Source: a gamma proteobacterium HIMB55
Lineage (GTDB): Bacteria; Pseudomonadota; Gammaproteobacteria; Pseudomonadales; Halieaceae
Length of the DNA stretch: 64,000 nucleotides
Assembly (NCBI GenBank): GCA_000227505.4
Contig: AGIF02000001.1
Span: forward strand, 206,035 to 270,034
Direction: 5' to 3'
Both the position numbers and the translations under genes were made by a program. The notes below the pieces were generated by a model. That model did no database searches. It was not told the DNA's origin and saw only the letters and a list, made by a program, of their open reading frames with translations. Shown here piece after piece: positions 1-64,000 of this stretch. Each line of letters starts with the position of its first letter. The stretch's first letter is position 1.

Positions 1-53
1 GTTTGGGCGTTTTTTTTTAGCTACGCTTTGAAGGGGCTTCTTGTATTTTTCGA

Positions 54-1274
54 TTAGCCCTCGAACCGCTGGAAAACCAACGTTGCGTTGGTGCCACCGA
101 AGCCGAAACTATTCGACATGACGCGGTTCAACGTAACGCCTGTTCTCGCATTAGTTACCACGTCCATACCGTCAGCACCTTCGTCGAGTGTTTCGACATT
201 GGCCGACGCAGCGATGAAGTCGTTCTCCATCATAAGTAATGAGTAGATGGCTTCTTGAACACCTGCGGCACCGAGCGAGTGGCCTGAGAGTGATTTGGTG
301 GAGGCAATGGCGGGTGTGCTATCACCGAAAACCTCTCTTACCGCTTTTAATTCCTGGATATCTCCTGCAGGGGTGCTAGTGCCGTGTGCATTGATGTAAT
401 CAATATCGCCCTCGACGGTCGCCATTGCCTGCTGCATGCAACGAACAGCGCCTTCGCCCGAGGGTGCAACCATGTCGTGACCGTCAGAGGTAGCACCATA
501 ACCAACAACTTCGGCGTAGATTTTGGCACCGCGGGCCTGCGCGTGCTCGAGTGATTCAAGTACGAGCATCCCGCCGCCACCTGCAATGACGAAACCATCG
601 CGGTCCGCGTCGTAGGCGCGTGAAGCGCGATCTGGCGTTTCGTTGTACTTGGTCGACAGCGCACCCATTGCGTCAAACAGGCAGCTCAGTGACCAGTCAA
701 GTTCCTCACCGCCGCCGGCGAAGACAACGTCTTGTTTGCCGAGCTGGATTTGCTCCATCGCATTACCAATACAGTGCGCACTGGTAGAGCAAGCGGAGGA
801 AATCGAGTAGTTAACACCCTTAATCTGGAAGGGCGTGGCTAAGCAGGCAGATACGGTACTGCCCATGGTCTGTGTCACGCGATAGGGACCTACCCGACGG
901 AGACCGCGATCACGAAGAATGTCTGCGGCCTCAACTTGGCTGGCACTCGAAGCACCGCCAGAGCCAGCAATGATGCCCGTTCGTACGTTGGATACTTGCT
1001 CCGGTGCGAGACCGGAGTCTGCGATAGCCTGCTCCATACTCAAAAACGCGTAGCCCGCAGCGTCGCCCATAAAGCGCCATTGCTTGCGATCGATGTGTTC
1101 GGCGAGATCAATATCGGGCTTACCAGAAACCCAAGAGCGCATGCCTATTTCTTCCTGCGCTGGGTTGTAGCTAATGCCCGACTTACCTTGCTTAAGTGAG
1201 GACGTAACCTCTTCTGCATTGTTACCGAGGCTTGAGACGATTCCCAAGCCCGTAACGACAACACGTTTTGTCAT
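54..1274 (-). CDS. fabB: 3-oxoacyl-ACP synthase I (FabB)
   Basis: Beta-ketoacyl-ACP synthase of type II fatty acid synthesis. It elongates acyl-ACP with malonyl-ACP in the cytoplasm and is needed for unsaturated fatty acids. The 406-residue protein has the family length and the Cys-His-His triad: C162 in [10 protein letters not shown]297 in NAHGTSTP and H332 in GHSLGAAG. The ATG overlaps the fabA stop by one base (TAATG), so the pair is probably translationally coupled. The fabA-fabB order is the usual gammaproteobacterial arrangement for the anaerobic unsaturated fatty acid pathway. FabB rather than FabF is inferred from the fabA linkage and the length. Confidence 0.96.
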
Positions 1275-1807
1275 TAGAAATTATCCGTGGATTGGAACAA
1301 GCCGACGCGAAGGTCGGTCGCGGTATAGATTTCTCGGCCATCGACAGAGACAGAGCCGTCCGCAATTCCCATAACTAGCTTGCGCTCGATGACGCGCTTC
1401 ATTTCGATTTTATAGGTGACCAGCTTGCTGCTAGGCAGTATTTGCCCCGTAAACTTTACCTCACCTGAACCCAAAGCACGCCCGCGTCCAGGGTTGCCGC
1501 GCCAGCCCAAGAAAAAGCCAACAAGCTGCCACATCGCATCAAGGCCCAAACAGCCAGGCATCACGGGGTCGCCCGGGAAGTGGCAGTCAAAGAACCAGAG
1601 GTCTTTGTGAATATCGAGCTCGGCCAAAATCAAACCTTTGCCCGCCTTGCCGCCATCGCTGTTGATCTCGGTGATGCGGTCTAGCATCAGCATGTTATCT
1701 ATCGGCAGCTTGGCATTGCCGGGTCCAAAGAGATTACCCATACCACAGGCGACTAGCTCGTCTTTGGCGTAGGCATTTTGGGGGGTAAATACAAATTCTT
1801 CAGTCAT
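1274..1807 (-). CDS. fabA: 3-hydroxydecanoyl-ACP dehydratase/isomerase (FabA)
   Basis: Dehydrates 3-hydroxyacyl-ACP and isomerises trans-2- to cis-3-decenoyl-ACP, which is the branch point to unsaturated fatty acids. The 177-residue hot-dog-fold protein carries the catalytic histidine H76 in [11 protein letters not shown] and the acid D90 in GLDAMWQL, matching the His/Asp pair of the E. coli enzyme with a small offset. It is the first gene of a fabAB operon. The upstream 1808-2019 region, shared with the divergent manC-type gene, must hold the promoter. I could not identify a FabR or FadR operator there by eye. Confidence 0.96.
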
Positions 1808-2019
1808 TTGCGTAGGGTACCTCGCTGGCTTCTGACTTGCACTCGGTTTAATGGTGCGGAGTGGAGGATGTCACAATTGCTTCCTAACCGTGAAAAAAAT
1901 TCATCGGGCCGTCGCTCGATATCGTGTTGAAGTAGTCAAGCTGTCATAAATGCACCGTAGCTTCAGTACACAAGAGACCGTATGCTGGGGCGTGTGGTGC
2001 GTTATTCTGGGGTTTTTCT

Positions 2020-3441
2020 TTGGTGTCGTTAGTTACGCCGGTGTTGCTTTGTGGTGGTGTTGGGAGTCGGCTTTGGCCTGTTTCTCGGCAGGGCCGACCC
2101 AAACAATACCTCAACCTAATTGGCGAGCAGTCCATGCTCCAGCAAACCCTCGCGCGTTTAGAGGGTCTCAAGCAGAATGATCCAATCATTGTCTGTAACG
2201 ACGAGCACCGCTTCTTGGTGGCGGAGCAGTTGCGACAACTCGGCATCGAGCAGGCAACGATTATTCTGGAGCCTGAGGGTAAAAATACGGCACCGGCTAT
2301 CGCCTTGGCGGCCCACGCTGCGTCGGCGTCTGATCCGGAGTCCTTGCTACTGGTGCTCCCAGCGGATCATTACATTGGTCGACCCGAGGACTTGCGCAAT
2401 GCCATTACCGCAGCCATCGATGTGGCAAGCGACCAAAAGTTAGTGACCTTTGGTTTGATTCCCTCACGTCCTGAGACGGGCTATGGCTATATCAAACGAG
2501 GCGCGGATATCACTGAGCATGCCGCCGTCCTCGAAACCTTTGTTGAAAAGCCAGATGTAGAAACCGCAGAGGCATACCTTGCGTCCGGTGAGTACGTATG
2601 GAACAGCGGCATGTTCATGTTCTCGGCTCAAGCGTACTTGTCCGCTTTGGAATCGAGTCAGACGGATGTGGCTACCGCCTGTCGTGAGTCGATGAATGCT
2701 GCAGAGCGAGATCTGGACTTTATTCGTCCCGATGCCGACATATTCGCAACAAGCCCGGCAGACAGTATCGATTACGCGGTTATGGAGCACACCACCGACG
2801 GAGCCGTGGTCTCGCTGGATTGTGACTGGAGCGATATTGGTGCTTGGTCAGCGCTGTGGGAAGCAGGGGCAAAGGATGAGTCGGGTAATGTCACCGAGGG
2901 TGATGTGGTTCTCGATAATACGAGCAACAGCTACATCCGCAGTCAGTCGCGCTTGGTGACGACCACAGGGGTTAAAGACTTAGTCGTTGTCGAAACCGCT
3001 GATGCGGTGATGGTGGCTGATCGATATTCGGTACAGGACGTCAAAAACATTGTCTCGGCGTTGAAGTCTGCATCGCGAGCTGAGGCTGATAGCCATCGAC
3101 GCGTCTTTCGGCCTTGGGGCTCCTATGAATTGTTGGTGGAGGGCGAGGGTTTTCAAGTAAAACGGATTGTAGTGAATCCAGGCCAGCGACTCTCGCTACA
3201 ACTGCACCATCACCGAGCGGAACACTGGGTGGTCGTAAGAGGTACTGCGGAGGTCGTGAACGGTGAAGAAACGTTGCTCCTCACTGAGGATCAGTCGACC
3301 TATATTCCGATCGGCGCCAAGCATCGACTTAGTAATTCAGGCCAAGATCCGCTAGAACTAATTGAGGTGCAGTCCGGTAGTTATCTAGGTGAGGATGACA
3401 TTGTGCGGTTCGAGGATGTGTACGGTCGTTCCACGGATTGA
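2020..3441 (+). CDS. Mannose-1-phosphate guanylyltransferase / mannose-6-phosphate isomerase (type II, bifunctional)
   Basis: Bifunctional ManC/AlgA/CpsB-type enzyme making GDP-mannose from mannose-1-phosphate, with a C-terminal cupin-type phosphomannose isomerase. The N-terminal nucleotidyltransferase signature LCGGVGSRLWPVSR lies at residues 9-22, followed by RPKQYLNL. FVEKPD and WNSGMF motifs follow. The C-terminal cupin begins near residue 364 (RPWGSYE) with LQLHHHRAEHW and a later ligand region near PIGAKHRLSN. Length of about 473 is typical. The start is uncertain: TTG at 2020 or GTG at 2023, both weakly supported by a GGGG tract upstream. With galU and the phosphomutase downstream it forms a sugar-nucleotide supply block for exopolysaccharide or LPS. 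Confidence 0.93.
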   Translation: MVSLVTPVLLCGGVGSRLWPVSRQGRPKQYLNLIGEQSMLQQTLARLEGLKQNDPIIVCNDEHRFLVAEQLRQLGIEQATIILEPEGKNTAPAIALAAHAASASDPESLLLVLPADHYIGRPEDLRNAITAAIDVASDQKLVTFGLIPSRPETGYGYIKRGADITEHAAVLETFVEKPDVETAEAYLASGEYVWNSGMFMFSAQAYLSALESSQTDVATACRESMNAAERDLDFIRPDADIFATSPADSIDYAVMEHTTDGAVVSLDCDWSDIGAWSALWEAGAKDESGNVTEGDVVLDNTSNSYIRSQSRLVTTTGVKDLVVVETADAVMVADRYSVQDVKNIVSALKSASRAEADSHRRVFRPWGSYELLVEGEGFQVKRIVVNPGQRLSLQLHHHRAEHWVVVRGTAEVVNGEETLLLTEDQSTYIPIGAKHRLSNSGQDPLELIEVQSGSYLGEDDIVRFEDVYGRSTD

Positions 3442-3559
3442 GCGATACGGGCGGAGGCATCCGGCGTGCTTTTCAGTGTGGGAGCCTCGGCGCAGTGCTT
3501 AGTTGAGGTGCAGATAGGGTGAGTAAAGCGGCTATTGCCAAACATGAAGAGGATCAAAA

Positions 3560-4390
3560 ATGATTGAGAAGTGTTTATTTCCAGTAGCGGGTTACGGAAC
3601 GCGCTTTTTGCCTGCAACCAAAAGCACGGCGAAGGAAATGCTGCCGATCGTGAACAAACCTTTGCTTCAGTACGGAGTGGAAGAGGCGCTGGCCGCAGGG
3701 ATGAACAACTGCGCCTTCGTGACGGGACGAGGGAAGCGAGCCATAGCTGATCACTTCGATATTTCTTACGAGTTAGAGCATGAGATTTCAGGCACCTCGA
3801 AAGAGAAGTACCTTGAAGGAATTCGCGATGTCATTGGTCGAGGCGTCTTCACCATGGTCCGCCAGCGTGAGATGAAAGGCTTGGGCCACGCTATCTTGAC
3901 AGGCGAGCCTTTGATTGGCGATCAAGCTTTCGGCGTGGTACTAGCGGATGACCTCTGCATTAATCAAGAAGGACCTGGCGTTCTGCAGCAAATGGCCGAG
4001 CTGTATAACCAGTTTCGCTGTTCGATAGTCGCGGTGATGGAAGTGCCCGAAGATCAAATCAGCGCGTACGGTGTGATTGCTGGTGAAGCCATGGGCGATA
4101 GCCTGTATCGAGTCGACAAGATGGTCGAAAAACCCGCCGCAGAGGACGCGCCGTCGAATCTCGCAGTTATTGGGCGGTATATACTGACGCCCGACATTTT
4201 CGAGATTATTCGTGAAACACCTCCGGGTAAAAATGGCGAGGTGCAGATTACCGACGCGCTAATGACGCAGGCCAAAAAGGGGTGCGTTCTGGCCTACAAA
4301 TTCAAGGGCCAGCGATTTGATTGCGGTAGCGTGCCTGGTTTTGTCGAAGCAACGAACTTTGTCTACGAGAATATTTATTACGACCTGTAA
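3560..4390 (+). CDS. galU: UTP-glucose-1-phosphate uridylyltransferase (GalU)
   Basis: Makes UDP-glucose for LPS, capsule and exopolysaccharide synthesis. The 276-residue protein has the family N-terminus (FPVAGYGTRFLPATKS) with the nucleotide-binding GxGTRFLPxTK motif, then KEMLPIVNKP, LADDLC near residue 131 and the MVEKP and NGEVQITDAL motifs. A GAGGA ribosome binding site lies just upstream of the ATG at 3560. It sits 118 bases after the mannose-1-phosphate guanylyltransferase and 11 bases before the phosphomutase, consistent with coordinated expression. Confidence 0.95.
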   Translation: MIEKCLFPVAGYGTRFLPATKSTAKEMLPIVNKPLLQYGVEEALAAGMNNCAFVTGRGKRAIADHFDISYELEHEISGTSKEKYLEGIRDVIGRGVFTMVRQREMKGLGHAILTGEPLIGDQAFGVVLADDLCINQEGPGVLQQMAELYNQFRCSIVAVMEVPEDQISAYGVIAGEAMGDSLYRVDKMVEKPAAEDAPSNLAVIGRYILTPDIFEIIRETPPGKNGEVQITDALMTQAKKGCVLAYKFKGQRFDCGSVPGFVEATNFVYENIYYDL

Positions 4391-4401
4391 GGAACGCACC
4401 T

Positions 4402-5757
4402 GTGTCTGAGCCGATCCGCTGCTTTAAATCCTATGATGTGCGAGGCCGCATCCCCGATGAACTTAACGAGGATATTGCCCGACGCATTGGCCGCGGATAC
4501 GCCGAGGTGATCAATCCCGGTACTGTTGTGGTCGGTCACGACATTCGCCTAACGTCTGAGTCGATCAAAGCAGCCTTGGTAGATGGCCTGCGCGAGCAAG
4601 GCGTCGATGTGTTCGACATTGGCCAGTGCGGAACGGAAGAGATTTATTTCGCGACCTCGCACTTGAAGGTCGGTGGTGGTATTTGCGTCACAGCGAGTCA
4701 CAACCCTAAAGATTACAACGGCATGAAATTCGTGCGCGCCGAATCAAAGCCCATCTCGGGTGACTCAGGTCTCAAAGAGATTCAGGCGAAAGCCGAGGCT
4801 GATGACTTCACACCCGCTGCGACGCGCGGCAGTTACGAGTCAGTCGATACCAGCGGCGCCTACGTAGAGCACCTGCTGAGCTATGTCGACACTGCATCGC
4901 TCAAGCCACTCAAGATTGTCTGTACAGCGGGCAATGGCGGCGCAGGTCGCGTGGTCGACTTGCTCGAGCCTCACCTACCCTTTGAGTTCATCAAGTTACA
5001 CCATGAAGCAGACGGCCATTTTCCAAACGGGGTACCTAACCCGATGCTCGAGGAAAATCGTGTCGCGTCAGCCGCTTTGGTGCGCGAGTCCGGTGCTGAC
5101 TTGGGTATCGCCTGGGATGGCGATTTCGATCGTTGCTTCTTTTACGACCATACGGGCGAGTTTATCGAGGGCTACTACGTTGTTGGGCTACTTGCCTCCG
5201 CTTTCCTAGCAAAGGGGAGTGACCAAATCGTGGTTCACGACCCCCGGCTTACCTGGAACACCATCGACGTTGCGCAATCTGCGGGTGGCTCGGCAGAGCA
5301 GAGTAAAACAGGTCACGCGTTCATCAAGGAAACCATGCGACGGGTTGATGCTGTATATGGTGGGGAAATGAGCGCACACCACTATTTCCGCGACTTCGCT
5401 TACTGTGACAGCGGCATGATCCCTTGGCTCTTGGTAGCGGAGATTATGTCTGCTACGGGTAAGACGCTTGCATCGCTTGTGGAAGAACGCACGCATGCCT
5501 TTCCTTGCTCAGGCGAAATCAACCGTACGGTCGCTGATGCGCCAGCGCTGATCGCCAAGGTTGAAGACCTGTATGCGGAGGGTGCGAATACTATCGAGCA
5601 CATGGATGGTTTGAGCCTGAGTTATGACGATTGGCGCTTCAATCTCCGCATGTCCAACACCGAGCCCGTGGTGCGCTTGAACGTTGAGAGTCGTGGCGAC
5701 GCGGCGCTAATGCGAGCGAAGACGGAAGAATTACTGGCGATTATCGACGCAGCCTGA
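4402..5757 (+). CDS. Phosphomannomutase/phosphoglucomutase
   Basis: Alpha-D-phosphohexomutase that interconverts mannose-6-P and mannose-1-P (and probably glucose phosphates), supplying both neighbouring nucleotidyltransferases. The phospho-serine loop TASHNPKDYNGMKF has S99. The metal loop WDGDFDR supplies D239, D241 and D243. The sugar-binding GEMSAHHYFRD loop and the phosphate-binding RMSNTEPVVRLN loop near the C-terminus are present, so all four domains are there in 451 residues. The start is GTG at 4402 with GGAA upstream. The sequence looks closer to the CpsG/ManB type than to bifunctional AlgC, so no symbol is assigned. Confidence 0.93.
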   Translation: MSEPIRCFKSYDVRGRIPDELNEDIARRIGRGYAEVINPGTVVVGHDIRLTSESIKAALVDGLREQGVDVFDIGQCGTEEIYFATSHLKVGGGICVTASHNPKDYNGMKFVRAESKPISGDSGLKEIQAKAEADDFTPAATRGSYESVDTSGAYVEHLLSYVDTASLKPLKIVCTAGNGGAGRVVDLLEPHLPFEFIKLHHEADGHFPNGVPNPMLEENRVASAALVRESGADLGIAWDGDFDRCFFYDHTGEFIEGYYVVGLLASAFLAKGSDQIVVHDPRLTWNTIDVAQSAGGSAEQSKTGHAFIKETMRRVDAVYGGEMSAHHYFRDFAYCDSGMIPWLLVAEIMSATGKTLASLVEERTHAFPCSGEINRTVADAPALIAKVEDLYAEGANTIEHMDGLSLSYDDWRFNLRMSNTEPVVRLNVESRGDAALMRAKTEELLAIIDAA

Positions 5758-5881
5758 AGACTCAGCCCGTTTGAAACTCGCAGTCAAAATCTGATCTCAC
5801 TGCGCGTCGATTGACGAACCGATGCGCGCCACCTAGCCTGTCTTAATAATAAAAACGCTGGTAACAGGAGTGTCACCTGCC

Positions 5882-6850
5882 ATGGAAATGAAACCTTTTA
5901 AGCCGTTTGGCTCCGTGAGTGCGCTTACCTTGGGCGGCGGAGGTCTTGGGCAGGTATGGGGTGAGACCACTCGAGAAGAAGCGGTTGCCACTGCTCGCCT
6001 TGCACTTGATTGTGGGATTACCCATTTCGATATGGCCCCAATGTACGGACGTGGTGAAGCCGAGAAGGTGATTGGTGAAGCCTTCAAGGGTATGGATACC
6101 TCGAAGCTTAATTTTACGACTAAGTACCGGCTCGGTCGCGTAGACGATGCCATCACCTACGACAAGCTAAATGCATCACTGACGCGATCCCTCGAGACCA
6201 TGGGTATTGAGCGCGCCGATCTTTTCTTGCTGCACTCGCAACTGATAGAGGATGACCATGTGCTGCATCAGCTCGATGAGCATCGGGACCGTCTTGCAAC
6301 GCCTCGCAGTTATCTTTTGGAATCTGTAGTTCCTGCATTTGAGCGCCTCATGGCCGAGGGAAAGATCGGCGGTTGGGGTTTTGCGCTAGGGCAGGAGTCC
6401 GCACTGGAAGCGGTGATTGCCAGTGACACACCACCGAGCGCGGTCCAATGCGTGGTTAACCCACTCAATTCAGCGGGCAATATCGCTTACACCACCGAGA
6501 CCTTTGATGGTCGCAAGATATTAGATGCGTGCATCAAACACGATGTACCGGCTTTGGCGATTCGTGCCGTGCAGGCCGGCGCATTGACCTCTGCCATGGA
6601 CCGCGAGTTACCTGCTGATGATGCCGATCAACGTGATTTCGATCGTGCCGCTGGGTTTCGGAAGCTTGCGGCTGAATGGGGACAGACACCCGCGCGCTTG
6701 GCTCATCGATACTCGCTCGCCATTGATGGTCCAAGCTCTGTGATTCTGGGCGTAAAGAATCGTGAGGAGCTGATTGAGTGTGTCGAAGCAGAACGAGATC
6801 CAAGACTTACCCCGGCCGAGTGCCAGCAGCTAGAAGCCGTGTGTGCCTGA
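5882..6850 (+). CDS. Aldo/keto reductase
   Basis: NAD(P)H-dependent aldo/keto reductase with a TIM barrel. The catalytic tetrad is visible: Asp in HFDMAP, Tyr in MYGRGEAE, Lys in TTKYRLGR and His in LLHSQL. The C-terminal cofactor-binding stretch (SSVILGVKNREEL) is also present. The architecture resembles D-threo-aldose or galactose dehydrogenase-like members, but the substrate cannot be read from sequence. A GTG at 5870 directly abuts the AGGAG motif and has no spacing, so the ATG at 5882, 11 bases after AGGAG, is preferred. It stands alone between the sugar-nucleotide block and the thiolase. A 16-bp palindrome overlaps its stop codon. Confidence 0.85.
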   Translation: MEMKPFKPFGSVSALTLGGGGLGQVWGETTREEAVATARLALDCGITHFDMAPMYGRGEAEKVIGEAFKGMDTSKLNFTTKYRLGRVDDAITYDKLNASLTRSLETMGIERADLFLLHSQLIEDDHVLHQLDEHRDRLATPRSYLLESVVPAFERLMAEGKIGGWGFALGQESALEAVIASDTPPSAVQCVVNPLNSAGNIAYTTETFDGRKILDACIKHDVPALAIRAVQAGALTSAMDRELPADDADQRDFDRAAGFRKLAAEWGQTPARLAHRYSLAIDGPSSVILGVKNREELIECVEAERDPRLTPAECQQLEAVCA

Positions 6851-6862
6851 TTGATCAATCAG
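6847..6862. repeat. Perfect 16-bp palindrome over the aldo/keto reductase stop codon
   Basis: CTGATTGATCAATCAG is perfectly self-complementary and includes the TGA stop at 6848-6850. There is no downstream T tract, so it is not a classical intrinsic terminator. It may be a protein-binding site or chance. The following 250 bases up to the thiolase hold only a weak AAGCCT/AGGCTT hairpin at 6922-6936. Confidence 0.5.
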
Positions 6863-7115
6863 TCGACTCGTTAGATTACTGTCACGCAGCGGGTTTACTG
6901 CCGATCACGGTCTTACTCTAAAAGCCTTTCAGGCTTGGCCTTGACCAGCATACGCGGTGCCATTAGCGTTACACGGGAATTAACGGAAGTGTGCGCGCAT
7001 TTGTTTTGGAAGCGACTGCTTTCCTGAGAAGTGATTTCGCTCACAACCGATAATCAAATAACCACATAAGAACAGGCACAAAGTGCCTATCTAACTCACG
7101 ACTGGGAGAATCCTC

Positions 7116-8357
7116 ATGGGTCATGCATACATCGTAGACACTTGTCGCACACCGCGCGGTATCGGAAAAGTTGGAAAAGGCGCACTTGCGCACCTACACC
7201 CTTCGTATCTCGGGTCGACCGTTCTGGCTGCGCTTGCAGAGCGAAACAATCTCAACACCAGCGAGGTTGATGACATTATCTGGGGTACGTCCTCGCAGAG
7301 CGGAAAGCAAGGTGGTGACCTCGGTCGTATGGCAGCACTCAATGCTGGCTACGACGTTCGCTCTTCAGGTGTCACTCTCGATCGTTTCTGTGGCTCAGGT
7401 ATCACAACCGTTAATTTGGCTGCGGCGCAGGTGATGTCAGGTATGGAAGACCTGGTTATTGCCGGTGGCACAGAAATGATGAGCTATCACTCGCAGATCG
7501 GTGATCCAAGCAAGCCGCCTATGATTGATTCGGGCAACCTCGAGCTTCGTGCAATGCATCCGCAGTCGCAACAGGGTGTGTGCGCGGACGCTATTGCCAC
7601 ACTCGAGGGTATTGATCGTGATGCCGTTGACGATCTTGCGCTGGTAAGTCAGGCGCGTGCTGCCCGTGCGATTGCGGAAGGTCGTTTCGATAAGTCACTG
7701 ATCACCGTTAAGAACCCTGACGGCACAGTAGCCCTCGACCACGAAGAGTTCCCTCGTCCACAAACAACGAAGGAAGGCCTTTCGGAGCTAAAGACGGTCT
7801 TCAGTGTGTTGCGTGACGTGCCCGTCGATGAGCAGGGAACGACTTATGGTGCGCTGATTCAGCAGAAATATCCTGAAATCACCGAGTTCAATCACATTCA
7901 CCACGCCGGTAACTCATCGGGTGTTGTGGACGGAGCGGCAGCGTTGCTGCTCGCCTCTGAATCGTACATGGAGCGAACCGGCATGACGCCGCGTGCGCGC
8001 ATTGTTGCTACAGCCAACATGGGTGATTGCCCAACGTTGATGTTGAATGCGCCTGTGCCTGCAGCAGAAAAGGTGCTGATGAAAGCTGGTCTGACTAAGG
8101 ACGACATCGACGTCTGGGAAATTAACGAGGCGTTTTCTGTCGTAGCTGAACGCTTCATTCGTCGTCTCGATCTTGATCGTGAGAAAGTGAACATCAACGG
8201 CGGCGCTATGGCACTGGGTCACCCGATTGGCGCAACAGGTTCGATCCTTGTTGGTACAGCGCTGGATGAGCTCGAGCGGCAGGGCGGTCGTTACGCGCTG
8301 ATCACTATGTGCGCCGCTGGCGGCATGGCTCCAGCCATCATTATCGAGCGGGTCTAA
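7116..8357 (+). CDS. Acetyl-CoA C-acyltransferase (thiolase)
   Basis: Thiolase that cleaves 3-ketoacyl-CoA with CoA, or condenses acetyl-CoA, in fatty acid or related acyl-CoA metabolism. Catalytic residues are C92 in DRFCGSG, H369 in ALGHPIGATG and C399 in MCAAGGMAPA, all in the expected contexts for a 413-residue enzyme. A GGGAG ribosome binding site precedes the ATG. There is no adjacent hydroxyacyl-CoA dehydrogenase/hydratase, so it is not a canonical FadA partner of FadB here. It is monocistronic and followed by a strong terminator at 8418-8445. Confidence 0.93.
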   Translation: MGHAYIVDTCRTPRGIGKVGKGALAHLHPSYLGSTVLAALAERNNLNTSEVDDIIWGTSSQSGKQGGDLGRMAALNAGYDVRSSGVTLDRFCGSGITTVNLAAAQVMSGMEDLVIAGGTEMMSYHSQIGDPSKPPMIDSGNLELRAMHPQSQQGVCADAIATLEGIDRDAVDDLALVSQARAARAIAEGRFDKSLITVKNPDGTVALDHEEFPRPQTTKEGLSELKTVFSVLRDVPVDEQGTTYGALIQQKYPEITEFNHIHHAGNSSGVVDGAAALLLASESYMERTGMTPRARIVATANMGDCPTLMLNAPVPAAEKVLMKAGLTKDDIDVWEINEAFSVVAERFIRRLDLDREKVNINGGAMALGHPIGATGSILVGTALDELERQGGRYALITMCAAGGMAPAIIIERV

Positions 8358-8417
8358 CGAGTGACTCCGCTCGTATCTGCTTAGGTTGGGCTAACGGCCT
8401 AACCAAAACCTAAACCG

Positions 8418-8445
8418 AAAAGCCCGGCATTAGCCGGGCTTTTTG
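8418..8445. terminator. Intrinsic terminator between thiolase and pgi
   Basis: 8-bp perfect GC-rich stem AGCCCGGC / GCCGGGCT (8421-8428 with 8433-8440), ATTA loop, flanked by A's on the left and T's on the right. The flanks allow it to work in both directions for the convergent thiolase and pgi genes. Confidence 0.9.
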
Positions 8446-8558
8446 TATGTGATTCTTTTCTGCGCCCAAGTGCCTCAGTACCTAAGTACGCACGACTCCC
8501 CGAGTTACTTAGCGCCTGCCTTGGCTGGTTGGCGAGGTTTTGCGTAGCTCCTGAAGGC

Positions 8559-8576
8559 CATGCGCTCTAGCGCATG
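8559..8576. repeat. Hairpin 3' of pgi
   Basis: Perfect inverted repeat CATGCGCT-CT-AGCGCATG just beyond the pgi stop. It has no T tract in either direction, so it is at most an RNA-end stabiliser or part of a factor-dependent terminator. Confidence 0.45.
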
Positions 8577-8587
8577 AGTCCTGCATT

Positions 8588-10201
8588 TTAACGGCCGCTA
8601 TTGGCCTCTCGCCAAGCGGCGGCAAGCGTGGCGGTTGATGCGTCGAGCTCGTCGAGACCTTCGCCCGTTTCTAGCGCTCCGCGGATTTGCTTTCCAATCA
8701 CTTTGCCAAGCTCCACACCCCACTGGTCGAAGGCGTTTAGCCCCATCAGCACGGATAGGAAGTAGGTTTTGTGCTCGTAAGCGGCAACCAATGCACCCAG
8801 CGTCGCGGGTGTAACTGCATCCATAACAATGGTGCTGTGAGGGTGGTTTCCGGGCATTTCGAAATGAGGTGCGAGCTCGGGAGCGAGGCCTTTTGACGCC
8901 GCGAGTTCTTGTGACTCTTCGGCGGAGCGTCCAATCAAAAAGGCGCGGCTCTGTGCCAAGGCATTCGAGGCGAGCTTCCGGTGTGCGTCGAGGTCAACAT
9001 TCCCGTTGGTTAACGGAAAAATGATGTCAGCCGAAAACGCCCTGTTTCCCTGATGGAGCAGCTGATAGTAGGAGTGCTGACCGATGGTCCCCGCAGAGCC
9101 CCAGAGCACAGGTGCCGTGACGTCCGTTATGGACTCACCGTCGAGCGTCACCCGCTTACCATTACTCTCCATAGTCAGCTGCTGTAAAAAGTCAGCGAGG
9201 TACTCGAGGCGCTGAGAGTAGGGCAGGACGACATGCGTTTCCGTATTCAAGAAACGCGTGTTCCAGAGCTCGAGCATCGCCATCATCATCGGGAGGTTTT
9301 GGTCGGGCGCGGTTTCGCGTGTGTGCTCATCGAGCGCACGTGCGCCGTCGAGCATCTCAGAAAATGCTTCCCAGCCGTGCCCGAGCGCAATCACTAAGCC
9401 GATGGCTGACCACACTGAGTAGCGGCCGCCAACCCAGTCCCACATGGGGAAGCAGGCGTTTGCATCAATACCAAAGTCTGCCGCTGCGTCGAGATTGGTG
9501 GTGACTGCGAGTACGTGCTTGCCGATGTCCGCATCCGGTACACCGCCCTTAATTAGCCACGCTCGAGCGCGCTGCGCGTTGGTCAGGGTCTCTTCAGTGG
9601 TGAATGTTTTCGAGCAGATGATGAGCAGGGTGGTCGCGGGGTTAAGATCGCGAGTTACTACATCAAGATCGTGCGGATCAACGTTGGAAATAAAGTGGGT
9701 GCGAAGCCGCGGTGCCTCAGTATCGAGCGCGCGGCAGATCATTCGGGGACCGAGATCCGAGCCACCAATGCCGATGTTAATGACATCAGTGAATGGTTGC
9801 CCAGATGCGCTCGTGTGCGCGCCGCTGTGAATGCTCTCAACAGCAGATTTCATTCGAGAAAGCGTCTCGCTGACTTCGTTATATAAATCCGAACAATCGT
9901 TAGATGCTGTTCCTCGAAGCAGAGTATGTAGCGCCGCGCGTTGCTCGGTGATATTGACCTCGACACCCGTTACCAGCTGCTCGAAGGCTGCTGGTAACCC
10001 CGCATTGTCGGCCGCTTCAGTCAGCACGGAGAGTGCCGCGCGATCTATCCGCTGCTTGGATGCATCAAGGCTAAGTCCCGCAGCAGTTAACGTGAGGTCG
10101 CTTACGCGATTGGCGTCGCTGGAAAGCAGTTCTGCAATGGATACGTCGCTGAGGCGCGACGCCTCGGCTTTTAAGGTGTCGGCGTCACTGCTTGGCAGCA
10201 T
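8588..10201 (-). CDS. pgi: Glucose-6-phosphate isomerase
   Basis: Interconverts glucose-6-phosphate and fructose-6-phosphate in the cytoplasm. The 537-residue protein carries the PGI signatures NIGIGGSDLGPRM and SKTFTTEET, the active-site glutamate region MESNGKRV, the histidine region IGQHSYYQLLHQG, and the lysine in VELGKVIGKQI near the C-terminus. It begins 3 bases after the ispB stop on the same strand, so the two are probably co-transcribed, an unusual functional pairing. A hairpin and a bidirectional terminator follow it. Confidence 0.95.
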   Translation of the reverse strand: MLPSSDADTLKAEASRLSDVSIAELLSSDANRVSDLTLTAAGLSLDASKQRIDRAALSVLTEAADNAGLPAAFEQLVTGVEVNITEQRAALHTLLRGTASNDCSDLYNEVSETLSRMKSAVESIHSGAHTSASGQPFTDVINIGIGGSDLGPRMICRALDTEAPRLRTHFISNVDPHDLDVVTRDLNPATTLLIICSKTFTTEETLTNAQRARAWLIKGGVPDADIGKHVLAVTTNLDAAADFGIDANACFPMWDWVGGRYSVWSAIGLVIALGHGWEAFSEMLDGARALDEHTRETAPDQNLPMMMAMLELWNTRFLNTETHVVLPYSQRLEYLADFLQQLTMESNGKRVTLDGESITDVTAPVLWGSAGTIGQHSYYQLLHQGNRAFSADIIFPLTNGNVDLDAHRKLASNALAQSRAFLIGRSAEESQELAASKGLAPELAPHFEMPGNHPHSTIVMDAVTPATLGALVAAYEHKTYFLSVLMGLNAFDQWGVELGKVIGKQIRGALETGEGLDELDASTATLAAAWREANSGR

Positions 10202-10204
10202 CGA

Positions 10205-11170
10205 TTAACTCTCCCGGGAAAGTGAAAAGGTAGCGAGTGTTTCTAGGCTTGTCTTTGCGGCGCTTGGCGCGAGTGTCGCGAGCGCATCGTTCACAAGATC
10301 ACAGTGTGCTTCTGCAGCGGATCTCGTCTCGGCTATACCGCCGCTATCCGCTGCGAGCGCAATGATTTCATTGAGGTGGTCAGCAGATTTGGTTCTCAGT
10401 GCTGTGGCAATGAGCGCTGCATCATCCGGAGACGCATGTTGCATGGCATGAATGAGCGGTAGCGTGGGCTTGCCCTCGTTGAGGTCGTCGCCAACGTTTT
10501 TACCCGTGGTCTCAGGATCGCCCTCATAGTCGAGCACGTCGTCAATCAACTGAAATGCGATACCCAAATTGAGCCCGATGTCATGCATTGTCTTTAGGGT
10601 GTCATCGCTCTCGTTGCTGAGCATGGCGGCTCCTTCACATGCAGCAGCAAATAAAATCGCCGTCTTTCGCGTGATGACGTCGAAGTATTGCTCGCGAGAC
10701 GTATCTGGGTCCCCCGCGCGGACCAGTTGCATGACTTCACCTTCAGCGATGAGGTTCGTGACGTCCGCCATAAGCTTGAGCACACGCATGTCATCGAGCT
10801 GAACCATTAGTTGGAAGGCGCGCGTGTATAGGAAATCTCCGACCAAGACGCTCGGCGCATTACCGAACTCACTGTTAGCTGTGGGGCGACCGCGTCTGAG
10901 TGTCGAGATGTCGACCACGTCGTCGTGTAACAGTGTCGCCGTGTGAATGAACTCGATGACCGCTGCAAACTTGATGTGCTTTTCGGTTACGTCGCCCAGG
11001 GAGGCTGCTGCCAGCAATGCAAGCAGTGGACGTAGACGTTTACCACCGGCGTCAACGATGTACTGGCCGACATTTTCGACCATATCAACATCAGAATGTA
11101 GCTGTTCAATGATGAGCGCGTTTACTTGGGCAAATTCGGCCTCTACGCTGGCTCTGATCTGATTTATCAC
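10205..11170 (-). CDS. ispB: Octaprenyl (polyprenyl) diphosphate synthase
   Basis: Trans-prenyl chain elongation enzyme that makes the ubiquinone side chain. Both Asp-rich motifs are present: LLHDDVVD (residues about 81-87) and LIDDVLDYEGD, with GGKRLRP upstream and the EFIHTATLLHDD signature. The longest open frame begins at 11224, but GTG at 11170 has GGAG eight bases upstream and aligns with the N-terminus of E. coli IspB, giving 321 residues. It is divergent from rplU, as in many gammaproteobacteria where ispB flanks rplU-rpmA, which supports the assignment. Confidence 0.93.
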   Translation of the reverse strand: MINQIRASVEAEFAQVNALIIEQLHSDVDMVENVGQYIVDAGGKRLRPLLALLAAASLGDVTEKHIKFAAVIEFIHTATLLHDDVVDISTLRRGRPTANSEFGNAPSVLVGDFLYTRAFQLMVQLDDMRVLKLMADVTNLIAEGEVMQLVRAGDPDTSREQYFDVITRKTAILFAAACEGAAMLSNESDDTLKTMHDIGLNLGIAFQLIDDVLDYEGDPETTGKNVGDDLNEGKPTLPLIHAMQHASPDDAALIATALRTKSADHLNEIIALAADSGGIAETRSAAEAHCDLVNDALATLAPSAAKTSLETLATFSLSRES

Positions 11171-11387
11171 AATGCATCTCCGGGGCGAGGAGGGAGTATA
11201 AAGGGCCGTCGTCTTTCTTGTCACGAAGTGGGATATTCACGTTGTGGCGACTCCGCATTTCCCTTGCGCTCTTGGGTCAAACCACGTATTCTCCGCGCCC
11301 TTGTTTATGAACAACACTCGAGTGCCTACGCTCTGCCCCGCACAGCGGTTATCACACAGCGAGCAGGCTAACTGGAAGGAAAACGAC

Positions 11388-11699
11388 ATGTACGCAGTAA
11401 TTGTAAGTGGCGGTAAGCAACACCGCGTTGAGGAAGGCGAAGTTCTGAAGCTCGAGAAGCTCGAAGTCGCTACCGGTGAGTCCGTAGAGTTCGATCAGGT
11501 ATTGATGGTCGGCGAAGGCGCAGACGTAAAAATTGGCGCCCCTGTTGTTGAAGGCAGCAGCGTAACGGCAGAAGTGGTAAGCCACGGTCGCCACGAGAAG
11601 ATCAAGATTGTTAAGTTTAACCGCCGTAAGCACTACCGCAACGAGACGGGCCACCGTCAGTGGTACACGGAAGTTAAAATCACAGGCATCAAGGGATAA
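11388..11699 (+). CDS. rplU: 50S ribosomal protein L21
   Basis: Large-subunit ribosomal protein of 103 residues ([14 protein letters not shown] at the start, C-terminal [16 protein letters not shown] and TEVKITGI). The ATG at 11388 is preceded by GGAAGGA. An upstream in-frame extension to 11244 is open but lacks family similarity and is rejected. It is the first gene of the conserved rplU-rpmA-obgE order. Confidence 0.98.
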
Positions 11700-11714
11700 C
11701 CAGGGAGTAGTCTA

Positions 11715-11972
11715 ATGGCACACAAAAAAGCTGGTGGTAGTACCCGTAACGGACGCGATAGCGAAAGCAAACGCTTGGGCGTTAAGGCCTTCGGTGGTCA
11801 GGCAGTTTCAGCGGGCAGCATCATCGTTCGTCAGCGCGGCACAAAGTTCCACGCAGGTGCGAACGTTCGTGTTGGTAAAGATCACACTCTATTTGCAACG
11901 GCAGATGGTAAAGTAGAGTTCTACACGGGCGGGCCGCAGAATCGCAAGCAAGTTCGCATTGTGACTGGCTGA
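11715..11972 (+). CDS. rpmA: 50S ribosomal protein L27
   Basis: 85-residue ribosomal protein with the characteristic [17 protein letters not shown]-terminus that reaches toward the peptidyl-transferase centre, then [10 protein letters not shown] and [13 protein letters not shown]. It follows rplU by 15 bases with a GGGAG ribosome binding site and is closed by a strong terminator. Confidence 0.98.
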
Positions 11973-11990
11973 TAGCAGCATATTTTTTGA

Positions 11991-14425
<2,435 letters not shown>

Positions 14426-14438
14426 TCAGGATACCCCT

Positions 14439-15254
14439 ATGGCAGTGATTTTGAGTTATGGCGTTGCGCTGTTCGTAGCCTCTTGGTTGGGCGGATGGCT
14501 TCCGCGTCGCTACCAGTTCACACACACGCAGACGCAGTTGGTGATGAGTCTGGTGGCAGGTCTCATGCTTGGTGTTGCCGGATTTCATCTCATTCCCCAC
14601 AGTTTTGAGCTGGGTCAGTCGATCGACGGCACCATGTATTTCGTTGTGGGCGGATTGGTCTTCATGTTGCTTTTGCTGCGGCTCTTTCATTTTCATCAAC
14701 ACGATATCGCCACTGATGGTGAGTCGTGTGCCCACGCGAATGAGCACGATCACGCACACGCTCACGACCATGCGCACGCTCCTCGTGATGTTGGCTGGAT
14801 GGGTTTATTTCTCGGCTTGAGTATTCATACGATTCTCGACGGCGTCGCGCTCGGTGCGATCCTGCGCGTTGAGCAAGGAGCGATTTTGCTGCCAGGCTTG
14901 GGCGTTTTTGCTGCGATCTTGCTCCACAAGCCACTGGATTCGTTATCTATCGAGACAATGATGCGCCTTGACGGCTGGAGTGAGCGACAGCGCAGTATCG
15001 TCAACGTGATCTTTGCGTTGCTATGTCCCATTGCCGCATTGCTCTTTTATGTTGGCTTCAGTGGGCCTATCGCCAGTGTTTTACCGGCGGCCTTGGCCTT
15101 TTCAGCAGGCGCCTTTATCTGCATTGCGCTCGCGGATCTTTTGCCTGAGGTGCAATTCCACAGCCACGATAAACTCACATTAACCGTCAGTTTTCTTGCG
15201 GGTTTGCTAATCGCTTTGGCGCTCGGCGTATTTGAGCCGCACTTTCATCAGTAA
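14439..15254 (+). CDS. ZIP family divalent metal transporter
   Basis: Inner-membrane ZIP-type transporter, probably for zinc or a related divalent metal. The 271 residues carry about eight hydrophobic segments. A cytoplasmic-type histidine-rich loop (residues about 84-114, alternating H-D-H-A) lies between TM3 and TM4. The TM4 metal site SIHTILDGVALG has H130 and D134, and the TM5 equivalent ILLHKPLDSL follows. It starts 13 bases after proB and may be in the same transcript. No metal regulator site was identified. Confidence 0.85.
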   Translation: MAVILSYGVALFVASWLGGWLPRRYQFTHTQTQLVMSLVAGLMLGVAGFHLIPHSFELGQSIDGTMYFVVGGLVFMLLLLRLFHFHQHDIATDGESCAHANEHDHAHAHDHAHAPRDVGWMGLFLGLSIHTILDGVALGAILRVEQGAILLPGLGVFAAILLHKPLDSLSIETMMRLDGWSERQRSIVNVIFALLCPIAALLFYVGFSGPIASVLPAALAFSAGAFICIALADLLPEVQFHSHDKLTLTVSFLAGLLIALALGVFEPHFHQ

Positions 15255-15371
15255 AGGCATCAAAAAATAGCCTCAATGATCAATGGACTCATTGAAAGTT
15301 AAAGGCGAGGGTCTCAGTCGGTTTGATAATTCACGCACCTGCTACCTGAGTTAACAGTGGTCGGCCAGGTG

Positions 15372-16451
15372 TCACTCGCTTCCGAGTTTGCGGGCTTCGT
15401 CTTTGGTCACCGCAGAGTCATATTTCGGTGCTTTCCAACCCACTAATTGCTCTTTGACAAGTTGCGTGAGCACATCGATATGCTGCGGCGTCGCGTTGAG
15501 ACAGGGGATGTACTCGTAGCGCTCGCCACCGGCCTCAATGAAGTAATCACGGTTTTCCATGCCGATCTCTTCAATCGTTTCCAAGCAGTCAGCGGAAAAG
15601 CCAGGGCAGATGATCTGAAGTGACTTCACGCCCTGTTCTGGCAGGCCCTGAAGTGTCTCGTCTGTGTAGGGCTTTAGCCATTCATCTCTGCCAAACCGAG
15701 ACTGAAATGTCGACATGTACTCATGCTCCTCGAGCCCGAGTTCGGCCGCAACAAGGCGAGAGGTCTTCATGCACTGACAATGATAGGGGTCGCCTTCCAA
15801 GAGATATCGCTTCGGCATGCCGTGATACGAAAGCACCAACTTGTCGGCACGGCCGTGAGATTCCCAATGCTGGCGAATGCTATCGGCCACGGCAGAGATA
15901 TAAGCAGGATGGTCGTGATACGAACTCACGAATCTAAGGTCGGGTAACCACCGCTGGCCCTGAAGCTCGTCTGATAGCGCATCAAACGTTGACGCAGTGG
16001 TCGGGCCACCAAACTGAGGATAGAGCGGAAGCACGATGAGCTGTTGCACGCCTTCTTCGAATAGCGCCCGAGTCTGTGAGGCTATCGAGGGCTGTCCGTA
16101 GCGCATGGCGCCTTTGACAATAATGTTGTCCCCCCATTCTTCTCTCAACTGCGCAGCGACGCCCGACACTTGATCCTCTAGGTGGTACAGGAGCGGTGAA
16201 CCGCGGTCTGTCCAAACTTCGGAATAGGCTTCAGCAGACTTCTTAGGTCGCGTGGTTAAAATAAAGGCGTGAAGGATCATCCACCACAGGAGTCTCGGCA
16301 CTTCAACGACGCGAGGATCCCACAAGAACTGCTTCAAGTAGGGGCGAAGGGCCTTTGCCGTGGGCGCCTCGGGGGTGCCCAAGTTAGTCAGCAAGACGCC
16401 GATCTTGGGTTGTGTGCCGTGGTCGTAATTCGACGCACCTATAAATCTCAT
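15372..16451 (-). CDS. hemH: Ferrochelatase
   Basis: Inserts ferrous iron into protoporphyrin IX to give protoheme. Family motifs are GVLLTNLGTPEAPT, the active-site histidine in LSYHGMPKRYLLEGD, and the conserved glutamate region FSADCLETIEE, followed by a short C-terminal tail. The open frame extends to a GTG at 16490, but the ATG at 16451 has AGGA eight bases upstream and matches the family start, giving 359 residues. It is a stand-alone gene, convergent with the ZIP transporter and divergent from the acyl-CoA dehydrogenase operon. Confidence 0.95.
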   Translation of the reverse strand: MRFIGASNYDHGTQPKIGVLLTNLGTPEAPTAKALRPYLKQFLWDPRVVEVPRLLWWMILHAFILTTRPKKSAEAYSEVWTDRGSPLLYHLEDQVSGVAAQLREEWGDNIIVKGAMRYGQPSIASQTRALFEEGVQQLIVLPLYPQFGGPTTASTFDALSDELQGQRWLPDLRFVSSYHDHPAYISAVADSIRQHWESHGRADKLVLSYHGMPKRYLLEGDPYHCQCMKTSRLVAAELGLEEHEYMSTFQSRFGRDEWLKPYTDETLQGLPEQGVKSLQIICPGFSADCLETIEEIGMENRDYFIEAGGERYEYIPCLNATPQHIDVLTQLVKEQLVGWKAPKYDSAVTKDEARKLGSE

Positions 16452-16613
16452 AACAAATCCTGTGGTATACCGAGCCAACAACGCGGGCACCGTGCACTCA
16501 CCCTACGCACGTCGTTGATTCACGGATGCCATTCTAACGCGTTATTCGATTTGACTCGCCCCCCGTCGCCCCCTATAACTCCCGAGACAAAAAAAATAGT
16601 TCTGGGATAAACA

Positions 16614-17780
16614 ATGAGCCTAACGTTCGACTCTGCACGAATACCTAATCCGCACCTCACCGAAGATCATTTGGCGTGGCGTGATGCGCTTCGCCGTTTT
16701 ATCGATAAAGAGGTTATGCCTTACGCGGAAGAGTGGGACGAGGCGGGCCACATTCCGATTGAGCTGTGGCCGAAGGCGGCCGAGGTCGGTCTGTTGGGTG
16801 CAGGCTACCCCGAGCAATACGGTGGCATGGAGACCGACAGCTGGCACAACTGGATTATCAACGAAGAGCTCTCGCGTGTGGGGGTCGGCGGTCTGTCCGC
16901 CTCTCTCATGGTCCACGGTATTGGCCTGCCTCCTGTGATCAATTGGGGAACTGAGGAAATGAAGGCCGAAATTGCACCGCCCGTGTTGCGCGGCGAATCA
17001 TGGATTTCTCTCGGTATTACCGAGCCCGGTGGTGGCTCAGATGTCGCGAGCTTGAAAACAACCGCTGTTCGAGACGGTGATCATTACATCGTTAACGGCT
17101 CAAAAACCTACATTACCGGCGGTATGCGCGCGAATTACGTCTCAACAGCCGTGCGCACCGGTGGTGAGGGCGCGACGGGTGTTTCGATGTTGCTCATTCC
17201 AACCGATGCAGAAGGCTTTTCGCGAACACCACTCGACAAGAAGATGGGTTGGTGGGCGTCTGACACGGCAACACTTTATTTCGATAACGTTCGTGTGCCT
17301 GTGTCGAACCTCATTGGGCAGGAAAACCAGGGCTTCAAAGTCATCATGACTAACTTCAATTCAGAGCGCATGGGTATGGCAGCTTCTATGGAAGCCTTCG
17401 GTCGGGTCTGTATGGAAGAGGCCGTAGCCTGGGCGACCGAACGTCAGACGTTCGGAAAGCGTTTGGCTGATCACCAGGTGATTCGCCATAAGATTGCTAT
17501 GATGAAGCAGAAGCTCAACGCAACGCAGGCCTACATTCGCATGTGCTACGAGGCAATCGAGGCGGGTGAACCCAATGCCGGCGATATCGCCCTGCTAAAG
17601 GTGCAGGCCAGCGAGGTTATGGAATTCTGCGCGCGTGAGGCGATGCAGATTCTGGGTGGTATTGGTTACATGCGAGGAAACCGCGTGGAGCGGATTTATC
17701 GCGAGGTGAGGGTCAACGCAATTGGCGGCGGCTCTGAAGAAATTATGCGTGACTTGGCGAGTCGCCAGTACGGCCTCTAA
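16614..17780 (+). CDS. Acyl-CoA dehydrogenase
   Basis: FAD-dependent alpha,beta-dehydrogenation of an acyl-CoA. The 388-residue protein has the N-terminal helical domain, the middle-domain ITEPGGGSD motif, KTYITGG and the FAD-binding C-terminal QILGGIGYMRGN. The position of the usual C-terminal catalytic glutamate reads AIGGGSEEI without Glu. A glutamate in NSERM (E251) aligns with the alternative catalytic position used by isovaleryl-CoA and long-chain enzymes, so the enzyme is likely active. It is the first gene of a three-dehydrogenase operon with a 32-base gap to the next. The substrate is unknown. Confidence 0.9.
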   Translation: MSLTFDSARIPNPHLTEDHLAWRDALRRFIDKEVMPYAEEWDEAGHIPIELWPKAAEVGLLGAGYPEQYGGMETDSWHNWIINEELSRVGVGGLSASLMVHGIGLPPVINWGTEEMKAEIAPPVLRGESWISLGITEPGGGSDVASLKTTAVRDGDHYIVNGSKTYITGGMRANYVSTAVRTGGEGATGVSMLLIPTDAEGFSRTPLDKKMGWWASDTATLYFDNVRVPVSNLIGQENQGFKVIMTNFNSERMGMAASMEAFGRVCMEEAVAWATERQTFGKRLADHQVIRHKIAMMKQKLNATQAYIRMCYEAIEAGEPNAGDIALLKVQASEVMEFCAREAMQILGGIGYMRGNRVERIYREVRVNAIGGGSEEIMRDLASRQYGL

Positions 17781-17812
17781 GCCACGGTGAAGGACAAGAG
17801 AGGAAAAGCGTT

Positions 17813-19018
17813 ATGACAGCAGCTGAGACCAGCCTGAAGAACTTTCAGACCGACATCGATAAGTGGATGGCGGAAAACGTCCCAAAGAATCCCGGCTTTC
17901 TGTTGCCACTGACTTTCTTGGAAGTCGGCACCGAACAGCAGCTCGATTTCCTGCGCGAGTGGCAGCACAAGCTTTGGAGTGCAGGCTTCTTAGGTATGCA
18001 CTGGCCAACCGAGTACGGCGGTCAGGGTGCTGACCCTGCGTATCAAGGTATTGTCGATAAGGCGCTGTCAGCGCACAACGCGCCCATTATCTTCAATACC
18101 ATTGGTCTTAACTGGACAGGCCCTTTGTTGCTTGACGTGGGCACGGAAGAAGATCGTGCGCGGTACATCAAGAATATTCTGACTGGCGAAGAAATTTGGT
18201 GCCAGGGATTCTCGGAGCCCGATCACGGCTCTGACTTGGGTAACGTTCAAACCCGTGCAGTGAGAGACGGTGACGAGTATGTCGTCAACGGCAGCAAAGT
18301 TTGGACCACGCTCGGCAATTACGCTGATCACATGATTTTGCTGGCGCGAACAGATACCAGCACAGCCAGGAAATACGATGGTTTATCCTTTTTCCTCGCG
18401 CCGATGAAAGTCGATGGTGTTGAAGCCCGGCCTATCAGAAAGGTAACGGGTGAGTTTGGCTTTAACGAGACGTTCTTTACCGATGCTCGCATCCCCGCAA
18501 GCTGTCTGTTGGGCGACGAGGGCGGCGGTTGGCGCATGGCCATGAAGACGCTCGAGTACGAGCGCGGCGTAGTTGCAGGTCAGGCGAGCGCTCACATGAG
18601 CCAGTCGATCACTTTGGAAGACCTTATGGAGTCAATGCATGACTTCGAACGCGATGGTGCGCCTATCTTAGAAGACGCGATGATCCGTGATGAGTTGGTT
18701 AAGTTCGCGATTGAAGCTAAGGCAAACTCAATTAGCGATCGCCGAGCGGCAATACCAGCTCTCAACACCGATTACCCGTTTGGTATTGCACTGTCTAATA
18801 AGTATCGTCACACCGAATACGCGCGACGCCTCAAGATGATGGGCGCCCACGTTCAGGGTGCGCAGGGAGCGCTCTTCATGGACGACGATCAGTCCTACAA
18901 AGGCGGTTTCTGGCAGCGTGCCTATTTTGCCAACTTCGGCACAACGATTGGTGGGGGTACAACCCAAATTCAAGCCAACATCATCGGCGAGCATGTGCTC
19001 GGCCTTCCCAAGTCGTAA
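17813..19018 (+). CDS. Acyl-CoA dehydrogenase, large FadE-type subunit
   Basis: The 401-residue acyl-CoA dehydrogenase has the WPTEYGGQGADP entry motif, QGFSEPDHGSDLG, VWTTLGNYADH and the C-terminal IGGGTTQIQ. The candidate catalytic base is E250 in TLEYERG. Overall it resembles the larger partner of heteromeric dehydrogenases known from actinobacterial steroid side-chain degradation, where two unequal FadE-type subunits are encoded side by side. The next gene, 12 bases on, would be the partner. The substrate is not deducible; branched, cyclic or side-chain acyl-CoA are possibilities by analogy. Confidence 0.88.
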   Translation: MTAAETSLKNFQTDIDKWMAENVPKNPGFLLPLTFLEVGTEQQLDFLREWQHKLWSAGFLGMHWPTEYGGQGADPAYQGIVDKALSAHNAPIIFNTIGLNWTGPLLLDVGTEEDRARYIKNILTGEEIWCQGFSEPDHGSDLGNVQTRAVRDGDEYVVNGSKVWTTLGNYADHMILLARTDTSTARKYDGLSFFLAPMKVDGVEARPIRKVTGEFGFNETFFTDARIPASCLLGDEGGGWRMAMKTLEYERGVVAGQASAHMSQSITLEDLMESMHDFERDGAPILEDAMIRDELVKFAIEAKANSISDRRAAIPALNTDYPFGIALSNKYRHTEYARRLKMMGAHVQGAQGALFMDDDQSYKGGFWQRAYFANFGTTIGGGTTQIQANIIGEHVLGLPKS

Positions 19019-19030
19019 GGAGGCAGCGAG

Positions 19031-20158
19031 ATGAGTGCGATTATTGGAAGCAAAAAAATCAATTTTTCTGAAGAGCAGGGAATGCTGCTCGATGTTGCCC
19101 GCGAGTTCGTAAAGGACAAGTCGCCTGGCAGCGAAGTGCGTAAATTTTTGGAGAGCGAAGAGGGCTTTTCGCAGCCGGTTTGGCAGGAGCTGGTCGAGCT
19201 TGGCTGGACGGGCATTAACCTGCCCGAATCGGTTGGTGGTTCCGGTCTCGGAATTGCAGCGTTGATACCTGTCGTCGAGTCGATGGGTAAGGGGCTCATG
19301 GGAACACCGCTGGTTTCCACGGTACTGGCCTCTGAGCTCATTCGACGCGCTGGTGGTATTGCTGAGGAAGATATTCTCGAAGATATCTCTGGCGGCTGTG
19401 CGGCAACCGTCGCCTACCTCGATAAGAGCGACTGGGGTGGTGCGAACACCGGTGTCACTGTCGATGCTCAAGGTATGCTCTCGGGCAGCAAGTTTATGGT
19501 CTCTGATGCAGCGCAAGCCGCTTGGATTGCTGTTGTGGGATCCAACAAGGCTGGAGAGGCCATTGTGGCGCTGGTCGGCGGTGACGATGTTTCTGTCGAT
19601 GCCCAAGAGGGCCATACACTCATTGACTTAACAAAGCGCGCGGCAACGATCGACTTTACCGGCATAAAAGCGCAGCGCGTTCTAAGTGGTGCAAAAGTTG
19701 AATCTGCAATTCGAGACTATTTGTTAATCGGAGCGTTGCTAACAGCGGCAGAAGCTGTGGGTTCTACCTCCGCCTGCCTTGCAGGCATCGTGGATTATCT
19801 TAAGACGCGAAAGCAGTTCGGTAAGTTGATTGGCTCTTTCCAGGCATTGAAGCACCCCACGGTCGACATCTATGTCGGTATGGAACAGTCTCGCTCGCTG
19901 GTTTACCACGCCTCGAGCGAAATCGATGACGGCCCACTGAGTGCTGAGGCAGAGATTGCCTGTCGGATGGCGAAAGCCAAGGCCTCCGAGACGATTCAAT
20001 ACGCGGGCGATCGCTCGGTACAGTTCCACGGTGGCTTTGGCTTTACATGGGAGTGTGACTCGTCGCTATTTATTCGACGAGCCGCCTGGAGTCAGCAGCA
20101 GTTTGGTGACGCTATGCATCACCGTAAGCGCTTGGCACCTTTGTTACTCGACGCTTAG
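19031..20158 (+). CDS. Acyl-CoA dehydrogenase-like protein, probable non-catalytic partner subunit
   Basis: This 375-residue acyl-CoA dehydrogenase-fold protein (FSEEQGMLLDVARE start, NLPESVGGSGLG, TRKQFGKLIGSFQALKH, FHGGFGFTWECD) is divergent in its middle domain. Neither usual catalytic glutamate context is visible: the ERG-type helix position reads ESAIRDYLL and the C-terminal position reads RRAAWSQQQ. The likely role is the second subunit of a heteromer with the preceding gene, contributing FAD or substrate contacts. AGGAGG lies upstream of the ATG. This is inferred from residue comparison and gene order. Confidence 0.85.
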   Translation: MSAIIGSKKINFSEEQGMLLDVAREFVKDKSPGSEVRKFLESEEGFSQPVWQELVELGWTGINLPESVGGSGLGIAALIPVVESMGKGLMGTPLVSTVLASELIRRAGGIAEEDILEDISGGCAATVAYLDKSDWGGANTGVTVDAQGMLSGSKFMVSDAAQAAWIAVVGSNKAGEAIVALVGGDDVSVDAQEGHTLIDLTKRAATIDFTGIKAQRVLSGAKVESAIRDYLLIGALLTAAEAVGSTSACLAGIVDYLKTRKQFGKLIGSFQALKHPTVDIYVGMEQSRSLVYHASSEIDDGPLSAEAEIACRMAKAKASETIQYAGDRSVQFHGGFGFTWECDSSLFIRRAAWSQQQFGDAMHHRKRLAPLLLDA

Positions 20159-20175
20159 GTGTATCGTTGATTAAA

Positions 20176-20205
20176 GGGGCGGACCTGCGTGCGCCCCAGC
20201 CTTTT
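20176..20205. terminator. Weak hairpin between convergent dehydrogenase and dipeptidase genes
   Basis: GGGGCG / CGCCCC stem (20176-20181 with 20192-20197) followed by AGCCTTTT. The T run is short and offset, so terminator activity is uncertain. AGCGGCCC occurs twice shortly after. Confidence 0.4.
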
Positions 20206-20279
20206 ATTCAGCGGCCCTCTATTAAGTACTCCTTTTTTTAGCGGCCCCTTATTTAGAGAGCCCTTGCATCCCGACCCTC

Positions 20280-21458
20280 TTAATCGGTTTTCGGTAGGTG
20301 CTCCAGGAAGTAGCGGATGGTGTTGCCACCCATGACCGCTCGGATTTCTTCAACGGTAAGGCCTCGATTGATAAGAGCAGAGGTTAGGTAGGCAAGGTCA
20401 CTTGCGTCGATAGGTGTGGTGACCGCACCGTCCCAGTCGGATCCTAGAGCCACAGCGTCAACGCCGAAGTTGTTAATGCCATAAGCGATGGCATCGGCGA
20501 TAGCCGCAACGTCTTCTCCGCAGACGGCTTCAGACCAGAAGCCGACGCCAATGAGTCCTCCTCGCTCGGCGATACGTGCGATCAGCGCGTCGCTGATATT
20601 TCGCTTGCGGTCACAGTGCCCTTTAAAACCTGTGTGGCTCACAATGAGCGGGCTATCGATGAGGTTTAGCACGTCATCAACCACCTGCGGTGAGGAATGC
20701 GAGACGTCAATCATGATGCCTAAGGCGTCCATTTCAAGAACCGCTTGGCGACCAAATTCGGTGAGCCCGGCGTTGGATTCGCCGTGGAGCGAGCCACCGA
20801 GTTTGTTATCAAAGAAATGCTGAAGCGACATCATTCGAAGCCCAGCATCATAGAGCCGCTGGATATTGGATAGATCACCATCAAGGGCGTGTGAGCCCTC
20901 TGTGCCCAGTAAGGTCGCAACGACTTGGCTACCTTCTTCACGGGCTTTCAGGACCTGTTTCAATTCTTCGCTGGACGTTACTACTTCAAGATCATCGCTC
21001 TCGGCGGCAAATTTGTGCAATCGTCCTGCTTGATAGACCGCTCGTGCAAATAGCGAATCTCGGGTTGCTAAAGGCCAGCGCTGCACCAAGGCAAGCAGCG
21101 TGATGGTATCGCCGGCGTCAGCGGAGTTTGAGTCGTAATTCTGGCCACTGGGGGACTTTGTGACCGTCGTCAGCATCTGCACGGCCATGTTGCCGTCGAT
21201 CATCCGCGGTAAGTCGACCTGACCGCGATCCGAGCGCTCAATAAGCGATCGATACCACAAGAGCGTATCCGCATGGAGGTCTGCAATATCTAAAGATGTG
21301 TGTAATTCGAGCGCCTCGGGAGACGGAGCTGCACCCTTATCACCTGCGACTTTGTTTTGGGCATTTTCAAGAAGACCTGGCCCCACGGTGTAGATCGCGG
21401 CGAGAAGGGCTGTCATCGCGAGTGTGGTGATGACGAGCAGCGAGCGAATGATTGCCAT
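20280..21458 (-). CDS. Membrane dipeptidase, peptidase family M19
   Basis: Zinc-dependent renal-dipeptidase-like enzyme that hydrolyses dipeptides, likely including D-residue-containing ones, outside the cytoplasm. An N-terminal hydrophobic segment (residues about 5-26) would act as a signal anchor. Metal-site motifs follow: DLHADTLLW, GTEGSHAL, LQHFFDN, VSHTGFKGHCD and ALGSDWDGA. The 392-residue length fits M19 plus the anchor. It is a single gene, divergent from the photolyase with a 61-base gap. The natural substrate is unknown. Confidence 0.9.
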   Translation of the reverse strand: MAIIRSLLVITTLAMTALLAAIYTVGPGLLENAQNKVAGDKGAAPSPEALELHTSLDIADLHADTLLWYRSLIERSDRGQVDLPRMIDGNMAVQMLTTVTKSPSGQNYDSNSADAGDTITLLALVQRWPLATRDSLFARAVYQAGRLHKFAAESDDLEVVTSSEELKQVLKAREEGSQVVATLLGTEGSHALDGDLSNIQRLYDAGLRMMSLQHFFDNKLGGSLHGESNAGLTEFGRQAVLEMDALGIMIDVSHSSPQVVDDVLNLIDSPLIVSHTGFKGHCDRKRNISDALIARIAERGGLIGVGFWSEAVCGEDVAAIADAIAYGINNFGVDAVALGSDWDGAVTTPIDASDLAYLTSALINRGLTVEEIRAVMGGNTIRYFLEHLPKTD

Positions 21459-21519
21459 GTCTAACCTTTTTCTAACTTTGTATGGCGTCTGAGTATGCCG
21501 TTAATTCGTACCCCTAGCC

Positions 21520-23046
21520 ATGAATGATGCCAAGCTAATTTTGGTCCTTGCAGACCAACTCAGTACACACCAACCAGCCCTAAAAAGTGCAGTGCCGGGA
21601 CGGGATATTGTTGTGATGGCAGAGGTGGCTGAAGAAGCTAGCTATGTCCGTCATAACCGCCACAAAATAGCCCTCCTGTTTTCTGCGATGCGCCACTTCA
21701 AGCTCGAACTTGAGGCGGAAGGATACCAAGTTGAATACCTGCCCTATGAATCGGATACGCCAAGCTTAGAGGCGGCGGTTGCCTCGGTGTTGGCGCGTGC
21801 GGAGGTCTCGGAAGTTGTGATCTGTGAGCCGGGCGAATATCGACTCCTCGAGCAGATGAAATATTTCTGGGCGAGTTCATTAGGTAAGCCTGTCAGGTTG
21901 CTCGAGGACGATCGCTTTCTTGCCTCTCACAACGATTTTGCGGACTGGGCGAAAGGCAAGAAACAGCTGCGTATGGAGTTTTTCTACCGCAAGATGCGCG
22001 AGCGTTACCAGATTCTGATGGATGCTGGCGAGCCTGCAGGCGGCAAATGGAACTACGATGCGGACAACCGTGTCGGCTGGCGTAATCAAGTTGAGATTCC
22101 ATCTCGCCCCAACATTAGTCCCGATGCAATTACGGCTGAAGTGATTGATTTGGTGAACGCACACTTTCCCGACAACCCAGGCGATCTCAGTCAATTTCGT
22201 CTCGCGGTGACACGAGTAGATGCTGAGCGTCAGTTTGATTGGTTTGTCGAGAACGCACTGGGCGACTTCGGTACTTATCAGGACGCCTTAGTCGAGGAGT
22301 CACCATGGGTGTTCCATGGACTCATTTCGATGTACCTGAATGCAGGCCTTCTCGAGCCGCTTGCGGTTTGTGAGCGAGCAGAGCGCGCGTGGCGTGAGGG
22401 TAAGTGTTCACTATCAGCGGCCGAGGGTTTTATTCGTCAGGTATTGGGATGGCGTGAGTATATCCGAGGCATCTATTGGCTTTTGATGCCCGAATACAAA
22501 ACACGTAATACGCTGGGTGCAGCGCGACCGTTGCCAAATTATTTTTGGGATGCCAAAACCGATATGCGCTGCTTGGGTCGAGCAATCGAGCAGTCGCTCG
22601 ATCATGGTTACGCCCACCATATTCAACGACTCATGGTAATCGGTAACTTTGCATTACTCGCGGGCTTGGATGTTATGGAGGTCTGTGATTGGTATTTAGC
22701 GGTCTACGTGGATGCCTATGAGTGGGTTGAGCTGCCGAATACCTTAGGCATGGCGCTTTACGGCGACAATGCGGTTATTGCTAGCAAGCCGTATGCGGCC
22801 AGCGGTAAATACATTCAAAAGCAGGGCAACCACTGTCAGCAGTGTCGCTATAAGCCAACCAAAGTTACAGGTCCTGATGCCTGCCCGTTTAACAGCCTTT
22901 ATTGGCGTTTTATCGATAAGCACATCGATAAATTCGGAAACAATCCGCGTATGGGCTTGGTGGTCGCAAATTGGCGCAAGCGCGATCCCGACGAGCGCGA
23001 GGTCATCGTGGATTGGGCCGACAAGATGATAGAGGATTGGACCTAG
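21520..23046 (+). CDS. Iron-sulfur photolyase/cryptochrome (FeS-BCP / PhrB-like)
   Basis: Belongs to the bacterial (6-4) photolyase/cryptochrome group that carries a [4Fe-4S] cluster in addition to FAD. The 508-residue protein has the family motifs FIRQVLGWREYIRG, HHIQRLMVIGNF and DAYEWVELPNTLGM. Four cysteines (C351, C439, C442, C455) sit at the positions and spacing I recall for the cluster ligands of Agrobacterium PhrB. It probably repairs (6-4) photoproducts with light. No clear ribosome binding site precedes the ATG at 21520. It is convergent with the DASH cryptochrome and DUF2256 genes, making a light-response cluster. Confidence 0.9.
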   Translation: MNDAKLILVLADQLSTHQPALKSAVPGRDIVVMAEVAEEASYVRHNRHKIALLFSAMRHFKLELEAEGYQVEYLPYESDTPSLEAAVASVLARAEVSEVVICEPGEYRLLEQMKYFWASSLGKPVRLLEDDRFLASHNDFADWAKGKKQLRMEFFYRKMRERYQILMDAGEPAGGKWNYDADNRVGWRNQVEIPSRPNISPDAITAEVIDLVNAHFPDNPGDLSQFRLAVTRVDAERQFDWFVENALGDFGTYQDALVEESPWVFHGLISMYLNAGLLEPLAVCERAERAWREGKCSLSAAEGFIRQVLGWREYIRGIYWLLMPEYKTRNTLGAARPLPNYFWDAKTDMRCLGRAIEQSLDHGYAHHIQRLMVIGNFALLAGLDVMEVCDWYLAVYVDAYEWVELPNTLGMALYGDNAVIASKPYAASGKYIQKQGNHCQQCRYKPTKVTGPDACPFNSLYWRFIDKHIDKFGNNPRMGLVVANWRKRDPDEREVIVDWADKMIEDWT

Positions 23047-23162
23047 TCTGCGACATATTGATTCAGCCACGTAGGGAGGATGTTCGTGACTCTGACAGAG
23101 AGAGACTTTTCGTTACTGCATTGAATTGGCTGGCAAGGTCTGCACGCCTATGGCGTCGTGAA

Positions 23163-23315
23163 TTAGCCGCCTTTTTGCTTCAACGTGTAACGCCTCCCCG
23201 AGCATCGCTTCGAGCAATATACCACTGACTCCCAGTTGAGCTTCCATTTGGCGCGCCAAGTAAAAGGACGGTCGCAGACCGGGCAGACTTTCGTGGGAAG
23301 GTCAGACTTTTTCAT
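23163..23315 (-). CDS. DUF2256 zinc-ribbon-like small protein
   Basis: 50-residue protein with paired cysteines CPVCDRPF and YCSKRC, a treble-clef or zinc-ribbon arrangement typical of DUF2256. The ATG at 23315 (MKKSDLPTKVCPVC) overlaps the 3' end of the cryptochrome gene by 14 bases in another frame, suggesting translational coupling. DUF2256 genes are often found beside photolyase or cryptochrome-DASH genes. The function is unknown; metal binding is inferred. A longer start at 23348 is possible but less like the family. Confidence 0.85.
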   Translation of the reverse strand: MKKSDLPTKVCPVCDRPFTWRAKWKLNWESVVYCSKRCSGRRYTLKQKGG

Positions 23316-24606
23316 CTTCGATAGGCCAGTCCGCTGCGTCGGTGACAAAGTCGGGCTGAAGCGGTCTCACCCCACCCCATTTTGCGACGAAAATGCCACT
23401 CGGGTCATGCTCAGCAGTTTGCTTACCGAGATTGAAGTGGCGGCCACCCCGAGGGTCACTGCCAACACCCGCAATGTATTGCCAGTTGCCGTAGTTACTG
23501 CCCACGTCGTAGTCGATCAAATGCTTCTCAAAGAAGGCTGCGCCGAACCGCCAGTCGCCGTCGAGCTCGTTGATCAGACAGCTAGCGGCGATCTGACGAC
23601 CACGATTACTCATCCAGCCTGTCGCGACTAACTGGCGCATAAGCGCATTTACAATCGGATAGTTAGTGTCGCCTGCGCACCAGCGCGCGAAGTTACGGGG
23701 CTCAAAGGTCGAGCGGCGCGGTTTGCCTGTTTTGCCTGCGAGCATAAACATCGACTTACCATCGACCTCAGCTCGCCAGTAAAAGAACTCGCGCCACAGT
23801 AATTCAAAGAACAGCCAGTAAGTGGACTCGTTGCTCACTCGCTGCTTTTCAAAATCGAAAATACAGTGAGCTACCTCTCGCACCGATAAAGTACCGTTGG
23901 CGAGCCAGGGTGAGAATGTGCTCGAGCCGTCAAAACCGTCTAAGCAGTTTCGGGTTTGCTTGTACTCGGTAATCGACTCGTCATCCCAAATAAACTGCTT
24001 TAACCGCCTGAGCCCTGCGCGGCGCCCGCCGGGAATTGGCAGTCCGGGATGGGGTTTATTCATTGACGGCGGAACCTCATCGAACTGTGCTGAGGGGGGG
24101 GGTGGTAGTCGTTCCGGCGCCGCCCTCGGGCCGCGAACGTTTAATTTCTCTGCTTTGCGTCGAAACGGTGAGAAGACCTTCGGAAAATCCTCGAGCTCCA
24201 TAGGTAGGTCGGTCTCGGTGAACAGGCTGTTTCCGCGATGAATTTGAATTGGGATGGGCAGCTTTCCTGCAAGATAGGACAGGGACTGCTTTTCTTCCCA
24301 GCCGGGATGGTCGCTAACGCTGATTTCGGTAATGCCGTAGCGCTCAACCAAATGAGGAATTACGAGCTCAGGAGACCCTTCAAGAACGAGAAGATCCTGT
24401 CCCAAATCCTGTAGATCCCGCTTTAACTCAATGAGTGATTCTCGTAAAAATCGGTCCCGCTGGTCGCCAATGCCGGTCAAATTGCACCAAGGTTTGGGCT
24501 TCGGCATCAGGTAAAGACACAACAAGGACTCCGCTGCGGCATGACTTGCCAGCGCAGGATTGTCGTTGAGTCGTAGATCGGTTCTGAACCAGTGAAGGTG
24601 ACGCAT
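23302..24606 (-). CDS. DASH-type cryptochrome/photolyase
   Basis: FAD and folate-binding photolyase-family protein. DASH members repair cyclobutane dimers, mainly in single-stranded DNA, and may also signal. Features are the N-terminal antenna Rossmann domain (residues 1 to about 130, LHWFRTDLRLNDNPAL) and the FAD domain with STFSPWLANGTLS, WLFFELLWREFF, GWMSNRGRQIAAS and DYDVGSNYGNWQY. The last motifs are distinctive for DASH. The 434-residue length is normal. A perfect 10-bp inverted repeat directly upstream places the Shine-Dalgarno AGAGG inside its 3' arm. The 3' end overlaps the DUF2256 gene. Confidence 0.92.
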   Translation of the reverse strand: MRHLHWFRTDLRLNDNPALASHAAAESLLCLYLMPKPKPWCNLTGIGDQRDRFLRESLIELKRDLQDLGQDLLVLEGSPELVIPHLVERYGITEISVSDHPGWEEKQSLSYLAGKLPIPIQIHRGNSLFTETDLPMELEDFPKVFSPFRRKAEKLNVRGPRAAPERLPPPPSAQFDEVPPSMNKPHPGLPIPGGRRAGLRRLKQFIWDDESITEYKQTRNCLDGFDGSSTFSPWLANGTLSVREVAHCIFDFEKQRVSNESTYWLFFELLWREFFYWRAEVDGKSMFMLAGKTGKPRRSTFEPRNFARWCAGDTNYPIVNALMRQLVATGWMSNRGRQIAASCLINELDGDWRFGAAFFEKHLIDYDVGSNYGNWQYIAGVGSDPRGGRHFNLGKQTAEHDPSGIFVAKWGGVRPLQPDFVTDAADWPIEDEKV

Positions 24607-24612
24607 TGATGG

Positions 24613-24646
24613 GGCCTCTTGTGAGCGACGTACTTTACAAGAGGCC
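24613..24646 (-). promoter_or_regulatory. SD-sequestering hairpin upstream of the DASH cryptochrome
   Basis: On the minus strand, arm GGCCTCTTGT (24646-24637) pairs perfectly over 10 bp with ACAAGAGGCC (24622-24613) around a 14-base loop. The 3' arm contains AGAGG, eight bases before the ATG at 24606. Folding would hide the ribosome binding site. The same repeat could alternatively be a DNA operator. Confidence 0.65.
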
Positions 24647-24766
24647 GCGTGGCGGATGAGGGCTTGGCCTGAACTTCAAGTCGGACGCAGGTTCGACGAA
24701 TATTCGTGCTACTTTTTGCTTTTTAGACCGGGTGGAGTCTATTCTCACGGGCCCTGATTTTTCAAA

Positions 24767-24843
24767 GTCACTCAAACGAATGGTCACTTAAACGAACAGT
24801 CACTTGAAAAAGTCATCTAAACAAACAGTCTCTCAAACAATAA
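24767..24843 (+). repeat. Five imperfect ~16-bp tandem repeats upstream of the old yellow enzyme
   Basis: Units begin at 24767, 24783, 24799 (13 bases), 24812 and 24828. The consensus is close to GTCACTCAAACGAACA, with GTC and AAAC most conserved. The array ends 13 bases before the start codon of the oxidoreductase gene. It looks like an iterated binding site or a leader repeat. Confidence 0.7.
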
Positions 24844-24856
24844 GCAGGTTCTTTTA

Positions 24857-25966
24857 ATGAGTACGAATGACACCCTTTTGAGTCCGATAAATATCGGCGG
24901 TCTGGAATTGAACAACCGCGTTGTGATGGCGCCGATGACCCGCAATCAGTCGCCCGAGAATATCCCGACCGACGCTAACGTGGAGTACTACCGAAAGCGT
25001 GCAGCAGGGGGTGTTGGCCTCATCGTGACTGAAGGCACCTGTGTTGATCACATTGCCGCCAGTGGCTACCCCGGTGTTCCCTACATCTATGGTGATGATC
25101 GCTTGGCGGGTTGGAAGCGCGTTGTCGACGCGGTCCATGCCGAAGGTGGGAAGATTGCGCCCCAGCTATGGCACGTGGGTGGCATGCGCAAAAAGGGCGC
25201 GCTTCCTGAGGGTGATGTTGATGGTTATGCGCCATCCGGTATGAACGTACCTGGGAAGGTGAATCGACACGTGATGTCTGCCGCTGATATTGACGATGTC
25301 ATTGGCGCTTTTGCAAAGGGTGCACGAGACTCCAAAGCGGTTGGATTCGATGCCGTTGAGATCCACGGTGCACACGGCTATTTGCTGGACCAGTTCTTCT
25401 GGGAAGGCACAAACCAGCGTGATGATGCTTACGGTGGATCAATGGCGAATCGCGGTAACTTTGTTGCTGAAATCGTCGCTGCCTGTCGTGCTGAAGTGGG
25501 TCCTGACTTCCCGATCATCCTTCGTTGGTCTCAGTGGAAGCAGCAGGACTACACGGCGAGGTTGGCAACAACAGAAGCTGCTCTAGCCGATTTCCTCGAG
25601 CCGCTGGTTGATGCCGGTGTGGATATTTTCCACTGCAGTCAGCGACGCTTCTGGGAGCCAGAGTTCGAGGGCAGTGACTTGAACTTAGCGGGTTGGGTTA
25701 AGAAGCTCACTGGCAAGCCCACCATTACTGTGGGAAGTGTCAGTCTAGACGCGGACTTTATCCCTGATCCGGGCGAAGTGGGTTTCAAGGCAGCGAAGCC
25801 TGCATCGCTCGATAAGCTGAATGAAATGCTGGATCGCGGTGATTTCGATCTTGTGGCGGTTGGACGTGCACTGATTGCGAATCCCGACTGGGTCAGGGTC
25901 GTTGAGCAGGGCAATCTGGATCGTCTGGTAGCGTTTGAAAAACCCATGCTCATGACATTGGATTGA
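24857..25966 (+). CDS. NADH:flavin oxidoreductase (old yellow enzyme family)
   Basis: FMN-dependent ene-reductase of the OYE family, likely NAD(P)H-dependent reduction of activated alkenes. Seen in the 369 residues: N-terminal LNNRVVMAPMTRNQ, WHVGGMRKKG, the substrate-anion pair in EIHGAHGYLLDQF, YGGSMANR and the phosphate-binding VGRALIANPDW. Preceded by AGCAGG and the tandem repeat array. It is divergent from the DASH cryptochrome. The physiological substrate is unknown. Confidence 0.9.
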   Translation: MSTNDTLLSPINIGGLELNNRVVMAPMTRNQSPENIPTDANVEYYRKRAAGGVGLIVTEGTCVDHIAASGYPGVPYIYGDDRLAGWKRVVDAVHAEGGKIAPQLWHVGGMRKKGALPEGDVDGYAPSGMNVPGKVNRHVMSAADIDDVIGAFAKGARDSKAVGFDAVEIHGAHGYLLDQFFWEGTNQRDDAYGGSMANRGNFVAEIVAACRAEVGPDFPIILRWSQWKQQDYTARLATTEAALADFLEPLVDAGVDIFHCSQRRFWEPEFEGSDLNLAGWVKKLTGKPTITVGSVSLDADFIPDPGEVGFKAAKPASLDKLNEMLDRGDFDLVAVGRALIANPDWVRVVEQGNLDRLVAFEKPMLMTLD

Positions 25967-26050
25967 GTCTTCCAGCGGTCTAAAACTGCAAATGCATCGT
26001 TTTTATCGGCGCGCTTTTACCTCCATGAGGTTAGTCGCAAACAAGTAAGT

Positions 26051-26073
26051 TGTGATGTCATAAAAGCGTCACA
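26051..26073. promoter_or_regulatory. Inverted repeat upstream of the TonB receptor
   Basis: TGTGATG (26051-26057) and CGTCACA (26067-26073) form a near-perfect inverted repeat with a nine-base spacer, about 80 bases before the receptor start. The spacing is not that of a CRP site. A dimeric regulator is possible. Confidence 0.35.
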
Positions 26074-26151
26074 TTCGTTTCATGTAATGGTCATTGCATA
26101 GCGGTACCGTGCACGCGGCTCAAATCTATTTCCCAACCCAGGAGAACACTG

Positions 26152-29100
26152 ATGTTTGCTCGAGGAATCAAAACGTCGCGGAAGTTACTCGCGTCAGCGA
26201 TTGCTGTTGGCGCTACTTCTGCTTTGGTGGCGACGCCCACTACCCTTGCTCAGGAAACCACCGCTGAAGTCCGCGGTGTGGTAATCGATACATCCGGCGC
26301 ACCGCTTGAGGGCGCGACCATTGTTGTTACTAGTAAAGCAACAGGTATTTCAAAAACGGTTGAAGCAAACGCAAACGGTGGCTACTCGGTGCGTGGCTTA
26401 CCTGCGGGTGTTGTTTACGATGTCGAAGTCAGGGCCGATGGGCTCCAAAAATCGATGACCAAAGGTGTTTCCTTAGCGGTCGGTCAGTCGGCGGTCCTCA
26501 ACTACAATCTATCTGCGATGGAAGAAGTGATCGTCACCGGCACAAAGGTTGTGATGGCAGAGACGGCGGTAGGACCTAACGCAATTTTTGACATTGCGAC
26601 GCTTCAGGATAGCCCTGCGATTAACCGCAATATCAACGACATCATCCAGCAGGATCCTCGCCTCTTCGTAGATCAATCGCGCGGCAGTGTTGATGCGGTG
26701 CAATGTAACGGTGCGAACCCACGCTACAACAGCCTTACGGTTGACGGCGTGCGATTGAACGATGGCTTTGGTCTAAATTCAAACGGTTACCCAACTCAGC
26801 GTATGCCATTCCCCTACGATGCTATTTCTAGCGTTGCGGTTGAGATGGCGCCTATGAGCGTGGTCTACGGTGGCTTCTCGGCGTGTAACATCAACGCGGT
26901 GACCAAGACTGGTCGCAATGACATCTACGGCTCAGCATTTTTTGACTACGGCTCAGATGAGCTGCGTGGCGACAAGCTCGAGGGCGACAACATTGCCCAG
27001 CAGGACTACTCCGAGACACGTTACGGTTTTGAGCTGGGCGGTGCACTCATCGAAGACAAGCTGTTCTTCTACGGTGCCTACGAAAAGTACGAAGGTGCCG
27101 ACCTTAACAACCGTGGCGCGATTGGCTCGGGTGCGGTGAACGAAGTGCCCGTGACACAGGCCGAGCTCGATCGTATCGCGCAGATTGCCCGTGACGTCTA
27201 CGGCTATGAGCCGGGTCGCACAGCGTCAGAAGCGTTTGATTTTGACGATGAGAAATACCTCATCAAGCTCGACTGGTACGCATCTGACACGCAGCGTCTG
27301 TCGATGACATACATGTATAACGACTCGTTCAACTTCACGCCATCGGACGGTGACCTTGATGAGTTTGAGTTCGATAAGCACTTTTACAAGCGTGGTGCCG
27401 AGCTCACAACCTATAACATCAACTGGTACGCGGACTGGAGCGAGAACTTCTCAACAGAGGTTCGATACTCGTACAACGAAGTCGATTTCCTGCAGGCCTC
27501 AGTGTCTGGTCTCGATTTCGGTGAGTTCCGCATCGAGCTCGACGAGGTGGATGTCTACCTCGGTCAGGACGATAGCCGTCAAGCGAATGATCTTGACTGG
27601 GAAGTTGAGCAGCTTGTAGCTCGCGGTACTTACATCTGGGGTGATCACTCGATTACCTTCGGTTACGAGCGTGATTCCTCAGACATCTTCAACTTGTTCT
27701 ACCAGCACGTTGATACGGAAATACGCTTCGATGGCATCGACAATTTCGAGCAAGGTAACGCAGCGCGTATTTACTATGGCAATGCAATTACTAACAACGA
27801 AATGGATGCGGCGGTTGAATGGGGCTACACCATCAACACGGCCTACATCGAAGACGAGTGGCAGGTCACGCCAGACTTTCGCCTGACCTACGGTTTGCGC
27901 TACGACTATTATGAGTCAGGTGATAAGCCCGCACTTAATCCCGATTTTGCGGCAGACTATGGTTTCCCCAACACGGCAACGCTTGATGGTCTAGATTTGT
28001 TGATGCCACGAATTGGCTTCACATACGACCTGAATGACAGCATGACACTGAGCGGTGGTGTGGGTCTCTTCTCTGGTGGCAATCCAAACGTTTGGTATTC
28101 AAATGTGTTCTCAAACACCAATACTACGGCGGTGCAGACGCAAATTCGTGGTGTGAACCTCTTTGAACAGACCTACGAGCTTTGTGAGTCTGGTGTGCCC
28201 GTTTGTGGTCCCGGTTACGGTGTGCCCTCGCAGCAGGTCGCTCAGGTCGCGGCAGGCGATGGCAGCAACTTCGAAATTGTCTATCTCGACCCTGATTTCG
28301 AGGCACCTTCTGAGTGGAAATACGCTTTGGGTCTGACCTGGGAGACGGACTCTGGTTACTTGATCACTGCGGACGCGCAAATCACGCGTGGCAAGGACAC
28401 AGCTATTTATAAGCATGGCGACCTGGAGCAAGTGGGTATCAACGACTTTGGTAACGGTTACCCCGACTACGACAGTGTTCGTTTGTCGTCGTTTGTCTTA
28501 ACAAACAGCGGTGTGGGTAACGAGTCAGAGTCTTTCGCAGTCAGCGTGTTTAAGAACTTCGAAAATGGACTTGATATGCGCGTTGGTTACGCGTGGGTTG
28601 ATTCGAAGGATGTGAACCCTATGACCTCATCGGTCGCGTTCTCTAACTACGTTAATCGTGCGTTCTACGACCCAGAGGAAGAAGTGCTCTCTACGTCTAA
28701 CTACAACGTGGAGCACCGAGTGACTGCAGTGCTGAACTACAACGTAAACCTCTTTGGTAGCTACAACACGCGTTTCTCGCTCTTCGGTCAGTCAAGCTCA
28801 GGCACACCATATAGCCTCACGCTTGGCGGCTTCGAGGGTACGGGCCTTGCCTACGGGTTCACGCCTTACCTCGACTTCCTTGAGCACGTACTGGTTGAGC
28901 CGGGTACACGTAACAACCGCAGGGGCAGTTCGTGGACTAAGGCAGACCTTCGTATCTCGCAGGAACTGCCTGGCCTAAACGAGGAGCACAGCGCTCGAGC
29001 TTTCGTTGTTATCGACAACTTCACCAATCTTTTGAACGACGATTGGGGTGTGCTCTACAAGCCTAACTTCCCATACGGTGTGACTCAGGAAGACCTCGAT

Positions 29101-29175
29101 GCGGGTCGTGCTGAGTCGCGCATCGGCGGTGCGTCGCTCTGGGAGATCCGAGTGGGTTTCAGCTACAACTTCTAA
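26152..29175 (+). CDS. TonB-dependent receptor with N-terminal carboxypeptidase-regulatory-like domain
   Basis: Outer-membrane active-transport receptor. It has a signal peptide (residues 1 to about 34, cleavage near TLAQ-ETT) and a CarboxypepD_reg/CNA-B-like beta domain from about 38 to 120 (VVIDTSGAPLEGATIVV). A TonB-box/plug entry MEEVIVTGTK begins near 122. The plug and a long 22-strand barrel follow, rich in aromatic/acidic strands, ending in the C-terminal phenylalanine of FSYNF. At 1007 residues it resembles Oar-like receptors thought to take up large or proteinaceous substrates. An AGGAG lies before the ATG, and a strong terminator follows. The substrate is unknown. Confidence 0.92.
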   Translation: MFARGIKTSRKLLASAIAVGATSALVATPTTLAQETTAEVRGVVIDTSGAPLEGATIVVTSKATGISKTVEANANGGYSVRGLPAGVVYDVEVRADGLQKSMTKGVSLAVGQSAVLNYNLSAMEEVIVTGTKVVMAETAVGPNAIFDIATLQDSPAINRNINDIIQQDPRLFVDQSRGSVDAVQCNGANPRYNSLTVDGVRLNDGFGLNSNGYPTQRMPFPYDAISSVAVEMAPMSVVYGGFSACNINAVTKTGRNDIYGSAFFDYGSDELRGDKLEGDNIAQQDYSETRYGFELGGALIEDKLFFYGAYEKYEGADLNNRGAIGSGAVNEVPVTQAELDRIAQIARDVYGYEPGRTASEAFDFDDEKYLIKLDWYASDTQRLSMTYMYNDSFNFTPSDGDLDEFEFDKHFYKRGAELTTYNINWYADWSENFSTEVRYSYNEVDFLQASVSGLDFGEFRIELDEVDVYLGQDDSRQANDLDWEVEQLVARGTYIWGDHSITFGYERDSSDIFNLFYQHVDTEIRFDGIDNFEQGNAARIYYGNAITNNEMDAAVEWGYTINTAYIEDEWQVTPDFRLTYGLRYDYYESGDKPALNPDFAADYGFPNTATLDGLDLLMPRIGFTYDLNDSMTLSGGVGLFSGGNPNVWYSNVFSNTNTTAVQTQIRGVNLFEQTYELCESGVPVCGPGYGVPSQQVAQVAAGDGSNFEIVYLDPDFEAPSEWKYALGLTWETDSGYLITADAQITRGKDTAIYKHGDLEQVGINDFGNGYPDYDSVRLSSFVLTNSGVGNESESFAVSVFKNFENGLDMRVGYAWVDSKDVNPMTSSVAFSNYVNRAFYDPEEEVLSTSNYNVEHRVTAVLNYNVNLFGSYNTRFSLFGQSSSGTPYSLTLGGFEGTGLAYGFTPYLDFLEHVLVEPGTRNNRRGSSWTKADLRISQELPGLNEEHSARAFVVIDNFTNLLNDDWGVLYKPNFPYGVTQEDLDAGRAESRIGGASLWEIRVGFSYNF

Positions 29176-29193
29176 GCACAACTATCTACTCGG

Positions 29194-29219
29194 AAAGGCG
29201 CCTTTGGGCGCCTTTTTTT
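29194..29219 (+). terminator. Intrinsic terminator after the TonB receptor
   Basis: Nine-base perfect stem AAAGGCGCC / GGCGCCTTT (29194-29202 with 29207-29215), TTTG loop and trailing T's. Confidence 0.93.
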
Positions 29220-29313
29220 GTGCCTCACTCTTTGATTCATCCTTAAAATATTCTTATTAGTTATATTTAATAACTTATGTATTCATAAAGATAAAAACTA
29301 ACAGATATTATTT

Positions 29314-29383
29314 GTTACCTTTTGTGAGTTTATAGGTAACATAACGTTCGAAAACCGCTTCATTAAAGGATTTTGGAGGTAAC
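29314..29383 (+). promoter_or_regulatory. Candidate alternative-pairing leader for the 33-codon ORF
   Basis: GTTACC at 29314-29319 can pair with GGTAAC at 29335-29340 (7 bp with the flanking A) or with GGTAAC at 29378-29383, which overlaps the GGAGG ribosome binding site. The two pairings exclude each other, as in attenuators. This is purely a pairing observation. Confidence 0.3.
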
Positions 29384-29485
29384 GTGAATAGTAATATCCC
29401 TAGATGGTTCAACATAGCTAGCACAGCCATCACTTTTTCAGTCGTCATTTCAGTGATGTTTTACTCTGTAGGTTCGATGGTTTGA
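29384..29485 (+). CDS. Candidate single-span membrane micro-protein (33 residues)
   Basis: GTG start with GGAGG five bases upstream, 33 codons, TGA stop. The peptide starts MNSNIPRWFN and continues into a hydrophobic segment (residues about 13-33) that could span the membrane. The ribosome binding site is among the best in the window, which argues for translation, but no family is recognised. It could be a leader peptide for downstream control of nupC or of the next micro-ORF. Confidence 0.4.
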   Translation: MNSNIPRWFNIASTAITFSVVISVMFYSVGSMV

Positions 29486-29652
29486 AACAGCGTTCTCCGG
29501 GCAAAGGGCTGGTGCCTGCCGTCGTAGCCTTGGTGCTAATGACGCTCGCTACCGAGCGCGGTTTGTCTTCAACCAGCAGAAAGCCGGCATCGGCGCCGTC
29601 TCGCACAGTTGCAGCCGACTTTGTGGCTCCTGTGTTCATGGATACGCTTTAG
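29482..29652 (+). CDS. Candidate overlapping micro-ORF (56 residues)
   Basis: TTG start overlapping the previous stop as TTGA. It encodes MKQRSPGKGLVPAVVALVLM followed by a polar tail. The N-terminus looks like a basic start plus one membrane span. There is no independent ribosome binding site, so translation would rely on coupling. Low confidence; it may be a shadow. Confidence 0.25.
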   Translation: MKQRSPGKGLVPAVVALVLMTLATERGLSSTSRKPASAPSRTVAADFVAPVFMDTL

Positions 29653-29751
29653 CGCTATTTTGCTGACTGTCTGTTTGACTGCAGTGCTTCGCTCTCTCGG
29701 CGACGCACTGCCACACCCCAAGTATCAAACGTCACTTTTCTCAATTGTTGC

Positions 29752-29814
29752 AGCCATTACTGCGTTCATCGCCGCATAGCGCTTCAGCTAATCACCGAAA
29801 ACGCAGTAATGGCT
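29752..29814. repeat. 15-bp perfect inverted repeat upstream of nupC
   Basis: AGCCATTACTGCGTT (29752-29766) and AACGCAGTAATGGCT (29800-29814) are exact reverse complements separated by 33 bases. There is no T tract and no adjacent transposase. It lies 17 bases before the nupC start, so it would form a long stem-loop in the leader RNA or serve as an operator. Confidence 0.75.
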
Positions 29815-29831
29815 AACCATCGAGATTAAGT

Positions 29832-31118
29832 TTGGCCGACTCTTGGTTTCTCGGTATGGTTACGCCTTCGAATTCTTGGGGGCTTCCTATGCACAGCGTC
29901 ATCGGCATGTTGGTCATTGTGGCCTTCGCCTACGCGGTTTCATCCAATCGTGCGCAGGTTTCCTGGCGAACAGTTACTGTGGCCTTTGCAATCCAGTTTA
30001 CGGTCGGTGGTATTGCGCTCTTCACGTCCTGGGGCAACAAAGCGCTTAGCGCGGCGGCAGATGCCACGGGTGCCTTGTTGGGCTACTCCCGCGCCGGCAT
30101 TGATTTTATGTTTGGACAGTTGGCAGCCTATGACGGGCCCATCGGTTTTGTCTTTGCTGTGAATGTTTTGCCTGTGGTGGTTTTCTTTAGCGCCTTTATT
30201 GCCGTTATGTATCATCTTGGAATCATGATGTGGATCGTTCGCTTTTTGGGTGGCGGTCTGAGAAAGTTTTTGGGTACAAGCCACGCAGAGTCGATGTCGG
30301 CCGCTGCCAACATTTTTGTAGGGCAGGCCGAAGCGCCATTGGTGGTGAAACCCTTTATACCCGCGATGACACGCTCTGAGTTATTCGCGGTGATGGTGGG
30401 TGGCTTGTCGACTATCGCCGGGTCTGTGATGGCAGGTTACGTAGCCCTGGGGATTCCACTCGAGTACTTGGTAACGGCAAGCTTCATGGCGGCGCCCGGT
30501 GGTCTCATGATGGCGAAGTTGATCGAGCCCGAGACGGGAGAGCCTGTTGTACCAACGGCAGGTGATTCAACCACGACCCCGCGCTATGTGAATATCATTG
30601 ATGCAGCGGCTACGGGTGCACTCGACGGACTCCGAATGGCAGCAGCGATTGCGGCAATGCTCATCGCCTTTGTCGCACTTATCGCCTTGGTGAATGGAAT
30701 ACTGCAGTACTTTGGAACCTATGTGGGGTATAGCGACGTTACCCTTGAGATGATTCTAGGCGTTCTGCTGAGCCCTGTGGCTTGGGTATTGGGTGTGCCT
30801 TGGGGCGACGCGGCGACTGCCGGTAGCCTTATCGGTCAGAAGCTCATTCTCAATGAGTTCGTTGCCTATGTAGCCTTTTCTGATGTTAGCGACTCCATGG
30901 CGCCTGTCTCACAGGCGATCGTTATTTTCGCCCTCTGTGGTTTTGCCAACCTCTCTTCAATCGCAATATTGCTTGGCGGTCTCGGTGCGATTGCTCCTTC
31001 TCGGCGCGATGATATTTCGCGTTTAGGGGTGAGGGCGTTAATTGCGGCTACTCTGGCTAACCTCATGAATGCTGCACTCGCTGGATTCTTCTTGTCCCTG
31101 CCGGGGGCTGCAGGCTGA
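29832..31118 (+). CDS. Concentrative nucleoside transporter (NupC family)
   Basis: Inner-membrane cation-coupled nucleoside symporter. The 428 residues carry NupC/CNT features: a gate domain with about ten hydrophobic spans, the conserved FVGQAEAPLVVKPFI loop, TRSELFAVMVGGLSTIAGSVM and the C-terminal LIGQKLILNEFVAY and CGFANLSSIAILLGGLG motifs. The start is uncertain: TTG at 29832 is used here, while ATG at 29856 or 29889 (MHSVIGMLVI) would also leave a complete family N-terminus. The upstream 15-bp inverted repeat may control it. The next gene starts 2 bases after its stop. Confidence 0.9.
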   Translation: MADSWFLGMVTPSNSWGLPMHSVIGMLVIVAFAYAVSSNRAQVSWRTVTVAFAIQFTVGGIALFTSWGNKALSAAADATGALLGYSRAGIDFMFGQLAAYDGPIGFVFAVNVLPVVVFFSAFIAVMYHLGIMMWIVRFLGGGLRKFLGTSHAESMSAAANIFVGQAEAPLVVKPFIPAMTRSELFAVMVGGLSTIAGSVMAGYVALGIPLEYLVTASFMAAPGGLMMAKLIEPETGEPVVPTAGDSTTTPRYVNIIDAAATGALDGLRMAAAIAAMLIAFVALIALVNGILQYFGTYVGYSDVTLEMILGVLLSPVAWVLGVPWGDAATAGSLIGQKLILNEFVAYVAFSDVSDSMAPVSQAIVIFALCGFANLSSIAILLGGLGAIAPSRRDDISRLGVRALIAATLANLMNAALAGFFLSLPGAAG

Positions 31119-31120
31119 TT

Positions 31121-31972
31121 ATGAGAACTCAGCTACCTCGAGAGCTTCCGTTAATTGATTTCACTGAAGAGGGTGCCGGTCAGGCATTCTTCGATAGTCT
31201 CGCGTCTTTTGGTTTTGCGACGCTGATCAACCACCCGTTGGATATGCGGCGAGTCGAGCGCATTTACACGAGCTGGCGTGACTATTTTGCCGAGGGCGTA
31301 GGGTCAGATTTCGAAATGGACCCTGAGCGCCAAGATGGTTACTTCGCGCTTGAGCAAGCCGAGAGCGCTAAGGGGCAAGTCCTTCGCGACCACAAAGAGT
31401 ACTTTCAATTCTACAATTGGGGCCGATGCCCCGAGCACTTAAAGCAAGATCTGAGTGATCATTTTGATGATTGCGTTGGCTTCGCCTCGACCTTGCTCCG
31501 TTGGGTGGCTGATCACCTTCCCAATGACGTTGCACACGCTCTTTCAATGCCTCTGGAAGATATGATTCATAAGAGTGCTCAGTCGATGTTGCGCGTCTTG
31601 CATTACCCGCCAGTTCCCGAGGGTTCAGCGCTTCCTCGAGCTGCGGCACACGAGGACATCAATCTGCTGACGATTCTGCCGGCGTCTGACGGCCCTGGCT
31701 TGGAGCTTCAGTTACAAAGCGGCGATTGGATCGAGGTGGTCAACCGACCATCACAAGTTGTTGTGAACATAGGGGACATGCTGCAAGAGGCGACAGGAGG
31801 GTATCTCCGCTCCACCACCCACCGCGTGGCAGCGACTGACCCAGCGGTCTTACAGCGAGGGCGAATGTCCTTGCCGCTGTTTCTACACCCGCGCCCGGAC
31901 GTTGTGCTTTCAGAGCGCTACACGGCTGATGCGTATCTTCAGCAGCGCTTGCACGAGCTAGGTGTTATCTGA
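31121..31972 (+). CDS. 2-oxoglutarate/Fe(II)-dependent oxygenase (isopenicillin N synthase-like)
   Basis: Non-haem iron dioxygenase of the IPNS-like fold. The 283 residues have an N-terminal DIOX_N-type segment (LPLIDF) and the iron triad H177, D179 (AAHEDINLLTIL) and H234 (STTHRVAA). A 2-oxoglutarate/substrate-binding R248-S250 pair lies in RGRMSLPLF. It is coupled closely to nupC, suggesting a role in purine/pyrimidine or nucleoside catabolism (compare xanthine or thymine hydroxylases), but that is only contextual. The 3' end overlaps the convergent DMT gene by 15 bases. Confidence 0.88.
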   Translation: MRTQLPRELPLIDFTEEGAGQAFFDSLASFGFATLINHPLDMRRVERIYTSWRDYFAEGVGSDFEMDPERQDGYFALEQAESAKGQVLRDHKEYFQFYNWGRCPEHLKQDLSDHFDDCVGFASTLLRWVADHLPNDVAHALSMPLEDMIHKSAQSMLRVLHYPPVPEGSALPRAAAHEDINLLTILPASDGPGLELQLQSGDWIEVVNRPSQVVVNIGDMLQEATGGYLRSTTHRVAATDPAVLQRGRMSLPLFLHPRPDVVLSERYTADAYLQQRLHELGVI

Positions 31973-32890
31973 GCTCGCGTCCTTTCTGTTGCTTACAGCC
32001 TGCTGACCGGCAAGACCCGCCAAGATAAATACGAGTCCCGTTAACGTGCTTGCGGCTACAGGCTCTCCTAAGACGGTGGCAATGAAGACGAGAGAGAGCG
32101 GCGGTGCCAGGAATATGAGACTGCTCACCCGAATGGGCGTATCGGTCAGCTGCATAGCTTTCATCCAAAGCACGAACGCTACGCCCATCTCAAACAGGCC
32201 GACGTAGATACCCCCGAGAACGGTGCCTACGTTTAAGTGCGGCAGGCTACCCGTTGCACTCAAGATCATCCAAAGAACGGGCACAGCCATCGAGAAATTT
32301 ATAAGAAGTGCTAGTTCGGGGTCGACTTGATCGCGCTCGACCGTTCGCGTGTTGATGACCCAGGATAGTCCCCATAAAACGGTTGATCCGATTGCAAGCA
32401 TGACACCAGTGATGTTTTCAAATTCAAAGCCCGCAAGGTTGCCATCGGTGACAATAATCAGGATGCCCACATAGCTGAGAAGCGCAAGAGATACCTCAAC
32501 AAATGAGGGTAAGGAGCGTGAGAAGCAGGCGGCGATAAAGGGAAGTGTCAGTCCCCAGGTGTAATTGATGGCCATGGCGTCCTGCGCCGGAAGTAAGTCG
32601 TAGGCAGTGAATAGCACCCAGTAAAACAGCGCTGGGTTGAGAAAGCCTAGGGCCAAGCACCGAGTCATGGTTGCACTCGATATCTGCTTAAGTTGCGAGA
32701 GCCTTCCGAGGTACATCAGCCTCGCTGCGAAGAAGATCCATGAGACCGTTGCGGCCAGCGCGATGAGCTGCATCGGTGAGCTGAATTCGAGCGCGCACTT
32801 AAATGCAGTGGCCATTGTGCTCCAAAGACCAACGGCACCTAATCCGAAGGCGAGCGCGAGGCTATTTGTTGAAGAGTCTCTTTGTGGCAT
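31958..32890 (-). CDS. EamA/DMT-family transporter
   Basis: Ten-span drug/metabolite transporter superfamily protein of the inner membrane, 310 residues, with two EamA repeats (each about 130 residues; GLGAVGLWSTMATAFK in the first, GSTVLWGLSWVINTR in the second). Substrates of this family range from amino acids to nucleobases. It is convergent with the oxygenase and divergent from the gamma-carbonic-anhydrase-like gene. The specificity cannot be read. Confidence 0.88.
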   Translation of the reverse strand: MPQRDSSTNSLALAFGLGAVGLWSTMATAFKCALEFSSPMQLIALAATVSWIFFAARLMYLGRLSQLKQISSATMTRCLALGFLNPALFYWVLFTAYDLLPAQDAMAINYTWGLTLPFIAACFSRSLPSFVEVSLALLSYVGILIIVTDGNLAGFEFENITGVMLAIGSTVLWGLSWVINTRTVERDQVDPELALLINFSMAVPVLWMILSATGSLPHLNVGTVLGGIYVGLFEMGVAFVLWMKAMQLTDTPIRVSSLIFLAPPLSLVFIATVLGEPVAASTLTGLVFILAGLAGQQAVSNRKDASSDNT

Positions 32891-32966
32891 TGGTTCGGAC
32901 TGTATTCCTCGTGACTCAATGAGTAGACTCGATCCGTATTCGAAGCCTATTCAAGAGGAGCCAACA

Positions 32967-33515
32967 ATGGGCCACATCAGCAAAAATGTCACCCTCGATA
33001 ACCCAGCCTACATCCACGAGTCGGCGTGGTTATATGGGAAGGTCACTATTGGCCCGGGAGCCTCGGTATGGCCTAACGTTGTGACGCGTGCTGAAACGTA
33101 TGAAATTCGCATTGGTGCACGAACCAACATCCAAGATTTTGTCATGATCCATGTCGGTGCGGCCTCGCCAACGATTGTTGGGGAAGACTGCTCTATTACG
33201 CATCACGCAACGCTTCATGGCTGCACGATTGGAGATCGCTGTCTAATCGGTATCAACGCCACCATCATGGATGGCGCTAAGATCGGCAATAACTGCATCG
33301 TTGCAGGCCACACGATTGTCACCGAGGGTAGTGAATTTCCTGACAACACCATTATTGCAGGCGTGCCTGGTAAGGCAGTCGCGACACGGGATTGTGGTGA
33401 TGCAAACCTCGTGAACGCGAAGTTCTACAGCGCAATGGCGGCAAGCTACGCCGAGGGAGAGGACCGACTATCAAAAGAAAAGGTCGACGAGGTCCTGAGT
33501 TCAATAGGCTCCTAA
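32967..33515 (+). CDS. Gamma-carbonic-anhydrase-like hexapeptide-repeat protein
   Basis: Left-handed beta-helix protein of 182 residues with repeated hexapeptides from about residue 24. Candidate zinc ligands are H62 (IHVG), H79/H80 (ITHHAT) and H84 (LHGCTIGD), in the YrdA/PaaY/CaiE family layout. True CA activity is uncertain in this family. The start ATG at 32967 with GAGGAG upstream is clear; an open extension back to 32637 runs antisense through the DMT gene and is rejected. It lies just before the rhodanese-SulP-CA block, suggesting a link with inorganic carbon, though it is on the opposite strand. Confidence 0.88.
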   Translation: MGHISKNVTLDNPAYIHESAWLYGKVTIGPGASVWPNVVTRAETYEIRIGARTNIQDFVMIHVGAASPTIVGEDCSITHHATLHGCTIGDRCLIGINATIMDGAKIGNNCIVAGHTIVTEGSEFPDNTIIAGVPGKAVATRDCGDANLVNAKFYSAMAASYAEGEDRLSKEKVDEVLSSIGS

Positions 33516-33590
33516 AGCCGTAAATAATTAAAACGCGAGAGCAGTGCGCGCGTTTTGGTGCACTTCAATATCAGACTGATATCGAGAGGC

Positions 33591-34004
33591 TCAGGACTTG
33601 GGCGCTTCGAGCGCCTCCTCAAGCTTGCTCATAGCGCCACCATCGAAAACCAGTTTGAAGCCCGCGGCTTTAAGCAGTGTTTTTGCTTGTGCCGAGCGTC
33701 TTCCGCTTCTGCAATAAACGATGACTTCCTCATCCAGCTCGACGCCCATGTCGAGCAAGGTTCCGGGTAATCCTTGCACGGGGTGATTCACTGCACCGTC
33801 GAGCGCACCACCGCCGAACTCGCGCTCTGTTCTCACGTCGACTATGACAGGCGAGGACAGCCCTTCGCGAATGATCTCAAGGTCGTTTGCCCAGGCAGTA
33901 CTAATGCCTAAAGTAAGCGTCGAAATGAGGGCAACAAAAAAGGCGCCCAATGGCGCCTTCACAGCAAAAGCGCGACGAGTCATTTGCCGCGCGTTCGTGT
34001 TCAT
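33591..34004 (-). CDS. Exported rhodanese-domain protein
   Basis: 137-residue protein with an N-terminal Tat-like or Sec signal (MTRRAFAVKAPLG, cleavage near AWA-ND) and a single rhodanese domain. The candidate sulfur-carrying cysteine is in the loop VYCRSGRRS (C98). Probably periplasmic sulfur transfer or a persulfide-binding role. The ATG at 34004 falls two bases after the SulP stop; a start at 34025 would overlap it. It is the last gene of a carbonic anhydrase-SulP-rhodanese operon. Confidence 0.85.
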   Translation of the reverse strand: MNTNARQMTRRAFAVKAPLGAFFVALISTLTLGISTAWANDLEIIREGLSSPVIVDVRTEREFGGGALDGAVNHPVQGLPGTLLDMGVELDEEVIVYCRSGRRSAQAKTLLKAAGFKLVFDGGAMSKLEEALEAPKS

Positions 34005-34006
34005 GC

Positions 34007-35629
34007 TCAGTCTTCTTTGATCCATGTGCTTGCCGCTGTTAACGCTTCGATGCGATTAGCATACTGCATATCAGAAGAGAGGTGGTCGGTTACACCAAGC
34101 CCCGCCAGAACCTCTGCCACTTCTTCGCGAACCCCACAGGCGTAGATCCGCTTACCTGCTGAGTGCGCATCCACAGTAATCGTCTCGACAGCGCGCGCTG
34201 CGGAAACATCCATAAAAGTCACTTGGCTGAAGTCCAGGAGTAGTGCTTTGTGGTCGTTACGGCCAACGCGCTCGCGCACTTGGTGACCAAGGTCAGCGGC
34301 TGCACCAAAGCTCAATGGGCCACCGAAATCGAACATTGTGATGTCGCCTTTGATGTCGCTGTAGATGGCGGCTTCCTCGTCGCTGAGGCTGTGGTTTTCC
34401 TCGCCGTCAGCACCGCTTGCTTTACGCAGCTGCTCGTCAGCGATCTGCTTCACGAATGCCAAGGCCGCTATCACAACACCCGCCAATACTGCCGTGATGA
34501 GGTCCACAAACACGGTCAGGCCAAGTACCAACGCCATCAGCATGAGGTCGAAGCGTGGGCCTTTGTGTGCACGTTTTAGGTATGCGACGTCGATGATGTC
34601 GTAGCCCACTTTAACCAAAATACCCGCAAGTACTGCGTGTGGGATCTTTTCGGCAAGAGGCGCGAGTACGACGACAACCGCTAACAGCAGTACGCTGTGA
34701 AGCATGCCCGAAATTTTGGTGCTACCGCCGGTTCTAATATTGACCACTGTTCGCATAGTCGCACCGGCACCGGGAATTCCGCCAAAGAAACCGGCAACCG
34801 TGTTACCAACGCCCTGACCGATCAACTCGCGGTTCGAGTTGTGACGGGTGCGCGTCATGTTGTCGGCAACGAGCGAGGTCAACAGCGAATCAATCGCCCC
34901 CAAGACGGCCAAAATGAACGCGGCCTCGAAGATGATAATCGCAGTGTCAGACTCGATGGTGGGAACCACAAACCCGGGGAGCCCTGTTGGAATGTCACCT
35001 AGGATGGGAAGGCCTTCGATGTAAAGACCAATCACGGTTCCGGTAATCAATGCCGCGAGCGGCGCAGGCACAACCTTGCCCCATGTCGCAGGCCACTTGA
35101 ACACCATGCCGAGCGTTAATAAACCAACGAATAGCGCACCCCAATGAGGGTCAGCAACTGCGGTTGGTACTTCCATCAATGCCGGAATTGTGCCGCTGCC
35201 CTCGGGCTCATGGCCAAACAGGCGCGCGAGCTGGAGGGCGATGATGATGCAGCCAATGCCGCTCATGAAGCCAGATACAACGGGGTAGGGCACAAGACGA
35301 ATGTATTGCCCGAATCCAAGAACACCGAAAGCAATCTGAATGATGCCTGCCAGCACAACGGTGGCAAAAACGAGGGAAGGATCACCGCTTAGCGATGAAA
35401 ATACGCCAGCAAAGACCACAACCATGGGGCCTGTGGGGCCTGTGATCTGCGAACCGGTGCCACCGAACAGCGCGGCAAAGAAACCGACGATGATGGCGCC
35501 GTAAACACCTGCTATAGGACCCGCACCCGAGGCTTCACCGAAGGCAAGCGCCAGTGGGAGAGCGACGACACCAGCCGTTAGGCCGCCATAGAAATCGCCG
35601 CGAAGGTTACTCGTATCAAAAAATTTCAT
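34007..35629 (-). CDS. SulP family anion transporter with STAS domain
   Basis: Inner-membrane SLC26/SulP transporter: about 14 membrane spans (residues 1 to about 400), then a cytoplasmic STAS domain near 430-535 (LLLDFSQVTFMDVSA, which contains the anti-sigma-antagonist-like Asp-x-Ser region). Location directly downstream of a beta-carbonic anhydrase and with a divergent LysR regulator suggests bicarbonate rather than sulfate as substrate, like BicA-type transporters. That is inferred from context. Length is 540. Confidence 0.9.
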   Translation of the reverse strand: MKFFDTSNLRGDFYGGLTAGVVALPLALAFGEASGAGPIAGVYGAIIVGFFAALFGGTGSQITGPTGPMVVVFAGVFSSLSGDPSLVFATVVLAGIIQIAFGVLGFGQYIRLVPYPVVSGFMSGIGCIIIALQLARLFGHEPEGSGTIPALMEVPTAVADPHWGALFVGLLTLGMVFKWPATWGKVVPAPLAALITGTVIGLYIEGLPILGDIPTGLPGFVVPTIESDTAIIIFEAAFILAVLGAIDSLLTSLVADNMTRTRHNSNRELIGQGVGNTVAGFFGGIPGAGATMRTVVNIRTGGSTKISGMLHSVLLLAVVVVLAPLAEKIPHAVLAGILVKVGYDIIDVAYLKRAHKGPRFDLMLMALVLGLTVFVDLITAVLAGVVIAALAFVKQIADEQLRKASGADGEENHSLSDEEAAIYSDIKGDITMFDFGGPLSFGAAADLGHQVRERVGRNDHKALLLDFSQVTFMDVSAARAVETITVDAHSAGKRIYACGVREEVAEVLAGLGVTDHLSSDMQYANRIEALTAASTWIKED

Positions 35630-35669
35630 ATCTCTTTAGCTCGTAGTGAACGTTCGATGAAAATTCGTT

Positions 35670-36281
35670 TTACTGGACGATCGATTTGAAGCTGTCGGTC
35701 TCAGCGTCGTAAGCGGTCACATCACCTTCTCCGATGTGATACACCCAGCCGTGTACGTCGATATCGCCTGCAGCCAGTCGCGCAGCAACCGCTGGGTGGC
35801 TATTGAGGTGAGCCATCTGCAAAACGACGTTGCGTTCAGTTGCAGTGAGGAGATCAACCTGTCCTTCACCTTGAGTGGCTTCAGCGGCTTTGACGGCGGC
35901 GCGTGAGTTGTCTACCCAGTCTTGAACGCGAGGAATGGCGTCCAGGTTTTGAGGAGCCATGGCACCCTTGATCGCACCACAGTCAGTGTGACCACAGATC
36001 ACGATGTGCTTAACGCCAAGAACGGCCGTTGCAAATTCAATCGAGGCCGTTGTTCCTTCGATGTTCTTGCTGTGTGGTGGCACAACGTTGCCTGCGTTTC
36101 GGCAAACAAACAGCTCGCCTGGCATGGTCTGTGTAATCATCGCAGGGTCAATCCGCGAGTCCGCACAGGTAATGAAGAGAACATCGGGGCTCTGACCCGT
36201 AGCGAGCTTGTCAAACAGCGCCTGGTGCTCAGGCACAACTTCTGATTTGAACTTGGCGACGCCATCGATCAATTTTTGCAC
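35670..36281 (-). CDS. Beta-class carbonic anhydrase
   Basis: Zinc enzyme interconverting CO2 and bicarbonate. The 203 residues have the catalytic dyad and ligands C39, D41 and R43 (TCADSRIDP), H98 and C101 (GHTDCGAIKGA). It begins the carbonic anhydrase-SulP-rhodanese operon, 40 bases before the transporter. The pairing suggests an inorganic-carbon supply module for carboxylating enzymes in a heterotroph or photoheterotroph. The upstream region shared with the LysR gene has clear palindromes. Confidence 0.94.
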   Translation of the reverse strand: MQKLIDGVAKFKSEVVPEHQALFDKLATGQSPDVLFITCADSRIDPAMITQTMPGELFVCRNAGNVVPPHSKNIEGTTASIEFATAVLGVKHIVICGHTDCGAIKGAMAPQNLDAIPRVQDWVDNSRAAVKAAEATQGEGQVDLLTATERNVVLQMAHLNSHPAVAARLAAGDIDVHGWVYHIGEGDVTAYDAETDSFKSIVQ

Positions 36282-36340
36282 GTCTAAAACTCCTAAAAGT
36301 GTGTGTGGGTTTGTTACGTGCGCACTCTATTGATTAGATG

Positions 36341-36419
36341 CGATAGTTGTTACTAATATATCGATATCTTTTGATAGTAAAAATCTATCACCCACTTTTT
36401 AACAGTTTTTCGATAGTTG
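36341..36419. promoter_or_regulatory. Candidate LysR operator region between carbonic anhydrase and regulator genes
   Basis: An inverted repeat TGATAG-N7-CTATCA (36372-36390) sits between two direct copies of CGATAGTTG (36341-36349 and 36411-36419). An ATTAG/CTAAT inverted pair (36333-36355) overlaps the first copy. The layout fits multi-site LysR autoregulation of divergent promoters. Confidence 0.55.
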
Positions 36420-36467
36420 GTGCTAGTTACGCGAACTTATGCCGTGGTGCGAAGAGGCCATGTAGTT

Positions 36468-37406
36468 ATGGAACCCAAACTTAACGTTAGCTTGCGACAG
36501 CTCGAGTACTTCAAGGCCATCGGGGAGGTCGGGAGCTTTCGAGGAGCAGCTGAACGACTCGGCGTAACCCAGCCCACGCTAACCGCGCAGATCGCAGCGC
36601 TTGAGGAATCAATTGGGGTTAAGTTGTTCGAGCGAACGCGTTCAGGCGCAACACCCACTGTGGCTGCAAGAGAGTTGATGCCTGTCTGCAACCGCATCCA
36701 AGAAGAGGTCCAGAGTTTTGTTGATACGGCACATGGCTTTAGCGGGGGCGTTGCAGGGACCTACCGTATTGGTGTGACGCCGACACTGGGTCCCTACCTC
36801 TTACCGCAAGTGTTACCGGAAATTCACTCGCGTTTTCAGGAGTTGCGGTTGTTCGTACGCGAGGGTGTTCCAGCAGAATTGAGCCAAGATCTCAGGGGTG
36901 CCAAACACGATCTTATTCTCTCAACACAGCCCATTGCCGAAACCGGTTTAGAGATAAGTCCACTGTTTCGCGAACCATTGAAACTTGTCATCCCACTCGA
37001 TCATAAGTTGGCGCATAAGAAAGTGATCAACCGAATGGATCTGGTTGGAGAGGAGGTGCTCACGCTGGACGAGCAGCACCTGTATCACCGTCAGGTGACC
37101 GAGCTCTGCCAAACACTTGGCGCCACAACGCGTCGAGACTTCGAGGGCACCTCCTTGGATACGCTGCGGCAAATGGTGGTAATGGGCATGGGGATTACCT
37201 TTCTACCTTCGCTGTATGTTGCCTCCGAGATTCGAGACACCGACCCGCTCCGTGTGGCAGATGTGTTCGGCGTTAATATGTATCGAGATCACGCGCTGGC
37301 GTGGCGCAGTCGATCACCCGCTCGTCCACTCTTTAGGCGGCTGGCGCAAACGATTAGAGAACTCATCCCGCAAACCTCAGGGAGTGAACTCCGCCTGCTG
37401 TACTAG
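36468..37406 (+). CDS. LysR-family transcriptional regulator
   Basis: DNA-binding regulator with the N-terminal winged helix-turn-helix (LNVSLRQLEYFKAI, GSFRGAAERLGVTQPTLTAQ; residues 5-62) and a C-terminal periplasmic-binding-fold effector domain. ATG 36468 with GAAGAGG upstream gives 312 residues; the longer frame from 36417 adds 17 unlikely residues. The sequence resembles the OxyR-like branch (MGMGITFLPSLY), but no cysteine pair as in OxyR is obvious. It is divergent from the carbonic anhydrase operon and probably controls it. Confidence 0.88.
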   Translation: MEPKLNVSLRQLEYFKAIGEVGSFRGAAERLGVTQPTLTAQIAALEESIGVKLFERTRSGATPTVAARELMPVCNRIQEEVQSFVDTAHGFSGGVAGTYRIGVTPTLGPYLLPQVLPEIHSRFQELRLFVREGVPAELSQDLRGAKHDLILSTQPIAETGLEISPLFREPLKLVIPLDHKLAHKKVINRMDLVGEEVLTLDEQHLYHRQVTELCQTLGATTRRDFEGTSLDTLRQMVVMGMGITFLPSLYVASEIRDTDPLRVADVFGVNMYRDHALAWRSRSPARPLFRRLAQTIRELIPQTSGSELRLLY

Positions 37407-37485
37407 TACCATTTGCTTCGTTCTTTGCGAGTCGCTTGCAGCGAAGTTACGCCAACTATAGGCTCTTACTATTTACCGCTGTAGA

Positions 37486-40137
37486 TTGACTGTCGTGACT
37501 AAGTGTTCCCGCCCCATTCTCGTTTGTCTCACGACCTTGTTCATCACTGCAAAGGTCGGTGCGACGGAGGTCGTCATCGGTGGTGAGCAAGGGCAACCTT
37601 GGGAGGCTTATGCCCATGTTGTTGATGATAGTAGTCAGAATGGTTACCTCGTGCAGAGCTTCTCAGAGAGCACATCAAGTTCGGTCACATGTGGCGAGTA
37701 CTGCCAGGAGCGCGATATTCATAGCGTTATCGCCGCAACAGTCGATGAATTAAAGACCTCGTATGGTGATGACAGCGCTTGGACGGGCTTATATCCGCGA
37801 GACGGTGATCACGTCATACGCTTTTACGCCGATGGTCGTAACAACTCAGATGGAGGTGTCGGCGGCGGACCATCTCATGGGCGTTACTCAAAACGAACAG
37901 AACTGTCGGATAGCCGGACAGACGGCAGTTTCAGTGATGGCGAGGAGCGGTTCTACACCCTGAGTTTTTGGGCACCCAAGGAAATTTGGGATGTCGCCAC
38001 ACAACGATCAACAGTTATCAGTCAATGGAAGCAGTTTGGTGGTGGCAATCCAAACTTCGAGGTTCGTCTCAATTCAGCCGGTAATTATGCCTTCACACTA
38101 AAAAGTGTTGAGCATGATGTGAGTGAAACGTTGATTGGCACATTTGTTCCAGACAAATGGAACGATCTTAAATACTACGTGAAGAATTCCACAGGCTCAG
38201 ACGGTGTTCTAAAGATTTGGCTCAACGGGGAACTGGTGTATTCCTACAACGGCGTCACTCTCTACAAAAGCGGGCAGGGTGGTTACGTAAAATTTGGCAT
38301 GTACACCGAATTCAGAGACGAGAGGGTACTTCTGGTCGATGCGGTACGTATCGCCGATTCACTCAATGGTAAGACCATGGAGCAATGGGCGCAGGACCAA
38401 GCGCACCTGCCCTCGGTAGCCATCACTGCACCAAGTAATGGCGCCCAAATTGATGCGGGCGACTCAGTACTCATCGAGGCCTCTGCAAGCGATCCAGCGG
38501 GCAGGCAGTATGGCTCTGAGGGGGAGGTGAGTTCAGTTTCTTTTTATGCCGATGATGTGCTACTCGGAACTGTCTCTGAGGCCCCATTCGAATTGCAATG
38601 GACTCCCGAAACCGAGGGTGAGAAGAGTCTGTCCGCTAAGGTGACTGACGCAGACGGCAACACCCAGGATTCAGTGATTACGACCTTGTACGTGGGTAAT
38701 CGTTTGCCTACGGTGACATTGACGTCGCACACTAATTACGACGAAGTGGATTTAGGTCAGCCGGTTCAAATTCAGGCAGAGGCCTCGGACGTGGACGGCG
38801 CTGTTTCACGTATCGATTTCTATGTCAACGCCGACCTACTTGGTACCGATAGTTCGGCGCCTTATTCAGTCGATTGGACTCCTGAATCGAAGGGCGAATA
38901 CCTAATCACCGCAAGAGCCTTTGACAATGAATCAGGACTTAACACTGATAGTGTCGCGGTCACAGCCGGTGCGGTAAGCAGTGAGGTGTCCGTTACTGCG
39001 GCACGCGATGTTGCTATCAAATCGCACAAACCGGACGAGGTTAACAACTACTCGAAAATTGAGATTTTGAGTCGCGATTACACGATCGCAGGATTATTTG
39101 GCTTTGATATCGATAACTACGCCGCAGACTTTGGTATCAACGAAGCAACGCTGACGTTAACTAGCGCGCGTCTCGATGGTGATATGCAGCTTAGTATTTT
39201 CTCCGCGGATGGCGATTGGGACGAGACGGCGACTTGGAATACGGCGCCTACTAAGTCCGAAGCCCGACTGGCATTCAAAGATCTGACCAGCACCGGAGAA
39301 TATGCTTTCGATGTACTGGCTGCAGTTCGCTCTGCGGGTGATAGCGGCGCGTCCACACTCTCGTTTTGGGCAGAAGACACCAGTCGATCCCAAAACACCT
39401 TGGAGATATACAGTCGAACACGGTCAGAGGGACCGCCACGGCTTGATCTTTCCCTGACGGATATCAAGGTTACGCTGGCGGGTGGTGACACTGAGGCACC
39501 CAGTCAGCCTGCGAACTTAAGTGCTACTAACCCGGGCGATGGCACGGTGAGCCTCGCTTGGGATGCTTCCGAGGACAATATTGGCGTAGCAGATTACGTC
39601 GTTTACGTTAATGGAAGCATGAGCTCTGCTGTTTCTGCGAGCACTGCAGAGATTACTGGACTCAATACTGGGGCAGATAACGAATTTTTTGTGGTAGCCC
39701 GCGATCCTGCCGGCAATATATCCAAACAAAGCGATACGGTGAAAGTCACTGCAACCAACTCCGTTGACACCGACGGTGACGGAGTCGGTGACTCCCTAGA
39801 CCAATGCCCAAACACGCCCTCTGGTGAGACGGTTGATGCAAATGGATGTGCTCTCTCGCAGCTGGACAGCGATGGAGACGGTATAGATGACGCAAGCGAT
39901 GCCTTCCCCAATGACGCATCGGAGACATTAGATACTGACGGTGATGGTGTTGGTAACAACGCGGATCTAGACGACGATGGCGACGGTTACTCCGATTCTG
40001 AGGAACTCGCTGCAGGTACGGATCCCCTGAGTTCAGAGTCGGTGCCAAGCGAATCTGACGGAGCTAGTGGCGGCCTGCCTGTCTGGCTTTACTACATCGC
40101 AACGCAGCCGCAAGCGACCTCAAAGCTCAGGCCTTGA
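37486..40137 (+). CDS. Secreted multidomain polysaccharide lyase
   Basis: Large 883-residue extracellular protein. Domain order: signal peptide (1 to about 26); a heparin-lyase-like polysaccharide lyase domain (about 30-310, with RYSKRTEL and QWKQFGGGNPNFEVR); two Ig-like Big-type domains (about 312-402 and 405-495, each with VSFYADD/IDFYVNAD and PF-WTPE motifs); a DNRLRE/CBM-like beta domain (about 497-660); a fibronectin type III domain (about 668-757); a thrombospondin type 3 calcium-binding region (about 760-855, DTDGDGVGD repeats); then a short hydrophobic tail GGLPVWLYYIATQ. The start may be TTG 37486 or GTG 37495. The substrate is probably an anionic (uronic acid) polysaccharide. Stand-alone gene. 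Confidence 0.85.
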   Translation: MTVVTKCSRPILVCLTTLFITAKVGATEVVIGGEQGQPWEAYAHVVDDSSQNGYLVQSFSESTSSSVTCGEYCQERDIHSVIAATVDELKTSYGDDSAWTGLYPRDGDHVIRFYADGRNNSDGGVGGGPSHGRYSKRTELSDSRTDGSFSDGEERFYTLSFWAPKEIWDVATQRSTVISQWKQFGGGNPNFEVRLNSAGNYAFTLKSVEHDVSETLIGTFVPDKWNDLKYYVKNSTGSDGVLKIWLNGELVYSYNGVTLYKSGQGGYVKFGMYTEFRDERVLLVDAVRIADSLNGKTMEQWAQDQAHLPSVAITAPSNGAQIDAGDSVLIEASASDPAGRQYGSEGEVSSVSFYADDVLLGTVSEAPFELQWTPETEGEKSLSAKVTDADGNTQDSVITTLYVGNRLPTVTLTSHTNYDEVDLGQPVQIQAEASDVDGAVSRIDFYVNADLLGTDSSAPYSVDWTPESKGEYLITARAFDNESGLNTDSVAVTAGAVSSEVSVTAARDVAIKSHKPDEVNNYSKIEILSRDYTIAGLFGFDIDNYAADFGINEATLTLTSARLDGDMQLSIFSADGDWDETATWNTAPTKSEARLAFKDLTSTGEYAFDVLAAVRSAGDSGASTLSFWAEDTSRSQNTLEIYSRTRSEGPPRLDLSLTDIKVTLAGGDTEAPSQPANLSATNPGDGTVSLAWDASEDNIGVADYVVYVNGSMSSAVSASTAEITGLNTGADNEFFVVARDPAGNISKQSDTVKVTATNSVDTDGDGVGDSLDQCPNTPSGETVDANGCALSQLDSDGDGIDDASDAFPNDASETLDTDGDGVGNNADLDDDGDGYSDSEELAAGTDPLSSESVPSESDGASGGLPVWLYYIATQPQATSKLRP

Positions 40138-40337
40138 CGATATTTTCCGTTCTAGGTGTTGCCATTTGAACGCTCGTTGTTTTTTGCAATTTTGGGGAAA
40201 CACCATAACTAGTGGTCCGGTTTGGCAGGGACAATTTATCTCGGCGACCAAAATGTCCCAGCCACCTTGGCTTGGGTCTTGCGGTGTTGTGCGAAGCGAT
40301 AGATATTAGGGCCGTAACCCCGGGGGAAGTTAAAATC

Positions 40338-41102
40338 ATGACCTACGAATCATCCACGCCTTTCATCAATGCTTCACTCGCAGAGCACTGCCTGAGTGTT
40401 GAGTTCAATCGTCCCGACGCGCTGAATGCGCTGCGGCCTGAGATGCTGTCAGAGGCTGCCCGTCTCGTGCGCCAAGCTTCCGAAGATGCTGAGGTAAAGG
40501 TGATCGTACTCCGGGGTGCGGGACGAGCCTTTTCTGCAGGCGTGGATTTGAAGGTCTTGCAGGGTATCAAGCCGGAGGGTGGCATCATCGGAAACGTGTT
40601 TGATGAGCCTGCGGCCGAGCTCGCTGCTGCGATTCGTGATTCGGGCGTTCCGGTCATTGCGCGTGCCGTGGGTGCTTGTTTTACCGGTGCGCTTGAGGTC
40701 GCGCTTCACTGCGACTTCGTTTACACAACGGATTCAACAAAGTTTGGTGATACCCATACCAAATTTGGGCTACGCCCGACTTGGGGAATGTCGCAAACGC
40801 TGTCTCGCGCAGTGGGTCAGCGCCGTGCGCGCGAGCTCTCTTTCACCGCTCGCATATTCACTGGAGCTCAAGCGGTCGAGTGGGGCGTGGCAAACGCAAG
40901 CTTTGATTCGCCTGAGGCATTGGACGAGGCGCTCGCTGCGACCTGTGCACAAATTGCTGGCAACAGTGCTGAGGCAGTAGCTGCGATGAAGGACCTCTAT
41001 CGTCTCGCAGAAAGCGAGCAAGGGATTCGCGAATCCTTGGCTGGAGAGACCGCGTCGAACTATGACATTTCGGACACTGACGAGCGTTTGTCGGCCTTCT
41101 GA
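40338..41102 (+). CDS. Enoyl-CoA hydratase/isomerase family protein (DTH subtype)
   Basis: Crotonase-fold protein of 254 residues with the oxyanion-hole segments GRAFSAGVDL and GACFTGALEVALHCD. The first catalytic Glu position is retained (GALEVAL). The second position falls in KFGDTHTKFGLRPTWG, where His replaces Glu; this DTH signature marks a widespread crotonase subfamily of uncertain reaction. The start is ATG 40338 with GGGGGAAG upstream; the open extension to 40212 is rejected. It lies 99 bases upstream of the MTHFR-like gene. Confidence 0.88.
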   Translation: MTYESSTPFINASLAEHCLSVEFNRPDALNALRPEMLSEAARLVRQASEDAEVKVIVLRGAGRAFSAGVDLKVLQGIKPEGGIIGNVFDEPAAELAAAIRDSGVPVIARAVGACFTGALEVALHCDFVYTTDSTKFGDTHTKFGLRPTWGMSQTLSRAVGQRRARELSFTARIFTGAQAVEWGVANASFDSPEALDEALAATCAQIAGNSAEAVAAMKDLYRLAESEQGIRESLAGETASNYDISDTDERLSAF

Positions 41103-41116
41103 TTCTAGCCATCTAA

Positions 41117-41144
41117 CCCCGAAGAGGGGGGTGGTATTTCCCCC
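41117..41144 (+). promoter_or_regulatory. Competing G/C-run hairpins upstream of the MTHFR-like gene
   Basis: A run of six G's (41126-41131) can pair either with CCCC at 41117-41120 or with CCCCC at 41140-41144. The alternatives are mutually exclusive and lie about 60 bases before the start codon. It is a weak structural observation only. Confidence 0.25.
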
Positions 41145-41201
41145 TATTGCGTTCGCAAATAAACACCGTTAACGTCGCGCCTTCTGTGAAAGGAGCGGGT
41201 T

Positions 41202-42026
41202 ATGAGTGCGGTAAAACAGTTACTTGAATCGCTGTACTTCGAGGTCATTCCGATGAAGGGCTTCGAGGACAAATTGGATGTCCTAAAGGCCGGTGATCGT
41301 GTCGGTATTACCTGCTCTCCAAAGCAAGGCTTGCAGGTCACTTTGGACACCGTAGCTAAGCTCTCTGACCGTGGTTTTTCACTGACGCCACACCTCGCTG
41401 CGCGGCAGGTCAAGAATAAGCAGCACCTCAAAGACATCGTCTCGCAGCTCACTGACAGCAACATCACGTCGATTTTTGTTCCGGGTGGTGACCTCGATGA
41501 GCCTATGGGTGAGTACGACAGCTCTGCTGCTGTTCTCCAGGATTTGGCGGAGATGGACCACCCGTTTACGCGTATTGGCGTTGCTTCTTATCCGGAAGGC
41601 CACCCTGCTATTTCCGATGACCTCTTATTTGAGGCGCTCGCCGCCAAACAAGGCATCGCAACCCATATGGTGACGCAGATGTGTTTTGACATGCCTGTGC
41701 TCGTTAAGTGGCTCTCGGAGATGCGTGATCGCGGTATCACGACGCCTGTATGGATTGGCCTTCCAGGGGTCATGGATCGCATGCGTTTATTTAAGACTTC
41801 GCTTCGCATTGGTGTAGGCCAGTCGGCCAAGTACGCCAAGAAGCAAAAGGGCCTCATTGGCATGTTCTTGCGTAGCCCAACTTACAAGCCTGACTCGCTT
41901 CTTAAAGAGTTGAAACCAGCGATGAATGATGAACGTATGGCCATCGAGGGGCTCTATATGTTCACGTTTAACCAGATCGATAACACTGTTCAGTGGTCTC
42001 AAGAACAACTACAGCGCATTAAATAA
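41202..42026 (+). CDS. Methylenetetrahydrofolate reductase-like protein
   Basis: 274-residue TIM-barrel protein related to MetF. FEVIPMKG at residues 13-20 corresponds to the FEFFPPK-type motif with the catalytic Glu (E14). TPHLAARQVKNKQHL and IFVPGGDLDEP follow the flavin/folate-binding pattern, and RIGVASYPEGHP is also MetF-like. It is divergent from housekeeping MetF and starts 20 bases before the DmdA-like gene. Its likely role is oxidation of methyl-THF produced by that demethylase to methylene-THF. The same pairing occurs in O-demethylation systems (LigM with MetF). Confidence 0.8.
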   Translation: MSAVKQLLESLYFEVIPMKGFEDKLDVLKAGDRVGITCSPKQGLQVTLDTVAKLSDRGFSLTPHLAARQVKNKQHLKDIVSQLTDSNITSIFVPGGDLDEPMGEYDSSAAVLQDLAEMDHPFTRIGVASYPEGHPAISDDLLFEALAAKQGIATHMVTQMCFDMPVLVKWLSEMRDRGITTPVWIGLPGVMDRMRLFKTSLRIGVGQSAKYAKKQKGLIGMFLRSPTYKPDSLLKELKPAMNDERMAIEGLYMFTFNQIDNTVQWSQEQLQRIK

Positions 42027-42046
42027 GCGCACCACCGGAGCTCACT

Positions 42047-43195
42047 ATGTCTCAGCTACCTCCTTTCGCGATGGCCGTGGGCCCTCGCGTACGCCAATCT
42101 GCCTTCTTCGACGCCACCGTTGCTGCTGGGGTGAAATCGTTCACCATCTATAACCACATGTACTTGCCCGTACATTTTGGCGATCCACTCGCTGAGTACT
42201 GGGGCATGGTGGAAGGCGTTGTACTTGCAGATCACGCGGCGCAGCGACAGATTGAAATCACAGGCCCCGACGCGCTGGAGTTGGTTCAGTTACTAACACC
42301 CCGCGAGATGTCGACACTGCCTGTCGGTCGCGGGCGCTATGTGGTCTTCACTGACCACAATGGTGGGATTATCAACGACGCGGTTCTTCTGCGCGTTGAG
42401 GACAACAAATATTGGTTATCTCCCGGCGACAGCGACGTCATTTTGTGGGCGCAGGGTCTCGCTTTAGGGCGTGGTCTTGATGTCAGCGTAACCGAGCCCG
42501 ATATCTCGCCCCTTCAGTTACAAGGGCCATTGTCACCCCATGTCGGCAAGAAGCTGTTTGGCGAGATTGCAGTCACAATGGGCTACTACCACTGCCATTT
42601 TTTGGAGCTCAACGGTATCCCCGTGGTGCTGACACGGACAGGTTGGAGTGGCGAGCTAGGGTATGAGATTTACCTGCTCGATGGCTCGCGTGGCACCGAG
42701 CTCTGGGATCTGATTATGGCCGCAGGCGAGGAATACAACATCATTCCTGCGTGTCCCTCACTCGCTCGCAGCGTTGAGGGCGGTATTTTGTCTTATGCCT
42801 CTGATATCACGCTTGAAGACACACCGTTCACGATTGGCCTTGAGCGTCTTATCGATGTCGATAAGCCCAGTGATTACATCGGTAAGGAAGCGTTGCAGCG
42901 CCTTGCCAAAGAACCGATCCCTCGCAAACTGGTGGGAGCCAATTTTGCCGGAGACCCCGTGGGGAGTAACGATAAGTTCTGGGATGTCCTTGCGAACGGA
43001 GAGGTTGTTGGTCGCATTACCCGTTGTTGCTACTCACCGCGCCTCGAGCACAACATCGCACTCGTTAACGTGCCTACCGAAGTCGCTGAGCCCGGTACCA
43101 AGGTGCAGCTTGATATCCGCGGTACGCTAGTTGACGCTGAAATTGTTGCACTGCCGTGGTTTGAGTCGCACAAGAAGATTCCAGAGGGTATTTGA
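42047..43195 (+). CDS. GcvT-family tetrahydrofolate-dependent demethylase, DmdA-like
   Basis: 382-residue aminomethyltransferase-fold protein. It matches DMSP demethylase DmdA in layout: YNHMYLPVHFGDPLAEYW, AQRQIEITG in place of the GcvT SHM motif, RGLDVSVTEPDISPLQLQGP, CPSLARSVEGGILSY with TPFTIGLERLI and DYIGKEAL. DmdA moves a methyl group from dimethylsulfoniopropionate to THF. The 369-residue class size fits better than LigM-type O-demethylases (about 470). The substrate still needs proof, because DmdA-like homologues of unknown function exist. It is tightly linked to the MTHFR-like gene, with formaldehyde detoxification genes downstream. Confidence 0.78.
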   Translation: MSQLPPFAMAVGPRVRQSAFFDATVAAGVKSFTIYNHMYLPVHFGDPLAEYWGMVEGVVLADHAAQRQIEITGPDALELVQLLTPREMSTLPVGRGRYVVFTDHNGGIINDAVLLRVEDNKYWLSPGDSDVILWAQGLALGRGLDVSVTEPDISPLQLQGPLSPHVGKKLFGEIAVTMGYYHCHFLELNGIPVVLTRTGWSGELGYEIYLLDGSRGTELWDLIMAAGEEYNIIPACPSLARSVEGGILSYASDITLEDTPFTIGLERLIDVDKPSDYIGKEALQRLAKEPIPRKLVGANFAGDPVGSNDKFWDVLANGEVVGRITRCCYSPRLEHNIALVNVPTEVAEPGTKVQLDIRGTLVDAEIVALPWFESHKKIPEGI

Positions 43196-43227
43196 GGACT
43201 GGCTCTCCTGGGGGTCACGGCATTCAA

Positions 43228-43266
43228 AAGAAGCCCCTAGTGCACAACTGTGCTGGGACGCTTCTT
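43228..43266. repeat. Interrupted hairpin between the demethylase and formaldehyde dehydrogenase genes
   Basis: Outer stem AAGAAGC / GCTTCTT (43228-43234 with 43260-43266), then CCC/GGG and an inner GCACA/TGTGC. There is no T tract, so it is unclear whether it terminates transcription. It separates two probable transcription units; the adhC start is 167 bases further on. Confidence 0.5.
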
Positions 43267-43432
43267 ATTATTCAGCGGTAATACCATCGTTTCGTGTGAC
43301 TAACTTTATGTCGCGCGTTCTATTTCCAGGTTCACACTCATGTCGCGTTGTAGACTCTTCGTCGTCGCGGGGTGCGTCTCTGTGAGGTATTCTTGCGGAA
43401 CATGTTTGCTTGGAAAATAAAAAGGTCAAAGT

Positions 43433-44539
43433 ATGAAAAGCAGAGCAGCAATTGCGTTTAAAGCAGGTGCGCCTTTAGAGATCGCGGAAGTTGACGTTGC
43501 TGGGCCTAGACCCGGCGAAGTAATGTTAGAAATCAAAGCCACAGGTGTTTGTCATACCGATGCATTTACCCTTTCAGGTGATGATCCAGAGGGTGCCTTC
43601 CCCGCTATCTTGGGTCACGAGGGGGCCGGCGTTGTCGTTGAAGTGGGAGAGGGTGTTAAGTCTGTAAAGCCGGGCGACCATGTCATTCCGCTCTATACGC
43701 CTGAGTGCCGAGAGTGCAATTTCTGTCTGCATCCTAAGACGAACCTATGTCAGGCGATTCGGGAGACCCAAGGACAGGGCCTCATGCCGGATCACTCCAG
43801 TCGCTTCATGCTCGACGGTGAGCCCATCCTCCACTACATGGGATGCTCGACGTTTTCTAATTACACCGTGTTACCCGAAATTGCGGTTGCAAAGGTTAGA
43901 GAAGACGCGCCCTTCGATAAGATCTGCTACATCGGCTGTGGTGTGACGACAGGCATTGGCGCCGTCGCGTTCACGATGAAAGTTGAAGCAGGTTCGACCG
44001 TTGCTGTCTTCGGGTTGGGGGGCATTGGACTTAATGTGATCCAAGGCGCTCGTATGGTCGGTGCCACGAGAATCATTGGTGTTGATTTGAACCCCGCGAA
44101 GGCCGACTTGGCGCGTCAGTTTGGTATGACCGACTTTGTTAACCCAAGTGAGGTTGAGAACGTGGTCGACCATCTGATCCAAATGACGGGTGGTGGCGTT
44201 GACTACAGCTTCGAATGTATCGGTAACGTTAACGTAATGCGTCAGGCGCTCGAGTGCTGTCACAAGGGTTGGGGCCAGAGCTGCATTATCGGTGTCGCCG
44301 GCGCCGGTCAGGAAATCTCAACGCGTCCGTTCCAGCTCGTTACCGGACGATCATGGCGCGGGTCCGCGTTCGGTGGTGCGCGTGGCCGTACGGACGTACC
44401 CAAAATTGTTGATTGGTACATGGAAGGCAAGATCAATATCGATGAGATGATTACCCATACCATGCCGCTTAATCAGATCAACGATGCCTTCGATCTGATG
44501 CACGAGGGCAAGAGCATCCGATCCGTGGTGACGTTCTAA
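43433..44539 (+). CDS. S-(hydroxymethyl)glutathione dehydrogenase (class III alcohol dehydrogenase)
   Basis: Oxidises the glutathione adduct of formaldehyde to S-formylglutathione with NAD. The 368-residue zinc enzyme has catalytic zinc motifs ([20 protein letters not shown] and a later Cys), four structural-zinc cysteines in [16 protein letters not shown], and the NAD-binding [14 protein letters not shown] with GVDLN. The symbol would be adhC/frmA. The stop overlaps the hydrolase start by one base (TAATG), so the two proteins are made together. It detoxifies formaldehyde from demethylation reactions. Confidence 0.95.
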
Positions 44540-45381
44540 TGGAGCTCGAGCTGTTATCCTCGATTCACTGTTTTGGTGGAGAGCAGCGGCGCTATCAAGC
44601 GCCATCGAAGACGCTTTCGAGTAACACCATTTTCTCGATCTTTTTGCCTGAATATGCTGCATCGAATCCGGTTCCTGTCATCATCTACCTGTCAGGACTT
44701 ACGTGTACCGATGAAAATGCTGTTACCAAGGCGGGCGCCCAGCGTGTCGCTAGTGAGCTGGGTATTGCAATAGTATTTCCCGACACAAGCCCCAGAGGCG
44801 AAGGTGTTCCCGATGATCCTGCGGGTGCTTATGACTTGGGTCTGGGAGCCGGTTTTTATCTCAACGCAACGCAGTCGCCATGGTCAGAGCATTACCGCAT
44901 GGAGGAGTTTGTTGTTCATGAGTTGCCTTCGTGGCTCGCGACTATCGACGGTCTAGATCTCGACCGAGTCAGCATCAGTGGGCACTCGATGGGTGGGCAC
45001 GGCGCGATGAGCCTGGCTCTGAAACATCCCGGTCGCTACAGATCTGTTAGTGCTTTCTCACCAATATGTGCGCCCGCAAGCTGTCCATGGGGTCATAAGG
45101 CATTCTCCACCTATTTGGGGAATAACGAGGAACTTTGGAAAGCGCATGATAGCTCCGAGCTTATTCGCGCAGGTGCGCAACACGTACCGCTTTTGGTCGA
45201 TCAGGGAGGTGCAGATCAATTTCTTACTGATCAGTTGAAGCCAGAGCTACTCCAAGCCGCCTGCGAAGCAACCGGATTTCCACTCACCTACAGAGAGCAC
45301 CAAGGGTATGACCATAGCTATTTCTTTATAGCTACTTTCATGGAAGATCATCTAAGGTTTCATGCAAAGCACTTGATGTAG
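44539..45381 (+). CDS. S-formylglutathione hydrolase
   Basis: Alpha/beta-hydrolase that releases formate from S-formylglutathione, the second step after the dehydrogenase. The 280 residues have SGLTCTDEN, nucleophile S150 in ISGHSMGGHGAM, the acid in QGGADQFL and histidine in YDHSYFFIATF. Family symbols are fghA/frmB. Translationally coupled to the dehydrogenase. Confidence 0.95.
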   Translation: MELELLSSIHCFGGEQRRYQAPSKTLSSNTIFSIFLPEYAASNPVPVIIYLSGLTCTDENAVTKAGAQRVASELGIAIVFPDTSPRGEGVPDDPAGAYDLGLGAGFYLNATQSPWSEHYRMEEFVVHELPSWLATIDGLDLDRVSISGHSMGGHGAMSLALKHPGRYRSVSAFSPICAPASCPWGHKAFSTYLGNNEELWKAHDSSELIRAGAQHVPLLVDQGGADQFLTDQLKPELLQAACEATGFPLTYREHQGYDHSYFFIATFMEDHLRFHAKHLM

Positions 45382-45525
45382 TGCGAGTAGCGGTCTCCAT
45401 GGCAGCAGGAGCTTGGCGCTAAATCAGAGCTGATCGCAATAACGGTGTTCTAGAAAAAACTACGGGTAGGAGAGTCACAGAGGAGGGCGTTCTCGCCAAC
45501 CTCATTTTTGGTCACCCTCTTACGT

Positions 45526-45807
45526 TTAGATCGCGAGGAAAAGATCGAGACCGCTTAGCACTAATACGAGTCGCAGGATCAGCTTTGACCGCTTGTCGAG
45601 CGCATCGAATTGCTTCTTGAGCTCGGCAAGTTCCTCTTTAGCCGTATCACCTGCCTCGGTGATTTTCTCTCGACTCGCTGCGATGGCTCCTGCGGCAGCG
45701 ACACCTGCTGTCGACACACCCATAGCCCGCAGGAGTCGCCGTCTATTGAGGAGTGATGCATCAGGTGTGGCTTTTGGTTCGCCTGTCTCAGTTGTCTCGG
45801 TCGTCAT
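45526..45807 (-). CDS. Small protein with Tat-like signal and C-terminal membrane span
   Basis: 93-residue protein of unknown family. A twin-arginine-like motif NRRRLLRAMG (21-30) is followed by a small-residue hydrophobic stretch (31-44), a charged heptad-like helix (about 46-74, probable coiled coil) and a hydrophobic C-terminal segment (77-93) that could be a tail anchor. The combination suggests Tat-dependent insertion of a periplasm-facing helix held by its C-terminus. No function is known. It lies alone between fghA (convergent) and a crotonase gene. Confidence 0.7.
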   Translation of the reverse strand: MTTETTETGEPKATPDASLLNRRRLLRAMGVSTAGVAAAGAIAASREKITEAGDTAKEELAELKKQFDALDKRSKLILRLVLVLSGLDLFLAI

Positions 45808-45875
45808 TTTGACTATTAACTACTCGCTTTGTCGTTCTCTGTCTCTTGATCAGGCGTCTGGTTGTCAGTCGTTGA

Positions 45876-46661
45876 TTACGTTTTGTTGAAGACGGGTTTT
45901 CGTTTCTCAAGAAACGCCATCATACCCTCTTGGGAGTCTGGTGTACCCAGGGTGGCCGCTACTGCCCGTTTTTCGTCCTCGATCGATTCTGCCAAGGTTT
46001 TGGTGTGATAACCCACCACGGTGTCGAGCACACCCTTCACCGCCAGCCGTGGCTGCGCCGCAAGTTCCTCGCCCAGCGCTTGTGCGCGGGCTTTTAGCTC
46101 ATCCAAAGGCACAACCTCGGTGACTAAACCGATTCGCAAGGCTTCATGACCGTCGATTTTTCGTGCCCGAAGAATCATATCGAGCGCGTGTTGCTGACCC
46201 ACGACGCGAGGCAGTCTCGCAGAGCCTCCCCAAGCCGGAACGCTGCCGAGGTCCATCTCAGGTAGACCGATCTTGGCGCCTTCGTTGGCAGCAATTCTGA
46301 AATGACAGGCGAGGGGTAGCTCAAGACCGGCGCCTAGGCAAAAACCGAAAAACGTCGCAATCGCAGGCGTACTACCATTCTCGATCATGTCTAAAACGCG
46401 ATGACGTTGAGCAAAGAACGCTTCTGGGCTTCCCGCGCGCTTAATTCCCTCGGGCAATTGTTTGAGGTTCATACCTGCAGAAAAGTGAGCCAGGCCCTCG
46501 GCGGTGAAAACCATGGCGCGAATACTCGTATCAGCAAGCACATCCGGAAGTTGTTCTTCTAGGCGATCGATGTAATCAACCGGCATGAGATTGAAGGGGG
46601 CGTCGTTGACGCTAAACGTGGCGACATTGTTGCTAACCGAAAATAGATAGGGATCACTCAT
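45876..46661 (-). CDS. Enoyl-CoA hydratase/isomerase family protein
   Basis: 261-residue crotonase with both catalytic-position glutamates retained: CLGAGLELPLACH and IGLPEMDLGSVPAWGG. The oxyanion-hole segment LAHFSAGMNL is also present. This suggests a true hydratase or related lyase/isomerase. It is on the minus strand after the small Tat/tail-anchor gene and is apparently monocistronic. The substrate is unknown. Confidence 0.9.
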   Translation of the reverse strand: MSDPYLFSVSNNVATFSVNDAPFNLMPVDYIDRLEEQLPDVLADTSIRAMVFTAEGLAHFSAGMNLKQLPEGIKRAGSPEAFFAQRHRVLDMIENGSTPAIATFFGFCLGAGLELPLACHFRIAANEGAKIGLPEMDLGSVPAWGGSARLPRVVGQQHALDMILRARKIDGHEALRIGLVTEVVPLDELKARAQALGEELAAQPRLAVKGVLDTVVGYHTKTLAESIEDEKRAVAATLGTPDSQEGMMAFLEKRKPVFNKT

Positions 46662-46858
46662 AGCTCGACCTGTCCTTAAGATTTTTCTTCGCGGGCTGAG
46701 GGCCTCGTTACCCGTGTTGCCTGCCAGTCTGTGACCAATCCCATCCTTTTGCCAGTTCTTCCACGTCGTTTTTCTCGACTCGACCTCACAAGTTATCAGT
46801 AAGCCCGGTCAGTGAGCGGTGTGAGCACTTTACATTGCAATTGGGCTAATTCATGGAA

Positions 46859-47344
46859 TCAGTCATCAAGCCACTTATACATAACAAACGCGTCAACAAA
46901 TCCTTGTGCCGGATGATTGAATGCCTTAGGCAAGCGACCAACAATCTCGAAACCTAATTTCTGCCAAAGCGATACCGCGACTTCGTTGCTCGAGGCGACA
47001 AAGTTGAATTGCATGGCGTGATAGCCCATTTCAAGCGCAATGATTTGGGAGTGCTCGCACATTCGACGGGCGAGCCCCTTGCCTCTCGCCTCACCTGATA
47101 CCATGTAGCCGCAATTACAGACATGCTGACCGGGCCCATCATGATTGGTCTTTAGGTAGTAGGTCCCAAGAATTTCGCCATCTTCTGCGAACACAAACGT
47201 TCGATCGGGCTTTTTCATCCATAACCTTTCCGCCGTCTCGATATCTGTATTCACGGGGTAGGCGTAGGTGTCGCCCGCCTTCGTAATCTCGCTAAAAATG
47301 GGCCAGATATTAGGCCAGTCAGCGTTGGTTGCTTCACGGATCAT
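46859..47344 (-). CDS. GNAT family N-acetyltransferase
   Basis: 161-residue acetyltransferase with the acetyl-CoA loop GEARGKGLARRMC (motif A, R/Q-x-x-G-x-G/A) and the following helix. The C-terminal motif B region (LWQKLGFEIVGRLPKAF) is also typical. Related to phosphinothricin/amino acid acetyltransferase-like GNATs, but the substrate is unknown. The 5' end is divergent from and close to the third crotonase gene. Confidence 0.88.
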   Translation of the reverse strand: MIREATNADWPNIWPIFSEITKAGDTYAYPVNTDIETAERLWMKKPDRTFVFAEDGEILGTYYLKTNHDGPGQHVCNCGYMVSGEARGKGLARRMCEHSQIIALEMGYHAMQFNFVASSNEVAVSLWQKLGFEIVGRLPKAFNHPAQGFVDAFVMYKWLDD

Positions 47345-47481
47345 CTAGTGTGCACTGCCTTTATGGTGAGCAAAGTTGGGCCAATTCAACGTTTCTCTTT
47401 CCCTGTCGTCAATGGGCGATCTTTGCGCCGCAACGTTTTCTTGGGTTTAATCGAACAAAAGCACCCGTAAGCGAGAATGCC

Positions 47482-48273
47482 ATGACCGCTGAACTCATAC
47501 TCAAAGACCTCAACAATGGTGTGTTGTGGTTAACGCTGAATAACGAAAAGCAGCGAAATCCGTTATCGAGCCAGATGCTATCAACAATGACCTCGGTACT
47601 CGATGAGGCCTACGATGACGATGCTGTTAGATGCATTGTCATTTCAGCGAAAGGCCCTGTCTTCTCTGCCGGCCACGACTTAAGCGAGATGGCGCGGGGT
47701 GAGGACGAAACCAAAGACGAATGGAGGCCGCGAGTCCTCTCGGTTCTGGAGGCCTGCGCGACGATGATGCAACGCATTGTTCACGGGCCTAAGGCGGTAG
47801 TCGCCTGTGTGCAGGGAACCGCTACTGCGGCGGGATGCCAGCTTGTCTCGGCCTGCGATATGGCGGTTGCATCGAGTGACTCAAAATTTTGCACGCCAGG
47901 GGTGAACCTAGGTGCTTTCTGTACGACCCCGCTTGTCGGTATTGGACGGAATCTCTCTCGCAAGCACGCCTTAGAAATGGCGCTCACAGGTGAGTTTTTT
48001 GATGCGCGCGATGCAGAGCGGTTTGGTCTTATCAATCGTCACGTACCGGCAGAAGAGGTAGTTGCAGAGACGCGAAGGCTAGCCGAGCGCATCGCAACGC
48101 GATCTCCCCAGAGTATCCGCGATGGCAAAACCGCCTTTTACACACAGATAGAAATGCCGCTTCACGAAGCTTTTGAGCACGCGAATCAGGTTATGGTCGA
48201 GGCGATGACATCGGATGAATCACGGCGTGGGGTGAAGGCCTTTTTCGAGAAGCGCGCTCCGGATTGGCGTTAA
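47482..48273 (+). CDS. Enoyl-CoA hydratase/isomerase family protein, ECHDC3-like
   Basis: 263-residue crotonase-fold protein. It keeps the oxyanion-hole segment FSAGHDLSEMARG but both catalytic Glu positions are replaced: GCQLVSACD has Gln and TPGVNLGAFC has Gly. This matches ECHDC3-type proteins without classical hydratase activity. The ATG at 47482 gives the family length; the open frame continues upstream to 47329 but overlaps the GNAT gene. The CoA-binding protein starts 5 bases after its stop. Confidence 0.88.
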   Translation: MTAELILKDLNNGVLWLTLNNEKQRNPLSSQMLSTMTSVLDEAYDDDAVRCIVISAKGPVFSAGHDLSEMARGEDETKDEWRPRVLSVLEACATMMQRIVHGPKAVVACVQGTATAAGCQLVSACDMAVASSDSKFCTPGVNLGAFCTTPLVGIGRNLSRKHALEMALTGEFFDARDAERFGLINRHVPAEEVVAETRRLAERIATRSPQSIRDGKTAFYTQIEMPLHEAFEHANQVMVEAMTSDESRRGVKAFFEKRAPDWR

Positions 48274-48277
48274 TCCT

Positions 48278-48706
48278 TTGCTCATCGACAATGACGAAGA
48301 GTTAGCGGCCCTTTTCAAACGTGTTGAGACCATTGCGTTGGTGGGTGCGAGTCACAAGCCCGAGCGACCGAGCTATAAAGTTTTAGAGTTCCTCTTGGCG
48401 GAGGGTTTTCAAGTTACCCCCGTGAATCCGGGTCTTGCAGGTCAGCAGCTGCAGGGCCAAACGGTGGTTGCCTCGCTGTCTGATATTGATCACGCCATTG
48501 ATATGGTCGATGTGTTTCGTGACGGCAGTGCACTGCCCACTATATTGACCGAGACGTTAGCAATTGGTGCGCCCGTCCTGTGGACACAGCTCGCGGTGCG
48601 GCACGCAGATGCTGAACGAGAAGCGATCGAGCATGGTCTGGATTTGGTGGTCGATAAATGCCCGCTTCAAGAACTCCCTCGGCTGCGTAATAGAGGCCTA
48701 ATCTAA
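48278..48706 (+). CDS. CoA-binding domain protein (YccU-like)
   Basis: 142-residue Rossmann-type CoA-binding protein with ALVGASHKPERPSY and VTPVNPG near the N-terminus and the C-terminal VVDKCPLQE motif. Members of this family are uncharacterised; YccU is the E. coli representative. The start is TTG at 48278, five bases after the crotonase stop, so the two are probably co-translated. Confidence 0.85.
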   Translation: MLIDNDEELAALFKRVETIALVGASHKPERPSYKVLEFLLAEGFQVTPVNPGLAGQQLQGQTVVASLSDIDHAIDMVDVFRDGSALPTILTETLAIGAPVLWTQLAVRHADAEREAIEHGLDLVVDKCPLQELPRLRNRGLI

Positions 48707-49016
48707 CTAGTTCCCCCGCATCAGACTGTTTCCGGAGGTCTTTAAGCAACTCACCGTGCAGTCGATTTACGGGAGGTTGGTGTGGTGAGTAGATCTTCAA
48801 ATTCTATTATCGAAGACCGAAGACCGAAGACCGAAGACCGAAGACCGAAGACCGAAGACCGAAGACCGAAGACAGAAGACCGAAGACCCAAAATCCAAAT
48901 TTAGGATACAGAGAACATTCACCCAGTGGTTTTTGATGGGGTGTTGTTGGACGTTGGATCTGCGTTGCCTAACGCACTGCCCCATGGAAGAGGCAGCGCG
49001 TAAAGATTCCAGAACG
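48707..49016. other. 310-base gap with heptanucleotide repeat array
   Basis: Between the CoA-binding gene and the end of the MHS transporter gene. Apart from the tandem repeat at 48811-48887, I see no gene, terminator or RNA here. An open frame through the repeat encodes only low-complexity heptads. Confidence 0.7.
48811..48887. repeat. Eleven tandem copies of a 7-bp repeat (CGAAGAC)
   Basis: Eleven contiguous 7-bp units over 77 bases. Ten are exact CGAAGAC; the tenth unit is AGAAGAC. Strongly purine-biased on the + strand. Such arrays vary in length by slippage. Each unit contains GAAGAC. Confidence 0.95.
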
Positions 49017-50336
49017 TTACAGACTCGAGCCCTGGGTCTCCTCGAGCTGTGATAGGGACCACAGCGTCAGTATGGCTGCGATCATGATGTAAACCGAGAC
49101 GAAGAAAATACCAAAGTCTCGCCACAACAAAACCGCAATGGTGGGCGCCAATGCACCGCCGAGAATCGCACCGATCTGGTACCCCAGTGATGCGCCCGAG
49201 TATCGAACCTCAGTACTGAAAAGTTCCGTGAAGTAGGCGGCCTGCGGACCGTACTGCATACCGAGGAATAAAAGTCCCATGGTAATAGCGAAGCCGATCA
49301 GCATGGGGTTGCCGGTATCGATTAGTGGGAACAGCGCAAAGCCCCATGCGCCCGTTAGGATGGCTCCCCATTTATAGACACTCTTCCGCCCAATACGGTC
49401 GGATAGCCCCGAGAAGTAGAACTGAGTTGGCACCATGATCGCCGCCGCAACCAGCACTGCCATCAGCATCGTATCTCGCGAGAGATTGAGATTGGGCGAG
49501 TTGACGCCGTAGGCAATCACGAAAGCAATCAAGATGTAGAACGTTACCTGCACTGATAAGAAGGCGCCTGCAGCTAACATGATGCGCTTTGGATATTTGC
49601 GAATCGCCTCGACAACGGGTGACCGCTCAACAGCCTCTGCGGGCTTATCACTCGCAGCTTGGGCTTCGCTCAAGTTTTTGAATGCTTCCGTATCCTCGAT
49701 TTTCAGCTGGATATACATCGAAATACCGATGAGCACGATGCTGGCAATAAAGGGCAGACGCCATCCCCATTCCAAAAATGCCTCGTCGCTCATCGAGCTA
49801 CTGACGCCGATAAAGGCCAGATTAGCGAGGATCACACCCATCGGAGCGCCTGCTTGTGCATAGGCCCCGTACCAGCCCCGTTGATCGGACGGCGCACTCT
49901 CCGTGACCAGCAACATGGCACCACCCCATTGCCCGCCAATCGCCAAGCCTTGAATGAATCGCAACGCAACCAGTAGCAACGGTGCCGCAATGCCTATTGA
50001 TGTGTACGTGGGGAGGAAGCCGATCAGTGTGGTTGCGACGCCCATCATCATCAAAGCCACCACCAAGGTGCGCTTTCTTCCGATGCGGTCGCCAAAGTGA
50101 CCAAAAATGATGCCGCCGAGCGGGCGCGCTAAGAAACCAACCGCCAGGGTGCTAAAGCTGATGATGAGCAGCACCATCGTTGGTAGGTCTTGCGGAAAGA
50201 ACGCCTTTGGAAAAATAACGGCGGCTGCAGTGCCGTAGAGGAAGAAGTCGTACCACTCGATGCTCGTGCCTGCGAGTGACGTCATCGCCACGCGCCGCAT
50301 ATTTTGCTGCTGGTCTTGCCCAGTTGTATCGCTCAT
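49017..50336 (-). CDS. MFS transporter, metabolite:H+ symporter (MHS/ProP-like) family
   Basis: Twelve-span inner-membrane transporter of 439 residues. The MHS signatures are SIEWYDFFLYGTAAAVIFPK near the N-terminus, GHFGDRIGRKRTLV between TM2 and TM3 and LRFIQGLAIGGQWGGA. This subfamily includes ProP and other carboxylate/betaine transporters. Being divergent from the betB operon, it may import choline, betaine or a related osmolyte. This is context only. Confidence 0.9.
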   Translation of the reverse strand: MSDTTGQDQQQNMRRVAMTSLAGTSIEWYDFFLYGTAAAVIFPKAFFPQDLPTMVLLIISFSTLAVGFLARPLGGIIFGHFGDRIGRKRTLVVALMMMGVATTLIGFLPTYTSIGIAAPLLLVALRFIQGLAIGGQWGGAMLLVTESAPSDQRGWYGAYAQAGAPMGVILANLAFIGVSSSMSDEAFLEWGWRLPFIASIVLIGISMYIQLKIEDTEAFKNLSEAQAASDKPAEAVERSPVVEAIRKYPKRIMLAAGAFLSVQVTFYILIAFVIAYGVNSPNLNLSRDTMLMAVLVAAAIMVPTQFYFSGLSDRIGRKSVYKWGAILTGAWGFALFPLIDTGNPMLIGFAITMGLLFLGMQYGPQAAYFTELFSTEVRYSGASLGYQIGAILGGALAPTIAVLLWRDFGIFFVSVYIMIAAILTLWSLSQLEETQGSSL

Positions 50337-50600
50337 TGTCTTATCTCTTATTATTTCTTTTTGCCGCTGATTTATTTCCGCCCATCTCCGAGGCCATCAG
50401 CAGGATATTCAAGTGCCGCGGGACACTCCGTCCCCATCTAAACGAGTGTTCGACCTTGGGTCAACACCTATCTTGCTATGCCGTTTTTACGCGTTTCGAT
50501 TTCGCTTTGAACCACGTATCTGTGCAATCATTGCGCGCAAATCTAAAAACATCGAAAAGCATCAAAAACATTGCTGCTTTGATCTGGGCGAGAGAGAACT

Positions 50601-52106
50601 ATGACTAAGATGGTTGGCGGGGGACACTTCGATAAGTCGTCTACCCTTGAGCGTCAAAGGAGCTATATCAACGGCCGTTATGCAGATGCCGTGAATCCGC
50701 AGTTATTTCAAACGATCCATCCGGGAACAGGGCAAGCGATCTGTGATGTTGAAGTTGCCGATCAGGCGGTCGTAAATTCGGCCGTAGAAGCAGCAAAACA
50801 GGCGTTTGCCAGCTGGTCTCAAACCCCAGCCGCAGAGCGCGGTGCGATCTTGCGTCGCGCGGGCGAGATTCTCCGAGAACGCAATCAAGAGCTCGCTGAA
50901 CTGGAAACTTTGGATACAGGGAAAGCGATTCAAGAGACGAGCGTTATCGATGTAATCAGTGGCGTCGAAGTGCTCGAGTACTACGCAGGCATTGCACAGG
51001 CGCTGCATGGCTCGCACATTGATCTCCCACCCGAGGCCTTTGCCATCATGCGCCGTGAGCCCCTCGGTGTCTGTACTGCGATCGGTGCTTGGAATTACCC
51101 CATACAGATCGCGCTGTGGAAATCAGCTCCGGCGTTGGCCTGCGGAAATACCATGGTGTTCAAACCCTCCGAGGTAACACCACTGACGGCGTTGAAGCTG
51201 GCTGAAATTTACACCGAGGCAGGTTTGCCCGATGGCGTCTTTAACGTCGCGCTAGGAATGGGTGAGACGGGCGCTGCCCTGGTGCAGCATCCCGATGTGG
51301 CCAAAGTGTCGCTGACAGGGTCGGTACCAACAGGCAAGCGTGTTGCTGCAATGGCCGCCGAGTCATTGAAAAAGGTCACACTCGAGTTGGGCGGCAAGTC
51401 ACCTATTGTAGTGTGTGACGACTGCGATTTTGATAGCGCTGTTAACGCAGCACTGGCCGGTAATTTCTACTCTACGGGTCAGGTGTGCTCTAACGGCACT
51501 CGAGTGTTTGTCCACGAGGCTATTTTCGATCGCTTTGTTGCAGAGGTTGTTGAGCGAGCTCAAGCCATCAGTGTGGGCGACCCCTTCGATCCTGACATCC
51601 AAATGGGTCCCTTGGTGTCCGCGCCACAGCTGGAGAAGGTGGCGGCCTATCTCGATCAGGCGCGCTCCTCTGACACGGTCGATGTGTTGTGTGGTGGCGA
51701 GATTCTAAGCGCTGACGAGCTCAATGGTGGGTACTTTGTTTCACCTGCCGTGGTGGTCGCAACAACGGACGACCACTCGGTGGTTACAGAAGAGGTGTTT
51801 GGACCTCTTATGACGATTCTAAAGTTTAGTGACGAGTCTGATGTTGTCAGTCGAGCCAATGACACTCGATTGGGCCTTGCTGCTGCGGTATTCAGCCAGG
51901 ACTTTGCGCGTGCGCACCGTGTCGCCAACCAACTTCAAGCCGGCATTGTTTGGATTAACGAGTACAACATTACGCCCGCTGAAATCCCCTTCGGCGGTTA
52001 CAAAGAGTCGGGGATTGGTCGGGAGAACGGTCTACAAACCATCGAGCATTTCACGCAAAGCAAGACCATCTATGCCAATTTGGGCAGGGTTGAAAAAACG
52101 TATTGA
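50601..52106 (+). CDS. betB: Betaine aldehyde dehydrogenase
   Basis: NAD(P)-dependent oxidation of betaine aldehyde to glycine betaine. The 501 residues have the ALDH nucleotide site (IGAWNYPIQIALWKSAPAL), catalytic Glu in VTLELGGKSPI, catalytic Cys in TGQVCSNGTRVF and the C-terminal PFGGYKESGIGREN. BetB rather than generic ALDH is supported by the betA-type gene two positions downstream. No BetI repressor lies here. The next gene overlaps its stop. Confidence 0.92.
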   Translation: MTKMVGGGHFDKSSTLERQRSYINGRYADAVNPQLFQTIHPGTGQAICDVEVADQAVVNSAVEAAKQAFASWSQTPAAERGAILRRAGEILRERNQELAELETLDTGKAIQETSVIDVISGVEVLEYYAGIAQALHGSHIDLPPEAFAIMRREPLGVCTAIGAWNYPIQIALWKSAPALACGNTMVFKPSEVTPLTALKLAEIYTEAGLPDGVFNVALGMGETGAALVQHPDVAKVSLTGSVPTGKRVAAMAAESLKKVTLELGGKSPIVVCDDCDFDSAVNAALAGNFYSTGQVCSNGTRVFVHEAIFDRFVAEVVERAQAISVGDPFDPDIQMGPLVSAPQLEKVAAYLDQARSSDTVDVLCGGEILSADELNGGYFVSPAVVVATTDDHSVVTEEVFGPLMTILKFSDESDVVSRANDTRLGLAAAVFSQDFARAHRVANQLQAGIVWINEYNITPAEIPFGGYKESGIGRENGLQTIEHFTQSKTIYANLGRVEKTY

Positions 52107-52111
52107 TCGGT

Positions 52112-53155
52112 ATGAGACGGGTCATGAAGGTTGCTCGACAGTTGGCCTTGATCAGCGTCGGGTTGCTCCTAGTCGGGTTGTCCTTAATAGCAGCGACCTA
52201 CGCCGATTCCGACATGGTGCTCACGGACAACACGCTCGACGCGGCTCCAGAGAAAAAACCAAAGACGCTCTTTGTGATTGTCGACGGTATTCCGGCTGAC
52301 GTCATAGAGCGCGTGAATACCCCCGGCATTGATGCTGTTGTTGCCTCTGGTAGCTACCAGCGTGCTTATGTGGGTGGTGAGGTTGGATTACCGACTCAAA
52401 GTCCAACAGTATCTGCTGTGGGCTATATGAGTTTGCTGACCGGGACTTGGTCGAACAAGCACAACGTCCGTGCTAATCATGGTTTAGAACCAAACTACGC
52501 TTATTGGGACATTTTTCGCGTCGCAAAATACCAATCCGAACTTGTGACAACGGCAATTTTTTCGACTTGGACCGACAACCGAACCATTCTCTTGGGTGAT
52601 GGTTTACCCCAAGCGGGTGGCAACAAATTCGATTTTGTAGCTGATGGGTTTGAAGTTGATTCAATGTTTGCTCCTGATCTTGGCGACGTTGACCGGATAC
52701 AAAAGATCGACCTCCATATAACAAACGTGGCAGCTAAGAGTCTGGTTGAGGTGGCCCCCGATCTTTCATGGGTCTATCTGCAGCACACCGACGATATAGG
52801 CCATCGCGATGGTGATGGACCCTCGATGGATCGGGCTGTACGTTGGATTGATGCGAGGGTGCTGGAGCTTTACTCGGCGGTTAAGGCGAGAGAACAACGG
52901 GCCGCTGACGAAGACTGGTTGGTGATTGTTACCACAGACCACGGCAGAAAATCGTCGGATGGCAAGAGCCACGGTGGTCAATCCGAAAGAGAGCGCACCA
53001 TCTGGATCGCCAGCAATACTCCGCGTATGGTTTCCTCCATTGAGCGCGGTGTGGCTATCGTGGATATCTATCCGACGATTGTGGAGCACATGCGCTTTCA
53101 CCTGCCCGATGAGGTTGCCGCGCAACTCGAGGGGCAATCGCTGTTATCCAAGTGA
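52112..53155 (+). CDS. Alkaline phosphatase superfamily phosphodiesterase (NPP-like)
   Basis: Exported metal-dependent hydrolase, 347 residues from ATG 52112 (a TTG at 52103 overlapping the betB stop, and ATG 52124, are alternatives). An N-terminal signal segment (about residues 10-28) is followed by the metal/nucleophile sequence: FVIVDGIP, a Thr/Ser loop [33 protein letters not shown] and VTTDHGRKS. The pattern is that of nucleotide pyrophosphatase/phosphodiesterases, some of which act on glycerophosphocholine or phosphocholine esters. Lying between betB and betA suggests a choline-releasing role, which is inference only. Confidence 0.82.
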
Positions 53156-53165
53156 GGGGCTGAGG

Positions 53166-54875
53166 GTGTCGAAAGCGTTTGATTACATCATTGTAGGCGG
53201 TGGCTCAGCCGGCTGCGTGTTGGCGAATCGATTGTCTCAGGACTCATCTATTTCAGTCTTATTGTTAGAGGCTGGCGGCAATGGGCGCAGTCTCTTTGTG
53301 GATATGCCTACGGCCTTTGCCATACCCATGGCGTCAAAAGTCTTCAATTGGGGGTATTACAGCGAACCCGAACCTGCACTGGATGGACGCCCAATGGATG
53401 CGGCACGAGGCCGAGGTTTAGGTGGCTCCTCAGCGATCAACGGCATGGTATATGTGCGCGGTCATGCGCGTGATTTCGACGAGTGGGAGTCCTTGGGTGC
53501 GGAGGGTTGGAACTACCAGAACTGCCTTCCTTACTTTCAGCGCGCCGAGTCTTGGATGCATGGTGGTGATGACTATCGTGGCGGCGATGGTCCCGTGGGC
53601 ACCTCTAACGGCAACAATCGCAAGAACCCGCTATATCAGGCTTTTATCGACGCAGGCGAAGAGGCTGGCTACGGTCTGACAGACGATTACAACGGTTATC
53701 GGCAAGAAGGCTTCGGGCCCATGCACATGACGGTGAGGGGCGGCGTGCGCTCCTCGACACGCAGGTCTTATCTCGAGCCCATTAGGAAACGACCTAATCT
53801 TACTGTGATTACTGGAGCGGAAGTTGATCGTATCGAACTGGAGCAGGGTGTAGCCAAGCGCGTCATCTATAAAAAGGCCGGCGCCATAAAAACGGCATCA
53901 ACCCGACGCGAGGTGGTGCTGAGCGCGGGTAGTATCGGCTCACCCAGTATTCTTCAGCGCTCAGGCATTGGGCCTGCCAAGGTGCTCAAAGACGCAGGTG
54001 TTGAGGTAATCCATGAATTACCTGGTGTCGGTGAAAACTTGACTGATCACCTCGAGGTTTATTTTCAATACCGGTGCACACAACCCATCACCATCAATGG
54101 ACATTTGAACCCATGGGGCAAGTTCAAGATTGGCGTGCAGTGGGTGCTCTCAAAAACGGGTTTGGGTGCAAGCAACCATTTCGAATCCTGCGGCTTTATC
54201 CGCACTCGGGCGGGTGTTGAGTGGCCTGATATCCAATACCACTTCTTGCCCGGTGCGATTCGTTACGACGGCAATGCGGCATTTGATGGCCATGGCTTTC
54301 AGGTCCACGTTGGGCCGAATAAACCCGAGAGTCGGGGGCACGTGCGCATCCGAAGCGCCGATCCGGCGGACGCACCGGAAATTGTCTTCAATTATCTCGC
54401 GACCGAAAAAGATCGAGAGGATTGGCGCATTTGTCTTCGACTCACGCGCGAAATTTTGTGTCAGCCGGCGCTTGATAGCTTTAGGGGTGATGAGATCCAG
54501 CCCGCGGTTGATCTCTCTGACGACAATGCCGTTGATGCCTGGGTCAGGGCTAATGTCGAAACCGCCTACCATCCCTCGTGCAGTTGCCGCATGGGTGCCG
54601 CAGACGATGCTATGGCAGTTGTCGACCCTGAGTGTCGAGTTAGGGGTGTCTCGGACCTTCGCGTGGTCGACTCATCGATATTTCCCAGTATCCCCAACGG
54701 TAATCTCAATGCGCCTACCATCATGCTGGCCGAGCGAGGGGCCGCATTGATTCGGGGTGAGAAGATGGAGGTGTCCGACGCACCCACGTGGATTGCCGAG
54801 GACTGGGAAAACACTCAACGTACAGGGGGGCCTGTCAGGCCTATGGATGATGACCTGCTAAGGTCTTCACTATGA
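53166..54875 (+). CDS. betA: Choline dehydrogenase (GMC oxidoreductase)
   Basis: FAD-dependent, membrane-associated oxidation of choline to betaine aldehyde. The start is GTG 53166 ([19 protein letters not shown]) with GAGGGG six bases upstream, giving 569 residues; the frame is open further upstream through the phosphodiesterase gene but is not used. GMC motifs: the dinucleotide site [43 protein letters not shown] and C-terminal [11 protein letters not shown] with the catalytic His region, then [12 protein letters not shown]. The order betB-phosphodiesterase-betA-BCCT-like is unusual. Its stop overlaps the following gene by four bases (ATGA). Confidence 0.92.
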
Positions 54876-55996
54876 TGACGTTGCTGTCTATTGCCATGGT
54901 GGTTGCTCTTATGTCCGCAGCCTCTGTGGTGTTGCGATGGCCAACCTATCAATGTCTCGGCGATACGCCCTTACCAACGCTGTCATTCTTGGCCATTCTT
55001 TTTACCTCGGGTCTCGATGTGGGACTCATCATGTTCCCGCTTATCGATTTTCAGACTTATGCCAGCGAGACTGACTACAGTTTTGCGAGTCCGTTGGTTA
55101 TTGAATTTGGGTTCTGGGGAGGTCTAGTTTGGGGGTTTTATTTCCTGACAACGCTGTATTTTTGTGCGATCGAACCCCGGCTCAAACTGTTTGAGCTCGC
55201 GCCCATACGCGCAATCCATAATCTGGTGGTCATAGCGACCTGCGCTTTCACGGCATATCTCTTCCTGGCTTACCTACCGAGCTACATCGAGGGTATCAGT
55301 CCAATGGCAACCTACATTCTGGTAGCCGTGGTGATCGTCCTTGCGGTGATTTCGAGCACGCGACTCGCTGTGCTGAGGGTGTTGAGCCTCAGTTCTACGG
55401 GCTTGTTTCTTGTTCTGATTGCGGCTGCGTGGCTAGCGTCGGGTCTCGGTATTAGCGGCCTTCTTGGGACGATGAGCGGCCTAAGTGCCTACGTCACGAA
55501 CCTCGATCGCTTCATTCTGCCAATAAACGATTATCACGGGTTCTACCTGAGCTGGTGGTTCGCCTGGTCGATTATGATCGGACAATTTGTCGCCCGTTTT
55601 GTGAATGGCATGGCCGCATGGAAGCTGTTGATTGCGATATTGATTGTGCCGTCCATCCCTATTGCGCTCTGGTTCTCTGTGCTCTTTTCCTATTTTGCTG
55701 GCGACATCCCTATCGGTGACACAATCACGCTGTTGATGATTGTGGTTGGCATCTTGTTCGTTATTAACAGTTTGGACTCGTTAACCCGACTGTATTCACA
55801 GAACCTGGGTCTTACGGTGGAAGCACTGGGTCGGTCCCGCTACATACTGACCCATGCGGGGCTGCTCGCCGGTCTCGTCGTGTTGTATCAGTTCACGCCA
55901 CTCAAAATCGAGTGGATCGGCATGATCGTGATTGGTCTTTACGTCGCTATTTATGGCCTGATGTTTGTCAGGCGTGACGCGCTAACCAGCAACTAA
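54872..55996 (+). CDS. Truncated, divergent BCCT-like membrane protein
   Basis: 374-residue, roughly ten-span membrane protein overlapping betA by four bases. It is a distant BCCT (betaine/choline/carnitine transporter) homologue. [15 protein letters not shown] (46-60) corresponds to the canonical [32 protein letters not shown] (79-95) corresponds to the HWGLVAW span. [19 protein letters not shown] (224-242) corresponds to the FYWAWWLAYGPFIG motif. It begins about 47 residues later than the full-length BCCT at 62278 and lacks its glycine-betaine-binding GxGxGxM motif. It may be an altered transporter, channel or sensor. The assignment comes from manual alignment. Confidence 0.65.
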
Positions 55997-56030
55997 CCTC
56001 ACACGCTTCTCAGTCATGCGTGCCGATAGT

Positions 56031-57404
56031 TCAGTGTATGCGCGCACCTTGGCGTTTGAGCTCGCCTTGTAGTGCTGATACCGACAGGTCGTCAAAGCGT
56101 TCGTTGCGCTTTACCGATAAGGCGGCTGCGGTGCCGGCAGCCTGACCCGTCACTGCACAGCACATCATATTTCGAGTGGCGGCGTGGCTGACACGATCAC
56201 CTCCGGTAATCCGACCTGCGCAGATGAGGTTCTCGACATTTCTCGGAATCAAGGTCCGATAGGGCAGGTGGAAGTAGCGACCGGTGGTCGGCAGGATGAG
56301 GATGCCGTAGCCATCGATGAACTCGGGGAAGATGCCTACCGAATCATCAAATCGTCCCTGCTCGCGCACATCGTTTTCAGTCATGTTGTAGGCAGCATTA
56401 ATCTTTCGGGTATCGCGAATACCCAATGTCATGCCGAAGTTTCGTAGCTTGGCGTTTTCGCAGCCGGGTTGGAATGCCTGTAGCGCCTTCACGGCCATCA
56501 TCGCCTGCTTACGACCTTCCATCTCGCCACGGGTGAGATCCGCGGGGTCGGTACCGTCATATCCGAGTAGGTGGACGAGGTTCATGTAGGTGAGGTCGCC
56601 CGTATCGTAAAGCGCGCCCCAGGTGCCTGAAATGGTGTCGAGGTTGGGTGGGATCAATCCTTCGGCCCGCGCTCGCTCGAAGGGCTTTCGCAGGAAGGGC
56701 GAGAACATCTCATCTTCCTTGCCCGTGGTCTCGATCGTCCATTGCCCGTAGGCCCAGTCAGCATAGGTGTGAGGCGCGGCTTTGACGTGCTCGATGAACT
56801 TTGTCTTGTCGACACCCGAGAGCGAGAACATGACCGAGGCGCCAATCATGTCCTGCTTGGCTTGCTTGACGGTTGGCGCTCCTGCCCTGTGCGCAACATC
56901 TGCATCCCCCGTCGCATCAATGACACGCTCCGCTAGGATTGCTTCCCGCCCGGCCTTGCTCTCGACAATGACCCCTGTGATTCGATTACCGTCCATGATG
57001 GGAGCAACAAACATCCTGTGAAGCATCGGCGTGATGCCCGCCTCGAGGACGAGGTCATCGGCCACGGCTTTGAACGCCTCACCATCGATGGCATGGCTCT
57101 GGGATTGAGGTTCAGCCACCGAGGCACCCGCTGCCTTGGCGCGCTCTTCAAATTCAATGCCAATCCCTTCGCTATCGACGGTCTGCTCGTGTCGATACCA
57201 GGCAAAACCTTCAACACCCACGGCGGTGATGTTGCCGCCAAAACAGCCATATCTTTCCAGCAAAGCGACGCTGACACCCGTGCGAGCCGCGGCAATCGCA
57301 GCCGCAAGTCCAGCGGGTCCACTACCAATGACCAAGACATCAGTGGTGTGTATTACCGCTAGCTCTCTGGCGGGTTCCGTAATCATTGAAGGTTGTTCCC
57401 GCAT
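56031..57404 (-). CDS. FAD-dependent oxidoreductase
   Basis: 457-residue flavoprotein of the FAD_oxidored family. The N-terminal dinucleotide-binding fold is DVLVIGSGPAGLAAAIAAAR with E at the end of beta2 (ALLERYGCFGGNI). A second FAD contact is VIDATGDADVAHRAG, and the C-terminal LICAGRITGGDRVSHAATR is characteristic. An exported or membrane location is not indicated. The substrate is unknown; the family includes dehydrogenases of diverse small molecules. It is divergent from the downstream TonB receptor. Confidence 0.88.
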   Translation of the reverse strand: MREQPSMITEPARELAVIHTTDVLVIGSGPAGLAAAIAAARTGVSVALLERYGCFGGNITAVGVEGFAWYRHEQTVDSEGIGIEFEERAKAAGASVAEPQSQSHAIDGEAFKAVADDLVLEAGITPMLHRMFVAPIMDGNRITGVIVESKAGREAILAERVIDATGDADVAHRAGAPTVKQAKQDMIGASVMFSLSGVDKTKFIEHVKAAPHTYADWAYGQWTIETTGKEDEMFSPFLRKPFERARAEGLIPPNLDTISGTWGALYDTGDLTYMNLVHLLGYDGTDPADLTRGEMEGRKQAMMAVKALQAFQPGCENAKLRNFGMTLGIRDTRKINAAYNMTENDVREQGRFDDSVGIFPEFIDGYGILILPTTGRYFHLPYRTLIPRNVENLICAGRITGGDRVSHAATRNMMCCAVTGQAAGTAAALSVKRNERFDDLSVSALQGELKRQGARIH

Positions 57405-57645
57405 TTTTCCCCCGGGCCTGCTCTATTCGTATGGCTTATGTTTAAGCGTTTTTTTGTTTGATGTTCGTTGCAATTGTGGGTATACCACGTAAAGCACTTT
57501 GAGTAATGCTGTCGATGTTTTGTCATAAAAAGCCGTTTAAATTCGGCAGGGGGCGCAGAACGACGGTTAACTCAAATGCGATGCCCCTGAAGTGGTAAGC
57601 AGTACAACAACGAAAACGATGCGAAGTCAGAGAGGGAACACTAAA

Positions 57646-60087
57646 GTGAAAATCAAAGACCCATCCCAAAAGACCTCATTTTTTAGGCGGCCTTTAGCGC
57701 TTGCAGTTTCAACTGCCTGCGGTTTGGTCGGTGCAACTTCGGTTGTCATGCCTAACGAGGCGCAAGCTCAAATCGAAGAGGTGCTGGTAACAGCTACCCG
57801 TCGAGCGGAGAGCGTACAGGACATCCCGATGAGCGTTAGCGTTCTCGGTGAGACCCAACTAGAAGATCTCAACATCAATGACATGGAAGACTACGTCATG
57901 ATGTTACCCAACGTGAGCTTTATCACCTTGGGCCCGAGTTCGGGTGATATCTACATTCGTGGTATTTCAAGTGGTGGTGAGAGCCAGCTTGGCGCGAACC
58001 CTAGTGTGGCCGTTTATCTCGATGATCAGCCGGTAACTGCTGTAGGTCAGTATCTGAACCCTCACATTTATGACGTGAACCGTATCGAGGTGCTGGCAGG
58101 CCCACAGGGAACGACCTATGGTGCCAACGCACAGTCAGGTGCCATCCGCATCATCACGAATGCACCGAGCACAGAGGGCTTTGAGGCCGGTTTCAATATC
58201 AGTGTTGGCCAGGCGAGAAGTGCAGATATTAGTCACTTAACCGAAGGTTTTGTGAACATCCCACTGAGCGACTCTGTGGCGCTGCGCGTGTCTGCTTACA
58301 ACAAAGAGGACGGCGGTTACATCGATAATGTGGCCGGAACTCACACGTTCCGTCACGGGTTTATCCGAGCCGGCTTGATGGGCGCAGGCCTACCCGAGGA
58401 CCATCCAATGGTTCAGGCGGCGGCCGACCTTACAGTCGATAACTCGGATGTGGTTGAGAAAAACTTCAACGACGCGACGACGCGCGGTGGACGTGCGGCG
58501 CTTGCGATTGATCTCAACGACAGCTGGACGCTGACTGCAACAGCGATGATGCAGGACGTCGAGACCAACGGCTTGTGGGATCACGACCCTAGTGTGGGTG
58601 ACCTAAAAGTGATGCGTCTTCTCCCTGATTACGGTGATGATGAGTGGACACAATTCTCATTAACGCTATCGGGTGAAGTAGCGGGCGGCACGCTGACAGC
58701 AAACTTTGCTGATCTTGAGCGTGACTTAACGAGCTATGCAGATTACTCGCTCTACAGTGATTACTACGTCTCCTACGGATATGTTCAGCCTTACTACGTT
58801 TGTTACGTGAGTGGCACAGGCGTTTGTGGTGATCCACGTACGCAGTACACCAACGTCACAAACATCGAACGCCAGAACATGGAGCTTCGCTACACATCTG
58901 ATCCAACGGAGCGTTTCCGCTATATGGCGGGTATCTATCGTGTCGAGTCTGATACTGCCTCCGATAACGATTGGCGCGTCTTGGGCTTGAGCGAAGTCCC
59001 TCAGATGGCTGTCGATGCTCCAAACATTTACTGGACAACAGATTTCGTGCGGTCGTACGAGGAGACAGCCTATTTTGGTGAGGTCTCCTACGACATCAGC
59101 GATGATCTAACCGTGGCTGCAAGTGCACGTCGCTTTGACTACGAAGGTGGTCTCGACGGGTTCTCGGGCACCGTTTGGTGGCCATGCGGAGGCTTTGGTC
59201 CTCAGGGTGATCGCCCTGAGAGTAACTACGGTGCTGACTGTGCCCCCGAGGCTCGGGTGACTGAAGCGCAAGATACTGTGTTCCGTGCGTCGCTTGAGTA
59301 TCAGATGAACGAAGAGTGGATGCTCTACACAGCCTGGGGTGAGGGTTATCGTCCCGGTGGTTTGAACCGGTTCTGCCAAACGCGTGCGATTGACGGTTTG
59401 GGTAACCAGGGTTCATCCAACATCGGCTGTGAGTTCCTGCCTGACTTCCTGACCTCGACTGAGGTGGGTTTCAAGGCAACGCTCAACGGTGGCCGAACGC
59501 GCATCAATGGTGCGGCTTTCTGGCAGGACTGGGATGACTTCCAGTTCTCTCGTCTAGATACGTCCGTGTCGCCACTCACGCTGACCTACAACGTGGGTAA
59601 TGCGGAAAGTAATGGTGTTGAGTTTGATTTCGTAACCATGGTTACAGACAACCTCACGCTGACCGGTGCGGCGGCTTATGTTGATGCGACGTTGGCTTCG
59701 GACTACCGTCGAAACGAGACATCACCAGAGCCTGACGCAGCCTCTGGAACTGACTTACCGCGCGTGCCCAGCGTGAAGTGGAACATTGCAGGACGCTACA
59801 CCTTCGGCGACGACTACTTCTTGCAAGCGGCTTACATCTACACAGGTAAGTCTTACAACACCTTGTTTGATGGCGGTACGATTCAAACACAGCGTAAGAC
59901 ACAGCCAAGCTACAAGGTCATGAACGCTTCAGTTGGTATGGAACGCGAAACATGGACTGCGGAGCTTTATGTGCAGAACCTGACCGACGAGCGCGGCACC
60001 GTATGGCAAAACGCGGTGACATGGGACGAGCGCGTCACCATTAACCAGCCACGCACACTGGGTGTAAGTTTCCGCAGAAACTTCTAA
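57646..60087 (+). CDS. TonB-dependent receptor
   Basis: Outer-membrane receptor. Signal peptide with cleavage near AQAQ-IEE; a TonB box-like EEVLVTATRRAESVQDIPMS; the plug domain with YIRGISSGG and RIEVLAGPQGTTYGANAQSG; and a barrel ending in FRRNF. From GTG 57646 (AGAGGG nine bases upstream) the protein has 813 residues; a GTG at 57592 would add 18 residues but has no ribosome binding site. The plug and barrel motifs match the FecA/iron-complex-to-carbohydrate receptor class of sphingomonads and marine gammaproteobacteria. Followed by a strong terminator and a TPR-sulfotransferase gene. The substrate is unknown. Confidence 0.9.
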   Translation: MKIKDPSQKTSFFRRPLALAVSTACGLVGATSVVMPNEAQAQIEEVLVTATRRAESVQDIPMSVSVLGETQLEDLNINDMEDYVMMLPNVSFITLGPSSGDIYIRGISSGGESQLGANPSVAVYLDDQPVTAVGQYLNPHIYDVNRIEVLAGPQGTTYGANAQSGAIRIITNAPSTEGFEAGFNISVGQARSADISHLTEGFVNIPLSDSVALRVSAYNKEDGGYIDNVAGTHTFRHGFIRAGLMGAGLPEDHPMVQAAADLTVDNSDVVEKNFNDATTRGGRAALAIDLNDSWTLTATAMMQDVETNGLWDHDPSVGDLKVMRLLPDYGDDEWTQFSLTLSGEVAGGTLTANFADLERDLTSYADYSLYSDYYVSYGYVQPYYVCYVSGTGVCGDPRTQYTNVTNIERQNMELRYTSDPTERFRYMAGIYRVESDTASDNDWRVLGLSEVPQMAVDAPNIYWTTDFVRSYEETAYFGEVSYDISDDLTVAASARRFDYEGGLDGFSGTVWWPCGGFGPQGDRPESNYGADCAPEARVTEAQDTVFRASLEYQMNEEWMLYTAWGEGYRPGGLNRFCQTRAIDGLGNQGSSNIGCEFLPDFLTSTEVGFKATLNGGRTRINGAAFWQDWDDFQFSRLDTSVSPLTLTYNVGNAESNGVEFDFVTMVTDNLTLTGAAAYVDATLASDYRRNETSPEPDAASGTDLPRVPSVKWNIAGRYTFGDDYFLQAAYIYTGKSYNTLFDGGTIQTQRKTQPSYKVMNASVGMERETWTAELYVQNLTDERGTVWQNAVTWDERVTINQPRTLGVSFRRNF

Positions 60088-60104
60088 GACCCATGTGATG
60101 ACTG

Positions 60105-60128
60105 AAGGCGCCTGCGGGCGCCTTTTTT
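60105..60128 (+). terminator. Intrinsic terminator after the second TonB receptor
   Basis: Stem AAGGCGCC / GGCGCCTT (60105-60112 with 60117-60124), TGCG loop, followed by T's to 60128. Confidence 0.92.
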
Positions 60129-60209
60129 GTTTTAAAACGGCACTTGCCAACGCAGTTCTAGACCCACATGCTTGGGGTTGGGGACAGGAATAATCGCGGT
60201 ATCAATAAT

Positions 60210-62180
60210 ATGCAGCCAATCGATGCGCTCTATGAGCAGGCGAAGGCCTCCTTGCAACAGGGGAACCCTGAGCTAGCCGTTACTTTGTGCGAGCAGGCGC
60301 TCGATCAGGCGCCCAATGATTCACGATTTACCCTGTTTTACGGCGTGGGGCTTCGCCGCTCCGGCAGGATTGAGCAAGCTGAACCGCTCTTACGCGGGAT
60401 TGTCGCTGAGCTCCCGCAACTCGCTCTGGCCCAGCACGAGCTGGGTTTGGCGTTGAGCGCACAGAATCGAATTACTGAAGCCATGAACTGTTTAGAGGCT
60501 GCACTCGCAAGTCAGCCTAATTCAGCGGCTATCTGGCGAGACCTTTACCACTTGCGCGCCGCCGAGGGCGATGATGTGGGGGCAGCGGACGCTTATCGCC
60601 GATCGCTCAACAGTCGAGAGCTTGACCCGATTCTTAAGAAAGCGCTCGACCTCGTGGAGGGTGGACGTTTGGGTATCGCTGAGGGTGTTTGCCGCGAATA
60701 TCTAAAACGCCGGCCTCATGACGTGGACGCCATTCGTTTGCTCGCAGAGATTGGTATTACGCTTGGGGTGGTTGGACAGGCGATCCTACTTCTTGAGCGT
60801 TGCCTAGAGTTGGCCCCGGATTTTGTGATCGCCCGAGCCAATTACGCGACAGCGCTTGCTCGCCATCAGCGTTTCGACGATGCGCTTGAACAGACCGGTA
60901 TTTTAAAAGCCAAGGATCCGAACGCGGTTTCTCACATGGTTCAGCATGCGGCTATCTTGTCGATGGCTGGCCTGTACGACCTTGCTCACCCAGAGTTTGC
61001 GCAGATCGTTCGTCGTGTACCCGATAATGCCCGCATATTGATCAGTTACGGCCACTCGTTGCGCTACGGTGGTAAGGGCGAGGAAGCGACAAAAATATAC
61101 CAACGTGCCATCAAGGCAGATCCCGGCGCTGGTGAAGCCTACTGGGCGTTGGCTAATTTGAAGACATTTAAGTTTGACGATGCCCTCATTGCAACCATGC
61201 AGGAGCGGCATCAATCCCTCGATCGGATGGGGCCTGATCGGTTCCATCTCGCCTTCGCTATTGGTAAGGCACTCGAAGATCGGGGTGCACATGACGAGTC
61301 GTTTGCGGCCTACGCGGATGGCAATTCGATAAAACGGCAATTCAGTTCTTACACTGTTGAGCGAACGACCCGGCAGGCAGATGAGATGATTGAGTATTGT
61401 CCGTCTGAGGTCTTCACGCGTGAGGGGCATCCGTCGGCTGAGCCGATTTTTATTCTGGGCTTGCCCAGAGCCGGGTCGACACTGCTTGAGCAGATTCTTG
61501 CGAGCCACTCATTGGTCGAGGGTACGGCTGAGTTGCCTTATATCAGTCAGATTGCGAGTGAAATTGGGGGCACGCGCAAGAAAGATGAGCAAGCCCAGTA
61601 TCCGTCAAACCTGATCAATTTGACGGCTGAAGAAAGAGTGGCGTTCGGGCAAAGATACCTCGACAGCGCGGCGAAATACCGAACTGATAAGGCGCACTTT
61701 ATCGACAAGATGCCCAATAACTGGATGCACATTGGTTTGATCAAGGCCATTTTGCCGAATGCGACCATTATTGACGCTCGTCGGCACCCAATGGCGGCGT
61801 GCTTTGCCAATTTCAAACAGTTGTTTGCGCGAGGTCAGGAATTTACCTACGGACTAGAAGAGATCGGCCATTACTACGCGGATTACATGCGACTCATGGC
61901 GCACTGGCATGCGGTGCTTCCAGATGATGTGATGACGGTACAGTACGAGTCGGTAGTCGAAGATCTAGACACTCAGGTTCGAGCCTTGCTAGAGCACTGC
62001 AAGTTGCCGTTCGAGGAGCAGTGTCTTCGTTATTATGAGAAAGACCGGGCGGTTCGTACCGCCAGTTCGGAACAGGTACGACAGCCCATTTACCGAGACG
62101 CTTTGTCACTTTGGCAGCGCTATGAATCGCATTTAGACCCGCTCAAAGCGGTGCTGGATGAAAGAGGGGTTGCCTACTAG
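60210..62180 (+). CDS. TPR-sulfotransferase fusion protein
   Basis: 656 residues from ATG 60210 (an ATG at 60168 would add 14). The N-terminal 380 residues carry tandem tetratricopeptide repeats (A-L-E-Q-A-L-D-Q-AP, YRRSL, AYWALANLKTF). A C-terminal sulfotransferase domain begins near residue 411, with the PAPS 5'-phosphosulfate loop LGLPRAGSTLLEQIL and a later 3'-phosphate region (IDARRHPMAACFANFKQL). Such TPR-sulfotransferases often sit beside TonB receptors in marine and sphingomonad genomes; the acceptor substrate is unknown. No strong ribosome binding site was found for either start. Confidence 0.88.
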   Translation: MQPIDALYEQAKASLQQGNPELAVTLCEQALDQAPNDSRFTLFYGVGLRRSGRIEQAEPLLRGIVAELPQLALAQHELGLALSAQNRITEAMNCLEAALASQPNSAAIWRDLYHLRAAEGDDVGAADAYRRSLNSRELDPILKKALDLVEGGRLGIAEGVCREYLKRRPHDVDAIRLLAEIGITLGVVGQAILLLERCLELAPDFVIARANYATALARHQRFDDALEQTGILKAKDPNAVSHMVQHAAILSMAGLYDLAHPEFAQIVRRVPDNARILISYGHSLRYGGKGEEATKIYQRAIKADPGAGEAYWALANLKTFKFDDALIATMQERHQSLDRMGPDRFHLAFAIGKALEDRGAHDESFAAYADGNSIKRQFSSYTVERTTRQADEMIEYCPSEVFTREGHPSAEPIFILGLPRAGSTLLEQILASHSLVEGTAELPYISQIASEIGGTRKKDEQAQYPSNLINLTAEERVAFGQRYLDSAAKYRTDKAHFIDKMPNNWMHIGLIKAILPNATIIDARRHPMAACFANFKQLFARGQEFTYGLEEIGHYYADYMRLMAHWHAVLPDDVMTVQYESVVEDLDTQVRALLEHCKLPFEEQCLRYYEKDRAVRTASSEQVRQPIYRDALSLWQRYESHLDPLKAVLDERGVAY

Positions 62181-62277
62181 CCCATGGCTCCAGCCGCCCC
62201 TGACGTAGGGGCATGAAACCTTACGGGAAAATAGGCTACCCTGTTACCACACCAAAACAATAACTCTGGGATTCTTT

Positions 62278-63795
62278 ATGACGCAGGCTGTAGATCGCGT
62301 TAACTTCGTTTTAACCCTTTCGGTCATGTTGGCCATGGCCATACCGCTGCTTCTCTTCCCAGAAGCCAGTGCGCTCGCACTCCAAACGGCCTACAACTTC
62401 CTCGCTACCGAGCTGGGTTGGCTGTACATTCTCACGGCGATATCGGCGTTTGGTGCCGTTGTTTTTCTTGCCTTTGGACCTTACGGTCGCGTGCGGCTAG
62501 GGGACGATAAACCTGAATTCAGTACAACTAGCTGGATCGCGATGCTGTTTGCCGCCGGTATTGGTGCCGGCATGATGTATTGGGCATCCATTGAATGGGC
62601 GTTCTACGTCGATACCCCCCCCTTTGGGGCTGCGCCGCGGTCGCCCGAAGCCTACGTTTGGGCGTCGTCCTTTGGTCTGCATCACTGGGGACTGGTTGCC
62701 TGGTCGTTTTATTGCCTGCCGACGCTCGCCATTGCCTACCCCTTTTACGCGCGCGGTGTGTCTAAGCTCAAGTACAGCATCTCAGCACCGCATTTTATTA
62801 AGGGCGGTGAGGGATCGATTGGCGCAAGGTTAATGGATAGCTTCTTCATGATCGCTTTGGTCGGTGGGATTGGGAGCTCGCTTGGATTCTCGACACCCAT
62901 GATTGCCGCGTTGATCTCAAGGCTGACGGGCATTCCCGTCAGTTTTGGTATGGAGTTAGTGGTGGTTGCGGTGTGTGTTGCAATGTTTGGCACCAGCGTT
63001 TGGCTTGGACTTAAGCGCGGTATTAAGCGCCTCAGTGATTTTAATATGGTCCTGGCCTTTGTCATTTTGGTCTGCATTCTCCTCGCCAGCGATACCGTCT
63101 TCCTATTGCGAATGGCGATCAACTCGATCGGTCACACGCTGCAAAACACCGTAGCGATGATGTTTTGGACTGACCCCATAAACAACACGGGATTCATCGA
63201 AGATTGGACGATCTTTTATTGGGCGTGGTGGCTTGCCTACGGTCCCTTCATTGGTATTTTCGTAACCCGTATATCGAAAGGCCGATCGATACGCGAGGTG
63301 GTACTCGGCATGTTGGGAATGGGTTCTATGGGCGTGTGGCTGTTCTACCTCATTATCGGTAACCACAGTCTCGGACTGCAGGTGAGTGGTGAGGTGGATG
63401 TTCTGGGTATCATGGCTGCGTCCGATGGTAATCAAGCCATTATCGCGGGTCTTGATGTTTTGCCGGGTGCATCGCTGTTCATCATCGCCTTTATTTTCCT
63501 AACCAGTATTTTCACGGCAACGACTTACGATAGTGCGTCCTACGTTCTGTCAGCAAGCGCGACTAAATCGCTCAAGCCCTCTGAAGATCCGGCGCGGTGG
63601 CATCGTGTTTTCTGGGCGGTTGCGATTGCGATTTTGCCCATTGGATTGATGTATGCCGGTGGTCTCAAAACGGCTCAAACGGTCGTCCTCGTGGTATCGC
63701 TGCCACTGGTCTTTACCTTCTGGCTATCCGGTATCTCCCTCCTTAAATCACTTAAGGAAGATCATGGTGATACAACGGACAACTCAGCCTCTTAA
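62278..63795 (+). CDS. BCCT family betaine/carnitine/choline transporter
   Basis: Twelve-span inner-membrane transporter of 505 residues with the canonical motifs FAAGIGAGMMYWASIEWAF (91-109), HHWGLVAWSFYCLPTLA and FYWAWWLAYGPFIGIFVTR (about 312-330). BCCT carriers take up quaternary ammonium or sulfonium osmolytes coupled to Na+ or H+. This is the full-length counterpart of the divergent homologue in the betBA operon. It starts 97 bases after the sulfotransferase. The stop is at 63795, and a tiny open frame overlaps the 3' end but is rejected. Confidence 0.94.
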   Translation: MTQAVDRVNFVLTLSVMLAMAIPLLLFPEASALALQTAYNFLATELGWLYILTAISAFGAVVFLAFGPYGRVRLGDDKPEFSTTSWIAMLFAAGIGAGMMYWASIEWAFYVDTPPFGAAPRSPEAYVWASSFGLHHWGLVAWSFYCLPTLAIAYPFYARGVSKLKYSISAPHFIKGGEGSIGARLMDSFFMIALVGGIGSSLGFSTPMIAALISRLTGIPVSFGMELVVVAVCVAMFGTSVWLGLKRGIKRLSDFNMVLAFVILVCILLASDTVFLLRMAINSIGHTLQNTVAMMFWTDPINNTGFIEDWTIFYWAWWLAYGPFIGIFVTRISKGRSIREVVLGMLGMGSMGVWLFYLIIGNHSLGLQVSGEVDVLGIMAASDGNQAIIAGLDVLPGASLFIIAFIFLTSIFTATTYDSASYVLSASATKSLKPSEDPARWHRVFWAVAIAILPIGLMYAGGLKTAQTVVLVVSLPLVFTFWLSGISLLKSLKEDHGDTTDNSAS

Positions 63796-63846
63796 CGTTG
63801 CGGACTCCCAACTCACCGCAGAGCATTTTATGGTTCAGGTGGTAGC

Positions 63847-64000
63847 GTGAGCGATCAGCCAGTTGCCATCGTTATGGGCGGTGCATCTGGCATTGGACTG
63901 GCCCTGTTGCTGACGATCGTGCTAGCCGGTTGTGACCCCGCGAATAAGTCGCCTGTTGTTGAAACGGCAAATGCTCAGTACTCGGGGCTCGAATTGACTG
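63847..64000 (+). CDS. Partial gene with SDR-like start running into a lipoprotein-like signal
   Basis: GTG at 63847 opens a frame to the window end. The first 19 residues (VAIVMGGASGIGLA) look like the NAD-binding start of a short-chain dehydrogenase. They then run straight into LLLTIVLAGCDPANKS, which looks like a lipoprotein signal peptide with lipobox LAGC. Either a real lipoprotein starts at ATG 63874, or two gene starts are fused by deletion or assembly error. Only 51 codons are visible, so no function is assigned. Confidence 0.4.
   Translation, partial: MSDQPVAIVMGGASGIGLALLLTIVLAGCDPANKSPVVETANAQYSGLELT

Follow-up and report, generated by a model that had tools for sequence, protein, structure and literature searches.

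A shortened BCCT homologue encoded beside choline-oxidation genes in the gammaproteobacterium HIMB55

The 64,000-nt stretch of HIMB55 DNA analysed here (the window) carries a run of four genes, the last of which (54872..55996, + strand) encodes a 374-aa short BCCT-like transporter, designated sBCCT. This protein is a distant homologue of the BCCT transporters, and it belongs to a conserved family whose genes usually lie beside those for choline oxidation. The protein is probably a secondary transporter representing a distinct, shortened BCCT subfamily; its most likely activity would be to supply the co-encoded BetA/BetB pathway by importing choline or a quaternary ammonium cation closely resembling it. 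The proposal of choline as substrate stems from the genomic context and from the residues of the putative substrate site.

The bet operon and its fourth gene

The first gene of the run (50601..52106, + strand) specifies a 501-aa betB-like betaine-aldehyde dehydrogenase, scoring 733 bits against the NCBIfam profile PRK13252 (cut-off 593) and 662 bits against TIGR01804, slightly below the cut-off of 668.6. It is followed by a gene for a phosphodiesterase of the alkaline-phosphatase superfamily (52112..53155, + strand; Pfam PF01663, 55.3 bits). By eye, the N-terminus of this protein resembles a signal peptide, and the in-frame ATG at 52112 looks a likelier start than the listed TTG at 52103. Its best match among solved structures, 7mw8, is marginal (E 0.007), and none is a close relative. 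The third gene, betA (53166..54875, + strand), encodes a choline dehydrogenase of the GMC oxidoreductase type; the translation taken from 53133 gives 761 bits against TIGR01810 (cut-off 732), and the GTG start at 53166 was inferred by reading the sequence. The sBCCT reading frame begins with ATG and the betA stop codon, TGA, occupies 54873-54875, so that the two genes share four bases (ATGA). Thus, betB and betA lie in a co-directional, closely spaced run with the phosphodiesterase gene in between, as in a bet operon, and the first-pass annotation was right to place this reading frame as its fourth gene, overlapping betA by four bases.

Scans of the 50200-56200 interval for promoters and terminators returned no more hits than shuffled sequences did, and an Rfam search at gathering threshold found no match between 48500 and 64000. 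A profile search of the HIMB55 genome found no gene for the BetI repressor at E <= 1e-40. Operons of the polyethylene-glycol type combine a GMC dehydrogenase with a permease. Such an assignment was discarded here since the scores against the BetA and betaine-aldehyde dehydrogenase models favour choline, and no supporting literature was found. The window also contains a gene for a canonical full-length BCCT (62278..63795, + strand; 505 aa; 458.7 bits against PF02028), which was used as comparison protein. A canonical BCCT is likewise found downstream in the sBCCT loci of near relatives (for example, L004-L010 and L012).

Relationship to the BCCT family

Membership in the BCCT family, which the first-pass annotation had proposed to check with Pfam profile PF02028 and by structural comparison with BetP, is supported on both counts. 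Against PF02028, sBCCT scores 29.7 bits (cut-off 27), and the profile is matched at E <= 0.001 by all 53 aligned members of the family. Scores of sBCCTs against this general profile are weak, roughly 25-45 bits, with several relatives retrieved in genome searches falling slightly under 27. Resemblance to the canonical BCCT at 62278, originally noticed by eye, is not due to chance, as indicated by BLASTP (E = 2e-6; 23% identity over 315 columns) and by hhalign (probability 97% over 282 columns). More specialized models do not recognize the protein: it scores 11.7 bits against TIGR00842, the NCBIfam model for canonical 12-helix BCCTs (cut-off 407.55), and 10.5 bits against NF007399, the model for the BetT subfamily (cut-off 695). 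The shortest of the canonical BCCTs used for comparison has 497 aa, about 120 more than sBCCT with its 374 aa, in which a Pfam search revealed no added domain. Existing public annotation names such proteins "BCCT family transporter".

Single-sequence HMMER gave good coverage of residues 146-272 only, and the remainder of sBCCT therefore called for a fold search. The predicted structure (pLDDT 90.2, pTM 0.87) comprises a complete, BetP-like core of the LeuT type, with 5+5 helices in inverted repeat, preceded by a single N-terminal helix (residues 2-22) rather than the two that would bring the total to twelve. By helix count in this model, TM1 alone is missing and the core is complete; the protein is N-terminally shortened, as had been claimed, but the loss is small. 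All 50 matches listed by Foldseek are BCCTs, with E values down to 8.5e-9. VIA-align Z scores are highest for BetP of Corynebacterium glutamicum (34.6), the trimethylamine transporter TmaT (8zxp; 34.1), BetT (30.9) and CaiT (about 27); beyond the family they drop, with CHT1 at 20.6 and LeuT-type transporters at 17-19. The match to BetP begins at BetP residue 99 and aligns 361 residues at about 15% identity.

Residues of the substrate and ion sites

Residues were counted in 81 sBCCT members and in a control set of 36 canonical BCCTs. The aromatic box is fully retained. In TM4 (W82, W87 and Y90; 55115..55141, + strand) and in TM8 (W228-W229-F-A-W232; 55553..55567, + strand), all six Trp/Tyr positions are invariant in 81/81 sBCCTs. 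The corresponding positions in the control set hold Trp in 35/36 (W82), Trp in 36/36 (W87), Tyr in 34/36 (Y90), Trp in 36/36 (W228), Trp in 35/36 (W229), and Trp, Tyr or Phe in 23, 11 and 2 sequences, respectively (W232). This box is common to BetP, to its choline form BetP-G153D (3p03), which together provide the best structural match, and to TmaT and DddT, which also share the fold. The choline transporters of the BetT type (9vbp/9vbn, named "high-affinity choline transport protein", and 8ybq/8ybr) have the same fold and the TM8 aromatic box; sBCCT differs from them in lacking TM1, in being shorter and in falling far under the NCBIfam BetT model. Around the first TM8 tryptophans, sBCCT reads FYLSWW and departs from the TM8 signature around [FY]WxWW (PROSITE PS01303), with Leu at position 226 in 81/81 members versus Trp in 36/36 canonical proteins.

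The TM3 hinge (G47-L-D49-V-G51; 55010..55024, + strand) shows a different pattern. Position 49 is Asp in 81/81 sBCCTs and Gly in 36/36 canonical BCCTs, so that the GxGxG motif seen in BetP is GxDxG throughout the subfamily. The solved BetT 8ybq has Ser at this position (GISIT, with no Asp in the hinge); hence a middle Gly is typical, not strict, outside the control set. The hinge of the solved choline BetT 9vbp does contain an Asp (GIGID, in a gapless but low-scoring alignment), although that of sBCCT lies two residues earlier (GLDVG). In TM10 (N299-S300-L-D302-S303; 55766..55780, + strand), Asn occupies position 299 in 81/81 sBCCTs, versus Thr in 36/36 canonical BCCTs (presumably T467 of BetP), whereas S300, D302 and S303 are retained. 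The first-pass annotation had described the replacement of GIGAGMMYW by GLDVGLIMF and of HWG by FWG, both evident in the BLASTP alignment, and had concluded that the betaine-binding motif was lost. This conclusion holds for the TM3 hinge, where the carboxylate is contacted, and for a single Na2 position, but not for the aromatic cation box. The threonines T123 and T127 of TM5, considered as Na1-site residues, were dropped from the comparison. In the alignments, TM5 can be placed in two registers against the Na1 threonines of BetP, offset by seven residues, and the coupling ion is therefore not readable from sequence.

Mutational and structural data for DddT help to interpret these positions (PMC13270143). 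In that transporter, the backbone NH groups of A99 and G101 are reported to bind the carboxylate of DMSP, and the Na2 site is built by C95, V98, F415, T418 and T419. By motif order, A99 corresponds to Asp49 and T418 to Asn299 of sBCCT, and D421 and S422 have their equivalents in D302 and S303. Transport persists in the T418A mutant and is raised by W321A, at the position of W229; thus, not every Trp of the box is essential (PMC13270143).

Located in the unwound hinge of TM3, Asp49 would sit where backbone amides of zwitterion transporters contact the substrate carboxylate. With a fixed negative charge at this point, cations that lack a carboxylate, such as choline, would be expected to be preferred over glycine betaine, carnitine and DMSP. 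Asp49 may double as a coupling residue for H+ or Na+. On a mapping by Na2 residues, Asp49 would correspond to Gly24 of LeuT and to Asp98 of SERT, the amine-binding Asp; SERT and DAT belong to a different family and have only the fold in common with sBCCT (Z about 17-19 for the LeuT type). We tentatively envisage, at somewhat less than even odds, that choline-specific BCCTs evolved twice independently and that sBCCT represents the second kind: a minimal protein of 11 helices, drawing its cation selectivity from the middle hinge Asp (GxDxG), not from the last one (GxGxD, as in the choline BetT 9vbp or BetP-G153D), and convergent with the amine site of SERT/DAT.

Distribution and candidate functions

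Relatives of sBCCT are encoded in 584 pattern-matched genome stretches, the best 80 of which were inspected, and in 16 of 397 sampled Pseudomonadota genomes, HIMB55 included. Among the gene types counted near sBCCT, none comes close to BetA in frequency. It lies within 5 kb of sBCCT in 77/96 parsed loci and, in the synteny search suggested by the first-pass annotation, proved adjacent and on the same strand in 66/96, with a gap of at most 60 nt in 56/96; all 49 BetA neighbours tested match the choline dehydrogenase model TIGR01810 at E <= 1e-219. The arrangement recurs in Halieaceae, SAR92, SAR86, Nitrincola, Pseudoalteromonas and others, and the linkage to betA and betI spans more than one class of Pseudomonadota. 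Two Pseudoalteromonas plasmids carry the order betI-betB-betA-sBCCT-TorF porin. In an evenly drawn sample, 7 of the 14 loci parsed encode BetI, the sole regulator recurring among the named neighbour clusters, within 5 kb. The claim that a BCCT relative had stayed with choline genes thus extends to many lineages. A similar placement is reported for Ruegeria pomeroyi, where betT adjoins betA and is required for rapid choline uptake (PMC4744692). In 19/96 loci there is no BetA within 5 kb (at least one of these contigs is cut, and some have BetA about 7 kb away), and no bet gene is annotated next to the copy of Sinorhizobium meliloti Ak57; the substrate may therefore differ, or be broader, in some members. 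That sBCCTs are BCCT relatives, linked to choline genes and forming a distinct group, makes the "new transporter class" of the first-pass annotation fair if read as a new subfamily, but one that remains within the BCCTs.

In the favoured scheme, the putatively exported phosphodiesterase would release the choline head group, sBCCT would import choline, and BetA and BetB would oxidise it to glycine betaine. Features that speak against a choline importer are N299, in place of the Na2 threonine, and a hinge unlike that of the canonical BCCTs compared. A working BCCT-type transporter for another quaternary or tertiary ammonium compound (e.g., glycine betaine, carnitine, gamma-butyrobetaine, glycerophosphocholine or a methylamine), or a choline/betaine exchanger, is a rather unlikely alternative that the S. 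meliloti copy would suit. Genes resembling carnitine dehydrogenase occur within 5 kb in 9/96 loci and GDPD genes in 7/96 (each cluster named from one representative), and CaiT, described as an antiporter (PMC13270143), shows that exchange is possible in this fold. The predominance of BetA among neighbours, the presence near several copies of BetI, a choline-binding repressor by its NCBIfam model name, and Asp49, which should repel carboxylates, all argue against it.

The remaining possibilities seem considerably more remote. It is improbable that sBCCT, with no transport activity alone, serves as partner subunit, whether of the BetA dehydrogenase or of a canonical BCCT with which it would form a mixed oligomer. 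The translational overlap with betA in HIMB55 and a canonical BCCT overlapping the sBCCT start in one locus (L066) would fit such a role, as would the presence of a canonical BCCT in every sBCCT genome checked (35/35, 30/30 and 16/16 in three sets; 16/16 versus 152/381 genomes without sBCCT, Fisher P 7e-7 with kinship ignored). However, shared ecology accounts equally for this co-occurrence, which is expected of osmolyte users, and canonical BCCT genes are rarely close: they lie within 5 kb in 5/96 loci and within about 9 kb in 0/15 of an evenly drawn sample. They were found in 0/9 sampled sBCCT loci with betA versus 12/54 other bet loci, numbers too small to indicate whether the two kinds of BCCT exclude each other there. 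Furthermore, nothing is missing from the core or from the set of substrate-site residues, and both are better conserved than the peripheral helices. The alignment of 53 sBCCTs has 94 invariant columns, with 16/22 positions invariant in TM8, 14/30 in TM3, 14/31 in TM4 and 14/30 in TM10, the substrate and ion helices, versus 1/18 in TM6, 1/21 in TM11 and 0/21 in the N-helix. A choline sensor built like a transporter, the other role initially suggested, could account for the altered hinge, the one altered Na2 position and the fixed differences from canonical BCCTs; we rejected it as very improbable, since nothing found points to a sensor, Pfam shows no extra domain in the 374 aa, and the only recurring regulator, BetI, is itself choline-binding by its model name. 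Least probable of all is a decaying, non-functional fragment, despite the short length and a relative (G010) whose sBCCT is broken by two TGA codons. sBCCT is under purifying selection, with dN/dS values of 0.05-0.09 (NG86; computable in 5 of 8 comparisons, the other three probably showing synonymous saturation), which together with the invariant columns and the spread beyond one class contradicts decay.

Among the open-licence literature matches listed, no title or abstract opening described a short or 11-helix BCCT, or such an operon. A Tara Oceans survey is reported to have estimated choline use in the ocean from BetT-type proteins retrieved at a strict profile threshold (e-80; PMC10132767); sBCCTs, weak even against the general BCCT profile, are probably missed by surveys of this kind. 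Through the fixed hinge Asp, the way in which BCCTs discriminate cations from zwitterions could be probed cleanly at a single residue. The absence of TM1 likewise makes it possible to ask whether this helix serves transport or only regulation and assembly.

The gene and its operon

The open reading frame at 54872-55996 (+), a gene for a short BCCT-like transporter (sBCCT, a name used here for its relatives as well), runs for 374 codons from an ATG that overlaps the betA stop by four bases, as the first-pass annotation had claimed. Its proposed rank as fourth in a bet operon also stands, since three genes on the same strand precede it: betaine-aldehyde dehydrogenase (50601-52106; PRK13252, 733 bits against a cut-off of 593), an alkaline-phosphatase-superfamily phosphodiesterase (PF01663) ending at 53155 and, directly upstream, the choline dehydrogenase BetA (TIGR01810, 761 bits, cut-off 732). 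As read from the sequence, betA probably starts at the GTG at 53166 and the phosphodiesterase probably at the ATG at 52112, which gives it an N-terminus resembling a signal peptide. A search of the window's own genome found no BetI at E ≤ 1e-40.

The exported-looking phosphodiesterase (52112-53155) is placed between betB and betA. Its action may free choline from a phosphodiester, which would make it a candidate for a step in the use of marine phospholipid head groups. Between the operon and the canonical, full-length BCCT gene (62278-63795, +, 505 aa), a TonB-dependent receptor is followed by a TPR-sulfotransferase protein (57592-62180); the pair recurs near sBCCT genes in Halieaceae, in either order. 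An 11-copy array of the 7-base unit CGAAGAC, 97% matching, lies at 48811-48888.

Fold and binding site

BCCT is the sole Pfam family matched by the window sBCCT (29.7 bits, cut-off 27), which bears out the proposed homology. BLASTP against the canonical BCCT at 62278 gave E 2e-6 with 23% identity, and hhalign of a 53-sequence sBCCT alignment against a canonical one gave a probability of 97%. The protein scores far below the curated models TIGR00842 (canonical BCCT) and BetT. Its AlphaFold2 model is confident (pLDDT 90.2, pTM 0.87) and consists of an N-terminal helix (residues 2-22) and a ten-helix core. All 50 rows among the Foldseek matches listed are BCCT structures. In VIA-align the model scored Z 34.6 with BetP (361 of 374 residues aligned), 34.1 with TmaT (371 of 374), 30.9 with BetT and about 27 with CaiT, with a clear gap below the BCCTs (CHT1, 20.6; LeuT-type transporters, 17-19). 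The BetP match begins at BetP residue 99. The predicted structure thus agrees with the BetP fold, and the suggested N-terminal shortening holds for TM1, missing by helix count, but nothing else is cut and the remainder is compact.

The first-pass annotation further proposed that the betaine-binding motif had been lost. Residues were compared between 81 sBCCTs and 36 canonical BCCTs. Of the latter, 16 came from fetched loci and the window, one more from its own genome and 19 from drawn genomes, and close orthologues of the window's canonical BCCT account for 10. The proposed loss applies to the TM3 hinge (GLDVG), where Asp49 replaces a Gly found in 36/36 canonical proteins, but not to the aromatic box. 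W82, W87 and Y90 in TM4 and W228, W229 and W232 in TM8 are invariant in all 81 sBCCTs; canonical counterparts are W in 35, W in 36 and Y in 34 of 36 for TM4, and W in 36 and W in 35 for positions 228 and 229, with 23 W, 11 Y and 2 F at 232. The box that receives the trimethylammonium group is therefore retained, its residues being invariant in sBCCTs and nearly so in canonical BCCTs. Further fixed differences, each against a residue present in all 36 canonical proteins, are Asn299 (Thr), Leu226 (Trp), Ile234 (Pro) and Phe81 (His). A second set comprised the window sBCCT and 24 relatives at 37-59% identity, among them S. meliloti, two Pseudoalteromonas and 15 evenly drawn genomes. In it, the entire aromatic box was invariant (25/25), as were Asp49, Asn299, Leu226 and Ile234; Phe81 varied (23/25). 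Since the solved BetT structure 8ybq, outside the control set, has Ser at the Asp49 position, Gly there is typical of canonical BCCTs and not universal.

Relatives, gene neighbourhoods and canonical BCCTs

At least 584 related stretches occur in genome contigs (tblastn, E ≤ 1e-3), of which the best 80 were inspected (identity 54-91%). Matches at E ≤ 1e-30 were found in 16 of 397 evenly drawn Pseudomonadota genomes, and matches in 26 of 58 near relatives and order members, own genome included in both counts. Five near relatives, the comparisons yielding a value, gave dN/dS of 0.05-0.09. Invariant positions cluster in TM3, TM4, TM8 and TM10, which in BCCTs form the sites for substrate and ions; TM6, TM11 and the helix at the N-terminus have few. 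In a same-genus genome the homologue is split in two and interrupted by two in-frame TGA codons (G010:C12:59365-60478), probably a pseudogene or an assembly error.

The pairing with betA recurs. Among 96 parsed loci (of 98), a set biased towards close relatives of the window, BetA lies within 5 kb in 77, adjoins the sBCCT on the same strand in 66 and is separated from it by at most 60 nt in 56, before or after it in the last two counts. The 19 others include one ending at a contig edge (L010) and some with BetA about 7 kb away. For all 49 scanned BetA neighbours the match to the choline dehydrogenase equivalog has E ≤ 1e-219, approximately its cut-off. Other neighbours within 5 kb, in clusters named from representatives, are betB-type aldehyde dehydrogenase (29 loci), PF01663 phosphodiesterase (23), BetI (11), carnitine-dehydrogenase-like genes (9) and GDPD (7). 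Of the 14 parsed loci in the evenly drawn sample, 9 have BetA and 7 have BetI inside the 5-kb range. Two Pseudoalteromonas plasmids (L119, L120) read betI-betB-betA-'BCCT family transporter'-TorF porin, the TorF-family putative porin being a possible outer-membrane route for choline. On pSymB of the nodule isolate S. meliloti Ak57 (L118), the sBCCT (5938-7104) has an Lrp/AsnC regulator as neighbour and lacks annotated bet genes beside it; its substrate may differ.

A reverse survey took one BetI locus per genus from 60 genera, leaving out by design copies beside an sBCCT: betA was present in 54, and 12 of these 54 also had a canonical BCCT. Fifteen evenly drawn sBCCT loci had betA in 9 and a canonical BCCT in none. 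This difference (0/9 against 12/54, a small sample) is compatible with a bet operon in which the sBCCT stands in as the transporter. At another locus (L066), a canonical BCCT (6388-8004) overlaps the start of the sBCCT (8001-9122) and betA follows directly, so that two transporter types share one apparent operon. Four further loci have a canonical BCCT within 5 kb; that of the window lies 6.3 kb downstream.

A subunit role, rather than transport by the sBCCT itself, has to be considered because no sBCCT genome examined lacks a canonical BCCT (present in 35/35 and 30/30, in sets that may overlap, and 16/16 against 152/381 genomes without sBCCT; Fisher P 7e-7, a value that ignores kinship). Shared ecology is a simpler cause of this co-occurrence, and we regard the subunit as less likely than a transporter in its own right.

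A charged hinge and its possible meaning

In the DMSP transporter DddT (PMC13270143), the Na2 site comprises C95 and V98 of TM3 and F415, T418 and T419 of TM10, A99 and G101 hold the DMSP carboxylate through their backbone amides, and the variants A99P and G101D lose activity. Matched by motif order, A99 corresponds to Asp49, G101 to Gly51, T418 to Asn299, T419 to Ser300, D421 to Asp302 and S422 to Ser303. We infer that, with a negative side chain at position 49, the protein should prefer a cation over substrates bearing a carboxylate. The solved choline transporter BetT (9vbp) has a hinge Asp two positions after Asp49 (GIGID; in a gapless alignment, low-scoring alone), and BetP-G153D (3p03, choline-bound according to the structure title) has its Asp at that same later position. 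By analogy with these two, the sBCCT would place a hinge Asp in a second position for the same purpose. Asp49 presumably also parallels Asp98 of SERT, and it may take part in H+ coupling. Two DddT variants caution against simple readings: W321A, which alters the counterpart of W229, raised transport, and transport persisted in T418A, at the Asn299 position (PMC13270143).

The kind of protein is already known, since annotators call its relatives 'BCCT family transporter'. The window sBCCT is set apart by the missing TM1, a hinge unseen in 36 canonical BCCTs and the wide margin by which it fails the curated models. Among the titles and abstracts listed in a search of open-licence papers, none describes it. 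An ocean survey of choline transport used a BetT profile at a threshold of e-80 (PMC10132767); the sBCCT family was probably left uncounted.
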